Shown here: positions 1 to 64,000 of the stretch, one piece after another
How the letters are laid out: every line of letters starts with the position of its first letter
Position numbering within the stretch: position 1 is the stretch's first letter
Origin: Roseomonas populi
GTDB lineage: Bacteria > Pseudomonadota > Alphaproteobacteria > Acetobacterales > Acetobacteraceae
Length of the DNA stretch: 64,000 bases
Assembly (NCBI RefSeq): GCF_024594815.1
Contig: NZ_JANJOU010000004.1
Coordinates: forward strand, 124,001 to 188,000
Reading direction: 5' to 3'
Made by a program: the position numbers and the translations under genes
Notes under the pieces: model-generated
Databases searched by the model: none
The model's input: only the letters and a program-made list of their open reading frames with translations
What the model was told of the DNA's origin: nothing

Positions 1-71
1 GAGGCCAGCACGTGCGGGGCGAGCAGGGCGCCGATCGTGGCGGCGGAGAGAAGGCTGCGTCGGGCGGTCAC
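1..71 (-). CDS. 5' end of an exported protein (partial)
   Basis: Reading the minus strand from a GTG at 71 gives an N-terminus with an Arg-Arg pair, a hydrophobic run and an Ala-x-Ala-like end (MTARRSLLSAATIGALLAPH, continuing VLA), which is a typical Sec or Tat signal peptide. An AGGAG Shine-Dalgarno sequence lies about 8 bases upstream of the GTG. The rest lies outside the window, so the product cannot be named. Such leaders are common on periplasmic tripartite-transporter (Bug/TctC) binding proteins of this type of bacterium, but that is only a guess. Confidence 0.6.
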   Translation of the reverse strand, partial: MTARRSLLSAATIGALLAPHVLA

Positions 72-346
72 GGGGTGACTCCTGAAGGGTGGGGTCGCTC
101 CGGGCGCTGGCTTCCGCCGCGCCCGCTGTCCAACTCGTGCCGTGGCCAGGGGTTGGGGGCGCCATTTAGTTTCGGATCACCTATGGCCCCATGGATGGGC
201 GTGCAGGCGGCGCGGCGGAAATGTAGCTTTTCCAAATAGATCGGCTTCGCCCGCGCGTGATCCGGGCGCCTGGGACGGCGGGGTTCCCGGGCTTCGCTGA
301 ATTGCTAAGAAATGTCACGGATTTCATTTTCGCTCGAAGCAGCTTC

Positions 347-390
347 CCGCCTGGCCGCCATTTCCCCTCGCGGAAGTGGCGGCCAGGCGG
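347..390. repeat. Long hairpin-forming inverted repeat in the 72-495 intergenic gap
   Basis: Bases 347-365 pair with 372-390 over 19 positions with a single G.U-type mismatch (T361/G376), leaving a 6-base loop (CCTCGC). It sits about 105 bases before the GH15 start codon, between that gene and the divergent exported-protein gene. No T-run follows on either strand, so it is not a textbook intrinsic terminator. It could be a REP-like palindrome or a 5'-leader structure of the GH15 mRNA. I see nothing else recognisable in the 424-base gap. Confidence 0.6.
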
Positions 391-495
391 TGCGCGGGGC
401 CAACGGGATCGCGCCTTCACGAGCGCGCGGTGCCCGATGCGCCCGTGCCGATCCGCCACATCTTGCGTTGGTGCCGCAGGAGGTCCGCCCCGCCT

Positions 496-2331
496 ATGTC
501 CCCCCCTATCGCCGACTACGCCATGATCGGCGACACGCACTCCAATGCCCTCATCGCGCGTGACGGCTCCATCGACTGGCTCTGCTGGCCGCGGCACGAC
601 AGCCCCGCCCTGTTCCTGCGCCTGCTGGACGAGAGGAAGGGCGGGTCCTGCACGATCGGGTTCAAGCGGCTGATCGGCACCGCCCGCCGCTACCTGCCCG
701 GCACGAACATCCTGGAGACGGTCTTCACCACGGCCACGGGGCGCGCGGTGCTGACGGACTTCATGCCGCTCTCCCGGCCGGAGGAGATTCCGCCGGAGGG
801 GCCGGACGGGATCGCGGAAGGGCGGGTGATCCGCATCCTGCGTTGCGAGGAAGGGCGGGTGTCCGGCCGCTTCCTCGTACGGCCTACCTTCGACTACGCG
901 CGCCGCCCTTGCGCGCCCGCGTTGCAGCCGGACGGCACCGCCCTGTTCGAGGCGGGGGAGCAGCGCCTGTGTGCGGCCGCCCTGCCTGGAGGGCTGGTGT
1001 TAGAGGGCGAGGTCGTCTCGGCGGGTTTTGACCTGGGGCTGGGAGAGGGCATGGCGCTCGTGCTCTCCGGCGGGGAGGACGGGCGGACGGTGCCCCCGGT
1101 GCGGTTCGAGGAGGCCGAGGAGCGGCTGGCGGCCACGCGACACTACTGGGAGGAGTGGAGCGCGTGCTGCACCTATGCGGGCGGCTACCGGGAGGCGGTG
1201 CTGCGCTCCGTCCTGTTGCTGAAGCTGCTGACCTACTCGCCCACGGGGGCGATCATCGCGGCGCCGACGCTGGGTCTGCCGGAGGCCGTGCCGGGGAACC
1301 GCAACTACGATTACCGCTACGCCTGGCTGCGGGACGCCAGCTTCACCGTCACCTCCTTCGTCATGCTGGGCTACGTGCGGGAGGCGGCGGAGTACCTGCG
1401 CTTCCTGCGGCTGGCCGATCCCAGCCACGGCAAGAACCTCAGGCTGATGTACGCCATCGATGGCGGGCCGCCGGCGGAGGAGGCGTATTTGGAGCACCTT
1501 TCGGGCTGGCGGGGCGTGGGGCCCGTCCGGATCGGCAACGGCGCTGCCGACCAGAGCCAGTACGACATCTACGGCGAGCAGCTGCTGGCGCTGGAGACCT
1601 TCCTGGAGGCGGTGGACTACGATCCGCCGCAGAAGACGAACGACCGCCTGCCGGAGGGGCTGACGAACCTGGCCGCCTCCGCCATGGCCGCGCGCGACAA
1701 GGAGGACCACGGCATCTGGGAGCCGCGAACGCCGAAGCGGCAGATGTTCCACACCAAGGCGCTGATCTGGGTGGCGCTGAACAGGGCGGCGAGGATGGCC
1801 CGGCGGATCGGCCGGATCGAGGAGGGGCAGATCCGGGAGTGGGAGCGCGTGGCGGAGGAGGTGCGGGCGGAGTACCACGAGCGGGGATGGAACCCTGCGC
1901 GCGGGGCCTTCACCCAGTCCTACGGCTCCGACCTGCTGGACGCGGCGGTGCTGCGGACTGTGCTGTTCGGCGCGATCGAGCCGCACGACCCGCGCCTGGT
2001 CTCCACCTACGAGGCCATCACGCGGGAGCTGGTGGTGGACGACCTGGTGTACCGCTACCGCGCCCCGGACGGGATGGAGGGCGAGGAGGCGACCTTCGCC
2101 GCCTGTGCCTTCTGGCGCGTGGGCTGCCTGGCGCTGGCGGGGAAGACGGAGCCGGCGCGGCTGATCTTCGAGCGGCTGCTGGAGCGGGGGAACGACCTCG
2201 GCCTCTTCGCGGAGGAGATCGACGCGGCCACGGGCGAGCAGCGCGGCAACTTCCCCCAGGGCTTCACCCACATGGCGATCATCAACCACGCGCTGCGGCT
2301 GGAGCGGGAGCAGCGGCGCCGGGCGGCCTGA
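496..2331 (+). CDS. Glycoside hydrolase family 15 protein (glucoamylase/trehalase-like)
   Basis: This 611-aa protein has the architecture of bacterial GH15 enzymes, with a beta-sandwich N-terminal domain followed by an (alpha/alpha)6 barrel. The start at 496 was chosen because the conserved N-terminus PPIADYAMIGDTHSNALI begins right after it and AGGAGG lies at 478-483. The upstream extension is non-conserved. Diagnostic stretches include LPEAVPGNRNYDYRYAWLRD around residues 265-285 (catalytic-site strand) and GIWEPR around residue 403. Known members hydrolyse alpha-glucosidic bonds (alpha,alpha-trehalose or terminal glucans); no signal peptide is seen, so it is probably cytoplasmic. Substrate cannot be decided. 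It may be transcribed with the following transglutaminase genes. Confidence 0.9.
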   Translation: MSPPIADYAMIGDTHSNALIARDGSIDWLCWPRHDSPALFLRLLDERKGGSCTIGFKRLIGTARRYLPGTNILETVFTTATGRAVLTDFMPLSRPEEIPPEGPDGIAEGRVIRILRCEEGRVSGRFLVRPTFDYARRPCAPALQPDGTALFEAGEQRLCAAALPGGLVLEGEVVSAGFDLGLGEGMALVLSGGEDGRTVPPVRFEEAEERLAATRHYWEEWSACCTYAGGYREAVLRSVLLLKLLTYSPTGAIIAAPTLGLPEAVPGNRNYDYRYAWLRDASFTVTSFVMLGYVREAAEYLRFLRLADPSHGKNLRLMYAIDGGPPAEEAYLEHLSGWRGVGPVRIGNGAADQSQYDIYGEQLLALETFLEAVDYDPPQKTNDRLPEGLTNLAASAMAARDKEDHGIWEPRTPKRQMFHTKALIWVALNRAARMARRIGRIEEGQIREWERVAEEVRAEYHERGWNPARGAFTQSYGSDLLDAAVLRTVLFGAIEPHDPRLVSTYEAITRELVVDDLVYRYRAPDGMEGEEATFAACAFWRVGCLALAGKTEPARLIFERLLERGNDLGLFAEEIDAATGEQRGNFPQGFTHMAIINHALRLEREQRRRAA

Positions 2332-2505
2332 GGGGGCGGCCTGAGGGGCGGCGAAATCGGATTGCCCCTGAAACCAAGGGTCGCGAGGAGGGTTTCGGGT
2401 TAACTCATGATGGTGGGCCAGGGCCGGCGGGGCGCGCTCCTTGCCGGCCCTGGCCCATATTTTGCCTTGCTCGCCATGCCTCGCCCCGGGGCCGAAGGGT
2501 GGCCC

Positions 2506-3525
2506 ATGCCGATCCTCACCGTCCGACACGTCACGACCTACCGCTACCGCCAGCCCGTCTCCTTCGGGGAGCATAGGATGATGCTGCGGCCGCGGGAGGG
2601 TTACGACCAGCGCCTGATGGAGGCGCGGATCGAGATCACGCCGAAGCCCGCCGACCTGTGGTGGGTGCACGACGTGTTCGGGAACAGCGTGGGCGTGGCC
2701 TGCTTCAAGAGCCGCGCGCGGGAGCTGCGCTTCGAGAGCATGATGCGGCTGGACCACCGGCCGGTGGAGGCGCTCGGCTTCCGGCTGGAGCGGCATGCGC
2801 GCAGCCTGCCCTTCTCCTACGCGATCGACGAGATGCCGGACCTCGCGCGGTCCATCGAGCGGCACCACGCGGATCCCGACCACGCGGTGGATTTCTGGGC
2901 GCGGGGCTTCCTTCGCAAGGACGGTCCGACGGATACGCTGGAACTGCTGACGACGATGACGAAGGCGGTGAAGCGGGACTTCACCTACGTGTCGCGCACA
3001 ATGCGCGGCATCCAGGAACCGGGGCGCACGCTGGAGCTGGGCAGCGGCACCTGTCGGGACTTCGCGCTTCTGATGATGGAGGCGGTGCGCTCCCTTGGCC
3101 TCGCGGCGCGGTTCGTCTCCGGCTACCTCTACTCGCCGGTGGCGGATGGCACCGGGTCCTCGGCGGAGGGGCATGTGGGCGGCGGCGCCACCCATGCCTG
3201 GGTGCGCGTGTACCTCCCCGGCGCGGGATGGGTGGAGTTCGACCCCACCAATGGCATCGTCGGCAACCGCGACCTGATCCGTGTGGCGGTAGCGCGCGAT
3301 CCGATGCAGGCCGTGCCGCTCTATGGGAGCTGGAAGGGCTTTCCCGACGACAGCCTGGGAATGGACGTCTCCGTCCAGGTCACGGCCGAGCCGGCGACGG
3401 AGGCGCGCAAGACGCCGGAGCGGGAGGCGCCTGAAGCGGGGCCGCCACCCGGGCCGGGTCCTCGGTCTCCGCCCGGCTCGGGCCCCGGCGGGGAGGCCCG
3501 CCAGCCCGCCCTGCCCACGGCCTGA
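2506..3525 (+). CDS. Transglutaminase-like cysteine peptidase family protein with N-terminal beta domain
   Basis: The 339-aa product starts MPILTVRHVTTYRY, the usual opening of the bacterial transglutaminase N-terminal domain, so I place the start at 2506 rather than at the upstream ATG codons. The catalytic core is present: Cys in GSGTCRDFALLMMEA (about residue 184), His in THAWVRVYLPG and Asp in WVEFDPTNG. Family members are putative peptidases or transglutaminases of unproven substrate. The last roughly 45 residues are a Pro/Gly-rich tail. It is followed 59 bases later by a second, distinct transglutaminase-like gene and then an N-formylglutamate amidohydrolase-like gene, a set often found together. 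Confidence 0.88.
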   Translation: MPILTVRHVTTYRYRQPVSFGEHRMMLRPREGYDQRLMEARIEITPKPADLWWVHDVFGNSVGVACFKSRARELRFESMMRLDHRPVEALGFRLERHARSLPFSYAIDEMPDLARSIERHHADPDHAVDFWARGFLRKDGPTDTLELLTTMTKAVKRDFTYVSRTMRGIQEPGRTLELGSGTCRDFALLMMEAVRSLGLAARFVSGYLYSPVADGTGSSAEGHVGGGATHAWVRVYLPGAGWVEFDPTNGIVGNRDLIRVAVARDPMQAVPLYGSWKGFPDDSLGMDVSVQVTAEPATEARKTPEREAPEAGPPPGPGPRSPPGSGPGGEARQPALPTA

Positions 3526-3584
3526 TGCTCATTTCAGACGTTCTCTTGCCACTCTCGAACCGCTTCCCCGGAGACCCGCCCGCC

Positions 3585-4406
3585 ATGAAGATCCATGCCG
3601 GCTTCGACATCACCTACGAGTGCTATCAGCCGACGCCCATGATCCTGATGCTGAGCGTCCACCCCTCCCGCATGCCGGACGTGATCGGGCCGCACGAGCT
3701 CCGCTTCGACCCGCCGATCGGGGCCACCGAGTACCGGGACATGTTCGGCAACATCTGCCACCGCATCGTCGCGCCGGCCGGGCGCACCACCATCTCCACC
3801 CGCTTCGACGTGCTGGATCCCGGCGTGCCGGATGTCTATGCGCCGGAGGCGCGACAATTGCCGGTGCAGGAGCTGCCGGACGAGGCGCTGACCTTCCTCC
3901 TGCCCAGCCGCTACTGCGAGACGGATCGGATGTCGGATCTCGCCTGGTCGCTGTTCGGGCACACGCCGGAGGGATGGGCGCGGGTGCAGGCCATCGTGGA
4001 CTACGCGCACAACCGCCTGACCTTCGGCTACGAGCACGCCAGCGTCTTCCGCACCGCCCATAGCGGCCATAGCGACCGTGTGGGCGTGTGCCGGGACTAC
4101 GCGCACCTGGCCGTCACGCTCTGCCGCTGCATGAACATCCCGGCGCGCTACTGCACGGGCTATCTGGGCGACATCGGCGTGCCGCCGATCGACGCCGCGA
4201 TGGATTTCTCCGCCTGGTTCGAGGTCTATCTCGGCGGCCACTGGTACACCTTCGACGCGCGCCACAATCGGCCGCGCATCGGGCGCATCCTGATGGCGCG
4301 CGGGCGCGACGCGGCGGACGTGGCGATCACCACCACCTTCGGATCCAACACCCTGGCCGGCTTCCACGTGGTGACGGACGAGGTGAAGCCGGACGTGTGG
4401 GCGTGA
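3585..4406 (+). CDS. Transglutaminase-like family protein
   Basis: This 273-aa protein opens MKIHAGFDITYECYQPTPM, the standard start of this subfamily. It carries the nucleophile Cys in GVCRDYAHLAV (about residue 169) and the Asp in YTFDARHN. The position usually occupied by the triad His (HAW) reads Ser in DFSAWFEVYL. This may be a property of the subfamily rather than a loss, but it leaves the triad incomplete as read. The stop codon overlaps the next gene's GTG (GTGA), implying translational coupling to the amidohydrolase. Function is unassigned; ATP-dependent peptide ligation or proteolysis partners have been suggested for such clusters, but nothing here proves it. Confidence 0.85.
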   Translation: MKIHAGFDITYECYQPTPMILMLSVHPSRMPDVIGPHELRFDPPIGATEYRDMFGNICHRIVAPAGRTTISTRFDVLDPGVPDVYAPEARQLPVQELPDEALTFLLPSRYCETDRMSDLAWSLFGHTPEGWARVQAIVDYAHNRLTFGYEHASVFRTAHSGHSDRVGVCRDYAHLAVTLCRCMNIPARYCTGYLGDIGVPPIDAAMDFSAWFEVYLGGHWYTFDARHNRPRIGRILMARGRDAADVAITTTFGSNTLAGFHVVTDEVKPDVWA

Positions 4407-5158
4407 CCGCGACCGAGGACTGGCCCGCGCCGGTGGAGGTGGTGAACGCGGAGGGCGCCGCGCCCTTCGTGCTGCTCTGCGAGCACGCCTCCAGCCATAT
4501 CCCCGCGCGCTACGCGGACCTGGGCCTGCCGGCCGCGGAACTTGGGCGGCACATCGCCTGGGACATCGGCGCGGCGGAACTGGCGCGAAAGCTCTCGGCA
4601 CGGCTGGACGCGCCGCTGGTGCTGGCGGCTGTCTCGCGGCTGGTGATCGACCTGAACCGGCCGCCGGGTGTGCCCACCAGCATCCCCGAGGTGAGCGAGG
4701 ACACAGCTATCCCCGGCAATGTCGGCATCTCCGCGGTGGAGCGTACGCACCGGCAGACCGTGTGGTTCCACCCCTTCCACGATGCCGTCTCCGCGCTGCT
4801 GGACGCGCGGCAGGCGGCGGGGCGGCGGACGCTGGTGGTGGGGGTGCACAGCTTTACCCCGCGCTTCCAGGGGATGGACCGGCCCTGGCATGCGGGGGTG
4901 CTCTTCGCCGGGGCGGAGCGGTTCGGGCGGGCCCTGGCGGCGGCCATCGCGGCCGATCCGGCGCTGGTGGTGGGGGAGAACGAGCCCTATCGCATCGAGC
5001 CCGGGATCTACGACCACAGCATTCCCGTGCATGGCGACGCGCGGGGGCTGGAAGCCGTGCTGATCGAGGTACGGCAGGACCTGTTGGGCGATGCGGCGGG
5101 GATCGAGGAGTGGGCGGGCCGGCTGGCCCCCGCGCTGGAGCGGGCGGCCGGCGAATAG
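4403..5158 (+). CDS. N-formylglutamate amidohydrolase family protein
   Basis: The 251-aa protein begins at a GTG at 4403 that overlaps the preceding stop by four bases. Motifs typical of the family are LLCEHASSHIP near the N-terminus, HIAWDIGA, and DLNRPPG and VHSFTP further on. Characterised HutG hydrolyses N-formyl-L-glutamate to formate and glutamate at the end of histidine degradation. No hut genes are present, and the pairing with transglutaminase-like genes suggests a role on another acyl-glutamate or peptide substrate. Cytoplasmic, no signal peptide. The family assignment is firm; the substrate is not. Confidence 0.87.
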   Translation: MTATEDWPAPVEVVNAEGAAPFVLLCEHASSHIPARYADLGLPAAELGRHIAWDIGAAELARKLSARLDAPLVLAAVSRLVIDLNRPPGVPTSIPEVSEDTAIPGNVGISAVERTHRQTVWFHPFHDAVSALLDARQAAGRRTLVVGVHSFTPRFQGMDRPWHAGVLFAGAERFGRALAAAIAADPALVVGENEPYRIEPGIYDHSIPVHGDARGLEAVLIEVRQDLLGDAAGIEEWAGRLAPALERAAGE

Positions 5159-5247
5159 GTGAGGGCGACTACCCTTTTTTCTATGTTGCGGCGCAGCGAG
5201 ACGCTAAGATGGTGGCGGTCCGCAGGAGATCGGTCGCCTTGACCCGG

Positions 5248-5901
5248 ATGGCCCGCCCCATCGCCCTTCCGCCCCATCAGTCCGAGCGCACCGTGCCTCT
5301 TTCTCCCTCCCCGCACCGGCTCTACGAGGATGCGGCGGCGCTGCTCCTCGGCACCTTCATGGTGTCGCTGGGGCTGGTGCTCTACGGCGAGGCGCGGCTG
5401 GTGACGAGCGGGCTGGCGGGGCTGGCCCTGCTGCTGGGCTACGTGACGCCGCTCAACGCCGGCACGCTGTTCTTCCTGCTCAACCTGCCCTTCCTCGTCT
5501 TCGGCCTGTGGCGGATGGGGTGGCGCGTGCTGCTTCGGACGCTCGTCGCCATTGGGGCGGTCTCGCTGCTCACGCGCTTCGCGCCGCTTTGGGTGGATAT
5601 GCAGCACGTCTCGCCCTTCTACGGGGCGCTGATGGGCGGGATCCTCATCGGGATGGGGGCGCTGGCCCTGGTGCGGCACCGCACGGGGCTGGGCGGCACC
5701 AACCTTGTCGCCATGCACCTGCAGGAGAAGCGGGGCTGGCGGGCAGGCTACGTCCAGTTGGGATTCGACGTGCTGGTGATGCTGGCGGCCTGCACGGTGC
5801 TGGACCCGCAGCAGGTCGGGCTCTCCATGTTCGGGGCCGTGGTGGTGAACCTGATCGTGGCGATGAACCACAAGCCCGGCCGGTATCTCGGGGTCAGCTA
5901 G
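5248..5901 (+). CDS. YitT-family integral membrane protein
   Basis: The 217-aa product has about five hydrophobic segments (AAALLLGTFMVSLGLVLYG, GLALLLGYVTPL, FFLLNLPFLVFGLW, YGALMGGILIGMGALAL, DVLVMLAACTVL) and the conserved GTNLVAMHLQEK loop of YitT membrane proteins. Function is unknown; members are proposed transporters. The start is uncertain. The ATG at 5248 has no well-placed ribosome site, whereas AGGAG at 5224-5228 would serve an in-frame TTG at 5239; a GTG at 5293 is a third option. It lies 89 bases after the amidohydrolase gene and 48 bases before the AraC-type gene. Confidence 0.8.
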   Translation: MARPIALPPHQSERTVPLSPSPHRLYEDAAALLLGTFMVSLGLVLYGEARLVTSGLAGLALLLGYVTPLNAGTLFFLLNLPFLVFGLWRMGWRVLLRTLVAIGAVSLLTRFAPLWVDMQHVSPFYGALMGGILIGMGALALVRHRTGLGGTNLVAMHLQEKRGWRAGYVQLGFDVLVMLAACTVLDPQQVGLSMFGAVVVNLIVAMNHKPGRYLGVS

Positions 5902-5949
5902 GCCCTTTCGCCTTGCGCCGGGCGGAACGCTTCGCCAGGGTTCCGGTCC

Positions 5950-6903
5950 ATGCTGGATCTCGCCACCCCGCTGGATCGCCTGGCGCTGCGCGCGTGCCGG
6001 CTTTTCGAGACCGACAGCGCCGAGGAGGCGCGGGAGCGCATCTCCCGCGTCATGCAGCCGCACGCCCTACGATTGGAGGGGCGGCTGGAAGGGCCCGCGC
6101 CGCGCTTCCACATGGATTTCCTGCGGCTGCGTGGGGTTGGGCTGGGAACCATCGCCTTCGGCCCGGCCTCCATCGAAGTGCCACCGCTGGACGGCTATCA
6201 CCTCGTGCTCCTCTGCGTTTCCGGCGGGGCAGTGCTGCGCACCGGTGGGGCGGAGCTGGTGGTGGGGCCGGAGGCGGGGGCGCTCTGCCCGGCCGGGCAG
6301 CCCTTCAGCGCGCGCTTCTCGGCGGATTGCGAGCAGCTCATCCTGCGAATCGACCGGGACCGGCTCTCGGCGTTCACGGGCGGGCGGATGGGGTGGCTGG
6401 CGACGCGGCTGGATCTGCGGAGCGCGCGGCTGCGTCCCTGGCTCTCCGTGTTGCACGCGCTGGCCGGGGATGCGGCGGCGGTGCGGCTGATCGGCGAGGA
6501 CCCGGCGGTGGCGGCGGATTACGAGCAGCTCCTGCTGCGCCTGCTGCTGGCCGGGCAGGAGGAGGCGGCGCCCGCGCGGGACGCGGTGCGCCCGGCCGCG
6601 CTGCGCCGCGCCCTGGCCTATCTGGAGGCGCGCGCGGCGGACCCCCTGACCCTTGCCGACATCGCCGCGGCCGCCGGCGTGCCGGAGCGGACGCTGCACG
6701 AGGCGTTCCGCCGGCACCTCGGGACCACGCCGCTGCGGCACCTGCGCGACCTGCGGCTGGACCGGGCGAGGTCGCGGCTCCTGGCGGGCGCTGAGGGGGT
6801 GACGGAGGCGGCCATGGCGGCGGGCTTCACCCATCTCGGCCGCTTCGCGGGCGATTACGCGGCGCGCTTCGGGGAACGGCCCTCGGAGACGCGGCGGCGC
6901 TGA
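5950..6903 (+). CDS. AraC/XylS-family transcriptional regulator
   Basis: This 317-aa protein has an N-terminal ligand-binding region of the AraC_binding_2 type (residues about 30-190, with LDGYHLVLLCVSGGA) and a C-terminal double helix-turn-helix domain (about 215-315). In the latter, LTLADIAAAAGVPERTLHEA is the first HTH and AAMAAGFTHLGRFAGDY the second, the family signature. Anthranilate dioxygenase operons of Burkholderia are controlled by an AraC/XylS-type activator (AndR), and a Rieske oxygenase operon of that general type starts 845 bases downstream. That makes it a candidate regulator of those genes, but this is inference. It converges on the PIG-L-like gene. Confidence 0.88.
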   Translation: MLDLATPLDRLALRACRLFETDSAEEARERISRVMQPHALRLEGRLEGPAPRFHMDFLRLRGVGLGTIAFGPASIEVPPLDGYHLVLLCVSGGAVLRTGGAELVVGPEAGALCPAGQPFSARFSADCEQLILRIDRDRLSAFTGGRMGWLATRLDLRSARLRPWLSVLHALAGDAAAVRLIGEDPAVAADYEQLLLRLLLAGQEEAAPARDAVRPAALRRALAYLEARAADPLTLADIAAAAGVPERTLHEAFRRHLGTTPLRHLRDLRLDRARSRLLAGAEGVTEAAMAAGFTHLGRFAGDYAARFGERPSETRRR

Positions 6904-6923
6904 TCAGGCCGGCGGGGTCCTGT

Positions 6924-6939
6924 CCGGCGCTTACGCCGG
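6924..6939. terminator. GC-rich hairpin between convergent genes
   Basis: CCGGCG (6924-6929) and CGCCGG (6934-6939) form a perfect 6-bp stem with a CTTA loop, located between the stop codons of the convergent AraC-type gene and PIG-L-like gene (it overlaps the latter's TAA). Its position suits a bidirectional terminator. No T-run follows, so the call is tentative. Confidence 0.35.
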
Positions 6940-7605
6940 CGGGCGCAGGATCGTTTCGAAGGGCTGTTCCGCCCTGGCAAGGCAGCCGGGTGGGATGCGC
7001 GGCGCCGGATCGTCCGAGACGAGGCCGCCGAGCCCGCTGGCGTGGGCAGCAACCGCCTGCCGCTTCGTCTCCGCCGGGATGGCCAGCCTCCAGCCATCCG
7101 GCAGGGCATCCTGCGGCGGGGCGTAGGAGAGGTGGGCGACGCCGCTTCCCGCCGCCACGGCCGCCGCGATGCGGTGGGCGGCGCTGCGGGGCGCATCCGT
7201 CGGCCAGGGGGCGAGGATCAGGTTGCAGTCCCGCGCCCACATGACGAGGGTGATGCCGCGCACCGCCGCCTCGAAGACCGGGCCTTCCGCCGGCACCGGG
7301 CCGTCGATGAGGCCGGCCATCAGCAGGCGGTCGGCGCGCAGGCCCAGGCGGCGCACCGCCTCGCGCGTCTCGCCTTCCCGGATTGCTGCGATCCGGTCCG
7401 GCGGGAAGATGTTGGAGCCGGGGTGGGAGGCGCTGCCGTCCTGCAGCACCATGACGAAGGGTGGGCGGCCCCTTTGGCAGGATTCCGCGATGAAGCCGCC
7501 GCAGTCCAGGCTCTCATCCCCGGGCTGGAGGGCGAGGACGAGGGCGTTCTCCCCGCCCGTGATCTCCAGCAGGCCGGCGAGGGGTGGGGCGGCGGGGTCC
7601 GTCAT
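6931..7605 (-). CDS. PIG-L/LmbE-like protein with degenerate zinc-binding motifs
   Basis: This 224-aa protein (start ATG at 7605; an in-frame TTG lies 18 bases upstream) has the PIG-L deacetylase-like fold pattern. The N-terminal strand-loop reads LQPGDESLDCGG where the family has a PHPDDE-type motif followed by xLxCGG. The first metal ligands (His and first Asp) are therefore replaced by Gln and Gly. The second motif, normally HxDH, reads APWPTDAPRSAAH. Active members are zinc-dependent N-deacetylases of sugars. This copy may be inactive or use another chemistry. It is divergent from the Rieske oxygenase operon, with 143 bases between the starts. Confidence 0.75.
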   Translation of the reverse strand: MTDPAAPPLAGLLEITGGENALVLALQPGDESLDCGGFIAESCQRGRPPFVMVLQDGSASHPGSNIFPPDRIAAIREGETREAVRRLGLRADRLLMAGLIDGPVPAEGPVFEAAVRGITLVMWARDCNLILAPWPTDAPRSAAHRIAAAVAAGSGVAHLSYAPPQDALPDGWRLAIPAETKRQAVAAHASGLGGLVSDDPAPRIPPGCLARAEQPFETILRPPA

Positions 7606-7748
7606 GCCGGGATTGAAGGGCAAGGGCCGTGCCGCGCGGAAGGGGCACTGCGGCGGCTGGATAGAGGCTGCGGCGGGCGGATAGTGGCGCGGGACGTGCT
7701 TCTGCCAATCTGACGCTTATACCTGCCCCGCTGAACGGAGGAGCCGAG

Positions 7749-9041
7749 ATGGACCAGCATCCGCATGATGCCGCGCCGCTGCCCGGGGGCGCGCCGCTCG
7801 CCAGCTTCCCGCGCGAGGACGGGTCCCGTGTGCCCTACAAGGTGTTCAGCAGCGCCGAGATCTACGCGCTGGAGCAAGAGCGGATCTATCGCGGCCCGAC
7901 CTGGAACTTCCTGGGGCTGGAGGCCGAGATCCCGAAGCCCGGCGACTACAAGAGCACCTATATCGGCGACACGCCGGTGGTGATGACGCGGGCGGAGGAC
8001 GGGACGCTGGCGGCCTGGGTGAACCGCTGCGCGCACCGGGGCGCGGTGGTGTGCCGCCTGCCGCGCGGCAACGCGCTGTCGCATTCCTGCGTGTACCACC
8101 AGTGGAGCTTCGGCACGAAGGGCAACCTGCAGGGCGTGCCCTTCCGGCGCGGCCAGAAGGACGCGACGGGGATGCCGAAGGATTTCGACCCGAAGCGCCA
8201 CAACCTGCGCCAGCTTCGGGTGGAGAGCTATCGCGGCCTGGTCTTCGCCACCTTCTCCGACACGGTGGAGCCGCTGGAGGAGTATATCGGGCCGGAGATG
8301 CGGCCCTATGTGGACCGGGCGTTCCACAAGCCCGTGGTGTACATGGGCTGCACGCGGCAGTTCTCCGATAGCAACTGGAAGCTCTACATCGAGAACGTGA
8401 AGGACCCCTATCACGCCAGCCTGCTGCACCTGTTCCACACCACCTTCAACATCTTCCGCGTGGGCATGAGGGCGCGCGTGATCCCCGACGAGAAAGCGGG
8501 GATGCACAGCGTGATCTTCGTGATGAAGAACGAGGAGGAGAACTCTGCCGACTACAAGTCGCAGGGCATCCGCTCCTACGATGAGGGGTTCCGGCTGGAG
8601 GATGACAGCATCCTCGCGCTGGAGAAGGAGTACGAGGAGGTGGCGACAAACCAGATCCAGCCCATCTTCCCGCAGCTTGTGATCCAGCAGATCCACAACA
8701 CGCTGGTCTGCCGGCAGATCCTGCCGAAGGGGCCCGACCATTTCGAGCTCGTCTTCCACTTCTTCGGCTACGAGGACGACACGCCTGACATGCGGAAGCT
8801 GCGGATCAAGCAGGCGAACCTGGTGGGGCCGGCGGGCTACATCTCCATGGAGGACACGGAGGCGACGGAGCTGGTGCAGCGCGGCACCGCCCGCGACCCG
8901 GAGGCGACCTCCGTGATCGACATGTCGCGGGACGCGCCGGAGCGGCGGGACACGCTGATTTCCGAGCAGCTGATCCGCGAGTTCTGGAAGGGGTACCGGA
9001 AGCTGATGGGCTTCGACGTGGCGGCCAGGATCGCGGAATGA
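7749..9041 (+). CDS. Aromatic-ring-hydroxylating Rieske oxygenase, alpha subunit (anthranilate/salicylate type)
   Basis: The 430-aa subunit contains the Rieske 2Fe-2S motif CAHRG...CVYHQWSFG (residues about 98-122) and the mononuclear iron site with His pair in DPYHASLLHLFH (about 219-230). The stretch GMPKDFDPKRHNLRQLRVES followed by YRGLVFATFSD resembles anthranilate 1,2-dioxygenase and salicylate 5-hydroxylase large subunits. Such enzymes insert oxygen into an aromatic acid using electrons passed from a ferredoxin. The next two genes supply the beta subunit and ferredoxin. No reductase gene is nearby, so it must be recruited from elsewhere. The true substrate is unresolved; the downstream arylformamidase-like gene favours anthranilate. 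Confidence 0.88.
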   Translation: MDQHPHDAAPLPGGAPLASFPREDGSRVPYKVFSSAEIYALEQERIYRGPTWNFLGLEAEIPKPGDYKSTYIGDTPVVMTRAEDGTLAAWVNRCAHRGAVVCRLPRGNALSHSCVYHQWSFGTKGNLQGVPFRRGQKDATGMPKDFDPKRHNLRQLRVESYRGLVFATFSDTVEPLEEYIGPEMRPYVDRAFHKPVVYMGCTRQFSDSNWKLYIENVKDPYHASLLHLFHTTFNIFRVGMRARVIPDEKAGMHSVIFVMKNEEENSADYKSQGIRSYDEGFRLEDDSILALEKEYEEVATNQIQPIFPQLVIQQIHNTLVCRQILPKGPDHFELVFHFFGYEDDTPDMRKLRIKQANLVGPAGYISMEDTEATELVQRGTARDPEATSVIDMSRDAPERRDTLISEQLIREFWKGYRKLMGFDVAARIAE

Positions 9042-9511
9042 GAGAGGACCTGATGCTGCGCCTGGAGTTGATGGACCTCCAGGACCGCTACGTGGCGGCG
9101 ATCGACAATGACCGCATCGAGGAGTGGCCGGGCTTCTTCACGGAGGACTGCCTCTACGAGATCGTCTCCCGCGAGAACGAGGAGGCGGGGCTGCCGGCGC
9201 CGCTGATCCATTGCGACAGCGCGGGGATGCTGCGGGACCGCGTGCTGTCCCTTCGGCACGCCAACATCTATGAGAAGCCGGCCTACCGGCACATGCTCTC
9301 CGGCATGGAGTGGCGGGAGGAGGGGGAAGGGTACGCTGTCTCCACCGGGTACGTCGTGGTGAACACCTCCATCGAGGGGGAGAGCACGATCTACCAGGCC
9401 GGGCGCTACCTGGACCGCGTGGTGCGGACGGAGCAGGGGCTGCGCTTCCGCGAGAAGCGCTGCATCTACGACACGCTGCGGGTGCAGACGCTGCTTGCCT
9501 TTCCGATCTGA
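9038..9511 (+). CDS. Aromatic-ring-hydroxylating dioxygenase, beta subunit
   Basis: The 157-aa protein has the SnoaL/NTF2-like cone fold pattern of dioxygenase small subunits. It opens with MDLQDRYVAAIDNDRIEEWP and FFTEDCLYEI and has RHMLSGMEW and later strands ending in REKRCIYDTLRVQTLL. Its ATG overlaps the alpha-subunit stop by four bases (ATGA), so synthesis is probably coupled. Small subunits play a structural role in the alpha3beta3 hexamer. The length is typical. Confidence 0.88.
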   Translation: MREDLMLRLELMDLQDRYVAAIDNDRIEEWPGFFTEDCLYEIVSRENEEAGLPAPLIHCDSAGMLRDRVLSLRHANIYEKPAYRHMLSGMEWREEGEGYAVSTGYVVVNTSIEGESTIYQAGRYLDRVVRTEQGLRFREKRCIYDTLRVQTLLAFPI

Positions 9512-9531
9512 AGCCTGTTCGAGGACGAACC

Positions 9532-9840
9532 ATGGGTGAATGGCACGACGCGGCCGCCGCGGATGCGGTGGTGGAGGACGAGGTGCTGGGCTGCGTGGTG
9601 GCGGGGAAGCCGGTGGCGCTGTTCCGGGTGGAGGGGGAGGTCCATGCCCTCTACGACCAGTGCTCCCACGGCTACGCGAAGCTGTCGGACGGCTTCGTCG
9701 AGGATGGCTGCGTGGAGTGCCCGCTGCACCAGGGGCTGGTCGACATCCTCACGGGCGAGCCCCGTTCTGCGCCCATCACGGAGGGGGTGCGGAGCTTCCC
9801 CGCGCGGGAGGTGAACGGCCGCGTGGAGGTGGAGATCTGA
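9532..9840 (+). CDS. Rieske-type ferredoxin component of the dioxygenase
   Basis: This 102-aa protein carries the two Rieske cluster half-motifs, CSHGYAKLSDG and CPLHQGLVDI, about 18 residues apart. That is the spacing of dioxygenase ferredoxins such as AndAb. It delivers electrons to the alpha subunit. It begins 20 bases after the beta-subunit stop, behind a GAGGA ribosome site, and ends in a one-base overlap with the following hydrolase gene (TGATG). Cytoplasmic, no leader. Confidence 0.88.
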   Translation: MGEWHDAAAADAVVEDEVLGCVVAGKPVALFRVEGEVHALYDQCSHGYAKLSDGFVEDGCVECPLHQGLVDILTGEPRSAPITEGVRSFPAREVNGRVEVEI

Positions 9841-10640
9841 TGGACCTGACCTGGCAGTACATGACGGGCCAGGCGCGCCCCGGCCACGCCGCGCTGATCG
9901 CTGAGTTCGAGCAGGAGGGAGGGGCGGGCGTGGCCACGCTGCGCCCGGCGACGGACATTCCCTATGGCCCGCACGGGCGGGAGCGATTCGACTTCTACGC
10001 CGCGCCGGGCGCGTGGCGGGGCACGCTGGCCTATTTCCACGCGGGCTACTGGCAATCCCGCGACAAGGCGCAGTTCCGCTTCCTGGCGCCTCTCCTCGTC
10101 GCGCGCGGGTTGGACGTGGCGATGGTGAACTACCCGCTCTGCCCGGACGTGACCCTGCCCGCGCTGCTGGATTCTACCCGGCGCGCCGTGGGGGCGGTGC
10201 TGGCGCATGCAGCCTCCCTCGGGCGCGGCGGGGCGGCGCTGGTGGCGGCGGGGCATTCCGCGGGCGGGCAGATCGTGGCGGAGCTGGCGCTGTCGGACTG
10301 GAGCGGGGCATCCCCCATCGCGGCGATCGCCGGGCTGAGCGGGGTGTACGAGCTGGAGCCGCTGACCGCCACGCCGTTGAACGAGAAGCTGCGGCTGGAC
10401 GTGGAGACGGCGCGGGCTCTTTCCCCCGTGCTGCGGGCCCGGGGCGGGTTGCCGCCGGCCTTCTTCGCCGTAGGCGGGGAGGAGACGCCGGCCTTCCTGG
10501 CGCAGAGCGCGCGGATGGCGCGGGCCTGGGCGGACGCGGGGAACGTGGCGGGGGAGTATGTCTCCCCGGGCGCAGACCACTTCAGCCTGCTGCGCGACCC
10601 CGTGGTGGTAGAGCGGATCGCAGCCCTTCCGCTATCCTGA
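9840..10640 (+). CDS. Alpha/beta hydrolase, arylformamidase (kynurenine formamidase)-like
   Basis: The 266-aa protein has an oxyanion motif HAGYWQSRDKAQF where arylformamidases have HGGYW, followed by VAMVNYPLCPDVTL. It also has the nucleophile elbow GHSAGG (Ser at about 138) and a C-terminal GADHFSLL carrying the catalytic His. Arylformamidase cleaves N-formylkynurenine to kynurenine and formate in tryptophan catabolism. Co-transcription with an anthranilate-type dioxygenase is consistent with that pathway, although kynureninase and tryptophan dioxygenase are not in the window. A general carboxylesterase remains possible. Its ATG overlaps the ferredoxin stop. Confidence 0.8.
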   Translation: MDLTWQYMTGQARPGHAALIAEFEQEGGAGVATLRPATDIPYGPHGRERFDFYAAPGAWRGTLAYFHAGYWQSRDKAQFRFLAPLLVARGLDVAMVNYPLCPDVTLPALLDSTRRAVGAVLAHAASLGRGGAALVAAGHSAGGQIVAELALSDWSGASPIAAIAGLSGVYELEPLTATPLNEKLRLDVETARALSPVLRARGGLPPAFFAVGGEETPAFLAQSARMARAWADAGNVAGEYVSPGADHFSLLRDPVVVERIAALPLS

Positions 10641-10766
10641 GCCGGAACGACCGGCGCCGGGTCCCACCTGCCGGGGCTCACCAATCCGTGATGTGGGCTT
10701 GGCCCGCAAAGGGGCGGATTGCCGGGGGATTCGGCCCCATCGGGCGCCCGGCTTTGCTTGCTGAAC

Positions 10767-10790
10767 GGGAACCCCCCCGGTAGGGTTCCC
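10767..10790 (+). terminator. Perfect 8-bp stem hairpin upstream of the aldolase operon
   Basis: GGGAACCC (10767-10774) and GGGTTCCC (10783-10790) are exact reverse complements separated by eight bases. The hairpin lies 127 bases after the hydrolase stop and 44 bases before the aldolase start. It is either the end of the dioxygenase operon or a leader structure of the next operon. It lacks a clear T-run (next bases ACGGATTCTT). Confidence 0.4.
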
Positions 10791-10833
10791 ACGGATTCTT
10801 GGTGCACCGCACCAGATCGGGAAGGATCGCCTC

Positions 10834-12393
10834 ATGGTTCAGGTTCTGGACTGCACGTTCCGCGACGGGGGCTACTACACCTCCTGGGACTTCGATCCTC
10901 GCCTGGTCGATACCTATATGAACAGCATCGCCCGCCTGCCGATCGACTATGTCGAGGTAGGCTACGTGAATGATCGCCTCTCCGGCTACTACGGCGAGTA
11001 CTTTTTCCTGACGGCGGACAAGCTGACGGCGCTGAAGGCCCGGCTTCGGCCGGACCAGAAGCTGCTGGTGATGATCGACGCGAAGGCGGTGGAGCCGGAG
11101 CGAGTGCCGGCGCTGTTCGGCCCGCTGGCTGACATCCTGGACATGGTGCGGATCGCCTGCGCCCCGGCCCACCTGCCGCACGGCCTGTCCTTGGCGCGGG
11201 AGCTGAAGAAGCTCGGCCTGCAGGTGGGCTTCAACGTGATGTACCTGTCCACCTTCAAGGACAACCTGGACCACATCCGCCTGGCGATCGAGAGCCCGGA
11301 CGCCTACGACGCCCTCTCCCTCGTGGATTCCTACGGCGGCGTGACGCCGAACGACGTGTCGCGGCTGTTCAAGGAGCTGCGGGCGCGGATGCCGGACTTC
11401 ACCATCGGCTTCCACGGGCACGACAACATGTGCCTCGCCTTCGCCAACACCCTGGCCGCGATCGAGGCCGGGGCGGACGTGGTGGACGGCACCTTCACCG
11501 GCATGGGCCGCGGCGCGGGCAATGCCAAGACCGAGACGATCCTCATCCATCTGGCGCGGGAGGGGCTGAACGCCCAGCTGGACCACCAGGCGCTCTCCAC
11601 CGTGGTCGCGCCCTTCGAGGCGATGCAGCGCGAGCAGGGCTGGGGCACGAACCTGCCCTACATGATCTCCGGCGCGAACAACCTGCCGCAGAAGGACGTG
11701 ATGGATTGGTTGGCGAAGAACCGCTACTCCGTCATGTCCATCGTCCAGGCCCTGCAGCGCCAGGGCGGGCAGGAGGTGGACAAGTCCGTCTTCCCGGACG
11801 TCTCCACCCTCGGCCTGACCTCCGGCGACGTGCTGCTGATCGGCGGCGGCCCCTCCGTGAAGCGCCATGTGGAGGCCATCTCGCGGCTGGTGGCGCAGCA
11901 CGATCCGGTGGTGGTCTTCTCCTCCGCCCGGCACCTGGACCTGGCGGCGCGGATCGGCGGGCGCCAACTCCTCTGCCTGCCCGGGCATGACGCCTTCCGC
12001 GCGCCGCCCGAGGCGCTGGAGCGCGTGGCGGCCGTGGTCATCCCCGCCCCGCCCCGCGTGCCGGGCTGCCTGCCGGAGGGGCTGAACCTCCACGTGGTGC
12101 AGGCCCAGTCCTACGAGACGGATGAGGGGCATCTCGGCCCGGTTTCCGACAACTCGCCGCTGGCGCTGGCGCTGGGGACCGCGCTCGCGCTCGGGGCGAA
12201 GCGCTGCTTCCTCGTGGGCTTCGACGGCTACGACATGGCCTCCGCGGCCGAGCAGGAGCTCTCCCGCGAGGTTCAGGCCGTGCTCGACTCCTTCGCGGCT
12301 CATCCGTCCGGGGTGGCGCTCTCCAGCCTTACCCCCACGCGCTACCGCGTGAAGCAGGGGTCGATCCACGGGCTGATCGCGGAAGTCGCCTGA
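10834..12393 (+). CDS. Pyruvate-type aldolase (HMGL/DmpG-like) fused to a DUF115-like domain
   Basis: The 519-aa protein has two parts. Residues about 1-290 form an HMG-CoA-lyase/4-hydroxy-2-oxovalerate-aldolase-type TIM barrel: LDCTFRDGGYY (the RDG motif), VEVGYV, SLVDSYGG and the metal-binding GFHGHDN. Residues about 325-519 resemble DUF115 proteins (MptE/Maf type): LLIGGGPSVKRHVEAI, and NSPLALALGTALALGAKRCF leading into LVGFDGYD. DmpG-type enzymes reversibly join pyruvate to an aldehyde. Followed by a HAD phosphatase and a CMP-sugar synthetase-like gene, it may build a keto-acid sugar (inference). Start is supported by AAGGA eight bases upstream. Confidence 0.82.
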   Translation: MVQVLDCTFRDGGYYTSWDFDPRLVDTYMNSIARLPIDYVEVGYVNDRLSGYYGEYFFLTADKLTALKARLRPDQKLLVMIDAKAVEPERVPALFGPLADILDMVRIACAPAHLPHGLSLARELKKLGLQVGFNVMYLSTFKDNLDHIRLAIESPDAYDALSLVDSYGGVTPNDVSRLFKELRARMPDFTIGFHGHDNMCLAFANTLAAIEAGADVVDGTFTGMGRGAGNAKTETILIHLAREGLNAQLDHQALSTVVAPFEAMQREQGWGTNLPYMISGANNLPQKDVMDWLAKNRYSVMSIVQALQRQGGQEVDKSVFPDVSTLGLTSGDVLLIGGGPSVKRHVEAISRLVAQHDPVVVFSSARHLDLAARIGGRQLLCLPGHDAFRAPPEALERVAAVVIPAPPRVPGCLPEGLNLHVVQAQSYETDEGHLGPVSDNSPLALALGTALALGAKRCFLVGFDGYDMASAAEQELSREVQAVLDSFAAHPSGVALSSLTPTRYRVKQGSIHGLIAEVA

Positions 12394-12421
12394 CGCCCGA
12401 GAGAGCCCCCAGGGAATTCCA

Positions 12422-13108
12422 ATGGCCGTGACGCAACCCGCCGCAGTCGTCTTCGACTGCGACGGCGTCCTCCTTGTCTCCAACACGCTGAAGGCGGCGG
12501 TGTTCCGTGAGGCCTTGGCCGAGCACGGCTTCCACCCCGAGGACATCGCCCGCTTTTCCCGCTACCAGGTCGCGAATTTCGGCACCTCCCGCTACCGGCT
12601 CTTCGAGAACTTCCTGGGGTGGGAGGACCTGAAGATCCGGCCGGAGGCGGCCGATAAGGACGTGCTGGTCGGGTCCTATGCGCGCCTGCTGCGCGGGCGC
12701 TACGCGCGCTGCGCCTCCACCCCCGGCATGCGCGGCGTGCTGGACGGGCTGGCGGCGCGGGGCATCCCCCTTTTCGTCGTCTCCGGCTCGGACGGGGCTG
12801 AGCTGCGGGAGGTCTTCGCGGAGCGCGGGCTGGCCGGGCTGTTCCGCTCCATCCACGGCTCGCCCGCCACGAAGACGGAGAACCTGCACCTCGTCGCGGG
12901 GGAGCTGGGGCGGGACCTTCCGCTGGGCGACGTGTGGTTCATCGGCGACGCGGAGGCGGACCTGAAGGCCGCGGATGCCGTGGGCGCCTGCTTTGCCTAT
13001 GCCGACCACTATTCTACCGCCAAGCCGCGGATGCGGGCCCTGGCGGCGGAGCGCGGCTTCCCTATGATCCGCGACCTGCGCGGCCTTCCCGCGCTTCTCG
13101 ACGCCTGA
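12422..13108 (+). CDS. HAD-superfamily phosphatase (beta-phosphoglucomutase/Gph-like)
   Basis: This 228-aa enzyme has all four HAD motifs: FDCDGVLL (nucleophile Asp and acid/base Asp, about residues 11-16), VVSGSDG (motif II), the Lys in SPATKTENL, and FIGDAEADLKAA (motif IV). A helical cap lies between motifs I and II. In nonulosonic and Kdo pathways a HAD phosphatase removes the phosphate from the newly made keto-acid sugar before CMP activation. The position between an aldolase and a cytidylyltransferase suggests the same step here. The substrate is not shown by sequence. Confidence 0.85.
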   Translation: MAVTQPAAVVFDCDGVLLVSNTLKAAVFREALAEHGFHPEDIARFSRYQVANFGTSRYRLFENFLGWEDLKIRPEAADKDVLVGSYARLLRGRYARCASTPGMRGVLDGLAARGIPLFVVSGSDGAELREVFAERGLAGLFRSIHGSPATKTENLHLVAGELGRDLPLGDVWFIGDAEADLKAADAVGACFAYADHYSTAKPRMRALAAERGFPMIRDLRGLPALLDA

Positions 13109-13119
13109 CAAGGAGCCCG

Positions 13120-13818
13120 ATGCCCGTCACCGCCTTCCTTCCCTGCCGGGCCGGCAGCCAGCGCGTGCCCCACAAGAACACGCGCCCCTTCGCCGACCGG
13201 CAGGACGGGCTGCTGGGCATCAAGCTGGAGCAGCTGCTGGCCTGCGCGGCGATCGAGTCCGTCGTGCTCTCCACCAATGACCCGGAGGTGGAGGCGATCG
13301 CGGCTCCCTTCGTGGCCCGCGCTGGCGGCAAGCTGCGGATGGACCGGCGGCCGGACCATCTCTGCTCCTCCTCCACCAGCACGGACGAGGTGATCGCCTA
13401 CCTCCCCTCCATCATCCCGGAGGGGGACGTGCTCTGGACCCATGTGACGAGCCCTTTCTTCGGCGCGGCGGACTACGCGGCCGCCATCGGCGCCTATCGC
13501 GGCGCGCGGGGGGCGGGGACGCATGACAGCCTGATGGGCGTGACGGAGCTGCGGACCTTCATTTGGGACGCCAAGGGCGCGGTGAACTACGACCGCGCGG
13601 TGGAGAAATGGCCGCGCACCCAGACGCTGACACCACTTTATGAGGTGAACAGCGCCATCTTCATCGCGGACGCCGAGACCTACCGCGCCCGCGGGGACCG
13701 GATCGGTGCGGCGCCGCTGCTGCACGCGATCCCCAAGGACAAAACGGTGGACGTGGATTGGGAGGAGGATTTCGTCATCGCCGCCGAGCTGTGGCGGCTG
13801 CGGGGCGGAGAGGGATAA
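13120..13818 (+). CDS. Acylneuraminate/Kdo-type cytidylyltransferase
   Basis: The 232-aa protein starts MPVTAFLPCRAGSQRVPHKN, the glycine/arginine CTP-binding loop of CMP-sialic acid and CMP-Kdo synthetases. STNDPEVEAI, RPDHLCSSSTSTDEV and LYEVNSAIFI also match that fold. Family members transfer CMP from CTP to the anomeric oxygen of a 2-keto acid sugar. AGGAG lies four bases before the ATG. It is preceded by a phosphatase and followed four bases later by a sulfotransferase-like gene, all one operon. No NeuB-type synthase is present; the aldolase fusion may replace it. Confidence 0.85.
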   Translation: MPVTAFLPCRAGSQRVPHKNTRPFADRQDGLLGIKLEQLLACAAIESVVLSTNDPEVEAIAAPFVARAGGKLRMDRRPDHLCSSSTSTDEVIAYLPSIIPEGDVLWTHVTSPFFGAADYAAAIGAYRGARGAGTHDSLMGVTELRTFIWDAKGAVNYDRAVEKWPRTQTLTPLYEVNSAIFIADAETYRARGDRIGAAPLLHAIPKDKTVDVDWEEDFVIAAELWRLRGGEG

Positions 13819-13822
13819 GACC

Positions 13823-14569
13823 ATGGCCTATATTTTCGTGTGCACGCCCACCTCGGGCACCGCCTCCATGCTGCGCATCCTCCAGGCGATCGGGGGCAAA
13901 GCCCTAAAGCTGCGGGCCGCCAATGGCCCGGCCTCGCTGGAGCCGCGCGAGGGCGCGACCCACCTGAACGCGGCGGAGCCGAACCTCCTCTACTGGTTCC
14001 GCGGCCCGCGGCACTGGGACACGTCGCTGGACGTCTCGGCCTTCAAGGTCATCGCGCATTTCCGGGACCCGCGGGACCTAGCGTGCAACCAGTACTGGTG
14101 GGCCCTGCAGCACCCCAACACCCACGACACGCCGGAGGTTGCGGAGGCCAAGCGGCGCAAGGTGGAGGAGGAGGGGATCGACCGCTACGTGATGGGCCGC
14201 AACAACGTGGCCAGCTATAACATGCTGCGCAGCCTCTCGGACGGGGCGCTGGGCGATGCGGTCACCTGGACCTCCTACAACCAGCTCTGCTGCGCCTTCG
14301 ACTACATGACGGACAATCTCTGCCGCACCTTCGGGCGCGCGCCCTCCGAGGTGGCAGAGGTGCTGCGGATGGAGCGGCCGGAGAACCTGTTCAACAACCC
14401 GGAATGGGTGAAGGTGGGCGGCACCTGGAAGGGCTCCGACGTGATGCCCGGCCGCTACCGCCGTGACCTGAAGCCCGAGACGGCGCAGGCACTGACGGAG
14501 AAGCTGGCCTCCGATCTGGCGCTCTGTGCGCGGCGCGATGCGCCCTTCATGGCGCACCACTACCTGTAG
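13823..14569 (+). CDS. Sulfotransferase-like protein
   Basis: The 248-aa protein begins with a strand-loop CTPTSGTASMLRILQAI resembling the 5'-phosphosulfate-binding loop (TxxSGT) of PAPS-dependent sulfotransferases. A later HFRDPRDLACNQYWW corresponds to the 3'-phosphate-binding RDPRD segment. These families sulfate hydroxyls or amines on carbohydrates. It is the last gene of the CMP-sugar operon, so a surface-sugar acceptor is likely. No membrane anchor or leader is visible, so the reaction would be cytosolic. The classification is moderately sure; overall similarity to textbook members looks low. Confidence 0.68.
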   Translation: MAYIFVCTPTSGTASMLRILQAIGGKALKLRAANGPASLEPREGATHLNAAEPNLLYWFRGPRHWDTSLDVSAFKVIAHFRDPRDLACNQYWWALQHPNTHDTPEVAEAKRRKVEEEGIDRYVMGRNNVASYNMLRSLSDGALGDAVTWTSYNQLCCAFDYMTDNLCRTFGRAPSEVAEVLRMERPENLFNNPEWVKVGGTWKGSDVMPGRYRRDLKPETAQALTEKLASDLALCARRDAPFMAHHYL

Positions 14570-14812
14570 GGCGCTGGTGCGGCCTGGGCAGGGCTAAGCG
14601 TGGCGTGATCGACCGAACTGCGGCGTGTGTGACCGGCGATGCCGGCACCCTCGCCGCAGGACCTACGGCACTGGCTGGTTTGGGCGGTGGAGGCCCGGCA
14701 TTGATCCACACGGGCGCCGGCGCTGGCCTCCTTGCCCGGGCGCAGCAGGTTCAGCCGGGAATCCTTGTGTCAGATCACCCAGCTGGCCTGCCCTGACCCG
14801 TGAGGAAAAACC
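14570..14812. other. Intergenic gap between convergent operons, no gene recognised
   Basis: These 243 bases separate the convergent sulfotransferase and nucleotidyltransferase genes. They contain several GC-rich self-complementary patches, and TGAGG/CCTCA with an AAAAA loop overlaps the end of the nucleotidyltransferase gene (14801-14815). On the minus strand a TGAACCTG...CCAGCG pattern faintly recalls a TPP riboswitch, but the spacing and core are wrong. I cannot assign an RNA family. Confidence 0.3.
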
Positions 14813-15547
14813 TCAGGCGGCCCTCTCCGGCCCGTGCAGCAGCGCCTCGTACTCGGCGGGGACGCCGCAGAAGATGACCTCTTCCATGCCGACTTCCGTG
14901 TAGTGGATCCGCGCCGAGTTCTTGATCAGGTGATTGTAGAGCGGCGCCACGTAGAGTTCCGGGGCGCTGGGGGCCAGCCGCTCCTGCCGCAAAGCCTCGG
15001 TGAAGTCCTGCGCCCGGGCGAAATGGTACAGGCCCGTGCAGCACAGGTCCGAGATCCGCCGCTTCTCGGCCGTCTCAAGGGCCAGTGGCTCATCGCCCGG
15101 AGCCGGGCGCACATAGGACCAGTTGTCGCCCGTACCCCTGAAAACCTCCAGGTAACCGTCGGAGCTCGGCCACCACGCATCGCCAGGGAAGCGGAAGCCG
15201 GGGCGGAAGGTGTCGATGTTGAAGATCGTCAGGGGAACGTCCTCGGCCAGGCCGGCCTGCGCGATCCCCAGCTCAACCGTCTCCGCCTGCCCGGTGGTCG
15301 GCGCCGTCAGCATGACCACCTGCACGTCCCGGATTCCCAGAGCCTCGCACTCGCTCCGCAGGAACGCCTCGGTCTCCATCACCTCCCGTGCGATGAAGAG
15401 GAAGGGATGCGTCTCGAAATAGGCGGAGAAGCTGCTCACGGCGTGCGCGAAGACGCTGCGGCCGTGAAGAGGAAGCATGTATTTGGGCCGATCATAGCCG
15501 GCCCGGGCGAAGCGGCTGGACAGGCCGGCCATAGGGATGACGATCAT
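14813..15547 (-). CDS. Sugar-nucleotidyltransferase-like capsule biosynthesis protein
   Basis: The 244-aa protein opens MIVIPMAGLSSRFARAGYDR followed by PKYMLPL. This matches the GxG-SRF...PKxxLP nucleotide-binding signature of NTP transferases that activate small phosphorylated sugars or alcohols. FNIDTFRP corresponds to the metal-binding Asp strand. Its ATG overlaps the upstream stop by four bases (ATGA), and that upstream protein also carries a nucleotidyltransferase-like half. This suggests a coupled two-transferase system. It is likely cytoplasmic. The substrate is unknown. Confidence 0.78.
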   Translation of the reverse strand: MIVIPMAGLSSRFARAGYDRPKYMLPLHGRSVFAHAVSSFSAYFETHPFLFIAREVMETEAFLRSECEALGIRDVQVVMLTAPTTGQAETVELGIAQAGLAEDVPLTIFNIDTFRPGFRFPGDAWWPSSDGYLEVFRGTGDNWSYVRPAPGDEPLALETAEKRRISDLCCTGLYHFARAQDFTEALRQERLAPSAPELYVAPLYNHLIKNSARIHYTEVGMEEVIFCGVPAEYEALLHGPERAA

Positions 15548-17160
15548 CCGACGCTATCCTCCAGCATGCCGTACAGGCGCAGCGCGTTGGCGATGAAAGC
15601 TCTCTGGCGATCGGGCCGGTCGGCGTGCAGCGGCAGCATCGACAGGAACAGGCCGGTCATCACCGCCTGCACCTCCTGGGCGGAAGCCTTCGTCTGAGTC
15701 AGCACGACCTCGGAGAAGAGGCTTTGCAGCCAGGCCTGCTGCGGCGTCCGCTCGAAGTTGATCGATAGACGATAGCCGTCATTCGCGGATGTGGTGTAGC
15801 GGCCGGCGATGATGTGGTCGTAACGCCCGATGATCGAGTGCGCGAGCTTGGCGAGATCGTAGCGCTGGTCGCCGAGAAGGCTCGGCGTGCCCGTCTCGAT
15901 GTAGCCGCGGGGGTCGATCACCTTGATGCGCCGCGACCGGGAATCGTAGAGGATGTTGCTGAAGCAGAAATCGCCGTGCATCACGACGAGGGAGCGGTCG
16001 GTGCTCCCCTCCAGCAGCGCGGCGAGCTTCTGGGCGATGCCGAGCAGGGACGGGAAGGGCCGGCCCGCGAAGCTGACCGGCTTATCGATATCGAACTGGG
16101 TGAGGCGGGCGTAGTCTTCCAGGCGGGAGACCGTCTTGTCGATCGCCAGCTTCCGGAGCAGGGGCTTGCTGCTCTCATCGGTTCCGTTGCGGGCACAGAC
16201 GGTGAGGAACTCGGCGCAGGACTCCATGATCCGCGTCCAGACCGGGCGGTTCAGCGAACCGAAGACAAACAGCTCCGAGAGGGTGGGGATGTACTGGTAT
16301 TCGGTTTCGTAGAAGGGCAGCCCCTCGCTCTCGCCGCTATCCAGCACCCGCGCGCCGTAGAGCTGCACGGCCGGCGGAACTTCCCGCAGCCAATGCGCTT
16401 CCGCGCGCATCTTCGCGCCGTCCTCGCTCATCTTCCGGGCCGTCCGGCCATCCAGCCGGAGCGTGTTGAAGGAGCGGGCGGTGGTGACCGCGCGGCGCGA
16501 CCGGAAGTAGGTTTGCGCGTGGCCGAAATCGAACCAGTTCTGCGCCTGATGCGCCTGGATCGGTCTCTCGCCGGCATAGAGGTTGATGCCGCCCACGAAA
16601 TCGCCGCGTGCCCGCGTGATCGAGCGGACCAGGTCCACGCTGCTGCTGAAAGCGAAGTAGCCTGCCGCCACCAGCCGCCCCGAGGCGCGCTCACTGCCCG
16701 CGGGGAGGGTTTCCAGCGCGCGGATGTTCCCCCCGACGACCTCGGCTTCGGCCCAGGAATACCCGTCGACATTATCCGCCAGCGCAATGAGGTCGGTCTC
16801 GTCGAGGGGAAGGTCGTTGATCAGCGTGTCGCCGTGCAGGATCCGGAGGGGTTGGTCCGGCCCGCCGACCGTGTTCACCGCGTAGACAACGGCCTCGCCG
16901 AGCTGAAGGTGCTCCGGGAGCGGCAGCACCGTCACGCCCAGCTCTTCGATCCGCCGGCGATCCTCGACCGTGATCTCGTAGCTCTCTGGGACGGTGAAGT
17001 AGATCGGCCTGCGGGCGCCGAGGCGCGCCAGATGGTACTCATAGAGCCGCGCCATGCCCACCGGCAGGAAGGCCGGAGGCAGCTTCCCGAACTCGGCCGC
17101 GAGCTCGCCGCCGACATAGGCGCCGGACATGATCAGCCAGATGCCGCCCGCTCCGCTCAT
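15544..17160 (-). CDS. Nucleotidyltransferase-aminoglycoside-phosphotransferase-like fusion protein
   Basis: The 538-aa protein starts at 17160, overlapping the preceding HAD gene by four bases (ATGA). Residues about 1-240 resemble a sugar NTP transferase (FLPVGMARLYEYHLA, LRILHGDTLINDLP as the catalytic Asp region). Residues about 300-538 form an APH/choline-kinase-like fold with MHGDFCFSNILYD (catalytic HxDxxxxN) and KVIDPRGY (metal-binding Asp). Such a kinase plus nucleotidyltransferase pairing parallels LicA/LicC-type activation of small alcohols, or heptose activation. Here both are in one chain. The product is presumably an activated capsule substituent (inference). Confidence 0.8.
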   Translation of the reverse strand: MSGAGGIWLIMSGAYVGGELAAEFGKLPPAFLPVGMARLYEYHLARLGARRPIYFTVPESYEITVEDRRRIEELGVTVLPLPEHLQLGEAVVYAVNTVGGPDQPLRILHGDTLINDLPLDETDLIALADNVDGYSWAEAEVVGGNIRALETLPAGSERASGRLVAAGYFAFSSSVDLVRSITRARGDFVGGINLYAGERPIQAHQAQNWFDFGHAQTYFRSRRAVTTARSFNTLRLDGRTARKMSEDGAKMRAEAHWLREVPPAVQLYGARVLDSGESEGLPFYETEYQYIPTLSELFVFGSLNRPVWTRIMESCAEFLTVCARNGTDESSKPLLRKLAIDKTVSRLEDYARLTQFDIDKPVSFAGRPFPSLLGIAQKLAALLEGSTDRSLVVMHGDFCFSNILYDSRSRRIKVIDPRGYIETGTPSLLGDQRYDLAKLAHSIIGRYDHIIAGRYTTSANDGYRLSINFERTPQQAWLQSLFSEVVLTQTKASAQEVQAVMTGLFLSMLPLHADRPDRQRAFIANALRLYGMLEDSVG

Positions 17161-17537
17161 GGCGCCGAGGTCCTTCCGATCAGGGCGTGGATATCCTGCA
17201 GGCTCATTCTCACGAACTCGTCGGGCCTGATGGCCCGGTCGTCCACGTAGAAGCCATCCGTTCCGCACCACGGCTTTCCGATATGGATCTCGTCGAACGG
17301 GATCTCATGCTTCTTCAGCCATTCGATGATGATCGGGAGCGTCACGGCGTTGATCTTGCCGACGGAGCCGTTGAAGGTCCGCATGTTGCGGGCCGACGCG
17401 ATGATGATCTCGAAGCCCTGGGCCTTGTAGCGGCGGATCTGCTCGACGACCTCGAGGTTCGGTTGCTTGTCCGGATAGGGGACGCCGGGATCCTCGATAG
17501 TGATGGTGCCGTCCAGGTCGAGCACAAGACGCTGCAT
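17157..17537 (-). CDS. Small HAD-family capsule biosynthesis phosphatase
   Basis: The 126-aa protein has LDLDGTITIED (motif I), IIASARNMRT (motif II) and a C-terminal GFYVDDRAI (motif IV Asp pair). It lacks a large cap domain, as in capsule-cluster HAD phosphatases of about this length. Together with the overlapping downstream kinase/nucleotidyltransferase genes it forms a three-gene cassette with four-base overlaps at both junctions. It may dephosphorylate a precursor or intermediate before or after kinase action. The exact substrate cannot be told. Confidence 0.8.
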   Translation of the reverse strand: MQRLVLDLDGTITIEDPGVPYPDKQPNLEVVEQIRRYKAQGFEIIIASARNMRTFNGSVGKINAVTLPIIIEWLKKHEIPFDEIHIGKPWCGTDGFYVDDRAIRPDEFVRMSLQDIHALIGRTSAP

Positions 17538-17655
17538 TCTCTCGTGGCTCCTAGGGGGAGGTTAAGCAGCTTGGATGGGTGCTCATCCCGGGCAGAGGCG
17601 CACCTCAGAGGAGGCGGGGCCCACCTCTGGGTTCTGCACCGCCGCTTCGCCGCGG

Positions 17656-17702
17656 CGCACAATCTACAATCAAACTTCCCCCAGTCGAAGGTCGATTGTG
17701 CG
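17656..17702. repeat. Spaced 9-bp inverted repeat
   Basis: CGCACAATC (17656-17664) is the exact reverse complement of GATTGTGCG (17694-17702), with 29 bases between. It lies 12 bases past the stop of the TPR-glycosyltransferase gene and about 120 bases upstream of the HAD gene start, both minus strand. It may be an operator for the HAD cassette or part of a terminator. No T-run is visible. Confidence 0.4.
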
Positions 17703-17713
17703 ACAAACTCGCC

Positions 17714-19879
17714 TCAACCCCCGGCAGGCGCGCCGGACGCCATCACCTTGGCGGCGAAGCTCCGGTCGAGGCGGGCCCGTGCGGTTGTCGCTCCGGCGGG
17801 CACGGCCTGCCAGAGCCGGCTCATCGCTTCGATCGAGCGCGTCGCTGCCATGGTCTCGATGGTCGCGACGACAACGGCGGATTCGAAGGTGTCGAGGTCT
17901 TCGCGGCCCTGGATCTCGGCCGTGAGGATCTCGCCGAACTCCTGCAGCGAGGGCTGATCCGAGAGGAGCGACGTCGTCTTGGTGCCCTTGAACAGCCCGA
18001 CGGCCACGCCCTGATCGATCAGGTGCCCGCCGATCAGATATTCGGCGAACTGGCCTGTCGCCCCCTCGAAGTAGCGCGCATCGCCGTGCCGGTTCAGGTT
18101 CGGATAGACCGAGGCATAGGAGGAGGACACCTGCCGGCTCATCATGGCGGAACGGTCGTGCAGCTTCGTGGTGGAACTGGGGACGAGGCAAACCGGTTCC
18201 GACGCTGCGTAGAGCAGGTCCTCACGCGCCAGTTCGCTGATGCCGTTGTCGCAGCGGAGGCGGATGACCACGTCGAACCGGCGCCCCTCCGCCTCCTCAA
18301 AGCGGCGCATCTGCTCATGAGCCTGATGGATCATGTAGAACATCTTCGCTTGGTTGAGCTTGTTCAACCAGTAGAGTCCCGTCCTGTGCTCATGGCGGCG
18401 GTTGAAATCCTCCTCGTCCTCGATCTCGACGTGAGGCGTGCCGAAATAGGCCTGCAGTTCCTCCCGCTCGTAGCTCCGGCGGCCGGTGAGCAGTGTGCTC
18501 AGCCCCGGGAAGCTCCGGGCGAAGAGAGCGCTGTCCATGTGCTCTCCGGCCAGGCGCGGCATGAGGCCGACCGGAAGACGCCGATCCACGGACAGTCTCT
18601 GGCCGAGTCCCGAGCCGGCATCGGCCCATGTGGAGACGAAGACCGTGACATCCTCTCCTGCCAGCGCCTTGCGCGTCTGCGGCCAGGCGTTCCGGAAGCC
18701 CCGCAACTGGCCGGACATGCAGATCGCGACGCGGGGGCGGCGGTCCCCTGCTGCCAGCGCGGGTGCGGGAAGGGCGGAAACGGAACCGATGGACACATCC
18801 CGCCGGACCGGCCGGGCGTGGGATTGCGCGATGAAGCGGCGCGCGAGTGAGGCAACCCCGGGATCCGCAAGCTTCGGCTCGAGCGCCGCTGCGGCCTCCT
18901 CCAGCCGGTCCAGCGCCATGCCGCCGGCCGACGCCATGTAGGTCGCCGATCGCAGCAGCATGTCCGCCTGCTGGGCGGATGCCTGGCTGAGATCATCGTA
19001 GAGGCGGCTCGCCTCGCGGTGGGCTCCGAGCTGGCTCAGGAAATCCGTCAGGATCATGATCTGGCCGGGATAGCCGGGATGGTGATCGCGCATCTGCCGA
19101 AGCGCCCATCGTTCGGTGAGCGTCATCCTGAGACGCCCTGCCGCAGTCCGTATCGCGATGAGATCCCTGGCACCCGGCTTCGGCTCCATCAGGGACCGCC
19201 GCAGCAAGGGGCGGATGGCGTCCGGATCCCCTTCCGCGACCAGCGCGTCGATCCTCCGCCTCAGCCGGCCGTCGCGCCCGGCCGGCTCGTGGGGCGCTTC
19301 GCTCGCGGCCCAGTTCCGGGCTTCGCGGGCCAGATGATTGCGCCGCTCCAGCTGCCTCGCCTTCCCGTCGAGAACGCGAAGGAAATGCTCGGCGAGTTCG
19401 AATTCCGCCATCTCGATCGATGCATCGAAGCCGATGTAGCCGATGAGCGGGACGTGCTTCGCCGGGTTCTCGGCCACGGCGCGTCGGGCCAAGGCCACCA
19501 GCTCCGGCACCCTGCCGTCCTGCCACCAGCGCCTTGCCAGGAGGCCTGTCGCCTCGGGATGCCACGGCGAGGTGTCGAAGGCCCGCTGCAGCATGGCGAT
19601 GCCCAGCGTCCACTCGCCCTCATCATGCGCGATTGCTGCCCGGAGCATGAACGGCTCGGCTGCTTCGGGGTGGCGCGCCGAGAGCTCGTCGGCGAGGATC
19701 CGGGCATCCGAGGCCCGGCGTTGCCGCAACAGGGCGCCGCAAAGGTCCAGCATGTCAGGCCAGTGCGGGCGGGCGTTCCGGATCAGGGAGACGACACTGG
19801 GCTCGTCGAGGCGCAGAACGCTGCGATCGGCAGGGCTTTGCCCTTCTGCCGACTCAGAGGACCGCATCTCACCGCTCAT
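17714..19879 (-). CDS. Large TPR-like / putative glycosyltransferase protein
   Basis: The 721-aa product has a helical N-terminal half (residues about 25-330) with TPR-like repeats (AAIAHDEGEWTLGIAMLQRA, LLARRWWQDGRVPELVALA). The C-terminal half begins RVAICMSGQLRGFRNAW and continues VTVFVSTWADAG. It contains FDVVIRLRCDNG, resembling the acidic nucleotide-sugar region of capsule glycosyltransferase-like domains. I infer a surface-polysaccharide glycosyltransferase on a protein-interaction scaffold. No close named family is recognised. GGAG sits nine bases before the ATG. The gene and its upstream region have visibly lower GC than the flanking core genes. Confidence 0.65.
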   Translation of the reverse strand: MSGEMRSSESAEGQSPADRSVLRLDEPSVVSLIRNARPHWPDMLDLCGALLRQRRASDARILADELSARHPEAAEPFMLRAAIAHDEGEWTLGIAMLQRAFDTSPWHPEATGLLARRWWQDGRVPELVALARRAVAENPAKHVPLIGYIGFDASIEMAEFELAEHFLRVLDGKARQLERRNHLAREARNWAASEAPHEPAGRDGRLRRRIDALVAEGDPDAIRPLLRRSLMEPKPGARDLIAIRTAAGRLRMTLTERWALRQMRDHHPGYPGQIMILTDFLSQLGAHREASRLYDDLSQASAQQADMLLRSATYMASAGGMALDRLEEAAAALEPKLADPGVASLARRFIAQSHARPVRRDVSIGSVSALPAPALAAGDRRPRVAICMSGQLRGFRNAWPQTRKALAGEDVTVFVSTWADAGSGLGQRLSVDRRLPVGLMPRLAGEHMDSALFARSFPGLSTLLTGRRSYEREELQAYFGTPHVEIEDEEDFNRRHEHRTGLYWLNKLNQAKMFYMIHQAHEQMRRFEEAEGRRFDVVIRLRCDNGISELAREDLLYAASEPVCLVPSSTTKLHDRSAMMSRQVSSSYASVYPNLNRHGDARYFEGATGQFAEYLIGGHLIDQGVAVGLFKGTKTTSLLSDQPSLQEFGEILTAEIQGREDLDTFESAVVVATIETMAATRSIEAMSRLWQAVPAGATTARARLDRSFAAKVMASGAPAGG

Positions 19880-20256
19880 ATGTCCGGCTCCGCACCAGAT
19901 GAGTTCACATCTTATCGGAGTGGCAGTTCCAGGAGCAAGGTGTAATATATCAATACTTTCCTAATAAAGGGGCTGGTGCGAGGCGCTATTGTGGCGCGAG
20001 GTGGGGCTGTTCCTTGAGGCTGCGGCCGCAAGCCTTCGCATGTCCTGCTGTGTCTTCCGGTGACTTGGCCCGTCGTCTTACTCAGCCCGGGCGTACGGAC
20101 GCATCTATTGCCTGCTCCCTGCTCAGGTCGATGCCCAATGCTGCGGCAATCACTCTTTCAGGCAGTCGGCGCCTCATCCCTGCCGGATGATCGTGCGCGT
20201 CCCGGCCGTGGCGAGAATGCTGGGATGAAGCCTGGCGGTACCCAAGCTATGGCGCA
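19880..20256. other. AT-richer intergenic region upstream of the TPR-glycosyltransferase gene
   Basis: The 377-base gap contains an AT-rich stretch (about 19940-19970, with TAATATATCAATAC) unusual for this genome and well placed for a minus-strand promoter of the gene starting at 19879. I could not settle -35/-10 hexamers. The remainder shows no credible gene. Confidence 0.35.
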
Positions 20257-21018
20257 TCAACTATTGTCGGTCGGGATGTCGGTGAGCTTCACGACAGGCG
20301 GCTGGTAGGGTTCGATCGAGCGGTTGCCGCCTTTCCCGCCATGGCGAATCATGTCCACCACAGCTCTTGGATCGGAGAGTTTGGCCCCGCGGAAATCGGT
20401 AAACCGGTAGTCCCACCAACGAGTGTCCAGCAGATCCTCGATCAAATCGGCGTCGAAGCGGAATTTGATAAGACGCCCGGGGTTGCCGCCGATGATGGCA
20501 TAAGGGGGTACATCCTTCGTGACGACGGAGTTGGCCGCGACCACTGCACCATCACCGATGGACACGCCGGGCATGATGGATGCGCCCATCCCAATCCAGA
20601 CATCATTTCCGATGACCGGTAATGGCTTCTGCGGGTTCGGCTCGAGCCCGTCGAACCGGTCGCCCGTGTCGTCGATGTAGGATTTGATGATGCTGAAATC
20701 GGAATCGTACATGAAGGCGGACGTACTGAGTTTCTCGATGGGATGCCGCGGCTTCGGGACCGACAACCCGCCCGCGATCGACGTGTAGCGGCCGATCCGC
20801 ATCCCGGGGATCAGCGGTGACCAGCTGTAAGAAAATGCTCCGATCGGACAGACAGCATAGCCGTTCAGGATGCCGCAATAGGGTTCCACACCTGCCTGAC
20901 GGTCGAACGTCAACCGCTGTCCCGGCTTCAACCGGAATGTGGTCTGCCGATTCTCGAAGAAAACGCGATGATCGCGCAACCACTCGATCGACCGCTCAGT
21001 GAGTAGCACTGTCGGCAA
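20257..21018 (-). CDS. CatB-type hexapeptide-repeat acetyltransferase
   Basis: The 253-aa enzyme shows left-handed beta-helix repeats ([20 protein letters not shown], then [20 protein letters not shown]) and ends in [14 protein letters not shown], the signature of xenobiotic/O-acetyltransferase trimers. Such enzymes use acetyl-CoA to acetylate sugar hydroxyls or antibiotics; the capsule context favours a sugar. The frame stays open to 21075. I choose the TTG at 21018 because AAGGGAG lies 11 bases upstream of it and a strong promoter-like sequence occupies the extra N-terminal region. The catalytic His probably lies in [12 protein letters not shown]. Confidence 0.8.
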
Positions 21019-21048
21019 GGCGATGCTTACTCCCTTAATGCGACGAGG

Positions 21049-21075
21049 GTGATAGCAGCTACTGGAGGTTGTCAA
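21049..21075 (-). promoter_or_regulatory. Sigma-70-like promoter for the acetyltransferase gene
   Basis: On the minus strand a consensus -35 TTGACA (21075-21070) is followed after 15 bases by TATCAC (21054-21049). The predicted transcript would start near 21042 and reach the AAGGGAG ribosome site and TTG start at 21018. The -35 is perfect; the spacer is slightly short. Confidence 0.5.
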
Positions 21076-21569
21076 AAGTCACGGACAATGCACGGGTGCT
21101 TGATGGCGCAGGCCCTGCTGCCTTCCCCCTCTGCGAGACACTCGCCCCTTCTGGGGGGGGCTCTGTGCCACCGCGGCACGGACCGCAGCCGCCCCGCAGA
21201 GGATGCGGGCTTCACGGAGGCTGCGGATGCCACAGATGCATCCGCCGGTGATTGCAGCGGCCCTCCTGGCCGCAAGGGGCCGACAACCAGCCCCGCGCGT
21301 TCGCGCGTTCCGGAGGGAGACGCACAATCATACGATGTTGCGCCCGGATTCGAGGTGCCGCATTAAGCGATCAGAACTGCCGCCTCCGCCGTTCGGCGGT
21401 TTGGCTTGCGGTCTTCGCCAGAGGGTTCGGGTGACCATGTCGTCGTGACTGCGGTGTACCGGTGCTGGATGGGAACGAGCGAAGTTCAGAGAGCAATGGC
21501 CGCCAGTGAGGGGCCCCCCGCTTTTCCGGAACGACGCGTGGCAGTCACTCAATCGAAAGGGTCTCGGCG
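21076..21569. other. Intergenic gap upstream of glf, no gene seen
   Basis: This roughly 490-base region lies between the divergent acetyltransferase and glf genes. Open frames exist on both strands but lack ribosome sites, conserved motifs or biased codon use, so I regard them as chance. A run of seven or more G at about 21152-21158 and mixed composition are consistent with a junction between imported and resident DNA. Confidence 0.35.
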
Positions 21570-22709
21570 ATGGAAGCATCCGCGCTGATCGTGGGTGCCG
21601 GCTTCGCCGGCGCTGTTTACGCGCGCACGCTGGCGGAGGCGGGCTGGACGGTCCGCGTCATCGACCGCCGGCCGCATATCGCCGGCAACGCCTATGACGA
21701 GGTGGACGAGAACGGGGTGCGGGTGCACCGTTACGGCCCCCACCTTTTCCACACGAATAACGATGCCGTGGTGGAGTGGATCCAGAGGTTCGGGACTTTC
21801 GTACCCTACGAGCATCGGGTGCGCGCCCTGCTGCCCGATGGGCGCCTGGTGCCGCTGCCCGTGAACGCAGACACGGTGGAAGCCGTGCTGGGCCGCCCCC
21901 TGCCGGACGAGGCGGCCATGCAGGCCGCCCTCGCGGAGGTCGCCCTGCCGATCGAGAACCCGCGGAACGCGGCCGAGCACCTGAACTCAAGGATCGGCAC
22001 GGAGCTGACCGACCTCTTCTTCCGACCCTACACGAAGAAGATGTGGGGGCTGGACCTGGAGGAGATGGACGCCTCCGTGGTGAAGCGCATCCCGCTGCGA
22101 ACAGACCGCGAGGACCGCTACTTCCCGGGCGACCGCCACCAGATCATGCCGCGCGACGGCTACACCGCGATCTTCCAGGCCATCTTCGACCACCCGAACA
22201 TCAGGGTGGAAACGGGCGTATCCTACGAGAAGGGGATGGAGAACGACTACACGCACTGCTTCAACAGCATGGCGATCGACGAGTATTTCGACCGTTCCCT
22301 GGGCGAGCTGCCCTACCGCTCCATCCGCTTCCACGCGAGGACGGAGGAGGGCGCGCCGCCCGCCGGGATGAACTGGACGGTGACGAACTACACGGACACC
22401 GGCCCCCTCACGCGCGAGACGCACTGGGACCTGCTGCCGCACCACCGGGCGGCGGAGACCGGCCGCCGCACCGTGACGGTGGAGGAGCCCTGCGACTACC
22501 GCGACAACAATGAGGAGCGATACTACCCCGTGAAGACCTCTGACGGGCGGTACCAGGAGAAGTACAAGGAGTACGCCGCCCTGGCAGCCGGGCTGGAGCG
22601 CATGAGCTTCATCGGCCGTTGCGGCACCTACCAGTACCTGGACATGGACCAGGTCATCAATCAGTCGCTGATGGGCGTGCGCCGCTTCCTGGCGGAGCGT
22701 GGAGGATGA
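21570..22709 (+). CDS. glf: UDP-galactopyranose mutase
   Basis: The 379-aa flavoenzyme has an N-terminal FAD dinucleotide-binding loop (LIVGAGFAGAVYARTLAEAG, then VIDRRPHIAGNAYD) and the signatures HRYGPHLFHTNN, FFRPYTKKMWG and FIGRCGTYQYLDMDQVI of bacterial UGM. It converts UDP-galactopyranose to UDP-galactofuranose, so the surface polysaccharide made by this locus probably contains galactofuranose. The length is standard for the family. It lies alone on the plus strand within the polysaccharide region, with its own upstream gap. Confidence 0.96.
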   Translation: MEASALIVGAGFAGAVYARTLAEAGWTVRVIDRRPHIAGNAYDEVDENGVRVHRYGPHLFHTNNDAVVEWIQRFGTFVPYEHRVRALLPDGRLVPLPVNADTVEAVLGRPLPDEAAMQAALAEVALPIENPRNAAEHLNSRIGTELTDLFFRPYTKKMWGLDLEEMDASVVKRIPLRTDREDRYFPGDRHQIMPRDGYTAIFQAIFDHPNIRVETGVSYEKGMENDYTHCFNSMAIDEYFDRSLGELPYRSIRFHARTEEGAPPAGMNWTVTNYTDTGPLTRETHWDLLPHHRAAETGRRTVTVEEPCDYRDNNEERYYPVKTSDGRYQEKYKEYAALAAGLERMSFIGRCGTYQYLDMDQVINQSLMGVRRFLAERGG

Positions 22710-22787
22710 ATCCGGCGGGGGCCATGGCCCGGGAAGCCCGCCGGATCCTGTGCGGCGGCGTGGGAACGTAACGCCCGATCCGGAGGG

Positions 22788-22819
22788 TGCCCCGCGTGAC
22801 GTGTTCACGGGGTGGGGCA
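22788..22819 (+). terminator. Hairpin downstream of glf
   Basis: TGCCCC (22788-22793) pairs with GGGGCA (22814-22819), and inside it CGTGA (22795-22799) pairs with TCACG (22805-22809). This gives an imperfect, strongly GC-rich stem 78 bases past the glf stop. It suits transcription termination or an mRNA 3' structure, but there is no T-run. Confidence 0.35.
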
Positions 22820-22947
22820 TCATCTCCCGCCTCGTCCGGCCCGGTGCCCGGGCTTCCGCCCTTGTATCGGGTGCCCTCACTATCCAGACATAGCTGCACC
22901 AACGGCCCATTGCGTCAGGGCTGGCCCTCATCGCCCGGAGCACGCGC

Positions 22948-24300
22948 TTGCCGGACCTGAACCCCTTGTCCGCCGTGAACCGCTTTGGCCTCGGTGCCGG
23001 TCCTGGCGAGCTCGCCCGCGCGCGGCCGGATCCACGCGGCTATGTCGCCGCCCAACTCGCTTCCCCCGCTCCGCCCGTGGTGACGGAAAATGTGCCGGCG
23101 GACACCGCCGCCGGCCTCTTCCTGCTGACGGAGCGCCGGCGGATCCTCAACGAGCGCAACGAGTTCGTGAAGCGCGGCGAGGCCGATCCCGGCACCCCGT
23201 TCGTCCGCCCCGGCGACGTCATGGCGCGGGAGCTGGCCCTCCTCCTCTCCACGGCCGTGGATACGCGCGCGCCGTTGATCGAGCGGTTGGCCCTCCACTG
23301 GTCCGACCACTTCACCACCGCCGGGGGCTTTGTCGGCTTCATGACGGGCAGCATGGAGCGCGAGGCGATCCGGCCGCATATGCTCGGGCGCTTCCGGGAC
23401 ATGCTGGTGGCCGCCACCCTGCACCCGGCGATGCTCTTCTACCTGGACAACCGGAACTCCGTCGGCCCCGATTCACGCCTGGGCCGCAGTTCCCGCGGGC
23501 GGCGTGGCCTGAACGAGAACCTGGGACGCGAGGTGCTGGAACTCCACACCCTCGGCGTGGACGGCGGCTACACCCAGGACGACGTGCTCGCCCTCGCGAA
23601 GATCCTGACGGGCTGGAGCATCGACCTGGACGAGCCGCCGAAGCGCCCGGAGCGCGTGGGCTTCTTCCCGGAGCGGCACGAGCCCGGCCCGAAGACCCTT
23701 CTCGGCAAGACCTACGCGCAGGAGGGCCCGGACCAGGCGATCGCCGCCCTGACCGACTTGGCGCGTCACCCCTCCACGGCCCGGCACGTCACGCGCCGCC
23801 TCGTGCGGCACTTCGTGGGCGAGGGGCTGCCGGGACTGGAGGCGCGCATGGCCGAGGTTTTCCGGCGCACGGATGGCGACCTGGGTGCCGTCACCCGCGC
23901 CCTTGTCTCGGACGGGGAGGCCTGGGGACCGCCGCGGAAGGTGCGGCCGCCGATCGAGCTATTGCTCGCCTCCTCCCGCCTGCTCGGCGGCCTGCCGCGC
24001 CAGCCCGATCCCGGCCGCGCGCTGAAGGCCATGGGCCAGCCCTTTTGGGAAGCGCCGGCCCCGAAGGGCTGGCCGGCGGGGAACGAGGCCTGGGCTGCGC
24101 CGGACGCGATCAAGACCCGGCTGGACTGGGCCTCCGAGCTGGCCTCCCGCCTGCCGCCGGGCACTGATGCCCGGGGCCTGCTGGACACGGCCTTCGGCCC
24201 TTATGCCAGCGCGGAGACGCGCCGGACCATCGAGAGGGCGGCGGACGGTCGGCAGGCCATTGCGCTGCTTCTGCTCTCGCCGGAATTCCAGCGGCGATAG
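22948..24300 (+). CDS. DUF1800 family protein
   Basis: The 450-aa protein begins at a TTG with CGGAG eight bases upstream. It shows the DUF1800 pattern: SAVNRFGLGAGPGEL at the N-terminus, LALHWSDHFTTAG, LDNRNSVG, LNENLGREVLELHTLGVDG, YTQDDVLALAKILTGWSI and TARHVTRRLVRHFV. The function of the family is unknown. It is usually followed by a DUF1501 gene, which is absent here. No clear signal peptide is seen. It converges on the membrane protein gene, 53 bases apart, with a small GGCGT/ACGCC hairpin at 24310-24324 between them. Confidence 0.87.
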   Translation: MPDLNPLSAVNRFGLGAGPGELARARPDPRGYVAAQLASPAPPVVTENVPADTAAGLFLLTERRRILNERNEFVKRGEADPGTPFVRPGDVMARELALLLSTAVDTRAPLIERLALHWSDHFTTAGGFVGFMTGSMEREAIRPHMLGRFRDMLVAATLHPAMLFYLDNRNSVGPDSRLGRSSRGRRGLNENLGREVLELHTLGVDGGYTQDDVLALAKILTGWSIDLDEPPKRPERVGFFPERHEPGPKTLLGKTYAQEGPDQAIAALTDLARHPSTARHVTRRLVRHFVGEGLPGLEARMAEVFRRTDGDLGAVTRALVSDGEAWGPPRKVRPPIELLLASSRLLGGLPRQPDPGRALKAMGQPFWEAPAPKGWPAGNEAWAAPDAIKTRLDWASELASRLPPGTDARGLLDTAFGPYASAETRRTIERAADGRQAIALLLLSPEFQRR

Positions 24301-24353
24301 GCCGCCATTGGCGTCGGGCACGCCTCCAGCCTCGGGGCTGTCGGGAAGGGGCG

Positions 24354-25946
24354 TCAGACCGGCCGCGCCGGGCAGAGCTGCAACCCGGCCCGCAGGTTAG
24401 CCGCAACGGGCGCGCAGCGCGCCTCGTCCGGCACCAGTCCGAAGGCGGCAAGGTCCGCGGCGCTGTCGTTCTGGCGGGGATCGCGCAGGATCTGGACCGG
24501 GCGGCCGGAGTGGAGGAGCCGCCGCGTTTCCTCCCATTGGCGCGTTCCCGGCGGCACCTCCCCCAACCCGACGAAGACGAGGTCACGCCCGGTCAGGAAA
24601 GGCAGCACAAAGGCGGTCGGGCGGCTGGCCACTGCCACCACGGCGCCATCCGGGAGCGCCGGCGCGGTCACCTCGATGACCCTGGCGCCATACTGGCGCA
24701 GGCGGCCCCAATTCTGCTTCTCCGTCACCGCCACGACCAGAACGAGGAGGGCCACGAGGCCGGGCAGGAAGCGCCGCGCCCGGCTCCACCCGAAGGCGGA
24801 CAGCGCCGCCAGGATCACGGCGCCGGTCAGTGCCTCCAGGGCCACGACATAGCGCAGGATGGAGAACTGGATTTCCCAGAGCGCGAAGGCCACCGCGACG
24901 AAGGTCACGAGGAGGATGGTCGCGGGTGGCAGGATGGGCGGGCGCCGCATCGCGCGGTTCCAGGCCGCCCTGAGGCCGAGCGCCACCACGGCGAGCCAGG
25001 CCAGGGCAAAGCGAGGGTCCGCGACGCTGGTCTCCGCGACGACGAAGCTCTGCCCGCGCAGCCAGAAGAAGGGATAGGCCAGGGCCTGGAGCGGGCCGCG
25101 CGGCAGGAAGCGCGTGTCCTCCAGCGAGACGGGCGCGGCCCAGGGGGAGGCAAACACCTGGTTCATGAAGGGGAACAGGGGATTGCCGTAGCGCTGGAAG
25201 ACGGCCCATCCCCACCAGCCCCAGGATGCGGCAAAGGCCGCGCCCCAGCCGATGCAGAGGAGGAGAGCTCCCGTCAGCACCGGCCGCCAGCCCAGCCCCG
25301 CCGCCCGCGAGGCGACGACCGCCCCGATGAGGAGAGCGGGCGCGTAGAGCGCGGCCGTCAACTTGAGCCCGGCCGCCAGCCCCAGGCAGAGCCCGGCGGC
25401 CAGGGAGGCACGCCGCCATCCCGCATCCCCCCCGGCCCCCTCCAGCGCGCGCAGAGGCACAAGCAGCCCGGCAAGGACGAGGACGCCGATGGGAATGTCG
25501 CCGTAGGTGGTGCCGATCTCCGACAGGATGGTGCTGCCGGAGACGCCGATCAGCGCGGCGGTGGCGGCGGTGCGGCCCGGCCGCGCGAGGTCAGGAAGCC
25601 CGCGCGCCAGGCTGGCGCAGATCTCAAGCGTCAGGAAGGCCAGGAGCCCGTAGGGCAGGCCGGCCAGGAAGGCGACGAGCCGAGGTCGGTCCGGCAACCA
25701 CGAGACGGCCAGCAGGTAGTAGGGCAGGTCCAGCAGCGGGTTGAAGGCGCTCTGGGGACCGGCCGGCATGATGTCCATGCCGAGCCGCCCTTCCAGCAGG
25801 GAGAAGGGAAGGTAGAGGTGGTAGTTCCGCAGGTCCCAGTTGTTGTCCTGGCCGCGCAGGACGGAGACGAAGCCGGCCGCGACCAGCAACAGGAGCAGCC
25901 GCACCGCGGAATGCCGCAGCGGGGCGAGCCAGGGATGGAGGGACAT
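24354..25946 (-). CDS. Polytopic membrane protein, GT-C glycosyltransferase-like
   Basis: The 530-aa protein has about ten hydrophobic segments, beginning VRLLLLLVAAGFVSVL, and a first periplasmic loop with DNNWDLRNYHLYLPF. An acidic or aromatic motif in that loop is typical of GT-C lipid-sugar-dependent glycosyltransferases. The C-terminal 110 residues form a soluble domain (LPDGAVVAVASRPTAFVLPF). Position directly downstream of the capsule exporter supports a polysaccharide role. No characterised family can be named with certainty. It is separated from kpsD by a perfect palindrome. Confidence 0.6.
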   Translation of the reverse strand: MSLHPWLAPLRHSAVRLLLLLVAAGFVSVLRGQDNNWDLRNYHLYLPFSLLEGRLGMDIMPAGPQSAFNPLLDLPYYLLAVSWLPDRPRLVAFLAGLPYGLLAFLTLEICASLARGLPDLARPGRTAATAALIGVSGSTILSEIGTTYGDIPIGVLVLAGLLVPLRALEGAGGDAGWRRASLAAGLCLGLAAGLKLTAALYAPALLIGAVVASRAAGLGWRPVLTGALLLCIGWGAAFAASWGWWGWAVFQRYGNPLFPFMNQVFASPWAAPVSLEDTRFLPRGPLQALAYPFFWLRGQSFVVAETSVADPRFALAWLAVVALGLRAAWNRAMRRPPILPPATILLVTFVAVAFALWEIQFSILRYVVALEALTGAVILAALSAFGWSRARRFLPGLVALLVLVVAVTEKQNWGRLRQYGARVIEVTAPALPDGAVVAVASRPTAFVLPFLTGRDLVFVGLGEVPPGTRQWEETRRLLHSGRPVQILRDPRQNDSAADLAAFGLVPDEARCAPVAANLRAGLQLCPARPV

Positions 25947-26023
25947 GCTCTCACGCCGGGTGGGAGCGAGGGGTTTTCCTGAGCCGCCCCTTCAGGTCAA
26001 GGCGCGTGCCCTTGTTCGGAAGA

Positions 26024-26055
26024 TCCGGCGGAGATCCGATCGGATCTCCGCCGGA
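26024..26055. repeat. Perfect 32-bp palindrome
   Basis: TCCGGCGGAGATCCGA (26024-26039) is followed immediately by its exact reverse complement (26040-26055). As RNA it would fold to a 14-bp stem closed by GATC. It starts eight bases past the kpsD stop codon, in the minus-strand reading direction. It is thus well placed to end or attenuate the capsule-exporter transcript before the membrane-protein gene. The minus-strand sequence beyond it (TCTTCCGAAC) has no T-run. A dyad-binding protein site is the alternative. Confidence 0.7.
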
Positions 26056-26063
26056 GCCTTTCC

Positions 26064-27818
26064 CTACTGGAAGATCCGGGCCGAGAGCGCCGTCTGGTAG
26101 ATCAGCTGCAGCACGTCCCGCCCGATCTGGAAGGCCTTGGGATCCAGCCGCGGCAGGGCGATCAGCTCGTCGCCCGGGCGCGGGCCCACCTGCGGGTCCA
26201 GCACCAGCTCGCCGCTCGCGCGGCGGATCATGATGTTGGAGAGGCTGCCGCGCTGGGTGAAGCCGCCGGCCTGGCTCACGAAGTCCTCGACCTTCAGGTT
26301 GGGGCGCCACAGCACGGCCTGGGGCGCCGTCACCTCGCCGGCCACCATCACCACCTCGCTCCGCTCGGGGATGACGATCGTGTCGCCGTCCAGCAGCCGC
26401 GTGTCGGAGCAGCGGCCGGAGCCGTCAGAGACGACGAGGCGTCCCTCCGGCTGGATACGCCGCGCGCGGGAGATGTACTGGGAGACGAGCGCGGCCTCGG
26501 CGGTGCGGATCTCGGCCACGCCGGTGGTCACGGAAGTGGCGGTGAAGAGCTGCCGCTCCAACCGGTCCAGCGTCTCGTCGATGGTCCGCTTCTGCTGGGC
26601 CGCGACGCTCGGGCGCAGCAGGAAGACGGAGGCGGTGTCCGCCGCGGTCGGGTTCACGGCCACGTGGTCCAGCAGCTGGCACAAGCCGATGCCGCGGTCC
26701 GCGATGAGGACGGAGGGGCCGATGCGGCTGCCCTCGATGCTGACGCGGATGGTCTCAGGCGGGGCATCGGTGATGAAGCTCGCCACGTCCTGGTCCTGTA
26801 GCTGGATCCGGCGCAGCTCGGCCACGGTGGTGTAGCGGGACCAGGGCGCGCCGTTGCGGGTGCCGCGCACCACCACGTTCGTGGCCGCCGGCAGGGGCGC
26901 CGCGAGCTGGACCAGCTCCTCGCCCGACATGGCGCGGCCGGGCACCTCGAAGAGGTAGTTGTTGCGCACGGCGCCGTCCACGCTGACGAGTGCGCCCTGC
27001 TTGTTGACGACGATGGTGTCGCCTTCCTGGAACAGGAAGCGGGTCAGGCGCCCGGCCAGCAGGAAGGGGTAGAGGTCCACGGTCTGCACCGTGCGCCCGC
27101 CGCGCTGGATCTCGATGTTGCGGAAGGAGCCGCGGGCGGGATCGACGCCGCCGGCGCGCAGCAGGTAGTCCAGCACGCTCTCCATGCCGGTGCCGACCTG
27201 GCGGCCGGGGCTCTTCACGAAGCCCGTGACGAAGACGCCGATGCGGTTCACGTTCAGCAGCACGGCATAGACCTGTACCTGCTGCGTGTAGATGCGGCGC
27301 ACCTCGGTCTCGACCACCCTCTGCAGGTCGCCCGCGCGGGTGCCGGCGACCTTGATCGGGCCAATGGAGGGCAGGAAGAGGTTGCCGTCCGCATCGACCT
27401 GGCCGATCGCCTCGGACTCGATCGCGCCCCAGACGCGGACGGAGACGCGGTCCCCGATGCCGATGACGTAGTTGGGGTTGGGCGTGTCGGCCGAGGCGGG
27501 GGCGCCGCGGGCGAAAAGGGCGGCGCCGAAGACGGCGGTGGCGGGCCCGGGGGCGCGCTGCGGCTCACCCAGCGGGCCGGCCACCACGGCACCACCCTCG
27601 GCCGCCGTCGTCGTGCCCTCGCGGGAGACGGCGCTGGTCTCCGGCAGCAGCGTGTTCGCCTGCACGGGCGCGGCCTGGGCCAGCATCGGCCCCAGGCGGC
27701 CGGGGACGGGCTGTTGCAGGAGCCCGTCCGCGGACTGCGCCACCGCGGCGCCGGGCAACAGGCCGAGCAGGGCCAGGGCAAGGACGCATCCGCGCGTGGC
27801 GCGGCGTTCAGGCTGCAT
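26064..27818 (-). CDS. kpsD: Capsule polysaccharide export protein (KpsD-type periplasmic/outer-membrane component)
   Basis: The 584-aa protein starts at ATG 27818 with a signal peptide (GCVLALALLGLLPGAAVAQS). The polysaccharide-export (Wza-like) domain follows: YVIGIGDRVSVRVWG around residues 115-130, then repeated SLBB beta-grasp segments such as VFVTGFVKSPGRQVGTG, VSVDGAVRNNYLFEVPGR and VMVAGEVTAPQAVLW. KpsD-type proteins form the channel that carries capsule across the periplasm and outer membrane, in contact with KpsE. The start overlaps the end of kpsE by 11 bases. It is the last gene of the exporter operon. Confidence 0.92.
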   Translation of the reverse strand: MQPERRATRGCVLALALLGLLPGAAVAQSADGLLQQPVPGRLGPMLAQAAPVQANTLLPETSAVSREGTTTAAEGGAVVAGPLGEPQRAPGPATAVFGAALFARGAPASADTPNPNYVIGIGDRVSVRVWGAIESEAIGQVDADGNLFLPSIGPIKVAGTRAGDLQRVVETEVRRIYTQQVQVYAVLLNVNRIGVFVTGFVKSPGRQVGTGMESVLDYLLRAGGVDPARGSFRNIEIQRGGRTVQTVDLYPFLLAGRLTRFLFQEGDTIVVNKQGALVSVDGAVRNNYLFEVPGRAMSGEELVQLAAPLPAATNVVVRGTRNGAPWSRYTTVAELRRIQLQDQDVASFITDAPPETIRVSIEGSRIGPSVLIADRGIGLCQLLDHVAVNPTAADTASVFLLRPSVAAQQKRTIDETLDRLERQLFTATSVTTGVAEIRTAEAALVSQYISRARRIQPEGRLVVSDGSGRCSDTRLLDGDTIVIPERSEVVMVAGEVTAPQAVLWRPNLKVEDFVSQAGGFTQRGSLSNIMIRRASGELVLDPQVGPRPGDELIALPRLDPKAFQIGRDVLQLIYQTALSARIFQ

Positions 27819-28995
27819 GTTCACGGAATCCGGCGAAGACCAGGGAAGCGATGCCATAGACCACGCAGAGCACGGCGAAAATGCTGCCGACGGCGTAGGC
27901 GGCCTTGGGATAGAGGGCGGTTTCGGCGAGCTGCGGCTGGGTGATCCGCGCCAGGTAGAGCTGCTGGCGCGCCACGTCGATGCGGGCCGACTCAAGGCTG
28001 CCCACGGCGGAGGCGAGCTGCTTGTCGGCGAATTCCCGCTCCAGCATGAGCCGCTCGTAGCCCGCGAGCTGGGTCGGGGCGGCCTGGTTGCCGTGGGTCA
28101 GGCGCTGCCGCTCGTTAGCGATCTGGCCCTCCAGCGCGGAGATGCGGTTGAGGACCACCGCGACCTGGGGGTTGTCCGAGCGCATGAAGCCGCTCTTCTC
28201 CCGCAGCTCGGCGCGGGCCTGGGCCAGGGCGGCCTCCATCTGCGTCACCGTCGTCATGTTGGCGGTGGCCTCGCTGGCGGGGTCCAGGGCGCGCCCCTGC
28301 TGCCGGAAGTTGGTCACGGCCTCCAGGGCGGCGGCCACGCGGCGCTCCGCGATCTCCACCTCGCGCCGCGCATCCTCCAGCGTGTTGCCGCGCTGCCGCT
28401 CGCTCAGCCCGTTCACCAGGTTCTCGGAGGCGCGGAGCAGCCCCTCGGCGATGGTCTTGGAGTCCTCGGGCCTGAAGCTGCGGACATGCAGGGTGACGGT
28501 GCTGGATTCCGTGTCGAAATCCGCCGAGACCATCAGCTTGTAGTAGCGGGTCAGCAGCTCAACACTGGGATTGCTCACCCAGAGCCGCGCGAGCGGGTCC
28601 GCCTCCGGCCGGCGCCAGATCTCGTTGAGATCCACCGTTTTCCGCACCTCGCGGACCGCGTCCTCGGAGTTGATGTAGTCGCGCACCGCCATGGCCTCCT
28701 CCGCAGCCGGCTTGAAGCCGGCGCTGCCGAGGGCCACGCCCAGCGCGCTCATGGAGTTGGAGGAGGCGCCGGCAGGGCCGCGGACGAGGAAGCGGGCCTC
28801 GCTGACATACTGGCCGGCCGCGATGCCGTAGAAATAAAGGGCGGCGAGGGCGGTCGGCAGGACAACGGCCAGCAGGAAGCCGCGCCACTTGCGAAGCCGC
28901 CTCGCCAGGGCCGAGGGGCGCCGGGCGGGAACGGAGACGCCGGCCGTGGCCGGGGCCCCGGCCTCAAAGGCTTTGATAGACGGCGATACCTTCAT
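27808..28995 (-). CDS. kpsE: Capsule export inner-membrane protein (KpsE/PCP family)
   Basis: The 395-aa protein has a membrane segment near residues 38-58 (RGFLLAVVLPTALAALYFYG), a long periplasmic coiled-coil region (about 170-340, with AERRVAAALEAVTNF and ALEGQIANERQRL) and a second membrane segment near the end (AYAVGSIFAVLCVVYGIASL). This is the topology of polysaccharide co-polymerase/KpsE proteins, which link the ABC transporter to the outer-membrane channel. The ATG at 28995 has GAGGA five bases upstream. It overlaps kpsT by 32 bases; longer upstream frames are non-conserved. Confidence 0.92.
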   Translation of the reverse strand: MKVSPSIKAFEAGAPATAGVSVPARRPSALARRLRKWRGFLLAVVLPTALAALYFYGIAAGQYVSEARFLVRGPAGASSNSMSALGVALGSAGFKPAAEEAMAVRDYINSEDAVREVRKTVDLNEIWRRPEADPLARLWVSNPSVELLTRYYKLMVSADFDTESSTVTLHVRSFRPEDSKTIAEGLLRASENLVNGLSERQRGNTLEDARREVEIAERRVAAALEAVTNFRQQGRALDPASEATANMTTVTQMEAALAQARAELREKSGFMRSDNPQVAVVLNRISALEGQIANERQRLTHGNQAAPTQLAGYERLMLEREFADKQLASAVGSLESARIDVARQQLYLARITQPQLAETALYPKAAYAVGSIFAVLCVVYGIASLVFAGFREHAA

Positions 28996-29614
28996 CGATG
29001 TCCTCGTACAGCTCGAGTAGGCCGTTCCGGAGCACGACGGCGGTGCGGCAATATTGCCTGATGTGGTCGGCAAAATGCGAGACCATCAGGAGGGAGGCGT
29101 TGCCCAGCCGGTCTTCCAGCATCGTCTGGCAGCGCTGGACGAAGCGCTGGTCGCCGGCAGAGATGATCTCGTCCACCAGGTAGCAATCGAACTTCACGGC
29201 GAAGGACAGGCCCATCAGCAGGCGCCCCATCATGCCGGCGGAGTAGGTCTTCACCGGCTCGTAGAAATACTGCCCGATCTCTGAGAAGGATTGCACGAAA
29301 TCCAGCGTCTCCCGCACGTCCTGGCCGTAGATGCGGGCGATGAAGCGGGCATTGTCCGCCCCCGAGAGGCTGGCCTGGAGGCCGAAGCCGGAGCCGAGCG
29401 GCCAGGAGACGGACATCTCCCGCCGCACGCGGCCACGGGTGGGCGACTCCACGCCGGAGATGACGCGCATGAGGGTGGACTTGCCCGCGCCGTTGCGGCC
29501 GAGGATGCCCACCGCGTCGCCGCGCTCCACCACGGCGTTGATGCCCTTGAGAATCTCCCGGCGCCCGCCGCGGACGGGGTAGGATTTCCAGACGTCTTCG
29601 AGGATCAGGGCCAT
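28964..29614 (-). CDS. kpsT: Capsule ABC transporter ATP-binding protein
   Basis: The 216-aa ATPase has Walker A GRNGAGKST (about residues 39-47), a signature-like YSAGMMGRL, Walker B CYLVDE and a switch His in MVSHFADHI. The short length without a C-terminal carbohydrate-binding domain is typical of KpsT, which exports capsule already attached to its lipid anchor. It follows kpsM by 18 bases and precedes kpsE. Confidence 0.95.
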   Translation of the reverse strand: MALILEDVWKSYPVRGGRREILKGINAVVERGDAVGILGRNGAGKSTLMRVISGVESPTRGRVRREMSVSWPLGSGFGLQASLSGADNARFIARIYGQDVRETLDFVQSFSEIGQYFYEPVKTYSAGMMGRLLMGLSFAVKFDCYLVDEIISAGDQRFVQRCQTMLEDRLGNASLLMVSHFADHIRQYCRTAVVLRNGLLELYEDIDEGIAVYQSL

Positions 29615-29632
29615 GGGCGTCGCATTCCCGGC

Positions 29633-30460
29633 TCAGAAGATCTCAAGCTTGCGCCGGGCGGTCCGGAGCGAGAGCAGGCCGAGCAGGGTGGTGACGAGGA
29701 TGCACCAGCCGACATAGCGAAGGTCGTAGTAGGAGGGGAAGGCATCCCCGAAGATGCCCGCGCGGATACCCTCGTGCAGGCTCACCTGCGGGTTCCACAG
29801 CAGCAGCTCGCGCAGGTTCGCGGGCAGCCAGTGGAGGGCGAAGAAGGCGCCGGAGAGAGGCATGGACAGGTAGGTGAGGGGATGCACCAGCCGCTCCGCC
29901 ACCTCCCAGCGCGCCACCAGCGCGGCCACCATCATCGCCAGCCCGTTGCAGAGCAGGAACATCAGGAGGAGGCAGAAGAAGACGAGCCCGGGATTCGCCG
30001 GCCAGACCCCCGCGAGCCACACGCCGCCCGCCAGGATGATGACGATCACGCCGATGACGGAAGCGGCCTCCAGCAGGTTGCGGGCCAGCAGCACGTCCAC
30101 CGGCGTGACCTGGCGGTGGAACAGGAGGGTCAGGTTGGAATGCAGCGCGCTGCCCGCCCGGTTGATGATGGCGCGGAACATGAAATAGGGCACGTAGCCC
30201 ACAAGGCTGAAGAGGAACGGATCCACCCCGCCCGGCATGGACTGCCCGTGCGCCGAGTGCATCAGCCCGACCATGGTGCCGAGGAAGAGCGGCTCGAAGA
30301 ACAGCCAGAGGAAGCCGACATTGTGGCGGCCGAAGCGCGTCTGCACCTCGCGCATGATGAGGGCGCCGATCACCCGGACCTGGGTGGCGAGACCCTCGAC
30401 GATCCAATGGCCCCGCTCCCGCCGGGCGGGCGGCGTGGGAACGAAGCCGACGTCGCTCAC
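29633..30460 (-). CDS. kpsM: Capsule ABC transporter permease
   Basis: The 275-aa protein is an ABC-2-type permease with an amphipathic N-terminal segment (ALIMREVQTRFGRHNVGFLW), a hallmark of KpsM/Wzm proteins. About six membrane segments follow, including ASVIGVIVIILAGGVWLAGV and VFFCLLLMFLLCNGLAMMVA. The start is the GTG at 30460, which overlaps the lipoprotein stop by four bases (GTGA). Longer upstream frames run through the lipoprotein gene. With KpsT it moves lipid-linked capsule across the inner membrane. Confidence 0.93.
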   Translation of the reverse strand: MSDVGFVPTPPARRERGHWIVEGLATQVRVIGALIMREVQTRFGRHNVGFLWLFFEPLFLGTMVGLMHSAHGQSMPGGVDPFLFSLVGYVPYFMFRAIINRAGSALHSNLTLLFHRQVTPVDVLLARNLLEAASVIGVIVIILAGGVWLAGVWPANPGLVFFCLLLMFLLCNGLAMMVAALVARWEVAERLVHPLTYLSMPLSGAFFALHWLPANLRELLLWNPQVSLHEGIRAGIFGDAFPSYYDLRYVGWCILVTTLLGLLSLRTARRKLEIF

Positions 30461-30948
30461 GGCCGGTAGACCGCTCCGCCACGCAGCAGGGGGCGTGCCG
30501 CAACCCAGCCCTGGGCGGGATCGTTGCAGTAGGTGGCACCCGGCGCGCCGCCGGGGGCACTGGAGGAGCCGAACTGCAGCTCCCGGCACTCGCGGCCGGA
30601 GGCGGCGTTGTACACGCGGCCGAGTCGCGCATTGACGATGCCGCTGCCGCTCGAGACGGTCTCGGCCTGCCCGACCTGGGCCCGGGCGGCGAAGGCGGCC
30701 AGGGGATCGGCCGCGCGGACCGGTAGAACCACGCCCGTGGCGGGCGGGGGAGAGGTAGGGGCGGCGGCAAGGCCGGCAGGATTCCACCAGCTTCCCTGGC
30801 CCGGCTCCGCCGTGCAGGCGGCGAGGGGCGCCAGAACCAGGAGGAGCGCGGCGCGGCCTGCCACCCCGGGTCGTGAAAGGGGCGAGGCAGGCAAGGCGGG
30901 AACCCTGGGCGGCTGCGCGGCCGCTCCGCTGGGCATGGCGTGCGTCAT
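30457..30948 (-). CDS. Small outer-membrane-type lipoprotein, first gene of the capsule-export operon
   Basis: The 163-aa product has a hydrophobic segment ending in the lipobox LAAC (Cys about residue 45), so a diacylated N-terminus is predicted; the leader is longer than usual, and a later start is possible. The mature part is Pro/Ala-rich, then contains RVYNAASGRECRELQF and GATYCNDPAQGWVAARPLL, a pattern of two conserved Cys. I do not recognise a named family. Coupling to kpsM by a four-base overlap suggests a role in export or surface attachment. It is divergent from kpsC, 46 bases apart. Confidence 0.78.
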   Translation of the reverse strand: MTHAMPSGAAAQPPRVPALPASPLSRPGVAGRAALLLVLAPLAACTAEPGQGSWWNPAGLAAAPTSPPPATGVVLPVRAADPLAAFAARAQVGQAETVSSGSGIVNARLGRVYNAASGRECRELQFGSSSAPGGAPGATYCNDPAQGWVAARPLLRGGAVYRP

Positions 30949-30994
30949 AAGGGCAGTCTATCCTACGGCGGCGCAGCAGGCAAAACATCCCAGG

Positions 30995-32845
30995 ATGGCC
31001 CAGGCCCAATCTGCCGAGCCATTGCCGCTCGCCCTGTCCCCTGATCTTCTCGCCCGGTGGCCGCATCTGCCGGCCTTCTGGCCCGAGCTCAGCCAGGTGC
31101 CGCCCGGCATGGCCGGCGCCCTGACGGTGGTGGAGGAAGGGGGCGCGCCGGCCGCCGGCCCCGTGCTGCGCTTCTCCCTCGCGCCCTTCGCGCCGCCCCG
31201 CTTCGCCGGGCGCGATGCGCCGCCCCTCCTGCTGTCGGACGGCGCTCCGCCCCTGGCCGATGGCGAGGCGGAGGCCCTGGCGGCACTGATCGTGCGCGCC
31301 CGGCTGGGCGGTGCGCCGGGCCTGCCGGATCCGGGAGGTGCCGCCTTCGGCCTGGGCGCGCGGGCGGCCGCGCTGGTGCTGGACCCCTGCGACCCCGCCA
31401 ACGCCGCCGGGGCGCTGGCGGCGCTGGCGGCGGCGCGCTCCTCGGGCCTGCCCGTGCTGGTGGCGCGCGATCCCTTCGCCGGCCGGGCTGCCGCGCCCGT
31501 GCTGGCCACCTCAGCCGCGTTGCCGGGCGTGAGGAGCCTGCCGCAGCCCCTCTCCCCCTGGACGCTGCTGGACGCCGCGGCGCGGCTGCACGGCGCGGGG
31601 CCCTTAATGGCCGCGCTGGCCGAGGCCGCCGGGGTGCCGCATGACCGGCCGGGCGCGCATCTGCAGCCGCTTCTCGCCCGCCTGCGCGCCGCCGATCCCT
31701 TTCGCCGCCGCCCCTGGAGCCGGGCGGAAGGTCTGGCCCTGCTGGCGGACTGGGTGGCAGCGGAGCGGGCAAATCGCGGCGTCTCGGCCTGCATCGGGAT
31801 CGCGCGCTGGAAGCGGCGGCAGGTGGCCGCGCTGCTGGCGCATGAGGGCGGCTCCCCGGCCTTCGAGCGCAGCCCCGCCCGCGCCGCCCGGCGCGCGGTG
31901 GCGGAGGGCGGGGCGGTGGTCGCCTGGGCGGCCTCCCTCTCCGATGCGGGGGCGGCCGCTATCCGGGGGGGCGGGGTGCCGGTGCAACTGCTGGAGGACG
32001 GGTTCATCCGCTCCCGCGGGCTGGGGGCGCGCTTCCTTCCCGGAGCGTCCTACAGTCTCGATGCGCGCGGGGCCTATTACGACCCGCGCCAGCCATCGTC
32101 CCTGGAGATGATCCTGAAGGAAGGGGCGTTCCCGCCCGATCTGCTGGCCCGCGCGGCGGCGCTCCGGAAGGCGGTCGTGGCGCGCGGCATCTCCAAGTAC
32201 AACCTGCGGAGCGAGGCGGCGCTGCCGGACCTTCCGGAAGGGCGGCGCAAGGTGCTGGTGCCCGGGCAGGTAGCGGATGACGCCTCCGTGCGCCTCGGTG
32301 GCGGGGCCATCCGCTCCAACCTCGACCTGCTGCGGGCCGTGCGGGCGGCGGAGCCCGAGGCCTTCATCCTCTACAAGCCGCATCCCGACCTGGAGGCCGG
32401 CTTCCGCCGGGGGCGGCTGCGGGCGGCGGAACTGGCGGGGCTGGCGGACGCGGTGGTGGGCGGCGTGCCGCTTCCCGCCCTGCTGCCGGAGGTGGACGCG
32501 CTGCACACCATGACCTCCCTCTCAGGCTTCGAGGCGCTGCTGCGCGGCGTGCCCGTGACCTGCTGGGGGCAACCCTTCTATGCCGGCTGGGGGCTGACGG
32601 AGGACCGCGCGCCCCTGCCGCCAGGGCGCCGCGGCGTGGCCCGCGCGCTGGACGAGCTGGTAGCCGCCGCCCTCATCCTCTACCCGCGCTACCTGGACCC
32701 GGTGACGCTGCTGCCCTGCCCGCCGGAGGTGATGCTGGACAGGCTGGAGCAGCCGGAGGCCTGGCGGATCTCCCCCCTCACCATCCACCGCGGGATGGAA
32801 GGCTGGGTGCGCGGGCTGCTGGCCCGGATCGGGGGGCGGCGGTGA
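30995..32845 (+). CDS. kpsC: KpsC-like capsule beta-Kdo transferase
   Basis: The 616-aa protein has a well-conserved C-terminal half: LLEDGFIRSRGLGARFLPG, LDARGAYYDPRQPS, SNLDLL, FILYKPHPDLEAG, and DALHTMTSLSGFEALLRGVP followed by VTCWGQPFYAGWGLTED. These are hallmarks of KpsC glycosyltransferase modules. The N-terminal half (about 1-230) is Ala/Gly-rich with only traces of the first module (LSPWTLLDAAARLHG), whereas canonical KpsC carries two active modules. KpsC and KpsS build the poly-beta-Kdo linker on a lipid in group 2 capsules. The ATG has only a weak ribosome site. Confidence 0.87.
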   Translation: MAQAQSAEPLPLALSPDLLARWPHLPAFWPELSQVPPGMAGALTVVEEGGAPAAGPVLRFSLAPFAPPRFAGRDAPPLLLSDGAPPLADGEAEALAALIVRARLGGAPGLPDPGGAAFGLGARAAALVLDPCDPANAAGALAALAAARSSGLPVLVARDPFAGRAAAPVLATSAALPGVRSLPQPLSPWTLLDAAARLHGAGPLMAALAEAAGVPHDRPGAHLQPLLARLRAADPFRRRPWSRAEGLALLADWVAAERANRGVSACIGIARWKRRQVAALLAHEGGSPAFERSPARAARRAVAEGGAVVAWAASLSDAGAAAIRGGGVPVQLLEDGFIRSRGLGARFLPGASYSLDARGAYYDPRQPSSLEMILKEGAFPPDLLARAAALRKAVVARGISKYNLRSEAALPDLPEGRRKVLVPGQVADDASVRLGGGAIRSNLDLLRAVRAAEPEAFILYKPHPDLEAGFRRGRLRAAELAGLADAVVGGVPLPALLPEVDALHTMTSLSGFEALLRGVPVTCWGQPFYAGWGLTEDRAPLPPGRRGVARALDELVAAALILYPRYLDPVTLLPCPPEVMLDRLEQPEAWRISPLTIHRGMEGWVRGLLARIGGRR

Positions 32846-32905
32846 GGGGCGGGCTGGTCGTCTCCGGCGCACCGCGCGGGCTGCGGGCGGCGCGGGACCG
32901 GCCTC

Positions 32906-34168
32906 TCAGAGCAGGACGGGAGGCGGATCCACGACCGGCTTGTTGATCAGCCCGTTGTGCAGCCGCTGCGCCGCAGCCTCCACGGCCGCGTCCAAGCCCG
33001 GGCGCGCGTAGTACACGCCGCGCAGGTGCAGGCAGTGGGCGATGCCGCGCAGGAAGGCTTCCCGCAGCTCGGGTTCCGGGGGGCGCCCCTTCGTCCAGAA
33101 GCTGTCCATCGGGCCTTCGTGCACCAGGCCCGGGATCTTGTAGATGGCGTCGCCCAGGGCAAGCGTGGGCAGGTGGTCCAGGATGGCGCGCAGGCCGACG
33201 GTGCTGTTGATCGTCACCACGCCCTGCACGCTCTCGGTAATGGCGCCGAGATTGCCGCCACCGAGGTAGTGGACGCGATCGGAGACCTTCGCCCGCTCGG
33301 CGATGCGGCGCACGCGGCGGCGCCAGTTCTTCATCGCGGGGTCCAATGGGTGGACCTTGACGAGGAGCTGCGCGTCCGGCGGCGCGTGGGCGGCGAAAGA
33401 GCGCGTCACCTCGTCGATCGCGGTGTCGAGGTCGGGGTATGCGGAGTAGGCACGGACGGAGAAGTCCGTCTCCATCTGCATGGCCATGAGGAAGAGCGGC
33501 CCGCGCCCCTGCAGCCGCGCCATGATGCCGTTCGCCTCCCGGTTGGCGCGCCGCCGCGTCAGGATCCGGGAGAGGGTGCCGAGATAGACCTGGATGGGAT
33601 GATAGATCTGGTGGCTGCGGTAGTGCCGGAAGAAGCCCGGCAGCAGCGAGACCAAGTGGTAGGTCACGTCCATCGTGGCCTGCTTGCGGAAGCTGTCCCG
33701 GTAGCGCTCCCCGATGTCGGGCGGGGGGAGTGTCTCGGCCAGGGCGATGATGGCGGCGGGGTCGCGCGGGAATTTGCTCTCGCGGTTCAGCCCGTCGTGC
33801 TCGAAGACGATCCAGTCCGGGCGGAGATAGCCGAAATCGGTGGCCACCACGGCGATGCCGCGCGCCCGGGCCGCGGCGATGGCCTCCCGGTGGTAGAAGC
33901 GCTGCTCGCCGAGGAGAAGGATGTCGGTGATGCCCCGCTCGTCCAGGAAGCGCGCGATGAAGGCCGGCCAGTCCTCCGGCCGGCCCCGGTAATCCATCAC
34001 CTCGCCGCCGCGCCAGAAGAGCTTGTCGCCGAGGCAGAGGTTGATCCGGTGCACGCCGTGCCCCAGCGCGCGGAGTCGCGCGCCGAGCAGTGGGAAGAAG
34101 AGGCTGATCGGGCCCTGCAGGAACAGGAACTGCCGTCCCTTCCGGGTGTTCGTCGCGTCCTCGGGCAC
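32906..34168 (-). CDS. kpsS: KpsS/RkpJ-like capsule Kdo-transferase family protein
   Basis: The 420-aa protein has the KpsS opening FLFLQGPISLFFPLLGARLR, then FHYR-like spacing (LLLGEQRFYHREAI) and VVATDFGYLRPDWI. LLVKVHPLDPAMKNW and GVVTINSTVGLRAILDHLP follow, with the HPLD and NSTVG motifs typical of the family. KpsS adds the first Kdo to the lipid acceptor in group 2 capsules, and rkpJ is the rhizobial counterpart. I place the start at GTG 34168, which has GGAG five bases upstream. A TTG at 34276 overlapping the previous stop (TTGA) is the alternative. It ends the PKS operon and converges on kpsC. Confidence 0.88.
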   Translation of the reverse strand: MPEDATNTRKGRQFLFLQGPISLFFPLLGARLRALGHGVHRINLCLGDKLFWRGGEVMDYRGRPEDWPAFIARFLDERGITDILLLGEQRFYHREAIAAARARGIAVVATDFGYLRPDWIVFEHDGLNRESKFPRDPAAIIALAETLPPPDIGERYRDSFRKQATMDVTYHLVSLLPGFFRHYRSHQIYHPIQVYLGTLSRILTRRRANREANGIMARLQGRGPLFLMAMQMETDFSVRAYSAYPDLDTAIDEVTRSFAAHAPPDAQLLVKVHPLDPAMKNWRRRVRRIAERAKVSDRVHYLGGGNLGAITESVQGVVTINSTVGLRAILDHLPTLALGDAIYKIPGLVHEGPMDSFWTKGRPPEPELREAFLRGIAHCLHLRGVYYARPGLDAAVEAAAQRLHNGLINKPVVDPPPVLL

Positions 34169-34272
34169 CTTTGCTCCATATGCAGGAGCGTCGGGGGGCG
34201 CAATGGCATGGGTGAGCGGGGCTGGGGTGCTGGCCGCCGCCGGCCGGGCGGCCCCGATGTGCCCCGCGGGTC

Positions 34273-35085
34273 TCAAGCCCGTGTTTGCAGGGCCGCGCGG
34301 ATATCCGCCGCGTCCAGCAGCCGCACCCCGCGCCGGCGCGCGGCGCGCAGGGCCGCACGGTCCGGGAAGGGGCAGTAGGGCAGCGGCACCCCGGCCGGCG
34401 ACTCCGCCGCCGCGCCGGCCGCGAGCGCGGCCAGCACCTCCCCGATGAGGGGCACCGCCGCCCGGTGCAGGTGCCGCGCGGCGGCCGAGGCGGTGATGCC
34501 CGGCGGCAGGGCGACGACGCGCTGCGCGAGGACCGGCCCGGCATCGATTCGCGGCACGAGGCGATGGACGGTGACGCCGTGGGCGGGCTCCGCCTCCATC
34601 CCCGCCCAGAAGGTCGGAATCGGGCCGCGGTGCCGGGGCAGGAGGGAGGGGTGGACGTTGATGCCGCCCATCGGCGCCACGGCGATGGTGGCGGCGGAGA
34701 GGATGCCGTCGAAGTGGAAGGTCAGGATCAGGTCCGGCCGGGCCGCGCGCAGCGCGGCGTGGAAGGCGGGGCCGTTGACGTCCTCCACCACGGCCACGGG
34801 AATGCCCCCCGCGCGCGCCAGGGCGGCGAGCGATCCCGCGCCCCGCGCCAGCGCCCCCGCCAGCCGGGGCAGGGCCATGTTCACCGCGAGATAGCCGAGC
34901 ATCCCCGGCCCGGAGCGGCGGAAGTGCCGCCAGGCCTGGCCCAGCAGGCCCCCGGCCGAGCGGCGATACGGGTTGGAGAGGCCGAGCAGGACCACCTGCC
35001 CGCCATGGAGGCCCAGGAACTCCGAGACCGCCTCGCTGCTCGCGGCGCTGCCGAGGGTGAGGAGGGCGACGCGGAGCGGTGTCAG
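34273..35085 (-). CDS. Formyltransferase-family protein with a probable CTG start
   Basis: The formyltransferase domain carries the full catalytic set: Asn and His in GGINVHPSLLPRHRGPIP and Asp in RIDAGPVLAQR. Members use 10-formyltetrahydrofolate to N-formylate an amine. The frame begins with a GTG at 34995. However, the upstream in-frame codons encode LRVALLTLGSAASSEAVSEF, a perfect first strand-loop-helix for this fold, back to a CTG at 35085 that overlaps the previous stop (CTGA). I prefer that start, giving about 270 aa. Sitting between an oxoamine synthase and KpsS, it probably formylates the amino-lipid or an amino sugar. Confidence 0.78.
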   Translation of the reverse strand: MTPLRVALLTLGSAASSEAVSEFLGLHGGQVVLLGLSNPYRRSAGGLLGQAWRHFRRSGPGMLGYLAVNMALPRLAGALARGAGSLAALARAGGIPVAVVEDVNGPAFHAALRAARPDLILTFHFDGILSAATIAVAPMGGINVHPSLLPRHRGPIPTFWAGMEAEPAHGVTVHRLVPRIDAGPVLAQRVVALPPGITASAAARHLHRAAVPLIGEVLAALAAGAAAESPAGVPLPYCPFPDRAALRAARRRGVRLLDAADIRAALQTRA

Positions 35086-36398
35086 CCCGCCACCTCGGCC
35101 GGCGCGATGCCCGCCGCGGTCTCCGCCACGATGTCCAGGGTCCGGTCCACCTGCGCCTCGGTATGGCCGGCGGTGAGGAAGAAGCGGAGCCGCGCGGCGC
35201 GCTCCGGCACGGCGGGGAAGGTGATGGGCTGCACGTTCACGCCGCGCGCGAAGAGCTCCGCCGAGAGGCGCCCGGCGCGGACGGAGGAGCCGGTCATCAG
35301 CGGCACGATGGCGTGCCCGCCGGAGGCGCCGGCATCCAGCCCGCGCGCCCGCAGCCCGTCCCGGAACCGGGCGGCGTTGGCGTTCAGCTTTGCTACCCGC
35401 CAGGGCTCCTCGTGCAGGATCTGGAGCGACTGGAGGGCGGAGGCCGCGAGCACGGGGGCGAGGCCGACGGAGTAGACGAAGCCCGGCGCCGTGTGGCGCA
35501 GCCAGTTGATGAGCTGGCGCTTGGCCGCGATGTAGCCGCCGCAGGAGCAGAGCGTCTTGGAGAGCGTGCCCATCCAGATGTCCACGCCCGCTGGGTCCAC
35601 GCCCTGCAGCTCCGCAATGCCGTGGCCGGTCGCGCCGAGCACGCCCATCGAATGGGCCTCGTCCACCATCAGCCAGGCGTCGTGGCGGCGGGCGATCTCG
35701 ATGAAGCGAGCGAGATCCGGCACGTCGCCGTCCATGGAGTAGTGGCCCTCGATGAGGATGAGGGCCCGGCCGGCGCCGCGGCGCGCGGCGGCCAGCTCCC
35801 GCTCGGCCGCGGCGGGATCGTTGTGGGCGAAGGGGATGCGGCGGGCGCCGGAGAGGCGTGCGCCCTCCACGCAGGAGTTGTGGATCATCGCGTCGTGCAG
35901 GATCACGTCGCGCGGGCCCATCAGGTGCCCGATCACCGTCACGTTGGTGGCGTGGCCGGAGACAAGGCAGATCGCGTCCTCCGCGCCGTAATGCGTGGCC
36001 AGCGCGGCCTCCAGCTCCGCGTGCAGCGGCCTCTCGCCGGAGACGACGCGGGAGGCGGAGGCGGAGATGCCGTGGCGCTCGATCGCGGCGTGGGCGGCGG
36101 CCTTCACGCGCGGGTCGTTGTTGAGGTCCAGGTAGTTGTAGGACGAGAAGTTCAGGTACTCGTCATTTCCGATGACCGTGGTGGCGCCGGCCACGCCCTG
36201 GTGCGGGCGGAAGAAGGGGTTGGGGAGGTCGAGCGCCTCCATCGCCGTCTTCAGCAGCTCGAAGTCGCGCAGCGCCGGCACGTCCCCGAAGGACCGCCCG
36301 TCGCCGGCGCCGCTCTCCTCCTGCCGCGCACGGCGCTTGGAAAGGCGCTGCAGCAGCGCCAGGCGCGCGGTGGCGGAAAGGCCGAGGCCCTGGTTCAA
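35082..36398 (-). CDS. rkpG: Alpha-oxoamine synthase (RkpG/serine-palmitoyltransferase/AONS-like)
   Basis: The 438-aa PLP enzyme has MVDEAHSMGVLG (PLP-ring and pyridine-N contacts) and the Schiff-base Lys in GTLSKTLCSCGGYIA (about residue 275). SSYNYLDLNNDPRV and HGISASASRVVSGE are family signatures. These enzymes condense an acyl thioester with an amino acid, losing CO2, to give an amino ketone. An N-terminal extension of about 45 residues precedes the core. It starts at a TTG with GGAG eight bases upstream, 39 bases after the PKS stop. This order mirrors rkpA-rkpG of Sinorhizobium, suggesting release of the PKS chain as a sphingoid-like base. Confidence 0.9.
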   Translation of the reverse strand: MNQGLGLSATARLALLQRLSKRRARQEESGAGDGRSFGDVPALRDFELLKTAMEALDLPNPFFRPHQGVAGATTVIGNDEYLNFSSYNYLDLNNDPRVKAAAHAAIERHGISASASRVVSGERPLHAELEAALATHYGAEDAICLVSGHATNVTVIGHLMGPRDVILHDAMIHNSCVEGARLSGARRIPFAHNDPAAAERELAAARRGAGRALILIEGHYSMDGDVPDLARFIEIARRHDAWLMVDEAHSMGVLGATGHGIAELQGVDPAGVDIWMGTLSKTLCSCGGYIAAKRQLINWLRHTAPGFVYSVGLAPVLAASALQSLQILHEEPWRVAKLNANAARFRDGLRARGLDAGASGGHAIVPLMTGSSVRAGRLSAELFARGVNVQPITFPAVPERAARLRFFLTAGHTEAQVDRTLDIVAETAAGIAPAEVAG

Positions 36399-36437
36399 GC
36401 GCGTATCTCCATGACGGGCAGTCCCGGCCGGGCCAAT

Positions 36438-39400
36438 TTAGGTGGCGCCCGCCTTGTCCGGTAGGGTCGCCGCATCGGCCGGCGTGGGCTCCGGCGTCAG
36501 CGTGTCGGGGCCGGGCCCGGCCGAGCCCGGCTCGAAGTGGCCGAGGAGGGAGTCCAGCTGGGCCTCCCGCGCCCCGCCGGACAGGCCCTCCACCATGCGC
36601 GCGGCCAGGCCCGCCACGGTGAGGTCCTCCGTCACGGCGGAAAGGGGCACGGCCATGCCGAGCCGCGCCTCCAGCGCCCCGCGCAGCTCCAACCCGCCAA
36701 GGCTGTCTAGGCCGAGGCGCGCCACGGGCACGTCGGCGCCGATGCTCTCGGGCGGCAGGCGCAGGATCCGGCCCAGCTCCTCCGCGCCGATGCGGGTCAG
36801 CAGGGCCTGGGCCTCCGCCGGGGGCAGCGCCATGAGGTGGACGCGCATGTCGGCGATGTCGGCGTCCGTCTCCTCCGCCCGGCCGCGCAGGGCGGCGAAG
36901 GCGGGCTCGCGCAGCACCGGCAGGGCCGCGCCCGCGCGCTTCCAGGCCACGCGGGCGAGGGAGACGACGGGGTGGCCCGCGGCGATGAGGCCGGGCAGGG
37001 TGTCCAGCGCCTCGCGCGCCGCCATCGGCTCCACGCCCAGGCGGCGGGCGAGGGTGCGGGCCGTCTCGGCCTCCCGCGCCAGGATGCCGGCATCGGCGAT
37101 GGGGCCCCAGCCGACGGCGAGCGCTGGGCGGCCCCGCGCGCGGCGGCGGCGGGCCAGGGCCTCCAGCGCCGCGTTGGCGGCCACGTAGTTCGCCTGGCCG
37201 GGATTGCCGAAGGCCGTGGTGGCCGAGGAGAAAAGGAGGAAGAGGTCCAGCGGGTCCTCGGCCGTCAGCCGGTCCAGGTTCTCCGCCGCCACGAGCTTTG
37301 GGGCGAGGAGGGCGGCGAAGCGGGCGGCATCCATGGAGCCGGCCGCGCCGTCGTCGAAGACGGTCGCGGCGTGGACCACGCCGGTGAGGGGGCCTTCCTC
37401 CCTCAGCTCCGTCAGCAGGGCGGCGAGGGCGGGGCGGCTGGAGACGTCCACCGCGTGCAGGCTGGCCCGCGCGCCGAGGGCGGCCAGCGCCGTCACGGCC
37501 TCCCCCGCGCCCGGCGTGGCCGGGCCGCGGCGGGAGACGAGGGCGAGGCGCTGCGCCCCGTGGGCCGCCAGCCACTTGGCGCATTCCAGCCCGAAGCCTG
37601 AGGTACCGCCCGTGACGAGGATCGTGCCGCCGCGCCGGGGCGACCAGGCGGCGGGGCGCGGCCCCTCCTCGCGCGGGGGCAGCACGATGATCTTGCCGAT
37701 ATGGCCGCTGGCCTGGAGGAGCCGGAAGGCGCCCTCCGCGTCCTCCGCCGCGCGGCGGGCATAGGGCAGGGGCCGGAAATCGCCGGAGGCGAGGCGGCCG
37801 CGGATGGATTCCAGCAGTCGCGCCGCCTCGGCGGGCCGGGCCTTGGGCAGCTGGTCCACGTCCACGCCGAAATAGGTGACGTTGCGGCGGAAGGGGCGCA
37901 CGGCGATGCGCCGGTCCTCCGCATAGTCGCGCTTGCCGAGCTCGATGAAGCGGCCGAAGGGCTTCACCAGGGCGATGGAGCGCTCCATCGCCTCCCCCGC
38001 GAGCGAGTTCAGGACCACGTCCACGCCGTCCGGCCAGTGGCGGCGAAGTGCGTCGTCGAAGCCGCTGGCGCGGCTGTCCAGCACGAGGTCGGCGCCGGCC
38101 GCGCGCAGGAAGGCGCGCTTGGCCTCCGTGCCTGCCGTCATCGCCACCTGGGCGCCGGAGGCCTGGGCCACCTGCAGGGCGGCGAGCCCCACCGCGCCGG
38201 CACCGCCATGGATCAGTACGCGCTCACCGGGCGCGATCCCCGCGCAGGTCTCCAGCGCGTAGACGGCGGTGAGGAAGGCGACGGGGATGGTGGCGGCGGC
38301 GGTGGAGGTCAGCCCCTCCGGGATCGGGGCCAGCGCCTCGGCGCGGGTGAGGACCTGGCCAGCCAGGGCCCGCGGGGCGAAGCCGAACACGCGGGTGCCG
38401 GAATGGAAGGGCACGCCGGGCCCGGCCTCCATCACCACGCCCGCGCACTCCATGCCGAGGCCGGCGCCGGCGAAGCCGTCCTTCAGCGTCTCCTCCGGCA
38501 GCAGGCCCTGGGCCCACATCAGGTCGCGGAAGTTCAGCCCGGCGGCTTCCACGCGCACCCGCACCTCGCCGGGGCCGGGGGCGGGCAGGGGCTCCATCGG
38601 CTCCCAGGCGAGGGAGGCGAGGGCGCCGGGCTGGCGCACCGCCAGCCTTGCCGCCGGGCCGGGCTGGGGCGGGCGGCAGGCCTGGCCATGGAGAGATCCG
38701 TGCACCAAGCCCTCCTGAGCGATGCGCGGCACGCGGCGGCTGGAGAGGCCGAGCAGGATCTCCGGCTCCGCATTCGGCGACAGCAGCTCCGGCAGGAGGC
38801 GGTGGGCGGCGGCGGCGGGGGCCAGGGCGGCGTCCACCAGGATGCGCCGGGGCGCCAGTTCCGGCATCTCGTTGGCCAGGACCCGGCCGAGGGCGCGCAC
38901 GGCCTCGGCCGCCGCGGCGGTCCCGTTGCCCTGGGCGACGAGGGTGAAGCCCGCGCTGGCGCCCGAGGCGACGGCCGCCAGCTTCACGATGCCGGCGAGG
39001 CTGGTAGCGAGAGGCGCCGCCTCGGCCGGGCCGGCCGGGTTGGTGACGGCGACCACCGACGCGCCCCGCAGCGCGCGGGGCGGCAGGGCGGAGGCGTCCT
39101 CCAGCCGGTGGCTTTCCACCACGGCGCCCGCCTTGGAGAGGGCGGCGGCCAGCGCCTCGCCCAGCGGCGCGGCGCCCGCATCGGGAAGGAGGATGAGGCG
39201 CTGCCCCGACCGGGCAGCCGGGATGACGGGGGCCGGGGCGGGGCGCTGGGCCGCGATGAGGAGGGCGGGCCATGGCGAGGACCGGAGCGGCTCCGCCCGC
39301 GGCGCGGACCATCCCTCCGCGGCCAGGATGTCGCGCCATGCGGCGGCGTTCGGCAGGGCGGGGAGGGACCAGCTGTGCGGAGCCTGGCCGCGCACGAAGT

Positions 39401-42400
39401 CCACCACGCGGCCAGGCACCGGCTCCACCATCAGGAGGGTGCCGCCCTCGGCCAGGGCGGCGGCGAGGCCGGGCAGGACGCCGGTGCCGGCCTCCCCGCT
39501 GAGGCCGGGGTGCAGGCCGACGACGAGGTCGGCGACGACGGGCGGCGGGGCGCCGGTGGCGGGGTTCCAGTCCACCGTCACCACTTCCGCCATGGACTGG
39601 GCGGGCGGGGCGGGGCGGGTCTCGCCCGCCAGCAGGTGCAGGACGCGGCGGCCGGAGCGGACGAGGCCCGCCGAGAGGTGGCGGGTGAGGGCGGCGGGGC
39701 CCAGATCGAGCACGCGCAGCGGCCGGTCGGCCGGCCAGGCCGCGGCGATCGCGGCGGCGGCATCGGCCACCACCTGGGCCAGCCGGTCGAAGGCGCCCGA
39801 TTCCTCGGGCAGCCGGGAGCGGACGGCATCCTGCGGCAGGTGGCCCGCCAGGGCATCGGGCAGCCGCTCCGCTGCCTGCGCGATCATGGCCAGGTCCTGG
39901 GCCAGGGCGGGCCGCTCGATGAGGATGGAGCGCCAGATGTCCTCGGGCGCCGGCAGGTCCCCGGTGGGCAGCAGGCGCCAGCCCCCGCCCTCGGCGGCCG
40001 CGAGGCCGTCCTCCTCCAGCGCGCGCAGCATCGAGACGGCATAGGGGGTGGAAGGCTGGATCACGCCGTCCCCACCGGCCGCGAAGGCGCGGGCGGTGGC
40101 GGAGGCGACATAGCCCTCCAGCAGCAGCGCGTACTCGGAAAGGTCGAGGGATTCGTCGCGCGTGCCGGCGGCCACCAGGGCGAGGTCCAGCGCGCGGCCC
40201 TGGTCGGGGGCGGGCAGGAAGGGGTCGAGGGCGGGCTGATCCTCCAGCCGGAAGGCGGAGGCCTCCGCGGCCTCGGCCCGGCCCAGCCGGGCGCGCTGGA
40301 ACCAGACCCCTTCCGCCACCGCCACGGCACGGCCGGCCGTGTCGCCGAGAACCAGCCGGGCCTCCGCCGCGCGGCTGCCTGCATGGGTGAGGGCGAGGGC
40401 GGCGCGGGTGGCCGGGGCGGCGCCCCGGCGCAGCACCAGCCGCTCGAAGCGGACCGGGACCAGCGCGTCACCGGGGACTTCGCCCAGGCGCTCCATGCCG
40501 TGGCCGTCCCTGGCGCGGTCCATGGCGCCGCGGTCGGTCAGCAGGCCGATCAGGCCCTGCATCGCGCCGTCCAGCCGCACGGGGTGGAGGAGGAAGTCGT
40601 CATCCTCCGGAGCCTCGGCCGGCAGGTCCAGCGCGACCTCCGCCGCACCGCCCCTGGGATCGAGGAGGACATGCTGGACCGGGCGGAAGGCCGGGCCGTA
40701 GTCCAGGCCGCAGCGGGCGGCCACGGCGTGCAGCGCGGGCTCGGCGACCTGTCGGCCGCCCTCCGGCGCGTGGGGGAGCTCCGGCAAGGCCTCCGCCGTC
40801 GCCGGGCGCAGCAGGCCGCGGGCGTGCAGGGACCAGGCCTCGCCGCTCATCCGGCGGCGGGATTCCAGGCGGAAGGTGCCGTCATCGGCCAGGCGGAAGC
40901 GGACTTCCTGGCTGCCGCCCTCCCGGTCCCCGGGCGGCACGGGCAGGGGGCGCAGGATCTGGAAGGCCGAAAGCTCCAGCGCCTCCGCCTCCGGGAAGCG
41001 GCGGGCGGCGGCGGCGAGCGCCATCTCCGCCATTCCGGCGGCGGGCATCACCGCCTCCTCGCCCAGCCGGTGGTCGGCCAGCCAGGGCAGCAGCGCGGCG
41101 TCCACCTGGCGGGTCCAGTGGGCAAAGCCCTCCGCCGGGTCGGAATCCCGACGGAAGCCGAGCAGCGGGTGGTCCAGCACGGGGTCGTGCAGCCGATGGG
41201 ATTCCGGGGTGGCCGGGAACCAGTGGCGCCGGCGGACATAGGGGGTGGGCGGCAGGCCGCGCCGCCGCGCCGGGCCCGCATAGGCGGCCGCCCCGCGCGG
41301 ATCGGCGCCCATGGCCGCGGCGCGATCAGCGATGCCGGGAATGGGATTGCCCGGCGCGTCGCGCTTGGAGAGGCTGGCGAGGATCGGCGCCTCCGCCTTC
41401 GCGGCGCGCAGCGCCTCCCGCAGGTAGGATTGCAGGATGGGGTGGGCGCCGATCTCGATCACTGGCCGCGCACCGCGCCGCCCGGCCTCGGCCGCCGCAT
41501 CGGCGAAGCGCACGGGGGCGCGCAGGTTGCGCCACCAGTAGCCGGCGTCCGCCGGCTCCTCCAGCAGGGCGCCGGTGACGGTGGAGAGGAAGGGCAGGCG
41601 CGGGGCGGCGGGGCGCAGCCCGGCCAGGGATTCGCGCAGCACCCCCTCCACCTCGTCCATGGCGGCGGAGTGGAAGGCGTAGTCCAGGTCCAGCGGGATG
41701 ACCGTGTGCCGGTCCCGCTTCGCGGCGGCGACGAGGCGGGCGATGGCCTCCGCGGGGCCGGCGACGGTGAGGGCGCGGGGCGCGTTGCGGGCGGCGATCT
41801 CCAGCCCCGGCCCGCATTCGGCGAGGAGGGGCAGCGCCTCCTCCTCGGAGGTGTTGAGGGCGGCCATGCGGCCCTTGCCCCGCGTGCGCGCCTGGGCGGC
41901 GGAGCGGGCGACGATGAGGCGGGCGGCCGCGGGCATGTCCAGGATGCCGGCCGCGAGCGCCGCGGCCACCTCGCCCACGGAGTGGCCGAGCACGAGGGAG
42001 GGGACGATGCCCTCCTCCGCCAGGGCGGCGACGAGCCCGTGCTGCACGGCGAAGAGGGCGGGCTGGGCGACATCGGTGGCGGCCAGGGCCTCGGCGGTCA
42101 GGCCATCGGCCAGGGCGGCGGCGACGGACCAGCCCAGGTGCGGGGCCAGCTCGGCATCCGCCGCCTCCACCGCCTGCCGGAAGGGGCGGGAATGGGCCAT
42201 CGCCTCCCGCGCCATGCCCGGGAACTGGGATCCGTTGCCGGAGAAGGCGAAGGCGGGGCCGGGGCCCGGTGCCGCCGGCGCGGTGCCTTGGATCCCGGCG
42301 GGCTCGCCCTCCGCGAAGGAATCGAGCCCATCGGCGAGGGCGGCGGCGTCGCCGCGCAGCACCAGGCGGTGGGGATGCAGGTCGCGGTGGCGGGCCAGGC

Positions 42401-43907
42401 CGCGCAGCAGCGCGGGGGCGGCCTCCGGCGCGGCGCGCAGGGCGGCGGACCAGGCGCGGGCGGCGACCGGCAGTGCCTCGGAGGAGCGGGCGGAGAGAAT
42501 GAGGGGCGGGAGGGAGGCTCCCTCTGGCGCCGCCGGCGCGCCGGGCCGGGCGCGGGCGGCCCGCTTCGCCTCGGGCGGCGCGGCGAGCATGAGGGAGGCA
42601 TTGGTGCCGCCGAAGCCGAAGGAGTTCACCCCGATCACGGGCGCGCGGCCCGGCAGCGGCTCCGGCGCCACCGGCACGCGGATGTTGAGGGTGGCGAAGT
42701 CGATCTTCGGGTTCGGGTCCCCGAAGTGCAGGTTCGGCGGGATCACCCGCCTCTCCAGCATCAGCAGGGCCTTGATGAGCCCGGCCATGCCGGAGGCGGT
42801 CTCCAGGTGGCCGATGTTGGACTTCACCGAGCCGACGGGCAGCGGGGCCTCTCGTCCGCCCGCCGCCAGCACGCCCCCGATGGCGCTGGCCTCCACCGGG
42901 TCGCCCGCCTGGGTGCCGGTGCCGTGCGCCTCGAAGTAGCTCACCTCGGCCGGGGAGAGGCCGGCCTCGTCCAGGACGCGGCGGATCAGGGCGGCCTGGG
43001 CCTGCGGGTCGGGCAGGGAGAGGCCGATGGAGCGGCCCACCGCGTTCACCCCGGCGGCGAGGATGACGCCGCGGATCTCGTCCCCGTCCGCCAGCGCGGC
43101 CGGGAGGGGCTTGAGCACGACCATGCCCGCGCCCTCGCCGCGCACGTAGCCGTCCGCCATCGCGGAGAAAACGTGGCAGCGCCCGCTGGGTGAGAGCATG
43201 GAGGCACGGGAGAAGCCGGTGAAGGCGTAGGGCGAGAGGAGGAGCTGCACGCCGCCCACCAGCGCCGCCTCCACCCGCCCGGCGCGCAGCGCGTCCACGG
43301 CGTGGGCGAGGGCGACGAGGGAGGAGGAGCAGGCGGTGTCGATCGTCTGCGCCCCGCCGCGCAGGTCGAAGACGTTGGTGATCCGGTTCCCCAGGATGGA
43401 GAGGGTGTTGCCGGTCATGAAGTAGCGGTCGGCGCCCGAGGGGTCCGACAGGCGCAGCTCGGCGTAGTCGGTGGAGGAGCCGCCGACGAAGACCCCGATC
43501 TCCCGCCCGGCGACGGAGGCGGCGGGCCAGCCCGCATCCTCCAGCGCCTCGGACGCCACCTCCAGCAGCAGGCGCTGCTGCGGGTCCGCCTCCGCCACCT
43601 CCCGCGGGGAGAGGCCGAAATGCGCGGGATCGAAGCCGGAGATGTCGCCGAGATGGCCGGCGGCGAAGGTGTAGGACCGGCCGGGCTCGCTGCGGTTGGG
43701 GTGGTAGAACCACTCCTGGCTGAAGCGGCCCGCGGGCAGGGTGGAGACGGCATCCCGCCCCTCGGCGAGGAGGGACCAGAAGGAGTCCAGGTTCGGGCCG
43801 CCGGGAAAGCGGCAGGCGGCGCCGACCACCGCGATCGGCTCCCCACCCGCGGGCCGCCTGGCGCCCCTGCTGCTTTCCAGGGGGCGGGGCGGTTGCTTGC
43901 GGTTCAC
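36438..43907 (-). CDS. rkpA: Fully reducing type I polyketide/fatty-acid synthase (RkpA-like)
   Basis: The 2489-aa megasynthase starts at GTG 43907, overlapping the GT4 stop (GTGA). Domains in order: KS (about 20-440; DTACSSS, EAHGTGT, NIGHLE), AT (about 545-860; GHSVGE, YAFH), DH (about 910-1190; DHRLGEEAVMP, DGAMQ), a degenerate methyltransferase-like segment (about 1380-1550; VLDLGPAAL), structural KR, ER (about 1755-2020; HGGAGAVGLAALQ), KR (about 2090-2270; VTGGTSGFG, PGQANYVAAN) and ACP (Ser in LGLDSLGG, about 2402). There is no thioesterase, so the chain is presumably released by the adjacent oxoamine synthase. A saturated long acyl chain is predicted. Confidence 0.93.
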   Translation of the reverse strand: MNRKQPPRPLESSRGARRPAGGEPIAVVGAACRFPGGPNLDSFWSLLAEGRDAVSTLPAGRFSQEWFYHPNRSEPGRSYTFAAGHLGDISGFDPAHFGLSPREVAEADPQQRLLLEVASEALEDAGWPAASVAGREIGVFVGGSSTDYAELRLSDPSGADRYFMTGNTLSILGNRITNVFDLRGGAQTIDTACSSSLVALAHAVDALRAGRVEAALVGGVQLLLSPYAFTGFSRASMLSPSGRCHVFSAMADGYVRGEGAGMVVLKPLPAALADGDEIRGVILAAGVNAVGRSIGLSLPDPQAQAALIRRVLDEAGLSPAEVSYFEAHGTGTQAGDPVEASAIGGVLAAGGREAPLPVGSVKSNIGHLETASGMAGLIKALLMLERRVIPPNLHFGDPNPKIDFATLNIRVPVAPEPLPGRAPVIGVNSFGFGGTNASLMLAAPPEAKRAARARPGAPAAPEGASLPPLILSARSSEALPVAARAWSAALRAAPEAAPALLRGLARHRDLHPHRLVLRGDAAALADGLDSFAEGEPAGIQGTAPAAPGPGPAFAFSGNGSQFPGMAREAMAHSRPFRQAVEAADAELAPHLGWSVAAALADGLTAEALAATDVAQPALFAVQHGLVAALAEEGIVPSLVLGHSVGEVAAALAAGILDMPAAARLIVARSAAQARTRGKGRMAALNTSEEEALPLLAECGPGLEIAARNAPRALTVAGPAEAIARLVAAAKRDRHTVIPLDLDYAFHSAAMDEVEGVLRESLAGLRPAAPRLPFLSTVTGALLEEPADAGYWWRNLRAPVRFADAAAEAGRRGARPVIEIGAHPILQSYLREALRAAKAEAPILASLSKRDAPGNPIPGIADRAAAMGADPRGAAAYAGPARRRGLPPTPYVRRRHWFPATPESHRLHDPVLDHPLLGFRRDSDPAEGFAHWTRQVDAALLPWLADHRLGEEAVMPAAGMAEMALAAAARRFPEAEALELSAFQILRPLPVPPGDREGGSQEVRFRLADDGTFRLESRRRMSGEAWSLHARGLLRPATAEALPELPHAPEGGRQVAEPALHAVAARCGLDYGPAFRPVQHVLLDPRGGAAEVALDLPAEAPEDDDFLLHPVRLDGAMQGLIGLLTDRGAMDRARDGHGMERLGEVPGDALVPVRFERLVLRRGAAPATRAALALTHAGSRAAEARLVLGDTAGRAVAVAEGVWFQRARLGRAEAAEASAFRLEDQPALDPFLPAPDQGRALDLALVAAGTRDESLDLSEYALLLEGYVASATARAFAAGGDGVIQPSTPYAVSMLRALEEDGLAAAEGGGWRLLPTGDLPAPEDIWRSILIERPALAQDLAMIAQAAERLPDALAGHLPQDAVRSRLPEESGAFDRLAQVVADAAAAIAAAWPADRPLRVLDLGPAALTRHLSAGLVRSGRRVLHLLAGETRPAPPAQSMAEVVTVDWNPATGAPPPVVADLVVGLHPGLSGEAGTGVLPGLAAALAEGGTLLMVEPVPGRVVDFVRGQAPHSWSLPALPNAAAWRDILAAEGWSAPRAEPLRSSPWPALLIAAQRPAPAPVIPAARSGQRLILLPDAGAAPLGEALAAALSKAGAVVESHRLEDASALPPRALRGASVVAVTNPAGPAEAAPLATSLAGIVKLAAVASGASAGFTLVAQGNGTAAAAEAVRALGRVLANEMPELAPRRILVDAALAPAAAAHRLLPELLSPNAEPEILLGLSSRRVPRIAQEGLVHGSLHGQACRPPQPGPAARLAVRQPGALASLAWEPMEPLPAPGPGEVRVRVEAAGLNFRDLMWAQGLLPEETLKDGFAGAGLGMECAGVVMEAGPGVPFHSGTRVFGFAPRALAGQVLTRAEALAPIPEGLTSTAAATIPVAFLTAVYALETCAGIAPGERVLIHGGAGAVGLAALQVAQASGAQVAMTAGTEAKRAFLRAAGADLVLDSRASGFDDALRRHWPDGVDVVLNSLAGEAMERSIALVKPFGRFIELGKRDYAEDRRIAVRPFRRNVTYFGVDVDQLPKARPAEAARLLESIRGRLASGDFRPLPYARRAAEDAEGAFRLLQASGHIGKIIVLPPREEGPRPAAWSPRRGGTILVTGGTSGFGLECAKWLAAHGAQRLALVSRRGPATPGAGEAVTALAALGARASLHAVDVSSRPALAALLTELREEGPLTGVVHAATVFDDGAAGSMDAARFAALLAPKLVAAENLDRLTAEDPLDLFLLFSSATTAFGNPGQANYVAANAALEALARRRRARGRPALAVGWGPIADAGILAREAETARTLARRLGVEPMAAREALDTLPGLIAAGHPVVSLARVAWKRAGAALPVLREPAFAALRGRAEETDADIADMRVHLMALPPAEAQALLTRIGAEELGRILRLPPESIGADVPVARLGLDSLGGLELRGALEARLGMAVPLSAVTEDLTVAGLAARMVEGLSGGAREAQLDSLLGHFEPGSAGPGPDTLTPEPTPADAATLPDKAGAT

Positions 43908-45262
43908 GTCGGGCCCGTGGTGCGGGAGTGGTTGAGAGCGGCCCGGGGGCGCACCGCGCGCGGGCGCAGCCAGGCCGGCAGGGTGGCCCGGAGGAAGTGG
44001 GCGCGCTTCGAGCGGCGGGTCAGGTGCGCCAGCACCTCGTCCACCCGGGCGAAGTGCTCGTCCCAGCGCGGCGCGCGCCAGCCGGAGAGGCGGGAGAGCT
44101 GGTCCGCGCGGGCCGGGCTGTCCGGGCGCATGTAGTCGAGTATCGCGGCCCGCCAGGAGACGCCGTCCAGCGGGTCCAGGTAGTCCGGCACCTCGCCGCC
44201 GACCTCGCGCAGGGCGGGCAGGTCGGAGCAGATGGCGGGAACGCCCAGCGCCAGCGCCTCGGCCAGCGGCAGGCCGTAGCCTTCCGCGAAGGACGGGAAG
44301 AGGAGGGCGCGGGCGCCGCGCAGGATCTCCCACACCTCGCGGTCCGGCACCTGGCCGACCTCGCGCACCGTGCCGCGGAGCGCGTCGCAGCGCTCCAGGA
44401 TGTCCACCACGTTCTCGTTCTCCCAGCCGCGGCGGCCGACGACGAGGAGGTGGGGCGTGCGCTGGCCCATGCGCCGGGCCAGGTCTCGCCAGAGGTGGAG
44501 AAGCAGGAGGTGGTTCTTGCGCGGCTCGATGGTGCCGAGCACGACGAAGTAGGGCTCCGCCGGCAGGGCGGGGGCCGGGGCCGGGGGCGGCTCGATCCCC
44601 AGGGGGGCCACCATGACGGGCGGCGGGATCTCCCGCACCCGCAGGTGGGGGCGCAGCGCCGCCTCCGTGTCGGCGGAGTTGACGATGATGGCGTCCGCCA
44701 GCGCCGCGGTGGTGGCGATGCGCCGGAGGTGCCGCTCCGCCTGGCCGGGGCGGGCGTATTCCGGGTGGGTCGCGGGGATCAGGTCGTGGATCAGAGGGAC
44801 GAAGGCGCAGCCCGCGTCGCGCATCAGCTGGATCGGCCGGTCCCGCTCCAGGGCGCGGTGGGAGACGAGGAGGAAGACCTTCGGATCCGGCTGCCGGAGG
44901 CGCCGGACCAGCTCCCGCTGGCCGAGCCCGGCCATGACGCGCCAGCGGAGGCTGGCGGAGAGCCGGCGGGCACGGGTGGCCGCTCCGCCGCCCGGATCAT
45001 TGTGCCCCCAGGCGCGCGCGAGGATGGCCACGTAGCCGACCACGGCGCGCCAGGGCAGGGCCACGTAATCGCCCGCCAGGGCCTGGGCGACGAAGGTGCA
45101 GCTCCCCTCCGGCATGGCCGCCCAGCGGCGGGCATAGGCCATTTCGACCCGGTCGATCCCGGATGGAGCGACCTTCCCGCTGCAGGCGAGCAGGCGGGAG
45201 ATGTCGAGCACGATATGATGCGCCGCATGCGGCGGCCGATCCGCCGGTCGGACCTCGGGCAT
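43904..45262 (-). CDS. GT4-family glycosyltransferase
   Basis: The 452-aa enzyme has a GT-B fold pattern with FVVLGTIEPRKNHLLLLHLW, LLVVGRRGWENENVV and the C-terminal SFAEGYGLPLAEALALGVPA with ICSDLPALREVGG. This EGYGLPLxEA motif is the GT4 nucleotide-sugar site. The ATG at 45262 is preceded by AGGAA eight bases upstream; an upstream GTG at 45316 looks less likely. It is the first gene of the PKS operon and couples to the PKS by a four-base overlap, so it may glycosylate the PKS-derived lipid or start the capsule chain. The acceptor is not shown. Confidence 0.87.
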   Translation of the reverse strand: MPEVRPADRPPHAAHHIVLDISRLLACSGKVAPSGIDRVEMAYARRWAAMPEGSCTFVAQALAGDYVALPWRAVVGYVAILARAWGHNDPGGGAATRARRLSASLRWRVMAGLGQRELVRRLRQPDPKVFLLVSHRALERDRPIQLMRDAGCAFVPLIHDLIPATHPEYARPGQAERHLRRIATTAALADAIIVNSADTEAALRPHLRVREIPPPVMVAPLGIEPPPAPAPALPAEPYFVVLGTIEPRKNHLLLLHLWRDLARRMGQRTPHLLVVGRRGWENENVVDILERCDALRGTVREVGQVPDREVWEILRGARALLFPSFAEGYGLPLAEALALGVPAICSDLPALREVGGEVPDYLDPLDGVSWRAAILDYMRPDSPARADQLSRLSGWRAPRWDEHFARVDEVLAHLTRRSKRAHFLRATLPAWLRPRAVRPRAALNHSRTTGPT

Positions 45263-45310
45263 TGAGATTTCCTGACCGTACGGCACCCGCATGTCCTGTC
45301 CGAGGGCGTT

Positions 45311-45472
45311 ATGCACTTACTACAACTTTTACGCGAGAAGCCACAGCCCCTGTCGGCTGACGCTGCCGAAGCACCGCAGAGGAAGGTTCGCGACGAGGTC
45401 TTAGACTTCATCAAGGCGGATTTCAGGCAGCGGCGTATGATCCTTTACCGGGGGCAGTTCAACTCTTTGTGA
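45311..45472 (+). CDS. Possible small protein (53 aa), unassigned
   Basis: An ATG at 45311 with GAGGG four bases upstream opens a 53-codon frame (MHLLQLLREKPQPLSADAAE ... ending FNSL). The second half is charged and helix-like (RDEVLDFIKADFRQRR). Codon use is less GC-rich than that of the neighbours (TTA, CTA, CTT). It occupies most of the otherwise empty 45263-45604 gap between the PKS operon and the SDR gene. No family is recognised. It may equally be chance reading of the AT-richer promoter region. Confidence 0.3.
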   Translation: MHLLQLLREKPQPLSADAAEAPQRKVRDEVLDFIKADFRQRRMILYRGQFNSL

Positions 45473-45604
45473 GTAATCTCGTTATTTTGCCGTTTTGTTT
45501 TTGCTTCCCATCGTTCGAGCCGCCGCTCGAGGGTGCCTCGGGCCAGCCCTGGCGGCGCGCGACGTCACGGGCCATCCTAGTTCCCGCCCATGAGGAAAGC
45601 ACGA

Positions 45605-46375
45605 ATGGCGGACGCGGCAGAACGGCGAATCCTCATCACCGGGGCATCCAGCGGGATCGGTGCGGCGACGGCGCGGGCCATGGCGGGGCCGGGCACGGCG
45701 ATCGCGGTGCATTGCCGGGGCAACCGGGCCGGGGCCGAGGCCGTGGCGGCCGATCTGCGCGCCGGCGGGGCGAGGGCCCTGGTGCTGATGGGCGACCTGA
45801 CGGAGCCGGAGACGCCCGCGCGGCTGGTGGCGGAGGCCGTGGTGGCTTTCGGCGGGCTGGAGGTGGTGGTGGCCAATGCGGGCTTCGCCGACCGCACCCA
45901 GATGGGCGCGATGACGGATGAGGGCTTCGCCCGCAGCGCCGACACCATCCTCTGGGGTTTCATGCGGCTGGCGCGGGCGGCGGGCCCGCACCTGCTGCGC
46001 GCCGGAGAGGCGGGGGGCGGGGCGCGGATGGTCGCCGTCTCCTCCTTCGTGGCGCACCTGTTCCGCACGGACGCCGCGACCTTCCCCGCCAGCGCGGCGG
46101 CGAAGGCGGGCGTGGAAGCCCTGGTGCGGTCGCTAGCGATCGAGTGGGCGCCGCATGTCACGGTGAACACCGTGGTGCCGGGCTTCACCCAAAAGGACCC
46201 GGGAACCCATGTGGCGCTGGAGGCGCCGGCCTGGGAGGCGATCCTGGCCCGGATCCCGCTGCGGCGCCTGGGCCAGCCGGCGGACGTGGCGGCGGCGGTG
46301 GCCTTCCTGGCCGGGCCGGGCGGCGCCTACATCACCGGGCAGGCACTGCACGTCAGCGGCGGCGTGGTGATCTAG
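45605..46375 (+). CDS. SDR-family oxidoreductase with catalytic Tyr replaced
   Basis: The 256-aa protein has the Rossmann loop ITGASSGIGAATA, NAGF, the Ser strand MVAVSSFVAH and a C-terminal GGVVI of FabG-like SDRs. The usual YxxxK reads SAAAK (in TFPASAAAKAGVEAL), so the catalytic Tyr is Ser while the Lys remains. It could be a non-catalytic or altered enzyme. ATG 45605 is preferred over ATG 45590 because AGGAAAG lies six bases before it. It converges on the PobA-like gene with one base between stops. The substrate is unknown. Confidence 0.82.
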   Translation: MADAAERRILITGASSGIGAATARAMAGPGTAIAVHCRGNRAGAEAVAADLRAGGARALVLMGDLTEPETPARLVAEAVVAFGGLEVVVANAGFADRTQMGAMTDEGFARSADTILWGFMRLARAAGPHLLRAGEAGGGARMVAVSSFVAHLFRTDAATFPASAAAKAGVEALVRSLAIEWAPHVTVNTVVPGFTQKDPGTHVALEAPAWEAILARIPLRRLGQPADVAAAVAFLAGPGGAYITGQALHVSGGVVI

Positions 46376-46376
46376 G

Positions 46377-47576
46377 TCAGGCCTCCAGGGGCAGGCCGAC
46401 GTAGTTCTCGGCCAGGGCCGCCTGGGCATTGCGGGAGCCGGCTAGGAAGTCCAGGTCGGCCATGCGGATGCGCTGCTCGAAAGGACTCTCGGCCGCGTCC
46501 ACGTGCAGCATGGTGGTCATCATCCAGCTGAAGCGCTCAGCCTTCCAGACCCGGCGCAGGGCGGTGGCGGGGTAGGAGTCCAGGCCGGACTCGTCGTTGC
46601 GGCGGATCGCGGCTTCCAACGCGCGGGAGAGGACGAGGACATCGGCCACTGCCAGGTTGAGGCCCTTGGCGCCGGTGGGCGGGACGATGTGGGCGGCATC
46701 GCCGGCCAGGAAGAGACGGCCGTGGCGCATCGTCTCGCAGACGAAGCTGCGGAGGGGGATGATGCCCTTCTGGAAGATCTGTCCCTCCGCCAGCCTCCAG
46801 CTGCCGGCCGTCTCGAGGCGGCGGTGGAGCGCGGCCCAGATGCGCTCGTCCGGCCAGTTGGCGATGTCGTCGCGCGGGTCGCACTGGATGTAGAGGCGCT
46901 GGATTTCCGGCGTGCGGGTGGTGAGGAGCGCGAAGCCCTCCTCGTGCCGGGCGTAGATCAGCTCGTGCCAGGAGAGGGGGGCATGGGCGAGGACGCCGAG
47001 CCAGCCGAAGGGGTAGGTGCGGTCGTACTCCCGGCGGTCCGCAGCGGGGATGGCGCGGCGGCCGGGGCCATGAAAGCCGTCGGCGCCGACGACGTAGTCG
47101 CAGGCCAACTCGTCCGGCGTGCCGTCCGGGTGGCGGAAGGTGATCCGTGGCCGGTCCGTGTCGATGTCCTGGAACGCGGTCTCGGAGACGCCGAAATGGA
47201 TGGTGCCGCCATCGGCCAGGCGGGGAGCGATGAGGTCGATCAGGACCTCGTGCTGGGGATAGAGGGTGACGCGCTTGCCGCCGGTGAGCTCCGCCAGGGG
47301 CAGGTGGAAGCGCGTGGCACCGTACTGCAGGGTGATGCCGTCATGCGCGTGGCCCTCCTGCGCCATGCGGTCGCCCAGGCCCATGTCGCGCATCAGCTCC
47401 GTCACCCAGTGCTCCAGCAAGCCGGCGCGGATCGTGCCCTCCACCGCCTCGCGCGTGCGGTTCTCCACGATGACGCTCTCGATGCCCGCGCGGTGGAGGA
47501 GATGGGCGAGGAAAAGGCCGGCGGGGCCGCAGCCGACGATTCCGACCTGGGTGCGCGTGGCGTTCCGCTGGGACAT
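46377..47576 (-). CDS. pobA: 4-hydroxybenzoate 3-monooxygenase-like flavoprotein
   Basis: The 399-aa enzyme has the FAD loop VGIVGCGPAGLFLAHLLHRA, EGTIRAGLLEH, TLYPQHEVLIDLI, a DG motif (YVVGADGFHGPGRR) and FLAGDAAHIVPPTGAKGLNL, all matching PobA. PobA uses NADPH and O2 to convert 4-hydroxybenzoate to protocatechuate in the cytoplasm. Usual neighbours (pobR, pca genes) are absent, and the divergent gene is an enoyl-CoA hydratase. Length equals that of characterised PobA (about 390-395). Family assignment is firm; an aromatic acid relative as substrate is possible. Confidence 0.9.
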   Translation of the reverse strand: MSQRNATRTQVGIVGCGPAGLFLAHLLHRAGIESVIVENRTREAVEGTIRAGLLEHWVTELMRDMGLGDRMAQEGHAHDGITLQYGATRFHLPLAELTGGKRVTLYPQHEVLIDLIAPRLADGGTIHFGVSETAFQDIDTDRPRITFRHPDGTPDELACDYVVGADGFHGPGRRAIPAADRREYDRTYPFGWLGVLAHAPLSWHELIYARHEEGFALLTTRTPEIQRLYIQCDPRDDIANWPDERIWAALHRRLETAGSWRLAEGQIFQKGIIPLRSFVCETMRHGRLFLAGDAAHIVPPTGAKGLNLAVADVLVLSRALEAAIRRNDESGLDSYPATALRRVWKAERFSWMMTTMLHVDAAESPFEQRIRMADLDFLAGSRNAQAALAENYVGLPLEA

Positions 47577-47709
47577 TCCGGACCTGTGGTTCTGGCTTGG
47601 ACGATCGTTGGATATCGAACCATTCCCCGCCGCGGCAAGGGAGGGCGGGGCCAGCTTGCGGGGGCGGGGGCGGCGCGGCAAGACGGGGGCAAGGCATGGA
47701 GGAGCGCCG

Positions 47710-48519
47710 ATGAGCGACGAGAGCCCGCTTCTGGTGACGCGGCAGGGCGGCGTGGTGCGGGCGGTGCTGAACCGGCCGGCGCGGCGCAACGCGCTGAACG
47801 GAGCGCTCTCCGCGGCGCTGGATTCGCTGCTGGCGGAGATGAGGGGCGACCGGGCGGGGAGGGTGCTCGTTCTCTCCGGCGCGGGCGGGCATTTCTGCGC
47901 GGGGCTGGACCTGGGCGAGGTGGGCGGCGAGACGGGAACGCCGGAGCAGCGCATGGCGGCGCAGCTGGAGCGGAACCGGGCGATCGGGGCGCGCTTCGCG
48001 GCAATCGCGGCGCTGCCGCAGGTGGTGATCGCCGCCGTGCAGGGATCGGCCTTCGCGGGCGGGCTGGGCTTCGTCTGCGCGGCCGATATCGCCTTCGCCA
48101 GCGGGGATGCGCGCTTCGCGGCGCCGGAGGCGCGGCGCGGGCTGGTGGCGGCGCAGATCCTGCCCTGGATTGTCCGGCGCACCGGCCGCAGCCAAGCGGC
48201 ACGGATGGTGCTGCAGGGCCATGTGCTGGACGCGGCGGAGGCCGGGCGGATCGGGCTGGTGCATCAGGTGGCGGCGGACGCTGCGGCGCTGGACGCGCTG
48301 GTAGAGGCGACGGTGGAGGACGTGCTGCAGGGCGCGCCGGGGGCGCTGGCGGAGACGAAGGCGATGCTGGCCGCGCTGGGTGGCGCGGTGCCGGATGGCT
48401 ATGCGGAGGCCGGGGCGCAATCCTTCGCCCGCTGCGCCGCGAGCGGCGAGGCGAATGAGGGGATTGCTGCCTTCAAGGAGCGGCGCGCGCCGGCCTGGCT
48501 GGCGACCCAGAGCGAGTAG
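47710..48519 (+). CDS. Enoyl-CoA hydratase/isomerase family protein
   Basis: The 269-aa crotonase-fold protein has LNRPARRNALNGALSAAL at the N-terminus, the oxyanion-hole segment SGAGGHFCAGLDLGEV and VQGSAFAGGLGFVCAADIAF. The glutamates usual in hydratase active sites are not obvious: the first reads AFAGGLG, and the second region reads APEARRGLV. Other crotonase activities are therefore possible. GGAGGAG sits six bases before the ATG at 47710. It is divergent from the PobA-like gene (133-base shared region) and abuts the SDR gene end to end. Confidence 0.85.
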   Translation: MSDESPLLVTRQGGVVRAVLNRPARRNALNGALSAALDSLLAEMRGDRAGRVLVLSGAGGHFCAGLDLGEVGGETGTPEQRMAAQLERNRAIGARFAAIAALPQVVIAAVQGSAFAGGLGFVCAADIAFASGDARFAAPEARRGLVAAQILPWIVRRTGRSQAARMVLQGHVLDAAEAGRIGLVHQVAADAAALDALVEATVEDVLQGAPGALAETKAMLAALGGAVPDGYAEAGAQSFARCAASGEANEGIAAFKERRAPAWLATQSE

Positions 48520-49227
48520 CTACTCCTCGTAGATCATCTTCCGGGTCATCCCGCCGTCGCTGATGAACTCGGCGCCGGTGACGAAGCGACTCTCCGGGCC
48601 CAGCAGCCAGGCAGCGAGGGACGCGATGTCGGCGGGGGTGCCCACGCGGCCGGCAGGGTGTTGGGCGTGGTCGCTCTCGCTCAGCTTCTCATCCCGCACG
48701 TTGATCCAGCCGGGGGAGATGACGTTCGCGCGCACATCCGGGCCGAGGCTGATGGCAAGGGCGTGGGTGAGGGCGAGAAGGCCGCCCTTGCTGGCGGAAT
48801 AGCTCTCCGTGTTCGGCTCCGACTGGTGGGCGCGGGTGGAGGCCATGGTGACGATGGCGCCCTTCGCCTGGCGCAGCAGTGATTCCGCCGCGCGGGCCAG
48901 CAGGAAGGTGCTCGTGAGGTTGGTGGCGATGACGCGGGACCACTCCTCCAGCGTCAGTTCGCGGATCGGCTTGCGGATCATGATGCCGGCGTTGCAGACG
49001 AGGCCATCCAGGCGGGCTTCGTTGGTGGCGATGCTGTCCACCAGGGCACCGACGGCGGCTTCATCGGAAATGTCGGCCCTGACGTGCCGGGCGGCAATAT
49101 CAGGGCCGTTAGGGTCGGTGTCGGCGGTGACGACGTGCCAGCCATCGGCAGCGAGGCGGCGTGCGATGCCCTCGCCAATGCCCTTCGAGCCGCCTGTGAC
49201 CAGCGCGACCCGCTTTCCTTCCGCCAT
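48520..49227 (-). CDS. SDR-family oxidoreductase
   Basis: The 235-aa protein has VTGGSKGIGEGIA (NAD(P) loop), NAGIM, the catalytic Ser in VTMASTRAHQ and YSASKGG (YxxxK), and PGWINV. It looks like a complete, active classical SDR. GGAGG lies before ATG 49227, which I prefer to the start ten codons upstream. Glucose/ribitol-type dehydrogenases share this pattern, but the substrate cannot be determined. Confidence 0.87.
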   Translation of the reverse strand: MAEGKRVALVTGGSKGIGEGIARRLAADGWHVVTADTDPNGPDIAARHVRADISDEAAVGALVDSIATNEARLDGLVCNAGIMIRKPIRELTLEEWSRVIATNLTSTFLLARAAESLLRQAKGAIVTMASTRAHQSEPNTESYSASKGGLLALTHALAISLGPDVRANVISPGWINVRDEKLSESDHAQHPAGRVGTPADIASLAAWLLGPESRFVTGAEFISDGGMTRKMIYEE

Positions 49228-49277
49228 GAATCCGCCCTCCGCCGTGCCGGGTGGCAACGCGGAGGGCAGGGCCGGGT

Positions 49278-51347
49278 TCAGGCCGCGCGGACCTCTGCGA
49301 CGAACTGTGCGACGGTGTCGTTGAGGCGCTCGGCCTGTCCGGCGAGGTCGGAGGCGGCCGAGAGCACCTGGCCGGCGGCCGCCCCCGTCTCCGTCGAGCC
49401 GCGGCTGACATCGGCGATGTTCACCGTCACCGCCTCGGTGGCCCGCGCCGTCTCCTGCACCGTGCGGGCGATCTCGCCGGTGGCCGCACTCTGCTCCTCT
49501 ACCGCCGCGGCGATGGCCACCGCGATCCCGCTCACCTCCTCGATCGTCCGCCCGATCCCCCCGATCGCCACCACCGCCTGGTCCGTCGCGGCCTGGATGC
49601 CCGCGATCTGCGCCCCGATCTCCTCGGTGGCCTTCGCCGTCTGCGAGGCCAGCGTCTTCACCTCCGAGGCCACCACCGCAAAGCCCCGACCCGCCTCGCC
49701 GGCGCGCGCCGCCTCGATCGTCGCGTTCAGCGCCAGCAGGTTCGTCTGCCCCGCGATGTCCGTGATCAGCCGCACCACGTCCCCGATCCGGGCCGCGCCT
49801 TCGGCCAGCGCCTGCACCGTCCCGTCGGTGCGCCGCGCATCCTCCACCGCCCGGCCTGCGGCCGCGGTCGCCTGGGCCACCTGGCGGCTGATCTCGCCGA
49901 TGGAGGCCGTCAGCTGCTCGGCGGCAGCCGCCACCGTCTGCACGCCCCCGCTCGCCTCCCCCGCCGCCGCGACCACCCGGTCCGCCCGCAGGCTCGTGCC
50001 CTCGGCCGTGCCGGTCATGCCGCGGGCCGTCGCCTCCAGCTCCGTGCTCGCGGCCGAGAGGGTGCGCACCATCTCCCCCGCTCGCCCCTCAAACCCGCGC
50101 ACCAGCGTCTCCAGCCCCGCCGCGCGCGCCTCGCGATGCGCGCGGGACGCCTCCGCCTCGGTTTCAAGCCGGCGCTGGGCGACGGAGTTCACCCGCAGTA
50201 CCTCGATGGCCTCGGCCATCTCGCCCACCTCGTCCGCGCGGCCACGGTGCGGAAGCTCGGTCTCGATCTCACCCGCCGCGATCCGGCCCACGCCGCCCGT
50301 CAGTTCCCGGACCGGGCGTACCAGCCGCCGCAGCAGCAGCCAGACCCCGCCAGCAGCCACGCCCAGGGCAAGAAGCGCCATGGCGAGGCTGAGGATGAGA
50401 CGCGTGCGGGCACCTGACGCGCTTACGTCGCCCACCTCAACGGCCGCATCCAGCGCCGCGTCGCGCAGGGGAAGCACGGTCTTCAGGGCAGGCACGGTCC
50501 ATTGCCGGAATTCCGCACTGCTTCCTGGCCAGGCGGGCGTCCCCTGCCGGCCGAAGGAGGCCGCGGCGGCAGCATCCAGGTAGGCGCGGTAGCGCGGCTC
50601 CACCCCGTCCATATGCTCGCTCTGCGCCACCGACAGGGCTCGGAGCACGGCCGGATTGCCAACGGCCTGCGCCAGTCGCCGTGCCGTTTCCAGCGCCAGC
50701 TCCGCCCGCCCGGTCAGGCGCTGCCCGTCGGCCAGGCCAGCGGCCGTCACGGGCTGCCCGGCGAGCCAAGCGTTGATCAGCAGGCTACGCGTGCCCTTGT
50801 CCATGCGCGCCGTCATCACCTCGCGCGCGATCTCGGCCAACCCGGCTGCGGCAGGAGCGTCCTGCCCGATGCGCCGCTCGGCGTCTCGCGCCACGCCGTC
50901 CAGCCCGTCCAGCATCGCTGCGCGATCGGCCATGATGTCGGCCACGAGCTTCGGGTCACCCTCCCGGCCGTTGCGGGCCGCCATCTCGGCCACGCGGCGG
51001 CGCAGCGCCTCCAGCCTGCGGATCGAGGCGTCGATCGCCTCCGCGGAAAGGCCCTCGGCCAGCACGTCGCGCCGGGTGGCCTGCAGCAACGCATCGCTCT
51101 CGCGGGCACCGGCCTGCAGCCCGGCGGCGTCCGCCACGCCCGTGCGCGCAGCGGCGCTCAGGTCGCCGGCCTCGACGCCCAGCGCGGTCATGCCGCGCAG
51201 CGCGCCGCTCAGGACGCGGGTGGAGTAGGTGGCACGCTCCGCCCTCTCCCAGTTGGTCCAGGCCGTCCAGGAGGTCCAGCCGAGGCCCGCCAGCCCCGGC
51301 AGGGCCACGGCGGCGACTCCGGCAAGCAGAAGGGTGCGGATGCGCAT
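49278..51347 (-). CDS. Methyl-accepting chemotaxis protein
   Basis: The 689-aa receptor has a first membrane segment (about 5-25), a helical periplasmic sensor region (about 35-310, resembling nitrate/nitrite-type four-helix sensors) and a second membrane segment (about 318-338, [20 protein letters not shown]). A HAMP linker (about 340-395) and a signalling domain with the hairpin tip [20 protein letters not shown] and [18 protein letters not shown] follow. It would signal through CheW/CheA. No che genes are nearby. It has its own upstream gap of 66 bases after the YcjF gene. The ligand is unknown. Confidence 0.92.
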
Positions 51348-51413
51348 GGTCTCTCCTCCGATGCGTGCGCAGCCTACGCGGCGGAGGTTACAGGGCGGTA
51401 AACCGCGTCCGGA

Positions 51414-52286
51414 TCAGCCCCTCGGCAGGATTCGGCAGGCCGCCGCGGCGGCGCGGGCAAGCGTGATCAACCGCCGCGCGGCCACCGCACCCGTCGCCGC
51501 CTCCCCGACCACATGGCCGACCAGCGGGTTGGAAACGATGGCGCGCACCGCCGTGTCGGTCGCCACCTCCGTCGCCGCCACCGTCGCCGCGTCGAAGGCG
51601 GTGCGGCGCAGGAGGGACGCGGTGGCGGCGATGCCCGGCCGCATCCCGTGCAGTGCGGCCACCTGCCGCACCAGGCGCAGCCCGCGCCAGCCGATCACCA
51701 GGGCGTCCAGCGCCGGGGCGGGGCTGATCGCCGTAGCCGCGAAGCCCTGCACCGCCGCCAGCCGCCCGAGGGCTCGGGATTCCTCCTCCAGCGCCGCCAG
51801 CGGCCCGCTCTCCAGCAGGGCGCGCAACGCGGGAAGGTCGGGCGCCTCCCGAAGGGCGGGAAGGAAGGGCTCCGCGATGGGGATCGGCGCGGCCCATTCC
51901 AGGCAGCGCGCCCGCGCGGCCTCCAGGTCGCCCCTCGCGAAGGCGGCGCGGGCGGCATCCACTGTCCTCAGCCGGAACAGGGCGCCGAACTCGCGCACCA
52001 CGGCCCAGAGGATCGCACCGAAGCCGCCCAGCGCAATCGCCAAGGTCAGCCAGCCGAGCGGGGCCGAGCGCGCGAACTGCTCCGCCACGTAGTTAGCAGC
52101 GGCCAGCGCCGCGAAGCCGAGGATGAGGGTGGCAACCCCGATGGCCAGGAGCGACAGGGTGGAGATCCCGGCCGAGGGAAGGGCGACCGGTGCCGTGCCC
52201 TCCTCCCATCCATGGTCCAGCCGCACGGCGGCGCCGGCCTCCTCCTCGAGGAGGATGCGGGGCGGGCGGGGGGCGGTCTCGCTCAT
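51414..52286 (-). CDS. YcjF-like DUF697 membrane protein
   Basis: The 290-aa protein has two adjacent hydrophobic segments (ISTLSLLAIGVATLILGFAA and LGWLTLAIALGGFGAILWAV, about residues 41-95) and a C-terminal DUF697-type helical domain (ALVIGWRGLRLVRQVAALHG). Proteins of this YcjF/TIGR01620 family lie next to ycjX in many proteobacteria and are of unknown function; in enterics the pair is phage-shock associated. It starts 30 bases after the ycjX-like stop and is probably co-transcribed. Confidence 0.83.
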   Translation of the reverse strand: MSETAPRPPRILLEEEAGAAVRLDHGWEEGTAPVALPSAGISTLSLLAIGVATLILGFAALAAANYVAEQFARSAPLGWLTLAIALGGFGAILWAVVREFGALFRLRTVDAARAAFARGDLEAARARCLEWAAPIPIAEPFLPALREAPDLPALRALLESGPLAALEEESRALGRLAAVQGFAATAISPAPALDALVIGWRGLRLVRQVAALHGMRPGIAATASLLRRTAFDAATVAATEVATDTAVRAIVSNPLVGHVVGEAATGAVAARRLITLARAAAAACRILPRG

Positions 52287-52316
52287 GCCCGGGCATATGG
52301 CCCGGCAGCGATCCGT

Positions 52317-53723
52317 TTACAGCGCGTCGCCGAGCAGCGCCTGAAGCAGCGAATCCAGCCCGAGATGTGGCACGCCACCGCGCCCGTTGGCTTCCAGGCC
52401 CGGCGGGCGGAAGACCGGCATCTCGAAATAGGCGGCGTTCCAGAAGCTCTCCGGCGGACGGCGGGCAGGCACCAGGCCGGGGTCCACCGTGGCCCAGCGC
52501 CCGTTTTCCAGCAGGATGCCGCGTACGGCAGGGGAAGGCCGGCCCTCGTGCAGCGCCGTCGCTTCCTCGGTGCAGCGGATCGAGGCGACGGGGTGCACCG
52601 TGACGGCGGCGCCCGCGAGCTCTGCCCGGCGGCGCGGCGCGTCCACGAGGTCGGAGAGGAGGGAGGCGAGGCTGTCGCGGCTCACTTCCGGCACGTGGTC
52701 CGCCTTGGTCGCGGCGAATGCCACCCGCGCGATGCCACCGCCGGTCAACAGGTCCAGCCAGCCGCGGCCGTAGCGCAGCGTGGCGGAGATGGCGGCCAGG
52801 GCCTCCGCCGTGTCCTCGAACGCCTCCCGCCCAGCGTGCAGCGCCCCCAACACGTCCACCAGCACCACCTGTCGGTCGAAGCGGCGGAAGACCGGGTCGA
52901 GGAAGCGGTCCCGCTGGTCGCGCAAATAGGCCTCGTGGCGGCGCTCCATCAGCTCGCCCAGGGGCGAGGAGCGAGCGGCCTCCGGCATGGGGAAGAACCA
53001 GAGGACCGGGGCATCGCCGCCCGGGCCGGGGTTGAGGAAACGGCCGGGCTGAAGGAACCGCAGCCCTAGCTCGTCCCGCGCGGTGAGGAGGAAGCGGCGA
53101 TACAGGGCGTGGCCGCGACGGGCCAGGGAGTCCTCGGCGGGCGCCGTTGGGGGAAGGGCCTTGGCGAAGGCCAGGAACTCGGCGGCCGGTGCGGCGCGGA
53201 GGCCGCGGCCCAGGCGGGCCAAGGTCTCGTCCGACCACTCGCCGAAGCCCTGCCCGAACATCGGCAGGTCCAGCAGCCACTCGCCGGGATAGTCCAACAG
53301 GTCCAGCGTCACCTCCCGGTCCGGCAGGACCTGGCCGTAGAAGCCGCTGCGCCGAAGGGTGAGCGCGAGGGAGAGGGTGGAGAGGTCCTCCGTCCGCGCC
53401 GGCCAGCGCGGCGGATCGGCCGCCAGCGCGGCCAGGTGCGCCTCGGCGTCGAAGCGGGGCGTCGCCTCCACGCCCGGCGGGATCGCGCGGGCGGCGCGCA
53501 GGCGCCCATCGGTCGCCGCCAGCCCCGGCAGGGTACGGCGCCCAATTCCTACCCCCTGGCCCGCCGCCACGAGGTTGGCGACGAGGGAGGTGAGGAACAC
53601 CGTCTTCCCGGCGCGGGAGAGGCCGGTGACCGCCAGGCGCACCCTTTCCCGCCCCGCAAGCGCCAGCGCCGCCTCCCCGCTCCGGGTGGCGACGTCGGCG
53701 ATCAGGCGGAGCGGGTCGGGCAT
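52317..53723 (-). CDS. YcjX-like GTPase-type P-loop protein
   Basis: The 468-aa protein carries a Walker A VTGLSRAGKTVFLTSL (about residues 33-48), LDLLDYPGEWLLDLPM as the switch II/Walker B-like region and FAATKADHV in place of the NKxD base-recognition motif. YcjX-family proteins are stress-linked P-loop NTPases of unsettled function. ATG 53723 is preferred to the GTG one codon upstream. It lies 13 bases after gloA, as an appendage of the lipid A cluster. Confidence 0.88.
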   Translation of the reverse strand: MPDPLRLIADVATRSGEAALALAGRERVRLAVTGLSRAGKTVFLTSLVANLVAAGQGVGIGRRTLPGLAATDGRLRAARAIPPGVEATPRFDAEAHLAALAADPPRWPARTEDLSTLSLALTLRRSGFYGQVLPDREVTLDLLDYPGEWLLDLPMFGQGFGEWSDETLARLGRGLRAAPAAEFLAFAKALPPTAPAEDSLARRGHALYRRFLLTARDELGLRFLQPGRFLNPGPGGDAPVLWFFPMPEAARSSPLGELMERRHEAYLRDQRDRFLDPVFRRFDRQVVLVDVLGALHAGREAFEDTAEALAAISATLRYGRGWLDLLTGGGIARVAFAATKADHVPEVSRDSLASLLSDLVDAPRRRAELAGAAVTVHPVASIRCTEEATALHEGRPSPAVRGILLENGRWATVDPGLVPARRPPESFWNAAYFEMPVFRPPGLEANGRGGVPHLGLDSLLQALLGDAL

Positions 53724-53736
53724 CACGCGTGCGGCG

Positions 53737-54156
53737 TCAGGTGCGCTGGATCAGCTCGATCTTGTAGCCGTCCGGATCCTCGACGAAGGCGATGATCGTC
53801 GTGCCGTGCTTCAGCGGCCCGGCCTCGCGAACCACCTTGCCGCCCTGCGCCTTGATGCGCTCGCAGGCGGCGTAGACGTCCGGCACGCCGATGGCGAGAT
53901 GGCCGAAGGCCGTGCCGATCTCGTACTTCTCCACGCCGTAGTTGTAGGTCAGCTCGATCTCGCCGAAGCCTTCCTTGTTGCCCTCCCCGTAGCCGACGAA
54001 GGCCAGGGTGTACTTGCCGGCGGGCACGTCGTTCCGGCGCAGCTCCCGCATGCCGAACATCTGCGTGTAGAACTGGATGCTGCGCTCCAGGTCGCCGACC
54101 CGGATCATGGTGTGAAGGAACTTGCCCATCGGCTGGAAGGTCGGTGCGTCGCTCAT
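53737..54156 (-). CDS. gloA: Lactoylglutathione lyase (glyoxalase I)
   Basis: The 139-aa protein begins with a metal-ligand His in [18 protein letters not shown] and includes [20 protein letters not shown] (second Glu and His ligands) and [14 protein letters not shown] (final Glu), the set typical of GloA. It isomerises the methylglyoxal-glutathione hemithioacetal to S-lactoylglutathione. Its ATG overlaps the lpxI stop by four bases, so it is coupled to lipid A synthesis genes. It occupies the slot where lpxB is often found. Confidence 0.93.
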
Positions 54157-55013
54157 ATGGCGGCTCCTGCTGCTGCCGGCCCCACATGGTCATCGGGACG
54201 GATGGCGAGAAGGAACAATCCGGCGGAATCCGCCTTCGCAACCATTACGTCACGGTCCACCAGCAGCGCCCCGTTCGCCTCGAAGGCGATGCCCGCTAGG
54301 CCGGCGGCCGCCGCGCCCTCCACCGTGCGCGGGCCGAGGGCGGGCATGTCCACCTCGCGGTCCTGGCCGGGCTTCACGAGCTTCACGAGGACTCCGCGAG
54401 GGCCTTCCCGCCGTAGCCCGCCGGCGCGGGCCAGCATGGCGTCCGTGCCCTCGATTGCCTCGACCGCCAGGACGAGGCCCTGCTGGACCACGGCGCCCTG
54501 CCCCACATCGGCCGCGCCGAGCGCGCGCACCACCTCCACGCCCCGGCGAATGTCGGCCAGGGCGCCCGCGTCGGGTCCTACGCGCGTCAGCAGGCCGGGC
54601 GGGGTCTGCGCCTCCTGCAGGAAGCGGGTGGGGCCGATCGGCTCGAACCCCTCCTCCCGCATTACCTGGCGCAGCGCCGAGAGAAGGGAGTCGTCGCCGC
54701 CGAAGGCTTTCATGCCGATGCGGGCCAGGAACTTCGCTCCCTTGGCGTCCGGCCGGAGGGAGAGGAGGGAGGGACGCTTCACATGGCCGACGAGAACGAG
54801 CTGTCGCGCCCCGCTGGCCTTTACCCAGTCGAACGCCGCCCCCGCGGCGCCCAGCCGGAAGACCATCGTCTTTTCCCCCGCCCAGTCAGCGGGGTTGGCG
54901 AAGCCTTCCAGCAGCACGGCCACGAAGGGGCGGCCCGTGGCGCGGCACGCCGCGGCCACGCGCAGCGGCATCTCGCCGCCACCCGCGATGATGGCGACAG
55001 GCTCCTGCGACAC
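54153..55013 (-). CDS. lpxI: UDP-2,3-diacylglucosamine pyrophosphatase LpxI
   Basis: The 286-aa protein has the LpxI opening [15 protein letters not shown], then [66 protein letters not shown] and [20 protein letters not shown]. It hydrolyses UDP-2,3-diacylglucosamine to lipid X, the step performed by LpxH in enterics. LpxI is typical of alphaproteobacteria. The start is GTG 55013, five bases after the lpxA stop. Cytoplasmic. Confidence 0.95.
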
Positions 55014-55018
55014 GGGAA

Positions 55019-55852
55019 TCAGGCCGCCTCGGCCTCGGCCGAGTCATCGGCCTGGCGGCCGGCGCGCATCAGGCCACGGCGGCTGGGCGCTTCGATGAAG
55101 GCCAGCACCTCAGCCACCTGGGGCTGCGCGCCCTGGTCCTGCGCCACCAGCGCCATCCGCGCTTCGAAGGTGCCGCGCCCCAGGAAAAGGCTGCGGTAGG
55201 CCAGGCGCAGCCCGTTGATCGCCTCCCGTCCGAAGCCGCGGCGCTTGAGGCCGATCAGGTTCAGCCCGATCAGGCGGGCGCGGTTGCCCATGCAGGAGCC
55301 GAAGGGGATCACGTCCCGCTCAACCCCGCTCATCCCGCCGATCACGGCCTGCCGCCCGATGCGGACGGACTGGTGGACCGCCGTGCCGCCGCCGACGAAG
55401 ACGTTATCCCCGATATGGACGTGGCCGCCGAGCATGACGTTGTTCGCCAGGATCACCTTGTCCGCCAGCTGGCAGTCGTGGCCGACATGGGCCACGCACA
55501 TGATGAGGCACTCCGCGCCGATGCGCGTGATCCCCTCGCCGCCCACGCTGCCGCGGTGCACCGTGGCGTGCTCGCGGATGATGGTGCGAGGGCCGACCTC
55601 CACGCGGGTCGGCTCGCCATGGTACTTCAGGTCCTGGGGCGGCAGCCCGACCGAGGCGAAGGGCAGGATCTGCACGCCCTCGCCGAGGGTGGTGTGGCCG
55701 TCCAGCACCGCGTGGGCGCCGACTTGCACGCCTTCGGCCAGCACGACATCCGCGCCGACGGTGGCGTAAGGGCCGACTACGGCGCTGTCCGCAATGGTCG
55801 CGCCGGGCGCGACAATCGCGGTCGGGTGGATGTTCGGTCCAGTGGCGGGCAA
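55019..55852 (-). CDS. lpxA: UDP-N-acetylglucosamine acyltransferase LpxA
   Basis: The 277-aa trimeric enzyme shows hexapeptide repeats (VVGPYATVGADVVLAEGVQV) and the catalytic-His region ECLIMCVAHVGHDCQL. GGMSGVERDVIPFG and GLNLIGLKRRGF complete the pattern. It transfers the 3-hydroxyacyl chain from ACP to UDP-GlcNAc, the first step of lipid A. The start codon is TTG at 55852, two bases after the fabZ stop. Confidence 0.95.
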   Translation of the reverse strand: MPATGPNIHPTAIVAPGATIADSAVVGPYATVGADVVLAEGVQVGAHAVLDGHTTLGEGVQILPFASVGLPPQDLKYHGEPTRVEVGPRTIIREHATVHRGSVGGEGITRIGAECLIMCVAHVGHDCQLADKVILANNVMLGGHVHIGDNVFVGGGTAVHQSVRIGRQAVIGGMSGVERDVIPFGSCMGNRARLIGLNLIGLKRRGFGREAINGLRLAYRSLFLGRGTFEARMALVAQDQGAQPQVAEVLAFIEAPSRRGLMRAGRQADDSAEAEAA

Positions 55853-55854
55853 GG

Positions 55855-56343
55855 TCAGCTGTCCAGGATCATGGCGGCGTAGGTGGCCTCGGCGACGACG
55901 ACGCCGTCCACCTTCGCTTCGGCAGAGAACTTCCAGACGTTCCCGCGCTGCCGCTCCTTCGTCACGTGCACGCGCATCTGGTCGCCGGGCACCACGGGCT
56001 TCCTGAACTTCGCGCCCTCCACGGACATGAAGTAGACCAGCTTGCCGCGGGCATCGGGGCCGAGCGTCTCCACCACCAGCACGCCCGCGGTCTGGGCCAT
56101 GCTCTCGATGATCATCACGCCAGGGAAGACGGGGTGGCGGGGAAAGTGGCCCTGGAAGACCTGTTCGTTGATAGAGACGTTCTTGATGCCGGTGCAGCTC
56201 TGCCCCGGCACGAAGTCGACCACGCGATCCACCAGCAGGAAGGGGTAGCGATGCGGAATCGCCTGCATAATCCGCTCGATGTCGAGAGTGGTGAGGGTTT
56301 CGCCCCCTGCGCTCTCCGGCGCCTTGTCTTCGCTATCCGCCAT
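55855..56343 (-). CDS. fabZ: 3-hydroxyacyl-ACP dehydratase FabZ
   Basis: The 162-aa hot-dog-fold enzyme has the motifs IPHRYPFLLVDRVVDF and GHFPRHPVFPGVMIIESMAQ, which hold the catalytic His and Glu. It dehydrates 3-hydroxyacyl-ACP in fatty acid synthesis and is encoded with lpxD and lpxA in most Gram-negatives. I choose ATG 56343; an in-frame TTG at 56349 overlaps the lpxD stop and is an alternative. Confidence 0.96.
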   Translation of the reverse strand: MADSEDKAPESAGGETLTTLDIERIMQAIPHRYPFLLVDRVVDFVPGQSCTGIKNVSINEQVFQGHFPRHPVFPGVMIIESMAQTAGVLVVETLGPDARGKLVYFMSVEGAKFRKPVVPGDQMRVHVTKERQRGNVWKFSAEAKVDGVVVAEATYAAMILDS

Positions 56344-56345
56344 GT

Positions 56346-57398
56346 TCAATCGCTCGTCTTCTTCTCCGCGGCGGCGGCGGCCTTCGCCTGCCCCAGCTTT
56401 CGCAGGGCCGCGTAGCCGCGCATCGCGTCGCGCACCGGCTGGGCGGGGCTGCCCAACACGTCCATGCCGGCCGGCACGTCCGCCATGACACCGGCCTGGG
56501 CCCCGATCCGCGCCTTCGCGCCGATCGTCAGGTGCCCCGTAAGGCCCGCCTGCGCCGCAACCACGGCGAAGTCGCCGAGGGTGGTGGAGCCGGAGATGCC
56601 CGCCTGCGCCACGATGACGCAGCCGCGCCCCGTCCGGACGTTGTGCCCCAGCATGACAAGGTTATCCAGCCGCGTTCCCGGCCCGATCACCGTATCGTTG
56701 CCCGAACCACGGTCGATGCAGGAGTTCGCCCCCACCTCCACCCCGTCCTCCAGGATCACCCGGCCGAGCTGGGGCACCGTGACGTGCTCGCCCCTCGGGC
56801 CGGTGGCGAAGCCGAAGCCCTCGCTGCCGACCCGGCAGCCTGGGTTCAGCGTTACCCGATCCCCGGCCAGGCAGTGGGTGGCGGTGACGTGGGACAGGAT
56901 TCGGCAGTCCGCACCGAAGACGCAGTTCCGGCCAATATGGGCGTGGGGACCCACGATGCAGCGGGGGCCGAGCACGACCCCCTCCTCGATCACGGCATAG
57001 GCGCCGATCTCGCAACCCTCGCCGATCTGTGCCCCCTCCCCCACCACGGCGGTGGGGTGGCGCGCGCCGCCCGGGGCTTCCGGCGGGTGCAGGACAGACG
57101 CGATGCGGGCGAAGGAGAGCACCGGCGCGGGAGAGATGAGGGCGACGCAGCCCTCCGGCACCGCCGCCGCATGCTCCACCGCCAGCACCACGGCGCCGGC
57201 GCGGGTCTGCTTCAGGCTGGAGATCCAGCGCCGGGAATCGAGGAAGGAGACCTCGTCGGGTCCCGCGGCGTCCAGGGTACCCACGCCCGAGAAGAGGCGG
57301 TCCCCTGCCCCTTCAGGCACCGCCAGCCCGGCCACCTCCGCCAGCCGCGAGAGCGGCAGCGGGCCGGCGGCCGCGTGGAAGCGCGGATCTGCGGCCAC
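56346..57398 (-). CDS. lpxD: UDP-3-O-acylglucosamine N-acyltransferase LpxD
   Basis: The 350-aa protein has an N-terminal uridine-binding domain (VSFLDSRRWISSLKQTRAGA) and a hexapeptide left-handed beta-helix (IGEGCEIGAYAVIEEGVVLG). The conserved GSEGFGFA and DNLVMLGHNV (catalytic His) are present, with a C-terminal helix. It adds the N-linked 3-hydroxyacyl chain in lipid A synthesis. GTG 57398, four bases after the ompH stop, is taken as start because the longer frame only reads through the end of ompH. Confidence 0.95.
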   Translation of the reverse strand: MAADPRFHAAAGPLPLSRLAEVAGLAVPEGAGDRLFSGVGTLDAAGPDEVSFLDSRRWISSLKQTRAGAVVLAVEHAAAVPEGCVALISPAPVLSFARIASVLHPPEAPGGARHPTAVVGEGAQIGEGCEIGAYAVIEEGVVLGPRCIVGPHAHIGRNCVFGADCRILSHVTATHCLAGDRVTLNPGCRVGSEGFGFATGPRGEHVTVPQLGRVILEDGVEVGANSCIDRGSGNDTVIGPGTRLDNLVMLGHNVRTGRGCVIVAQAGISGSTTLGDFAVVAAQAGLTGHLTIGAKARIGAQAGVMADVPAGMDVLGSPAQPVRDAMRGYAALRKLGQAKAAAAAEKKTSD

Positions 57399-57402
57399 GC
57401 CC

Positions 57403-58188
57403 TTAGCGGCGCTGCTGCTGCTGTTGCGGCTGCTGGCGTGCCGGCGCCTGCTGCCCGGCACCCTGGGCCGCGGGCGCGGCCGGGGCCTGGCCTTCCGGCG
57501 GCAGGGTCACGTTGCGGAGCACGCGGTTCACCTGCTGGCTGATCTCGTCCGTCAGGTCGAAGGGTGCGTCGTTGAAGATCACCAGCGGGCGCGGCAGCAC
57601 GAGGTTCACGTTCCGGCTGGCCGCCACCTGGCGGATCACCACGGCGAGCGCCTGCTCGATCTCCTGCAGCGCGCCCTGCGCCACCTGCTCGATCGCGCGC
57701 GACCGGTCGCGGAAGATGCGCTGGCTGTCGGTGATGCGCTCCTGCAGCTCGCGCTCCTTCGTGCGCAGCTGGTCGGCGTTCATCGTAGCCCGTTGGTTCG
57801 CCAGGGCCTGCTGCTCCTCGCGCCAGCGAGTCTGCTCGCGCTGAAGGTCGTCGTTCAGCTTCTGGCGCCGCTTCTCGATCTCCTCGCGCACCGCGTTGAA
57901 GGCGGTGGAGTTGCGCTGGATCTCCGGCACATCGACGATGCCGACCACGGCCGCCGGCGGCGGCTGGCCGGGGGGAAGCGGCGCCGGGTTCGGCTGCGGG
58001 CGCTGCTGCGCCTGCTGCGGCGGGCGCTGCGGCGGGCGCTGGGGCTGCTGGGCAGGGCGTGCCTGCCCGCCGCCACCGCCGCCGCCCTGGGGAGGAATGA
58101 AGAAGCCGGGATCGTTCTGCGCCAGGGCGCTGCCGACAGGAAGGAGGAGGGCCGCGAGGGCGGCGAGCGCGGGGCGCGCGGACATCAT
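57403..58188 (-). CDS. skp: OmpH/Skp-family periplasmic chaperone with low-complexity extensions
   Basis: The 261-aa product has a signal peptide (LAALAALLLPVGSALAQ), then about 55 residues rich in Gly, Pro and Gln (roughly 25-80). The Skp core follows (VGIVDVPEIQRNSTAFN, then coiled-coil helices with RRQKLNDDLQREQTRWREEQ, ending around residue 225), and then a second Gln/Ala/Pro-rich tail ending in five Gln and Arg-Arg. Typical Skp is about 160-170 residues. Skp holds unfolded outer-membrane proteins for BamA, encoded just upstream. Confidence 0.9.
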   Translation of the reverse strand: MMSARPALAALAALLLPVGSALAQNDPGFFIPPQGGGGGGGQARPAQQPQRPPQRPPQQAQQRPQPNPAPLPPGQPPPAAVVGIVDVPEIQRNSTAFNAVREEIEKRRQKLNDDLQREQTRWREEQQALANQRATMNADQLRTKERELQERITDSQRIFRDRSRAIEQVAQGALQEIEQALAVVIRQVAASRNVNLVLPRPLVIFNDAPFDLTDEISQQVNRVLRNVTLPPEGQAPAAPAAQGAGQQAPARQQPQQQQQRR

Positions 58189-58210
58189 GGGAACTCCAGT
58201 CTTCTCGTTC

Positions 58211-60550
58211 TCAGAACCGCGTGCCGAAGCCGAAGCGGAAAAACTGCGTCTTGTCGTAGGATTCCTTCACCACCGCCTGGGCGAAGTCGAGGTTGATCAG
58301 GCCGAAGGGGCTGCGCCAGGATACGCCGACGCCGGCGCCGACGCGGGGAGTGGAGGTGTCGGCGATGTTCGGCCCGCTGCTGCTGCCGCTCAGCCCGCCC
58401 ACATCCACGAAGGCGCGGCCGGTGATGCCGATTTCGTCCGGGATGGGCAGCGGAAAGCGGAACTCGGTGGTCTGCGTGTAGAGGAAGCGGCCACCGAGGC
58501 TGTCGCGCGTGTTCAGATCGCGCGGGCCGGCGCCGGCCACCTCGAAGCCGCGCAGGTTCTCGCCACCGAGGAAGAAGCGGTCCACGATGCGCTCGTCCCG
58601 GCTGCCGAAGGGCTCCAGGTAGCCGACCGAGCCCTGGATCGCGAGGACGTAGTTCGGATCGCCCAGCCAGCGCTCGAAGGGGATATAGTAGGAGCCGTCC
58701 AAACGGCCGCGGACATAGCTCACGTCGCCGCCAAGGCCGGCCACGTCGGTCCCGAGCCGGAGCAGGTAGCCGCTATGCGGGTCCAGCCGGCTGTCGCGGC
58801 GGTCGTAGGTGAGGGTCTGGCCGATCTGGGACAGCAGCGTCTCGCCGGCCTGCTCGCGGATATAGACCGAGGCGTTGGGATCGACGTTGTAGATGTTGCG
58901 GTGGGACAGGGTGTAGGCCCAGGACTGCCGCAGGTACTCGTTGAACTCGTAGCCCGCGCGCAGCGAGAAACCGTAGCGGCGCTCCTCATAGCCCGAGTAG
59001 GTGGTGAGGTTGCGGTTGATGTAGAAGACGTCCGCGCCGACCGCGAGGTTGCGGTCCTGGAAGGACGGGTCGGTCACCGAGAGGTCGAGCTGGCTGCGCT
59101 TCTGCGCGATCACGCCGTTGATGCGGCTGTCGATGCCCGTGCCGAGCAGGTTGCGCTCGCGCAGGCCGATGTCGGCCAGCGCGCCGGCATCGGTGGAGTA
59201 GCCGCCGCCGAGCGAGACCTCGCCCGTCGCCCGCTCCACGACGCTGGTGCCGAGCACCACGCGGTCCGGCGCGGAGCCGGGGTTGGTGGAGATGGTGGCG
59301 TCGCTGAAATAGCCGAGGTCGCGGATGCGCTGGCGGGAGCGCCGGACCAGCGAGGCGTTGAAGGCGTCGCCCTCCGCCAGGCGGAACTCGCGCCGGATCA
59401 CGCGGTCCTGCGTGCGGACATTACCCGTGATGTCGATGCGCTCGACGTAGAGGCGGTTGCCCTCCTTCGCCTCGAAGGTGATGTCGACCGTGCCCGCATC
59501 CGTGTTGCGGACGATACGCGGCGTCAGCTCCACAAAGGGTGCGCCGAGCTGATTGGCGCGATCGGACATGGCGTCGGAAATCCGCTCGACGGCGTCGCCG
59601 TCGTACCAGTCACCGGAGGAGATATCGACGGTGCTGCGCAGCTGGTCCGCGGTCACGTTGCGAAGCGAGGAGGTGACCTCCACCTTGCCCAACCGGTACC
59701 GCCGCCCCTCGTTGATCGTGTAGGTGATGAAGAAGCCGGAGCGATCGGGCGCCAGCTCGGCCGAGGCGCCGGTGACGTTCACGTCCGCATAGCCCTGGCG
59801 CAGGTAGAAGCGGCGCAGCAGCTCGCGGTCGAAATTCAGGCGCTCGGGGTCGTAGGTGTCGCTGGAGGAGAAGGGCCGGTACCACGCCCCCTCGCGCGAG
59901 GCGACGATCTCCTTCAGCCGGCTGTCGGAAACGCTGCGGTTGCCCACGAAGTTGATGCGGCTGATCAGCGCGACATCGGCCTCGTTGATCTCGTACACCA
60001 CGTCCACGCGGTTCTGGTCGAGCTGAATGATCTTCGGCTCGACTGTCGCCGAGAGGCGGCCGCGCCGCGCATAGGCCTCCAGGATGCGAGCCCGGTCGGC
60101 CTGGGCGGCCTGGGTGGTGAAGACGGCGCGGGACCGGAGCTGGGTGGCGTCGCGCAGGTTGTCGTCCGAGAGCTTGCTGTTCCCCTCAAAGGCGACGCGG
60201 TTGACGATGGGGTTCTCCTCCACCGTCACGAGGATGCGGTCGCCTTGCCGAGCCACGCGGACATCCTTGAACAGGCCAGTGGCGTAGAGCGTGCGGAGCG
60301 AGCGATCGAGCCGGTCCGCCTCGAACGCATCGCCGGGCTGCAACAGCATGTAGGAGCGGATCGTGTCCGCCTCGATCCGCTGATTGCCCTGGATGTCGAT
60401 GCCCTGGACCGTCCCGGAGGGCGCGCGCGCGGCACGCTGGGGTGTCTGGGCCGCACGGCGGGTCTGGGCCTCGGCCTCCGCAGCGGAGAGGACCGGCACG
60501 AGGCAGGTGGCGGCCAGTAGAAGGGCCCGGGAGATAGGCGAGGCGTGCAA
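58211..60550 (-). CDS. bamA: Outer-membrane protein assembly factor BamA
   Basis: The 779-aa protein has a signal peptide (SRALLLAATCLVPVLSAAEA), five POTRA domains (about 40-440; VQGIDIQGNQRIEADTIRSY marks POTRA1) and a C-terminal 16-strand barrel ending in TQFFRFGFGTRF, with a terminal aromatic. It catalyses insertion of outer-membrane proteins. I place the start at TTG 60550, which has AGGA eight bases upstream and leads directly into the signal peptide, rather than at a TTG at 60592. It follows rseP by 191 bases. Confidence 0.96.
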   Translation of the reverse strand: MHASPISRALLLAATCLVPVLSAAEAEAQTRRAAQTPQRAARAPSGTVQGIDIQGNQRIEADTIRSYMLLQPGDAFEADRLDRSLRTLYATGLFKDVRVARQGDRILVTVEENPIVNRVAFEGNSKLSDDNLRDATQLRSRAVFTTQAAQADRARILEAYARRGRLSATVEPKIIQLDQNRVDVVYEINEADVALISRINFVGNRSVSDSRLKEIVASREGAWYRPFSSSDTYDPERLNFDRELLRRFYLRQGYADVNVTGASAELAPDRSGFFITYTINEGRRYRLGKVEVTSSLRNVTADQLRSTVDISSGDWYDGDAVERISDAMSDRANQLGAPFVELTPRIVRNTDAGTVDITFEAKEGNRLYVERIDITGNVRTQDRVIRREFRLAEGDAFNASLVRRSRQRIRDLGYFSDATISTNPGSAPDRVVLGTSVVERATGEVSLGGGYSTDAGALADIGLRERNLLGTGIDSRINGVIAQKRSQLDLSVTDPSFQDRNLAVGADVFYINRNLTTYSGYEERRYGFSLRAGYEFNEYLRQSWAYTLSHRNIYNVDPNASVYIREQAGETLLSQIGQTLTYDRRDSRLDPHSGYLLRLGTDVAGLGGDVSYVRGRLDGSYYIPFERWLGDPNYVLAIQGSVGYLEPFGSRDERIVDRFFLGGENLRGFEVAGAGPRDLNTRDSLGGRFLYTQTTEFRFPLPIPDEIGITGRAFVDVGGLSGSSSGPNIADTSTPRVGAGVGVSWRSPFGLINLDFAQAVVKESYDKTQFFRFGFGTRF

Positions 60551-60741
60551 GGCGTGATCCTGTGCCGGCGGTTCCGGTTCGCGGGGCCGCAACCTAGCGG
60601 AGGGGGGCGCGTGTTGCCACCCCCGCGAAGGTTTCAGTCACATCCAGCGGAAAATGTGGCGTTTCAGCCGAAATTCCGGCCCCGCAGGCGGGACTCTGGG
60701 AAGGGAGCCCTTCGGCATCCCCACCCGAATCGCCGCCAGCG

Positions 60742-61869
60742 TCAGCCGAAGAGGCCGTGAACCCAGCGGAACAGGCCGAAGCTGGACAGGTCGTTCCAGG
60801 TCGCGAAGACAAACAAGGTGGCCAGGACTGCCAGCCCGGCCCGGAAACCGTACTCCACGGCCCGCGGCGGCAGCGGCCGGCCGCGCAGGGCCTCCAGCGC
60901 GTAGAAGACGAGGTGCCCGCCATCCAGCACGGGGATGGGGAAAAGATTGATCAGGGCGAGATTCACCGAGAGGATCGCCATGAAGGAGACGAGGCTGGCC
61001 AGCCCCAGCGTCGCCACCTGCCCGGAGAGCTGGGCGATCCGCAGCGGGCCGCCGATCTCCTCGGTGCCGCGCTGGCCGGAGATCATCTGCCAGATCCCGC
61101 CCAGCGTCTGAGCAGTGACCTCGCCCGTGTAGGCGATGCCGCCCCAGATCGCGGAGATCGGGTCCGTCCTCTCGTAGGAAGGCACGCCGCCCCCGATGCC
61201 GAGCATCCCGACGGGCGCGGCCCCCTCCGCCGTGCCGGGGCGCGGGGCCGGGGTGGCCGTGAGGCTGCGCTCCTCGCCTTCCCGCAGGAGGCGCACCGTC
61301 ACCGGCTGGTTGGCGCGGGGCTGGATGTAGGCCTGCACCTGCTCGAAGCGGGTCACGGGTTGCTCGTCCAGCGCCACGATCCGGTCGCCGGGCAGGATGC
61401 CTGCCGCCTGGGCTGCCCCGCCATCCACAACGGAGGCGACGGTGGTGTTGCCCACCGGGCGCCCCACCGCGATGAACAGGGCGGAGAAGAGCACGGCCGC
61501 CAGGACGAAATTCGCGATCGGCCCGGCAGCCACGACGATGGCCCGGTCCAGCACGGGTTTGTCGTGGTAGCGCGGGCCCCGCGGGTCATGGTCCGGCGCG
61601 ACGTCGGCCGAGTCGGTCACGTCGCCCGCCCCTTCCTGCCCGTAGAGCTTCACGTACCCGCCAAGCGGCAGCCAGCCGATCTGCCAGTCCGTCCCGCGCC
61701 TGTCCGTCCAGGCCGCGATCGGGCGGCCGAAGCCGATGGAGAACTTCTCCACGAAGATCCCGCGCCAGCGCGCGGCACCGTAGTGGCCAAGCTCGTGGAA
61801 GAAGACGAGCACGCCCAGCACGACCACGAAGGCGAGCACGGTGCGGAAGGGGTCGGGGAGGAATTCCAC
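60742..61869 (-). CDS. rseP: Site-2 intramembrane zinc protease RseP
   Basis: The 375-aa protein has the zinc motif HELGH (in LVFFHELGHYGAARW, about residues 24-28), one PDZ domain (about 125-210; GNTTVASVVDGGAAQAAGIL) and the C-terminal membrane motif NLFPIPVLDGGHLVFY with the third ligand Asp. It cleaves anti-sigma factors and signal-peptide remnants in the membrane. Enteric RseP has two PDZ domains and about 450 residues; the single-PDZ form is usual in alphaproteobacteria. Start is a GTG. Confidence 0.95.
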   Translation of the reverse strand: MEFLPDPFRTVLAFVVVLGVLVFFHELGHYGAARWRGIFVEKFSIGFGRPIAAWTDRRGTDWQIGWLPLGGYVKLYGQEGAGDVTDSADVAPDHDPRGPRYHDKPVLDRAIVVAAGPIANFVLAAVLFSALFIAVGRPVGNTTVASVVDGGAAQAAGILPGDRIVALDEQPVTRFEQVQAYIQPRANQPVTVRLLREGEERSLTATPAPRPGTAEGAAPVGMLGIGGGVPSYERTDPISAIWGGIAYTGEVTAQTLGGIWQMISGQRGTEEIGGPLRIAQLSGQVATLGLASLVSFMAILSVNLALINLFPIPVLDGGHLVFYALEALRGRPLPPRAVEYGFRAGLAVLATLFVFATWNDLSSFGLFRWVHGLFG

Positions 61870-61905
61870 GGTGGGTCCTGGATCAGGCCTGGAGGTTGGG
61901 GCGGT

Positions 61906-63075
61906 TCAGGCAGCGATGCCGAGCCGGCCGGCAATCCGGCCAGCCTCGGCCCGCGCCTCGGCGTCGAGGGCGATCACGGCGTCGAGCGAGGGCAAGGCGG
62001 GCGCGCCCAGCCGCTCCATCGTCGCCTCGACCACCCGGGCGATGTCCAGGAAGCCCAGGCGCCGGGTGAGAAACCGTTCCACCGCCACCTCGTTCGCCGC
62101 ATTCAGGATGGTGGGGACCCCTGCCCCCGCCAGCAAGGCCTCCCGCGCGAGCCGCAGGGCGGGAAAGCGGGCCTCGTCGGGGGCGGAGAACTCCAGCCGG
62201 CCCAGCGCGGCCAGATCCAGCCGCGGGACGTCGGCCTTCATGCGCCGGGGCCAGGCCAGGGCATGGGCAATCGGGGTCCGCATGTCCGGGGAGCCGAGAT
62301 GGGCCAGCAGCGAGCCGTCAGCGTACTGCACCATCCCGTGCACGGTGGATTGCGGGTGGACCAGCACCTCGATCTGGGAAGGCTTGACGGGGAAGAGGCG
62401 GGCGGCCTCGATGACCTCCAGTCCCTTATTGAACATGGTGGCGCTGTCGATGCTGATCTTGGCGCCCATGGACCAGACGGGGTGCTTCAGGGCGCGCTCG
62501 GGCGTGGCGGCCCGCATCTCCGCCTCGCTTGACGTGCGGAAGGGGCCGCCGGACGCGGTGATAATGATCTTCTCGATCATCGTGGGGTCGCGGGCGTCCA
62601 GCGCCTGGAAAACGGCGTTGTGCTCGGAGTCCACGGGCAGCAGCGTCACCCCGGCTTCCTTCACGGCGGCCAGAACGATGTCACCGGCGCAGACGAGCGC
62701 CTCCTTGTTCGCGAGCGCGAGGGTGCCGCCGCGGCGGATCGAGGCCAGCGTCGGGCCGAGCCCCGCGGCGCCGACGATCGCGGCCATGGTCCAGTCGGCA
62801 GGGCGGGAGGCGGCTTCCAGTACTGCCGCCTCGCCGGCCGCGGCCTCCACCCCGCTGCCGGCCAGGGCTTCGCGCAGGGCGGGCAGGCCGACGGGATCGG
62901 CCAGCACGGCCACCCGGGCCCGGTACTTGCGTGCGCAGGCGGCCAGCGCGGCGGCGTCGCGGCCGGCGACCAGGGCCTCCACGGCGAACTCGCCCTCCGC
63001 CGCCTCGTCCAGCAGGGCCAGTGTGCTGCGCCCGACCGAGCCGGTGGCGCCGAGGATGGTGACTGTCTTGGTCAT
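61906..63075 (-). CDS. dxr: 1-deoxy-D-xylulose 5-phosphate reductoisomerase
   Basis: The 389-aa enzyme begins with the NADPH loop TILGATGSVGRSTLALLDE. It contains ALANKEALVCAGD, LLPVDSEHNAVFQAL (metal ligands Asp and Glu), ITASGGPFR, HPVWSMGAKISIDSATMFNK and the C-terminal LNAANEVAV. It catalyses the first committed step of the MEP isoprenoid pathway. The start at ATG 63075 lies one base after the cdsA stop. Confidence 0.97.
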   Translation of the reverse strand: MTKTVTILGATGSVGRSTLALLDEAAEGEFAVEALVAGRDAAALAACARKYRARVAVLADPVGLPALREALAGSGVEAAAGEAAVLEAASRPADWTMAAIVGAAGLGPTLASIRRGGTLALANKEALVCAGDIVLAAVKEAGVTLLPVDSEHNAVFQALDARDPTMIEKIIITASGGPFRTSSEAEMRAATPERALKHPVWSMGAKISIDSATMFNKGLEVIEAARLFPVKPSQIEVLVHPQSTVHGMVQYADGSLLAHLGSPDMRTPIAHALAWPRRMKADVPRLDLAALGRLEFSAPDEARFPALRLAREALLAGAGVPTILNAANEVAVERFLTRRLGFLDIARVVEATMERLGAPALPSLDAVIALDAEARAEAGRIAGRLGIAA

Positions 63076-63076
63076 G

Positions 63077-63964
63077 CTACCGCCAGAGGGCGCCACCATA
63101 GCCGAGGATCAGGGCGAGGAGCATGGCGGCGGGCGCTGCGGCGAGCAGCCCGTCCAGCCGGTCCAGCAGCCCCCCGTGGCCGGGGATGAGGCTGGAGGTG
63201 TCCTTCACCTTGAACTGGCGCTTGATGGCGGATTCGAAGAGGTCGCCGGCCTGGGTGGCGATGGCGAGGATGGCGGCCACCGCGGCGGCGCGCCAGGAAC
63301 TGCCGGGGGCAAGGAAGGGCGCGACCGCGGCACCGATGCCCATCGCGAGCAGGAGCCCGCCCGCAGCGCCGGTCCAGGTCTTGCCCGGCGAGACCTGGGG
63401 CCAGAGCTTCGGCCCGCCCAGCGCGCGGCCGGCCATGTAGCCGCCGATGTCGCTGGCCCAGACGGTGAGAAGGAGGAAGAGCAGGTTCGCCCGACCGGCC
63501 TCGTTCTCGTGCCTCAGCTCGATGAGGCAGAGGAAGGCGACGCCGATGTAGAGCACGCCCAGAGCGAGGCGCAGGGCCGGCTGGGCCGGCCGGTCCCGCC
63601 CGCGAAGACGTTCCGCCCAGGCCCAGGTGAGGAGGAAGCCGCCCACCAGCACGATCCAGGCGGTCAGCGGAAGTTCCGCGACGGAAAGGGCCCCTGCGAC
63701 GAAGACGGCCGCCGGCACGCCCGCCCCGGGCAGCCGCGCCGTCCGCAACCCGCAGAGATGGACCCATTCCCAGGTAAGGATCGCCGCCGCGACGGAGAGC
63801 AGCAGTGTGTAGGCGTTGGCGCCCAGCCAGACGCAGAGGAGCGCCGCCGGCCCCAGCACCAGGGCGGAGAGAACGCGCTTCCGGAGGTCCCGCCAGTCCT
63901 TGCCGGGCTTGGCGCCGGGCTGCGAACCGGGGTTCGGGCCGGGCCTCGGCGCCGGCTCAGCCAT
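63077..63964 (-). CDS. cdsA: Phosphatidate cytidylyltransferase
   Basis: The 295-aa membrane protein has about seven hydrophobic segments and the C-terminal CdsA signature. This is seen as SPGKTWTGAAGG, QAGDLFESAIKRQFKVKDTS and IPGHGGLLDRLDGL. It makes CDP-diacylglycerol from CTP and phosphatidate, the branch point for phospholipids. The N-terminus is an unusual Pro/Gly-rich cytoplasmic extension (about 20 residues). Its ATG lies inside the end of uppS (8-base overlap). Confidence 0.96.
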   Translation of the reverse strand: MAEPAPRPGPNPGSQPGAKPGKDWRDLRKRVLSALVLGPAALLCVWLGANAYTLLLSVAAAILTWEWVHLCGLRTARLPGAGVPAAVFVAGALSVAELPLTAWIVLVGGFLLTWAWAERLRGRDRPAQPALRLALGVLYIGVAFLCLIELRHENEAGRANLLFLLLTVWASDIGGYMAGRALGGPKLWPQVSPGKTWTGAAGGLLLAMGIGAAVAPFLAPGSSWRAAAVAAILAIATQAGDLFESAIKRQFKVKDTSSLIPGHGGLLDRLDGLLAAAPAAMLLALILGYGGALWR

Positions 63965-64000
63965 TCCGCGCGCCGAAGCGGCGGTCGCGGCGGTGGAATT
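63957..64000 (-). CDS. uppS: Undecaprenyl diphosphate synthase, C-terminal end (partial)
   Basis: The final 13 codons read FHRRDRRFGARNG then stop (TGA at 63959-63957). RDRRFG is the usual C-terminal ending of UppS in this gene order (uppS-cdsA-dxr). The gene continues beyond the window. UppS makes the C55 carrier lipid for cell-wall and polysaccharide synthesis. Confidence 0.75.
   Translation of the reverse strand, partial: FHRRDRRFGARNG

Follow-up and report, generated by a model that had tools for sequence, protein, structure and literature searches.

Capsule clusters of the rkp-1 and wcb type are defined by the joint presence of a polyketide synthase (PKS), an alpha-oxoamine synthase (AOS) and a KpsS-like gene, with rkpG encoding the AOS and rkpJ the KpsS-like protein. 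The large PKS-type genes rkpA and wcbR are found in the capsule loci rkp-1 (Sinorhizobium) and wcb (Burkholderia), and the rkp-1 products are said to make a lipid carrier (PMC4881576, PMC7902896, PMC3908369). The review PMC12220298 mentions neither rkp nor wcb. In Pseudomonas, SgaA and SgaB pair a PKS with a nearly serine-exclusive AOS and yield sphinganines and phosphoglycerol sphingolipids (PMC12134224); no word starting with 'formyl' or 'capsul' appears in the main text of that study. A survey from 2021 presented an 'alpha-group' type-1 PKS cluster that includes a formyltransferase (FT) and has an unknown product (PMC8776678). In bacterial ceramide synthesis by Spt, bCerS and CerR, acylation has been proposed to precede reduction (PMC11087976, PMC11334938). 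For only a few species is it established which lipid terminates an ABC-exported capsule (PMC5126122). Here we describe an operon of soil and plant bacteria that probably makes a sphingoid lipid dedicated to the capsule, which its predicted FT would N-formylate.

Organisation of the operon

The window, a stretch of 64,000 nucleotides from Roseomonas populi, corresponds to contig positions 124001-188000 of a 5.87-Mb genome. On its minus strand, from 45262 to 32906, we observed a run of genes for a GT4 glycosyltransferase, a PKS, an AOS, an FT and a KpsS-like protein, as judged from open reading frames, codon composition, Pfam matches and translations. An earlier, sequence-only reading of this DNA had given the same gene content, order and coordinates (32906-45262), all of which are correct. 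The GT4 gene (43904..45262, minus strand; Pfam Glycos_transf_1, 2.5e-17) is the first of the operon and starts with ATG at 45262. Its stop codon overlaps the PKS start by the four bases GTGA (43904..43907, minus strand, read as 43907-43904), as had been noted before. The monomodular, fully reducing type I PKS of 2489 aa (36438..43907, minus strand) is followed by a serine-palmitoyltransferase-like AOS (35082..36398, minus strand; Pfam Aminotran_1_2, 6.8e-53) and a predicted N-formyltransferase of 270 aa with a probable CTG start (34273..35085, minus strand; Pfam Formyl_trans_N, 1.1e-18). The four-base overlap between these last two genes, which the earlier reading had called only probable, is CTGA at 35085-35082. 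The last gene encodes a KpsS-like Kdo transferase (32906..34276, minus strand; Capsule_synth, 3.5e-70) with an uncertain start, the candidates being TTG at 34276, which overlaps the FT stop, and GTG at 34168.

In a scan of contigs, the nearest named relative of the locus was Pararoseomonas indoligenes (FT 87% and AOS 95%), and a GT4 gene was found 5′ of the PKS in many relatives. A check for conserved adjacency showed that the GT4-PKS-AOS-FT-KpsS set recurs across many genera, and its presence here is therefore not due to chance.

Polyketide synthase and alpha-oxoamine synthase

The PKS has the Pfam domains KS-AT-DH-ER-KR-ACP (PP-binding), and the active-site motifs observed in it are intact: Cys/His/His in the KS, GHSVGE in the AT, His/Asp in the DH, the NADPH motifs of the ER and KR, and DSL in the ACP. 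Neither Pfam nor a motif scan found a thioesterase, in agreement with the sequence-only reading. The methyltransferase domain which that reading had placed in brackets did not hold up: no methyltransferase match was obtained at E 0.01 (Pfam) and no SAM motif I was found, so that this domain was rejected and is at most a relic.

The AOS carries its PLP lysine in a GTLSK motif. Its best NCBIfam model is bioF (2.8e-103), with every NCBIfam model under its cut-off, including the best serine palmitoyltransferase (SPT) model, against which it scores 287.4 bits for a cut-off of 640. Its PDB relatives include Kbl (1fc4, 1.6e-63) and SPT (3a2b, 1.5e-62). A second AOS of the same genome, on contig C24, passes the NCBIfam serine palmitoyltransferase cut-off (634.9 bits against 500). 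The same contig carries an ordinary sphingolipid locus, which brings together SPT, ACP, a GNAT and LptF/LptG-like permeases in about 12 kb.

The formyltransferase and its start codon

The FT is a member of PF00551, with a profile match of 1.1e-18, the catalytic residues kept and a fold that agrees. The Asn/His/Asp set described as intact in the earlier reading consists of Asn143, His145 and Asp181, which are invariant in 26/26 aligned homologues. An AF2 model of the FT (pLDDT 91.8) matches the folds of Fmt and ArnA. An assignment to an ordinary named enzyme was rejected, as all NCBIfam scores were under cut-off, initially for a 240-aa ORF and then for the full-length protein. For the latter, the scores were 91.1 bits against an equivalog cut-off of 777 for ArnA, 103.5 against 316 for PRK06988, 79.6 against 201.5 for Fmt and 29.7 against 238 for dTDP-sugar formyltransferase.

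The FT start would be a CTG within the CTGA overlap with the AOS stop (35082-35085). We scanned 27 relatives, 24 of which had a readable FT start, and found a CTG at the same four-base overlap in eight of the 24 (L092, L093, L094, L095, L099, L105, L107 and L126). For L092, L093, L095 and L126, no ATG, GTG or TTG candidate for the FT start was listed. The remaining readable relatives have an ATG, GTG or TTG start nearby.

Among the matches listed from a plasmid search for FT (15 of 54), one unannotated Methylobacterium record spans most of the protein, and the other rows are ArnA-type or unannotated core matches. The same FT is also found in two Burkholderiaceae (Pararobbsia and Paraburkholderia), together with capsule genes, PKS and AOS in L168 and with capsule genes in L171, which suggests horizontal transfer.

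Co-occurrence of FT and AOS

In the family set of 299 genomes, with AOS called at 1e-100, FT was found in 59 genomes and AOS in 97. Both genes occur in 58 genomes, FT alone in one, AOS alone in 39 and neither in 201 (Fisher p about 2e-34, for genomes that are not independent of one another). The sole FT genome without an AOS match (G012) is 86% complete, with its FT at a contig end. We read 33 of the 59 FT genomes at larger scale. In 27 of the 33 loci AOS is followed directly, among matched genes, by FT, and in the remaining six AOS lies elsewhere in the same genome. Named FT loci comprise the best 80 of 551 matches, with distant FT members uncounted, and some of the named genomes recur in the family set, which makes the two counts overlap. 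An AOS is encoded by the genomes of all 80 named loci, inside the fetched stretch in 47 and outside it in 33. Where the stretch holds the AOS, FT is always its next matched gene (47/47), co-directional in 39 loci and inverted in eight. FT is almost never found without AOS, while AOS is often found without FT, and FT thus looks like a tailoring enzyme that acts on the AOS product.

Eight of these 80 named loci (L157, L158, L159, L161, L164, L200, L209 and L223) have no AOS, SDR, KpsS/KpsC or CDP-alcohol transferase in the stretch. The first five are from metagenome-assembled genomes that encode an AOS outside the fetched stretch, and their FT, about 60% identical to that of the window, lies beside a FabG-like SDR. 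In L200 and L205, FT is paired with a GT4 that shares about 50% identity with that of the window, and no AOS is nearby. Genomes G652 and G575 hold an FT of 27-30% identity that adjoins an SDR and a GT4, with no AOS within 20 kb.

Exchange of FT with a GNAT N-acyltransferase

Sister clusters that lack FT were examined in 29 of the 39 AOS-only genomes (all except G042, G096, G123, G128, G162, G195, G215, G217, G231 and G247). In 17 of the 29, the gene after AOS encodes a predicted tandem-GNAT N-acyltransferase; in the other 12, neither FT nor GNAT directly follows AOS. GNAT was found in none of 120 FT loci. Since the FT-less loci were picked for lacking FT, mutual exclusion is tested only by this absence. 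FT and GNAT loci are interleaved on the AOS tree, with at least nine changes. The tree excludes AOS pieces of fewer than 250 residues or 150 bits, as well as 26 locus ids from a hand list meant to drop duplicate contig copies; some dropped ids (e.g. L170, L187 and L189) are otherwise absent from the tree, and FT rows are under-counted in it.

Identity between the replacing GNAT and the one in the genome's ordinary serine-palmitoyltransferase locus is 35%. A fold search identified a tandem GNAT fold, while no NCBIfam match and no PDB sequence relative were found, and Pfam gave a weak match in one of four. As with bCerS, this is an acyltransferase family of the GNAT fold with a member in an SPT locus, and the protein presumably resembles the bCerS of Caulobacter. 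The family is also present in the sphingolipid locus of the Roseomonas mucosa plasmid CP099472.1 (L267:11817-12974), where it is annotated as 'dATP pyrophosphohydrolase', probably a misannotation. Judged from gene position, FT is exchanged with a predicted N-acyltransferase of a sphingolipid-locus family.

SDR and CDP-alcohol partners

A recurrent SDR family adjoins FT in 29 of the 80 named loci (best 80 of 551), with Methylobacterium a prominent case. Of the four FT clusters fetched from the window's own genus, three (L092, L094 and L095) have this SDR between KpsS and KpsC, and it also lies within the kps clusters of several relatives. We label this SDR KDSR-like; among NCBIfam models it scores best against one for generic SDRs, and stays below the cut-off. 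It is absent from the window operon, and its best match in this genome is on contig C22 (218 bits, the next being 145). A FabG-like SDR and an FAD monooxygenase flank the operon in the window (45590-48182) and were not seen in the corresponding place in relatives. This SDR (45590-46375) was rejected as the ketosphinganine reductase, being FabG-like and not seen there in relatives. A CDP-alcohol phosphatidyltransferase adjoins FT or AOS in several genera. The window operon has none, and the family was unmatched in this genome in a search run without a positive control.

Capsule genes beside the operon

The set for an ABC-dependent capsule is complete by Pfam (KpsS, KpsC, KpsM, KpsT, KpsE and an OPX-type protein), with all NCBIfam scores under cut-off. 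The KpsS-like protein scores 181 bits against the NCBIfam KpsS model (cut-off 600). Convergent with its gene is a KpsC-like gene (30995..32845, plus strand, start approximate; Capsule_synth, 4.8e-35), named from its size and position, with no NCBIfam match. The minus strand holds genes for a KpsM-like ABC-2 permease (29633..30463; ABC2_membrane, 1.5e-13; KpsM model 3.6e-37, under cut-off) and a KpsT-like ABC ATPase (28964..29614; ABC_tran, 5.9e-14), which is named by position and has other glycan-export ATPases as its best NCBIfam models, under cut-off. It also encodes a KpsE/CtrB-like inner-membrane export protein (27808..29073; TIGR01010, 3e-81, under cut-off), the start of which probably lies inside this ORF, and an outer-membrane polysaccharide export protein (26064..27995; Poly_export, 6.7e-16, SLBB).

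Further along the window, an HMGL-like enzyme, a HAD hydrolase and a cytidylyltransferase are encoded in a row (10834-13818) and may serve to activate a keto-sugar for the glycan. An APH-like phosphotransferase beside an NTP-transferase-like protein (14813-17271) recalls a choline-kinase/cytidylyltransferase pair.

The presence of KpsS in the operon, with the KpsC-like and export genes beside it, is circumstantial evidence that the AOS-derived lipid carries the capsule. KpsS adds Kdo to (lyso-)phosphatidylglycerol (PMC7694667), and an SPT mutant of Porphyromonas gingivalis had less K-antigen, and the authors of that study raised a sphingolipid anchor as a speculation (PMC5126122). A sphingoid with a phosphoglycerol group would be similar to the (lyso-)phosphatidylglycerol acceptor of KpsS and, taken with the P. 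gingivalis data, this leads us to read the product as a second sphingoid lipid of this genome, one dedicated to the capsule. The product of the PKS, AOS and FT could instead be a free metabolite, an N-formyl sphingolipid or an aminoketone, with KpsS no more than a neighbour, much as SgaAB yields free sphinganines and phosphoglycerol lipids in Pseudomonas (PMC12134224) and the 2021 survey treats its cluster as a metabolite cluster (PMC8776678). We consider this unlikely. Neither KpsS nor KpsC is in the stretch in 15 of the named FT loci (best 80 of 551), but one or the other is present in the remaining 65; in many clusters FT or GNAT is followed directly, among matched genes, by KpsS, and KpsC, KpsM, KpsT and KpsE are often found alongside.

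Acceptor of the formyl group

ArnA and WbkC, a GDP-perosamine formyltransferase, are among the solved proteins closest to FT in sequence and fold. These nearest relatives act on amino sugars or Met-tRNA, which counts against a lipid substrate and favours formylation of a capsule amino sugar, as a sugar nucleotide or in the glycan, with the position beside AOS a matter of operon convenience. N-formyltransferases and N-acyltransferases of sugars are found in place of one another in nature, and the six DegT-type matches in the genome, one of them weak, could supply amino sugars. However, none of these is in the window, the nearest being about 77 kb from FT, and full-length FT stays under the ArnA, Fmt and sugar-formyltransferase cut-offs. 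A variable sugar would also not predict that FT tracks AOS in 58/59 family genomes and 80/80 named loci, and the replacing GNAT belongs to an SPT-locus family. An amino-sugar acceptor is therefore, in our view, quite improbable. That FT supplies a temporary formyl protecting group, hydrolyses formyl-THF or formylates an amino acid substrate is very improbable: alpha-aminoketones are unstable, and 10-formyl-THF dehydrogenase hydrolase domains and HypX are further fold matches of FT, but its replacement by an N-acyltransferase in sister clusters suggests that the N-acyl group stays on the product.

Proposed pathway

A capsule-dedicated, N-formylated sphingoid lipid is the more probable reading, and for it we predict all substrates, the sequence of steps and the link to the capsule as follows. 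The iterative PKS would build a saturated acyl-ACP, from which the AOS would release the chain by decarboxylative condensation with an amino acid, by analogy serine, to give a 3-keto long-chain base. FT would then move a formyl group from 10-formyl-THF onto the amine of this base, filling the slot that a ceramide-synthase-like GNAT N-acyltransferase would occupy in sister operons. An SDR may reduce the ketone; the candidate gene is in the kps cluster of several relatives, and its closest counterpart here is on another contig. A headgroup could be added, perhaps by the CDP-alcohol phosphatidyltransferase in some lineages, before KpsS and KpsC would place the Kdo linker on the lipid and KpsMTE would export the chain. 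Formylation of the long-chain base is the strongest of the steps that we infer, and the anchor role is weaker. That the capsule is anchored on an N-formyl, single-chain PKS/AOS sphingoid, with lineages toggling between N-formyl and N-acyl by a one-gene swap in the same slot, is a tentative proposal on which the evidence is finely balanced.

The route from PKS and AOS to an N-capped amino lipid put forward in the sequence-only reading gains support from comparison, through the observed dependence of FT on AOS, the observed FT/GNAT exchange and the SgaAB precedent. The same reading knew of no described pathway with the formylation step. None was found in the open-licence literature, among the matches listed; the gene cluster itself is already in the 2021 survey (PMC8776678). 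Synthesis of sphinganine by PKS and AOS is published for SgaAB, and the gene set is in print with its product unknown; what appears to be new is formylation, the exchange of FT with GNAT and the link from sphingolipid to capsule anchor. If true, the proposal would describe a route, so far unreported, to the lipid on which a bacterial capsule is held, and it would link the PKS and oxoamine synthase genes of rkp/wcb-type capsule loci, for whose role we found no settled account, to sphingolipid synthesis. It makes a specific prediction for the lipid, which would be N-formylated in some lineages and N-acylated in others, and gives a testable function to an orphan FT family of Roseomonas-type Acetobacteraceae, Methylobacterium and some Burkholderiaceae. 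It also raises the question of whether part of the 6,101 PKS/AOS clusters counted by the SgaAB study are capsule-lipid pathways (PMC12134224).

Comparison with known systems

Compared with ArnA, WbkC and Fmt, the FT shares the fold and the Asn-His-Asp catalytic set, but its full-length family is a separate one, marked by a conserved helical hairpin of its own and a YCPFP motif, and its genomic context is one of lipid and capsule. The joint presence of PKS, AOS and a KpsS-like gene places the window with rkp-1 and wcb, likened by gene content and not by sequence; unlike the window, no formyltransferase is named for these loci in the passages cited (PMC4881576, PMC7902896, PMC3908369). The 'alpha-group' cluster of 2021 has the same set of GT4, PKS without thioesterase, PLP enzyme, formyltransferase and capsular protein, but no sphingolipid, N-capping or GNAT exchange is proposed in the passages that describe it (PMC8776678). 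As in SgaAB(C) of Pseudomonas fluorescens MYb115, where an iterative PKS has an adjacent AOS acting as serine palmitoyltransferase and the pathway includes a KDSR-like SDR and a PKS-derived acyl chain (PMC12134224), the window has a monomodular fully reducing PKS without a thioesterase that adjoins a PLP-dependent AOS. It differs from SgaAB(C) in that its operon has FT and KpsS. Lastly, the Spt-bCerS-CerR pathway likewise has an AOS-family SPT, after which the long-chain base is N-acylated (PMC11087976, PMC11334938), whereas the predicted pathway of the window would have a formyl group in place of the acyl group and a PKS in place of the ordinary acyl donor.
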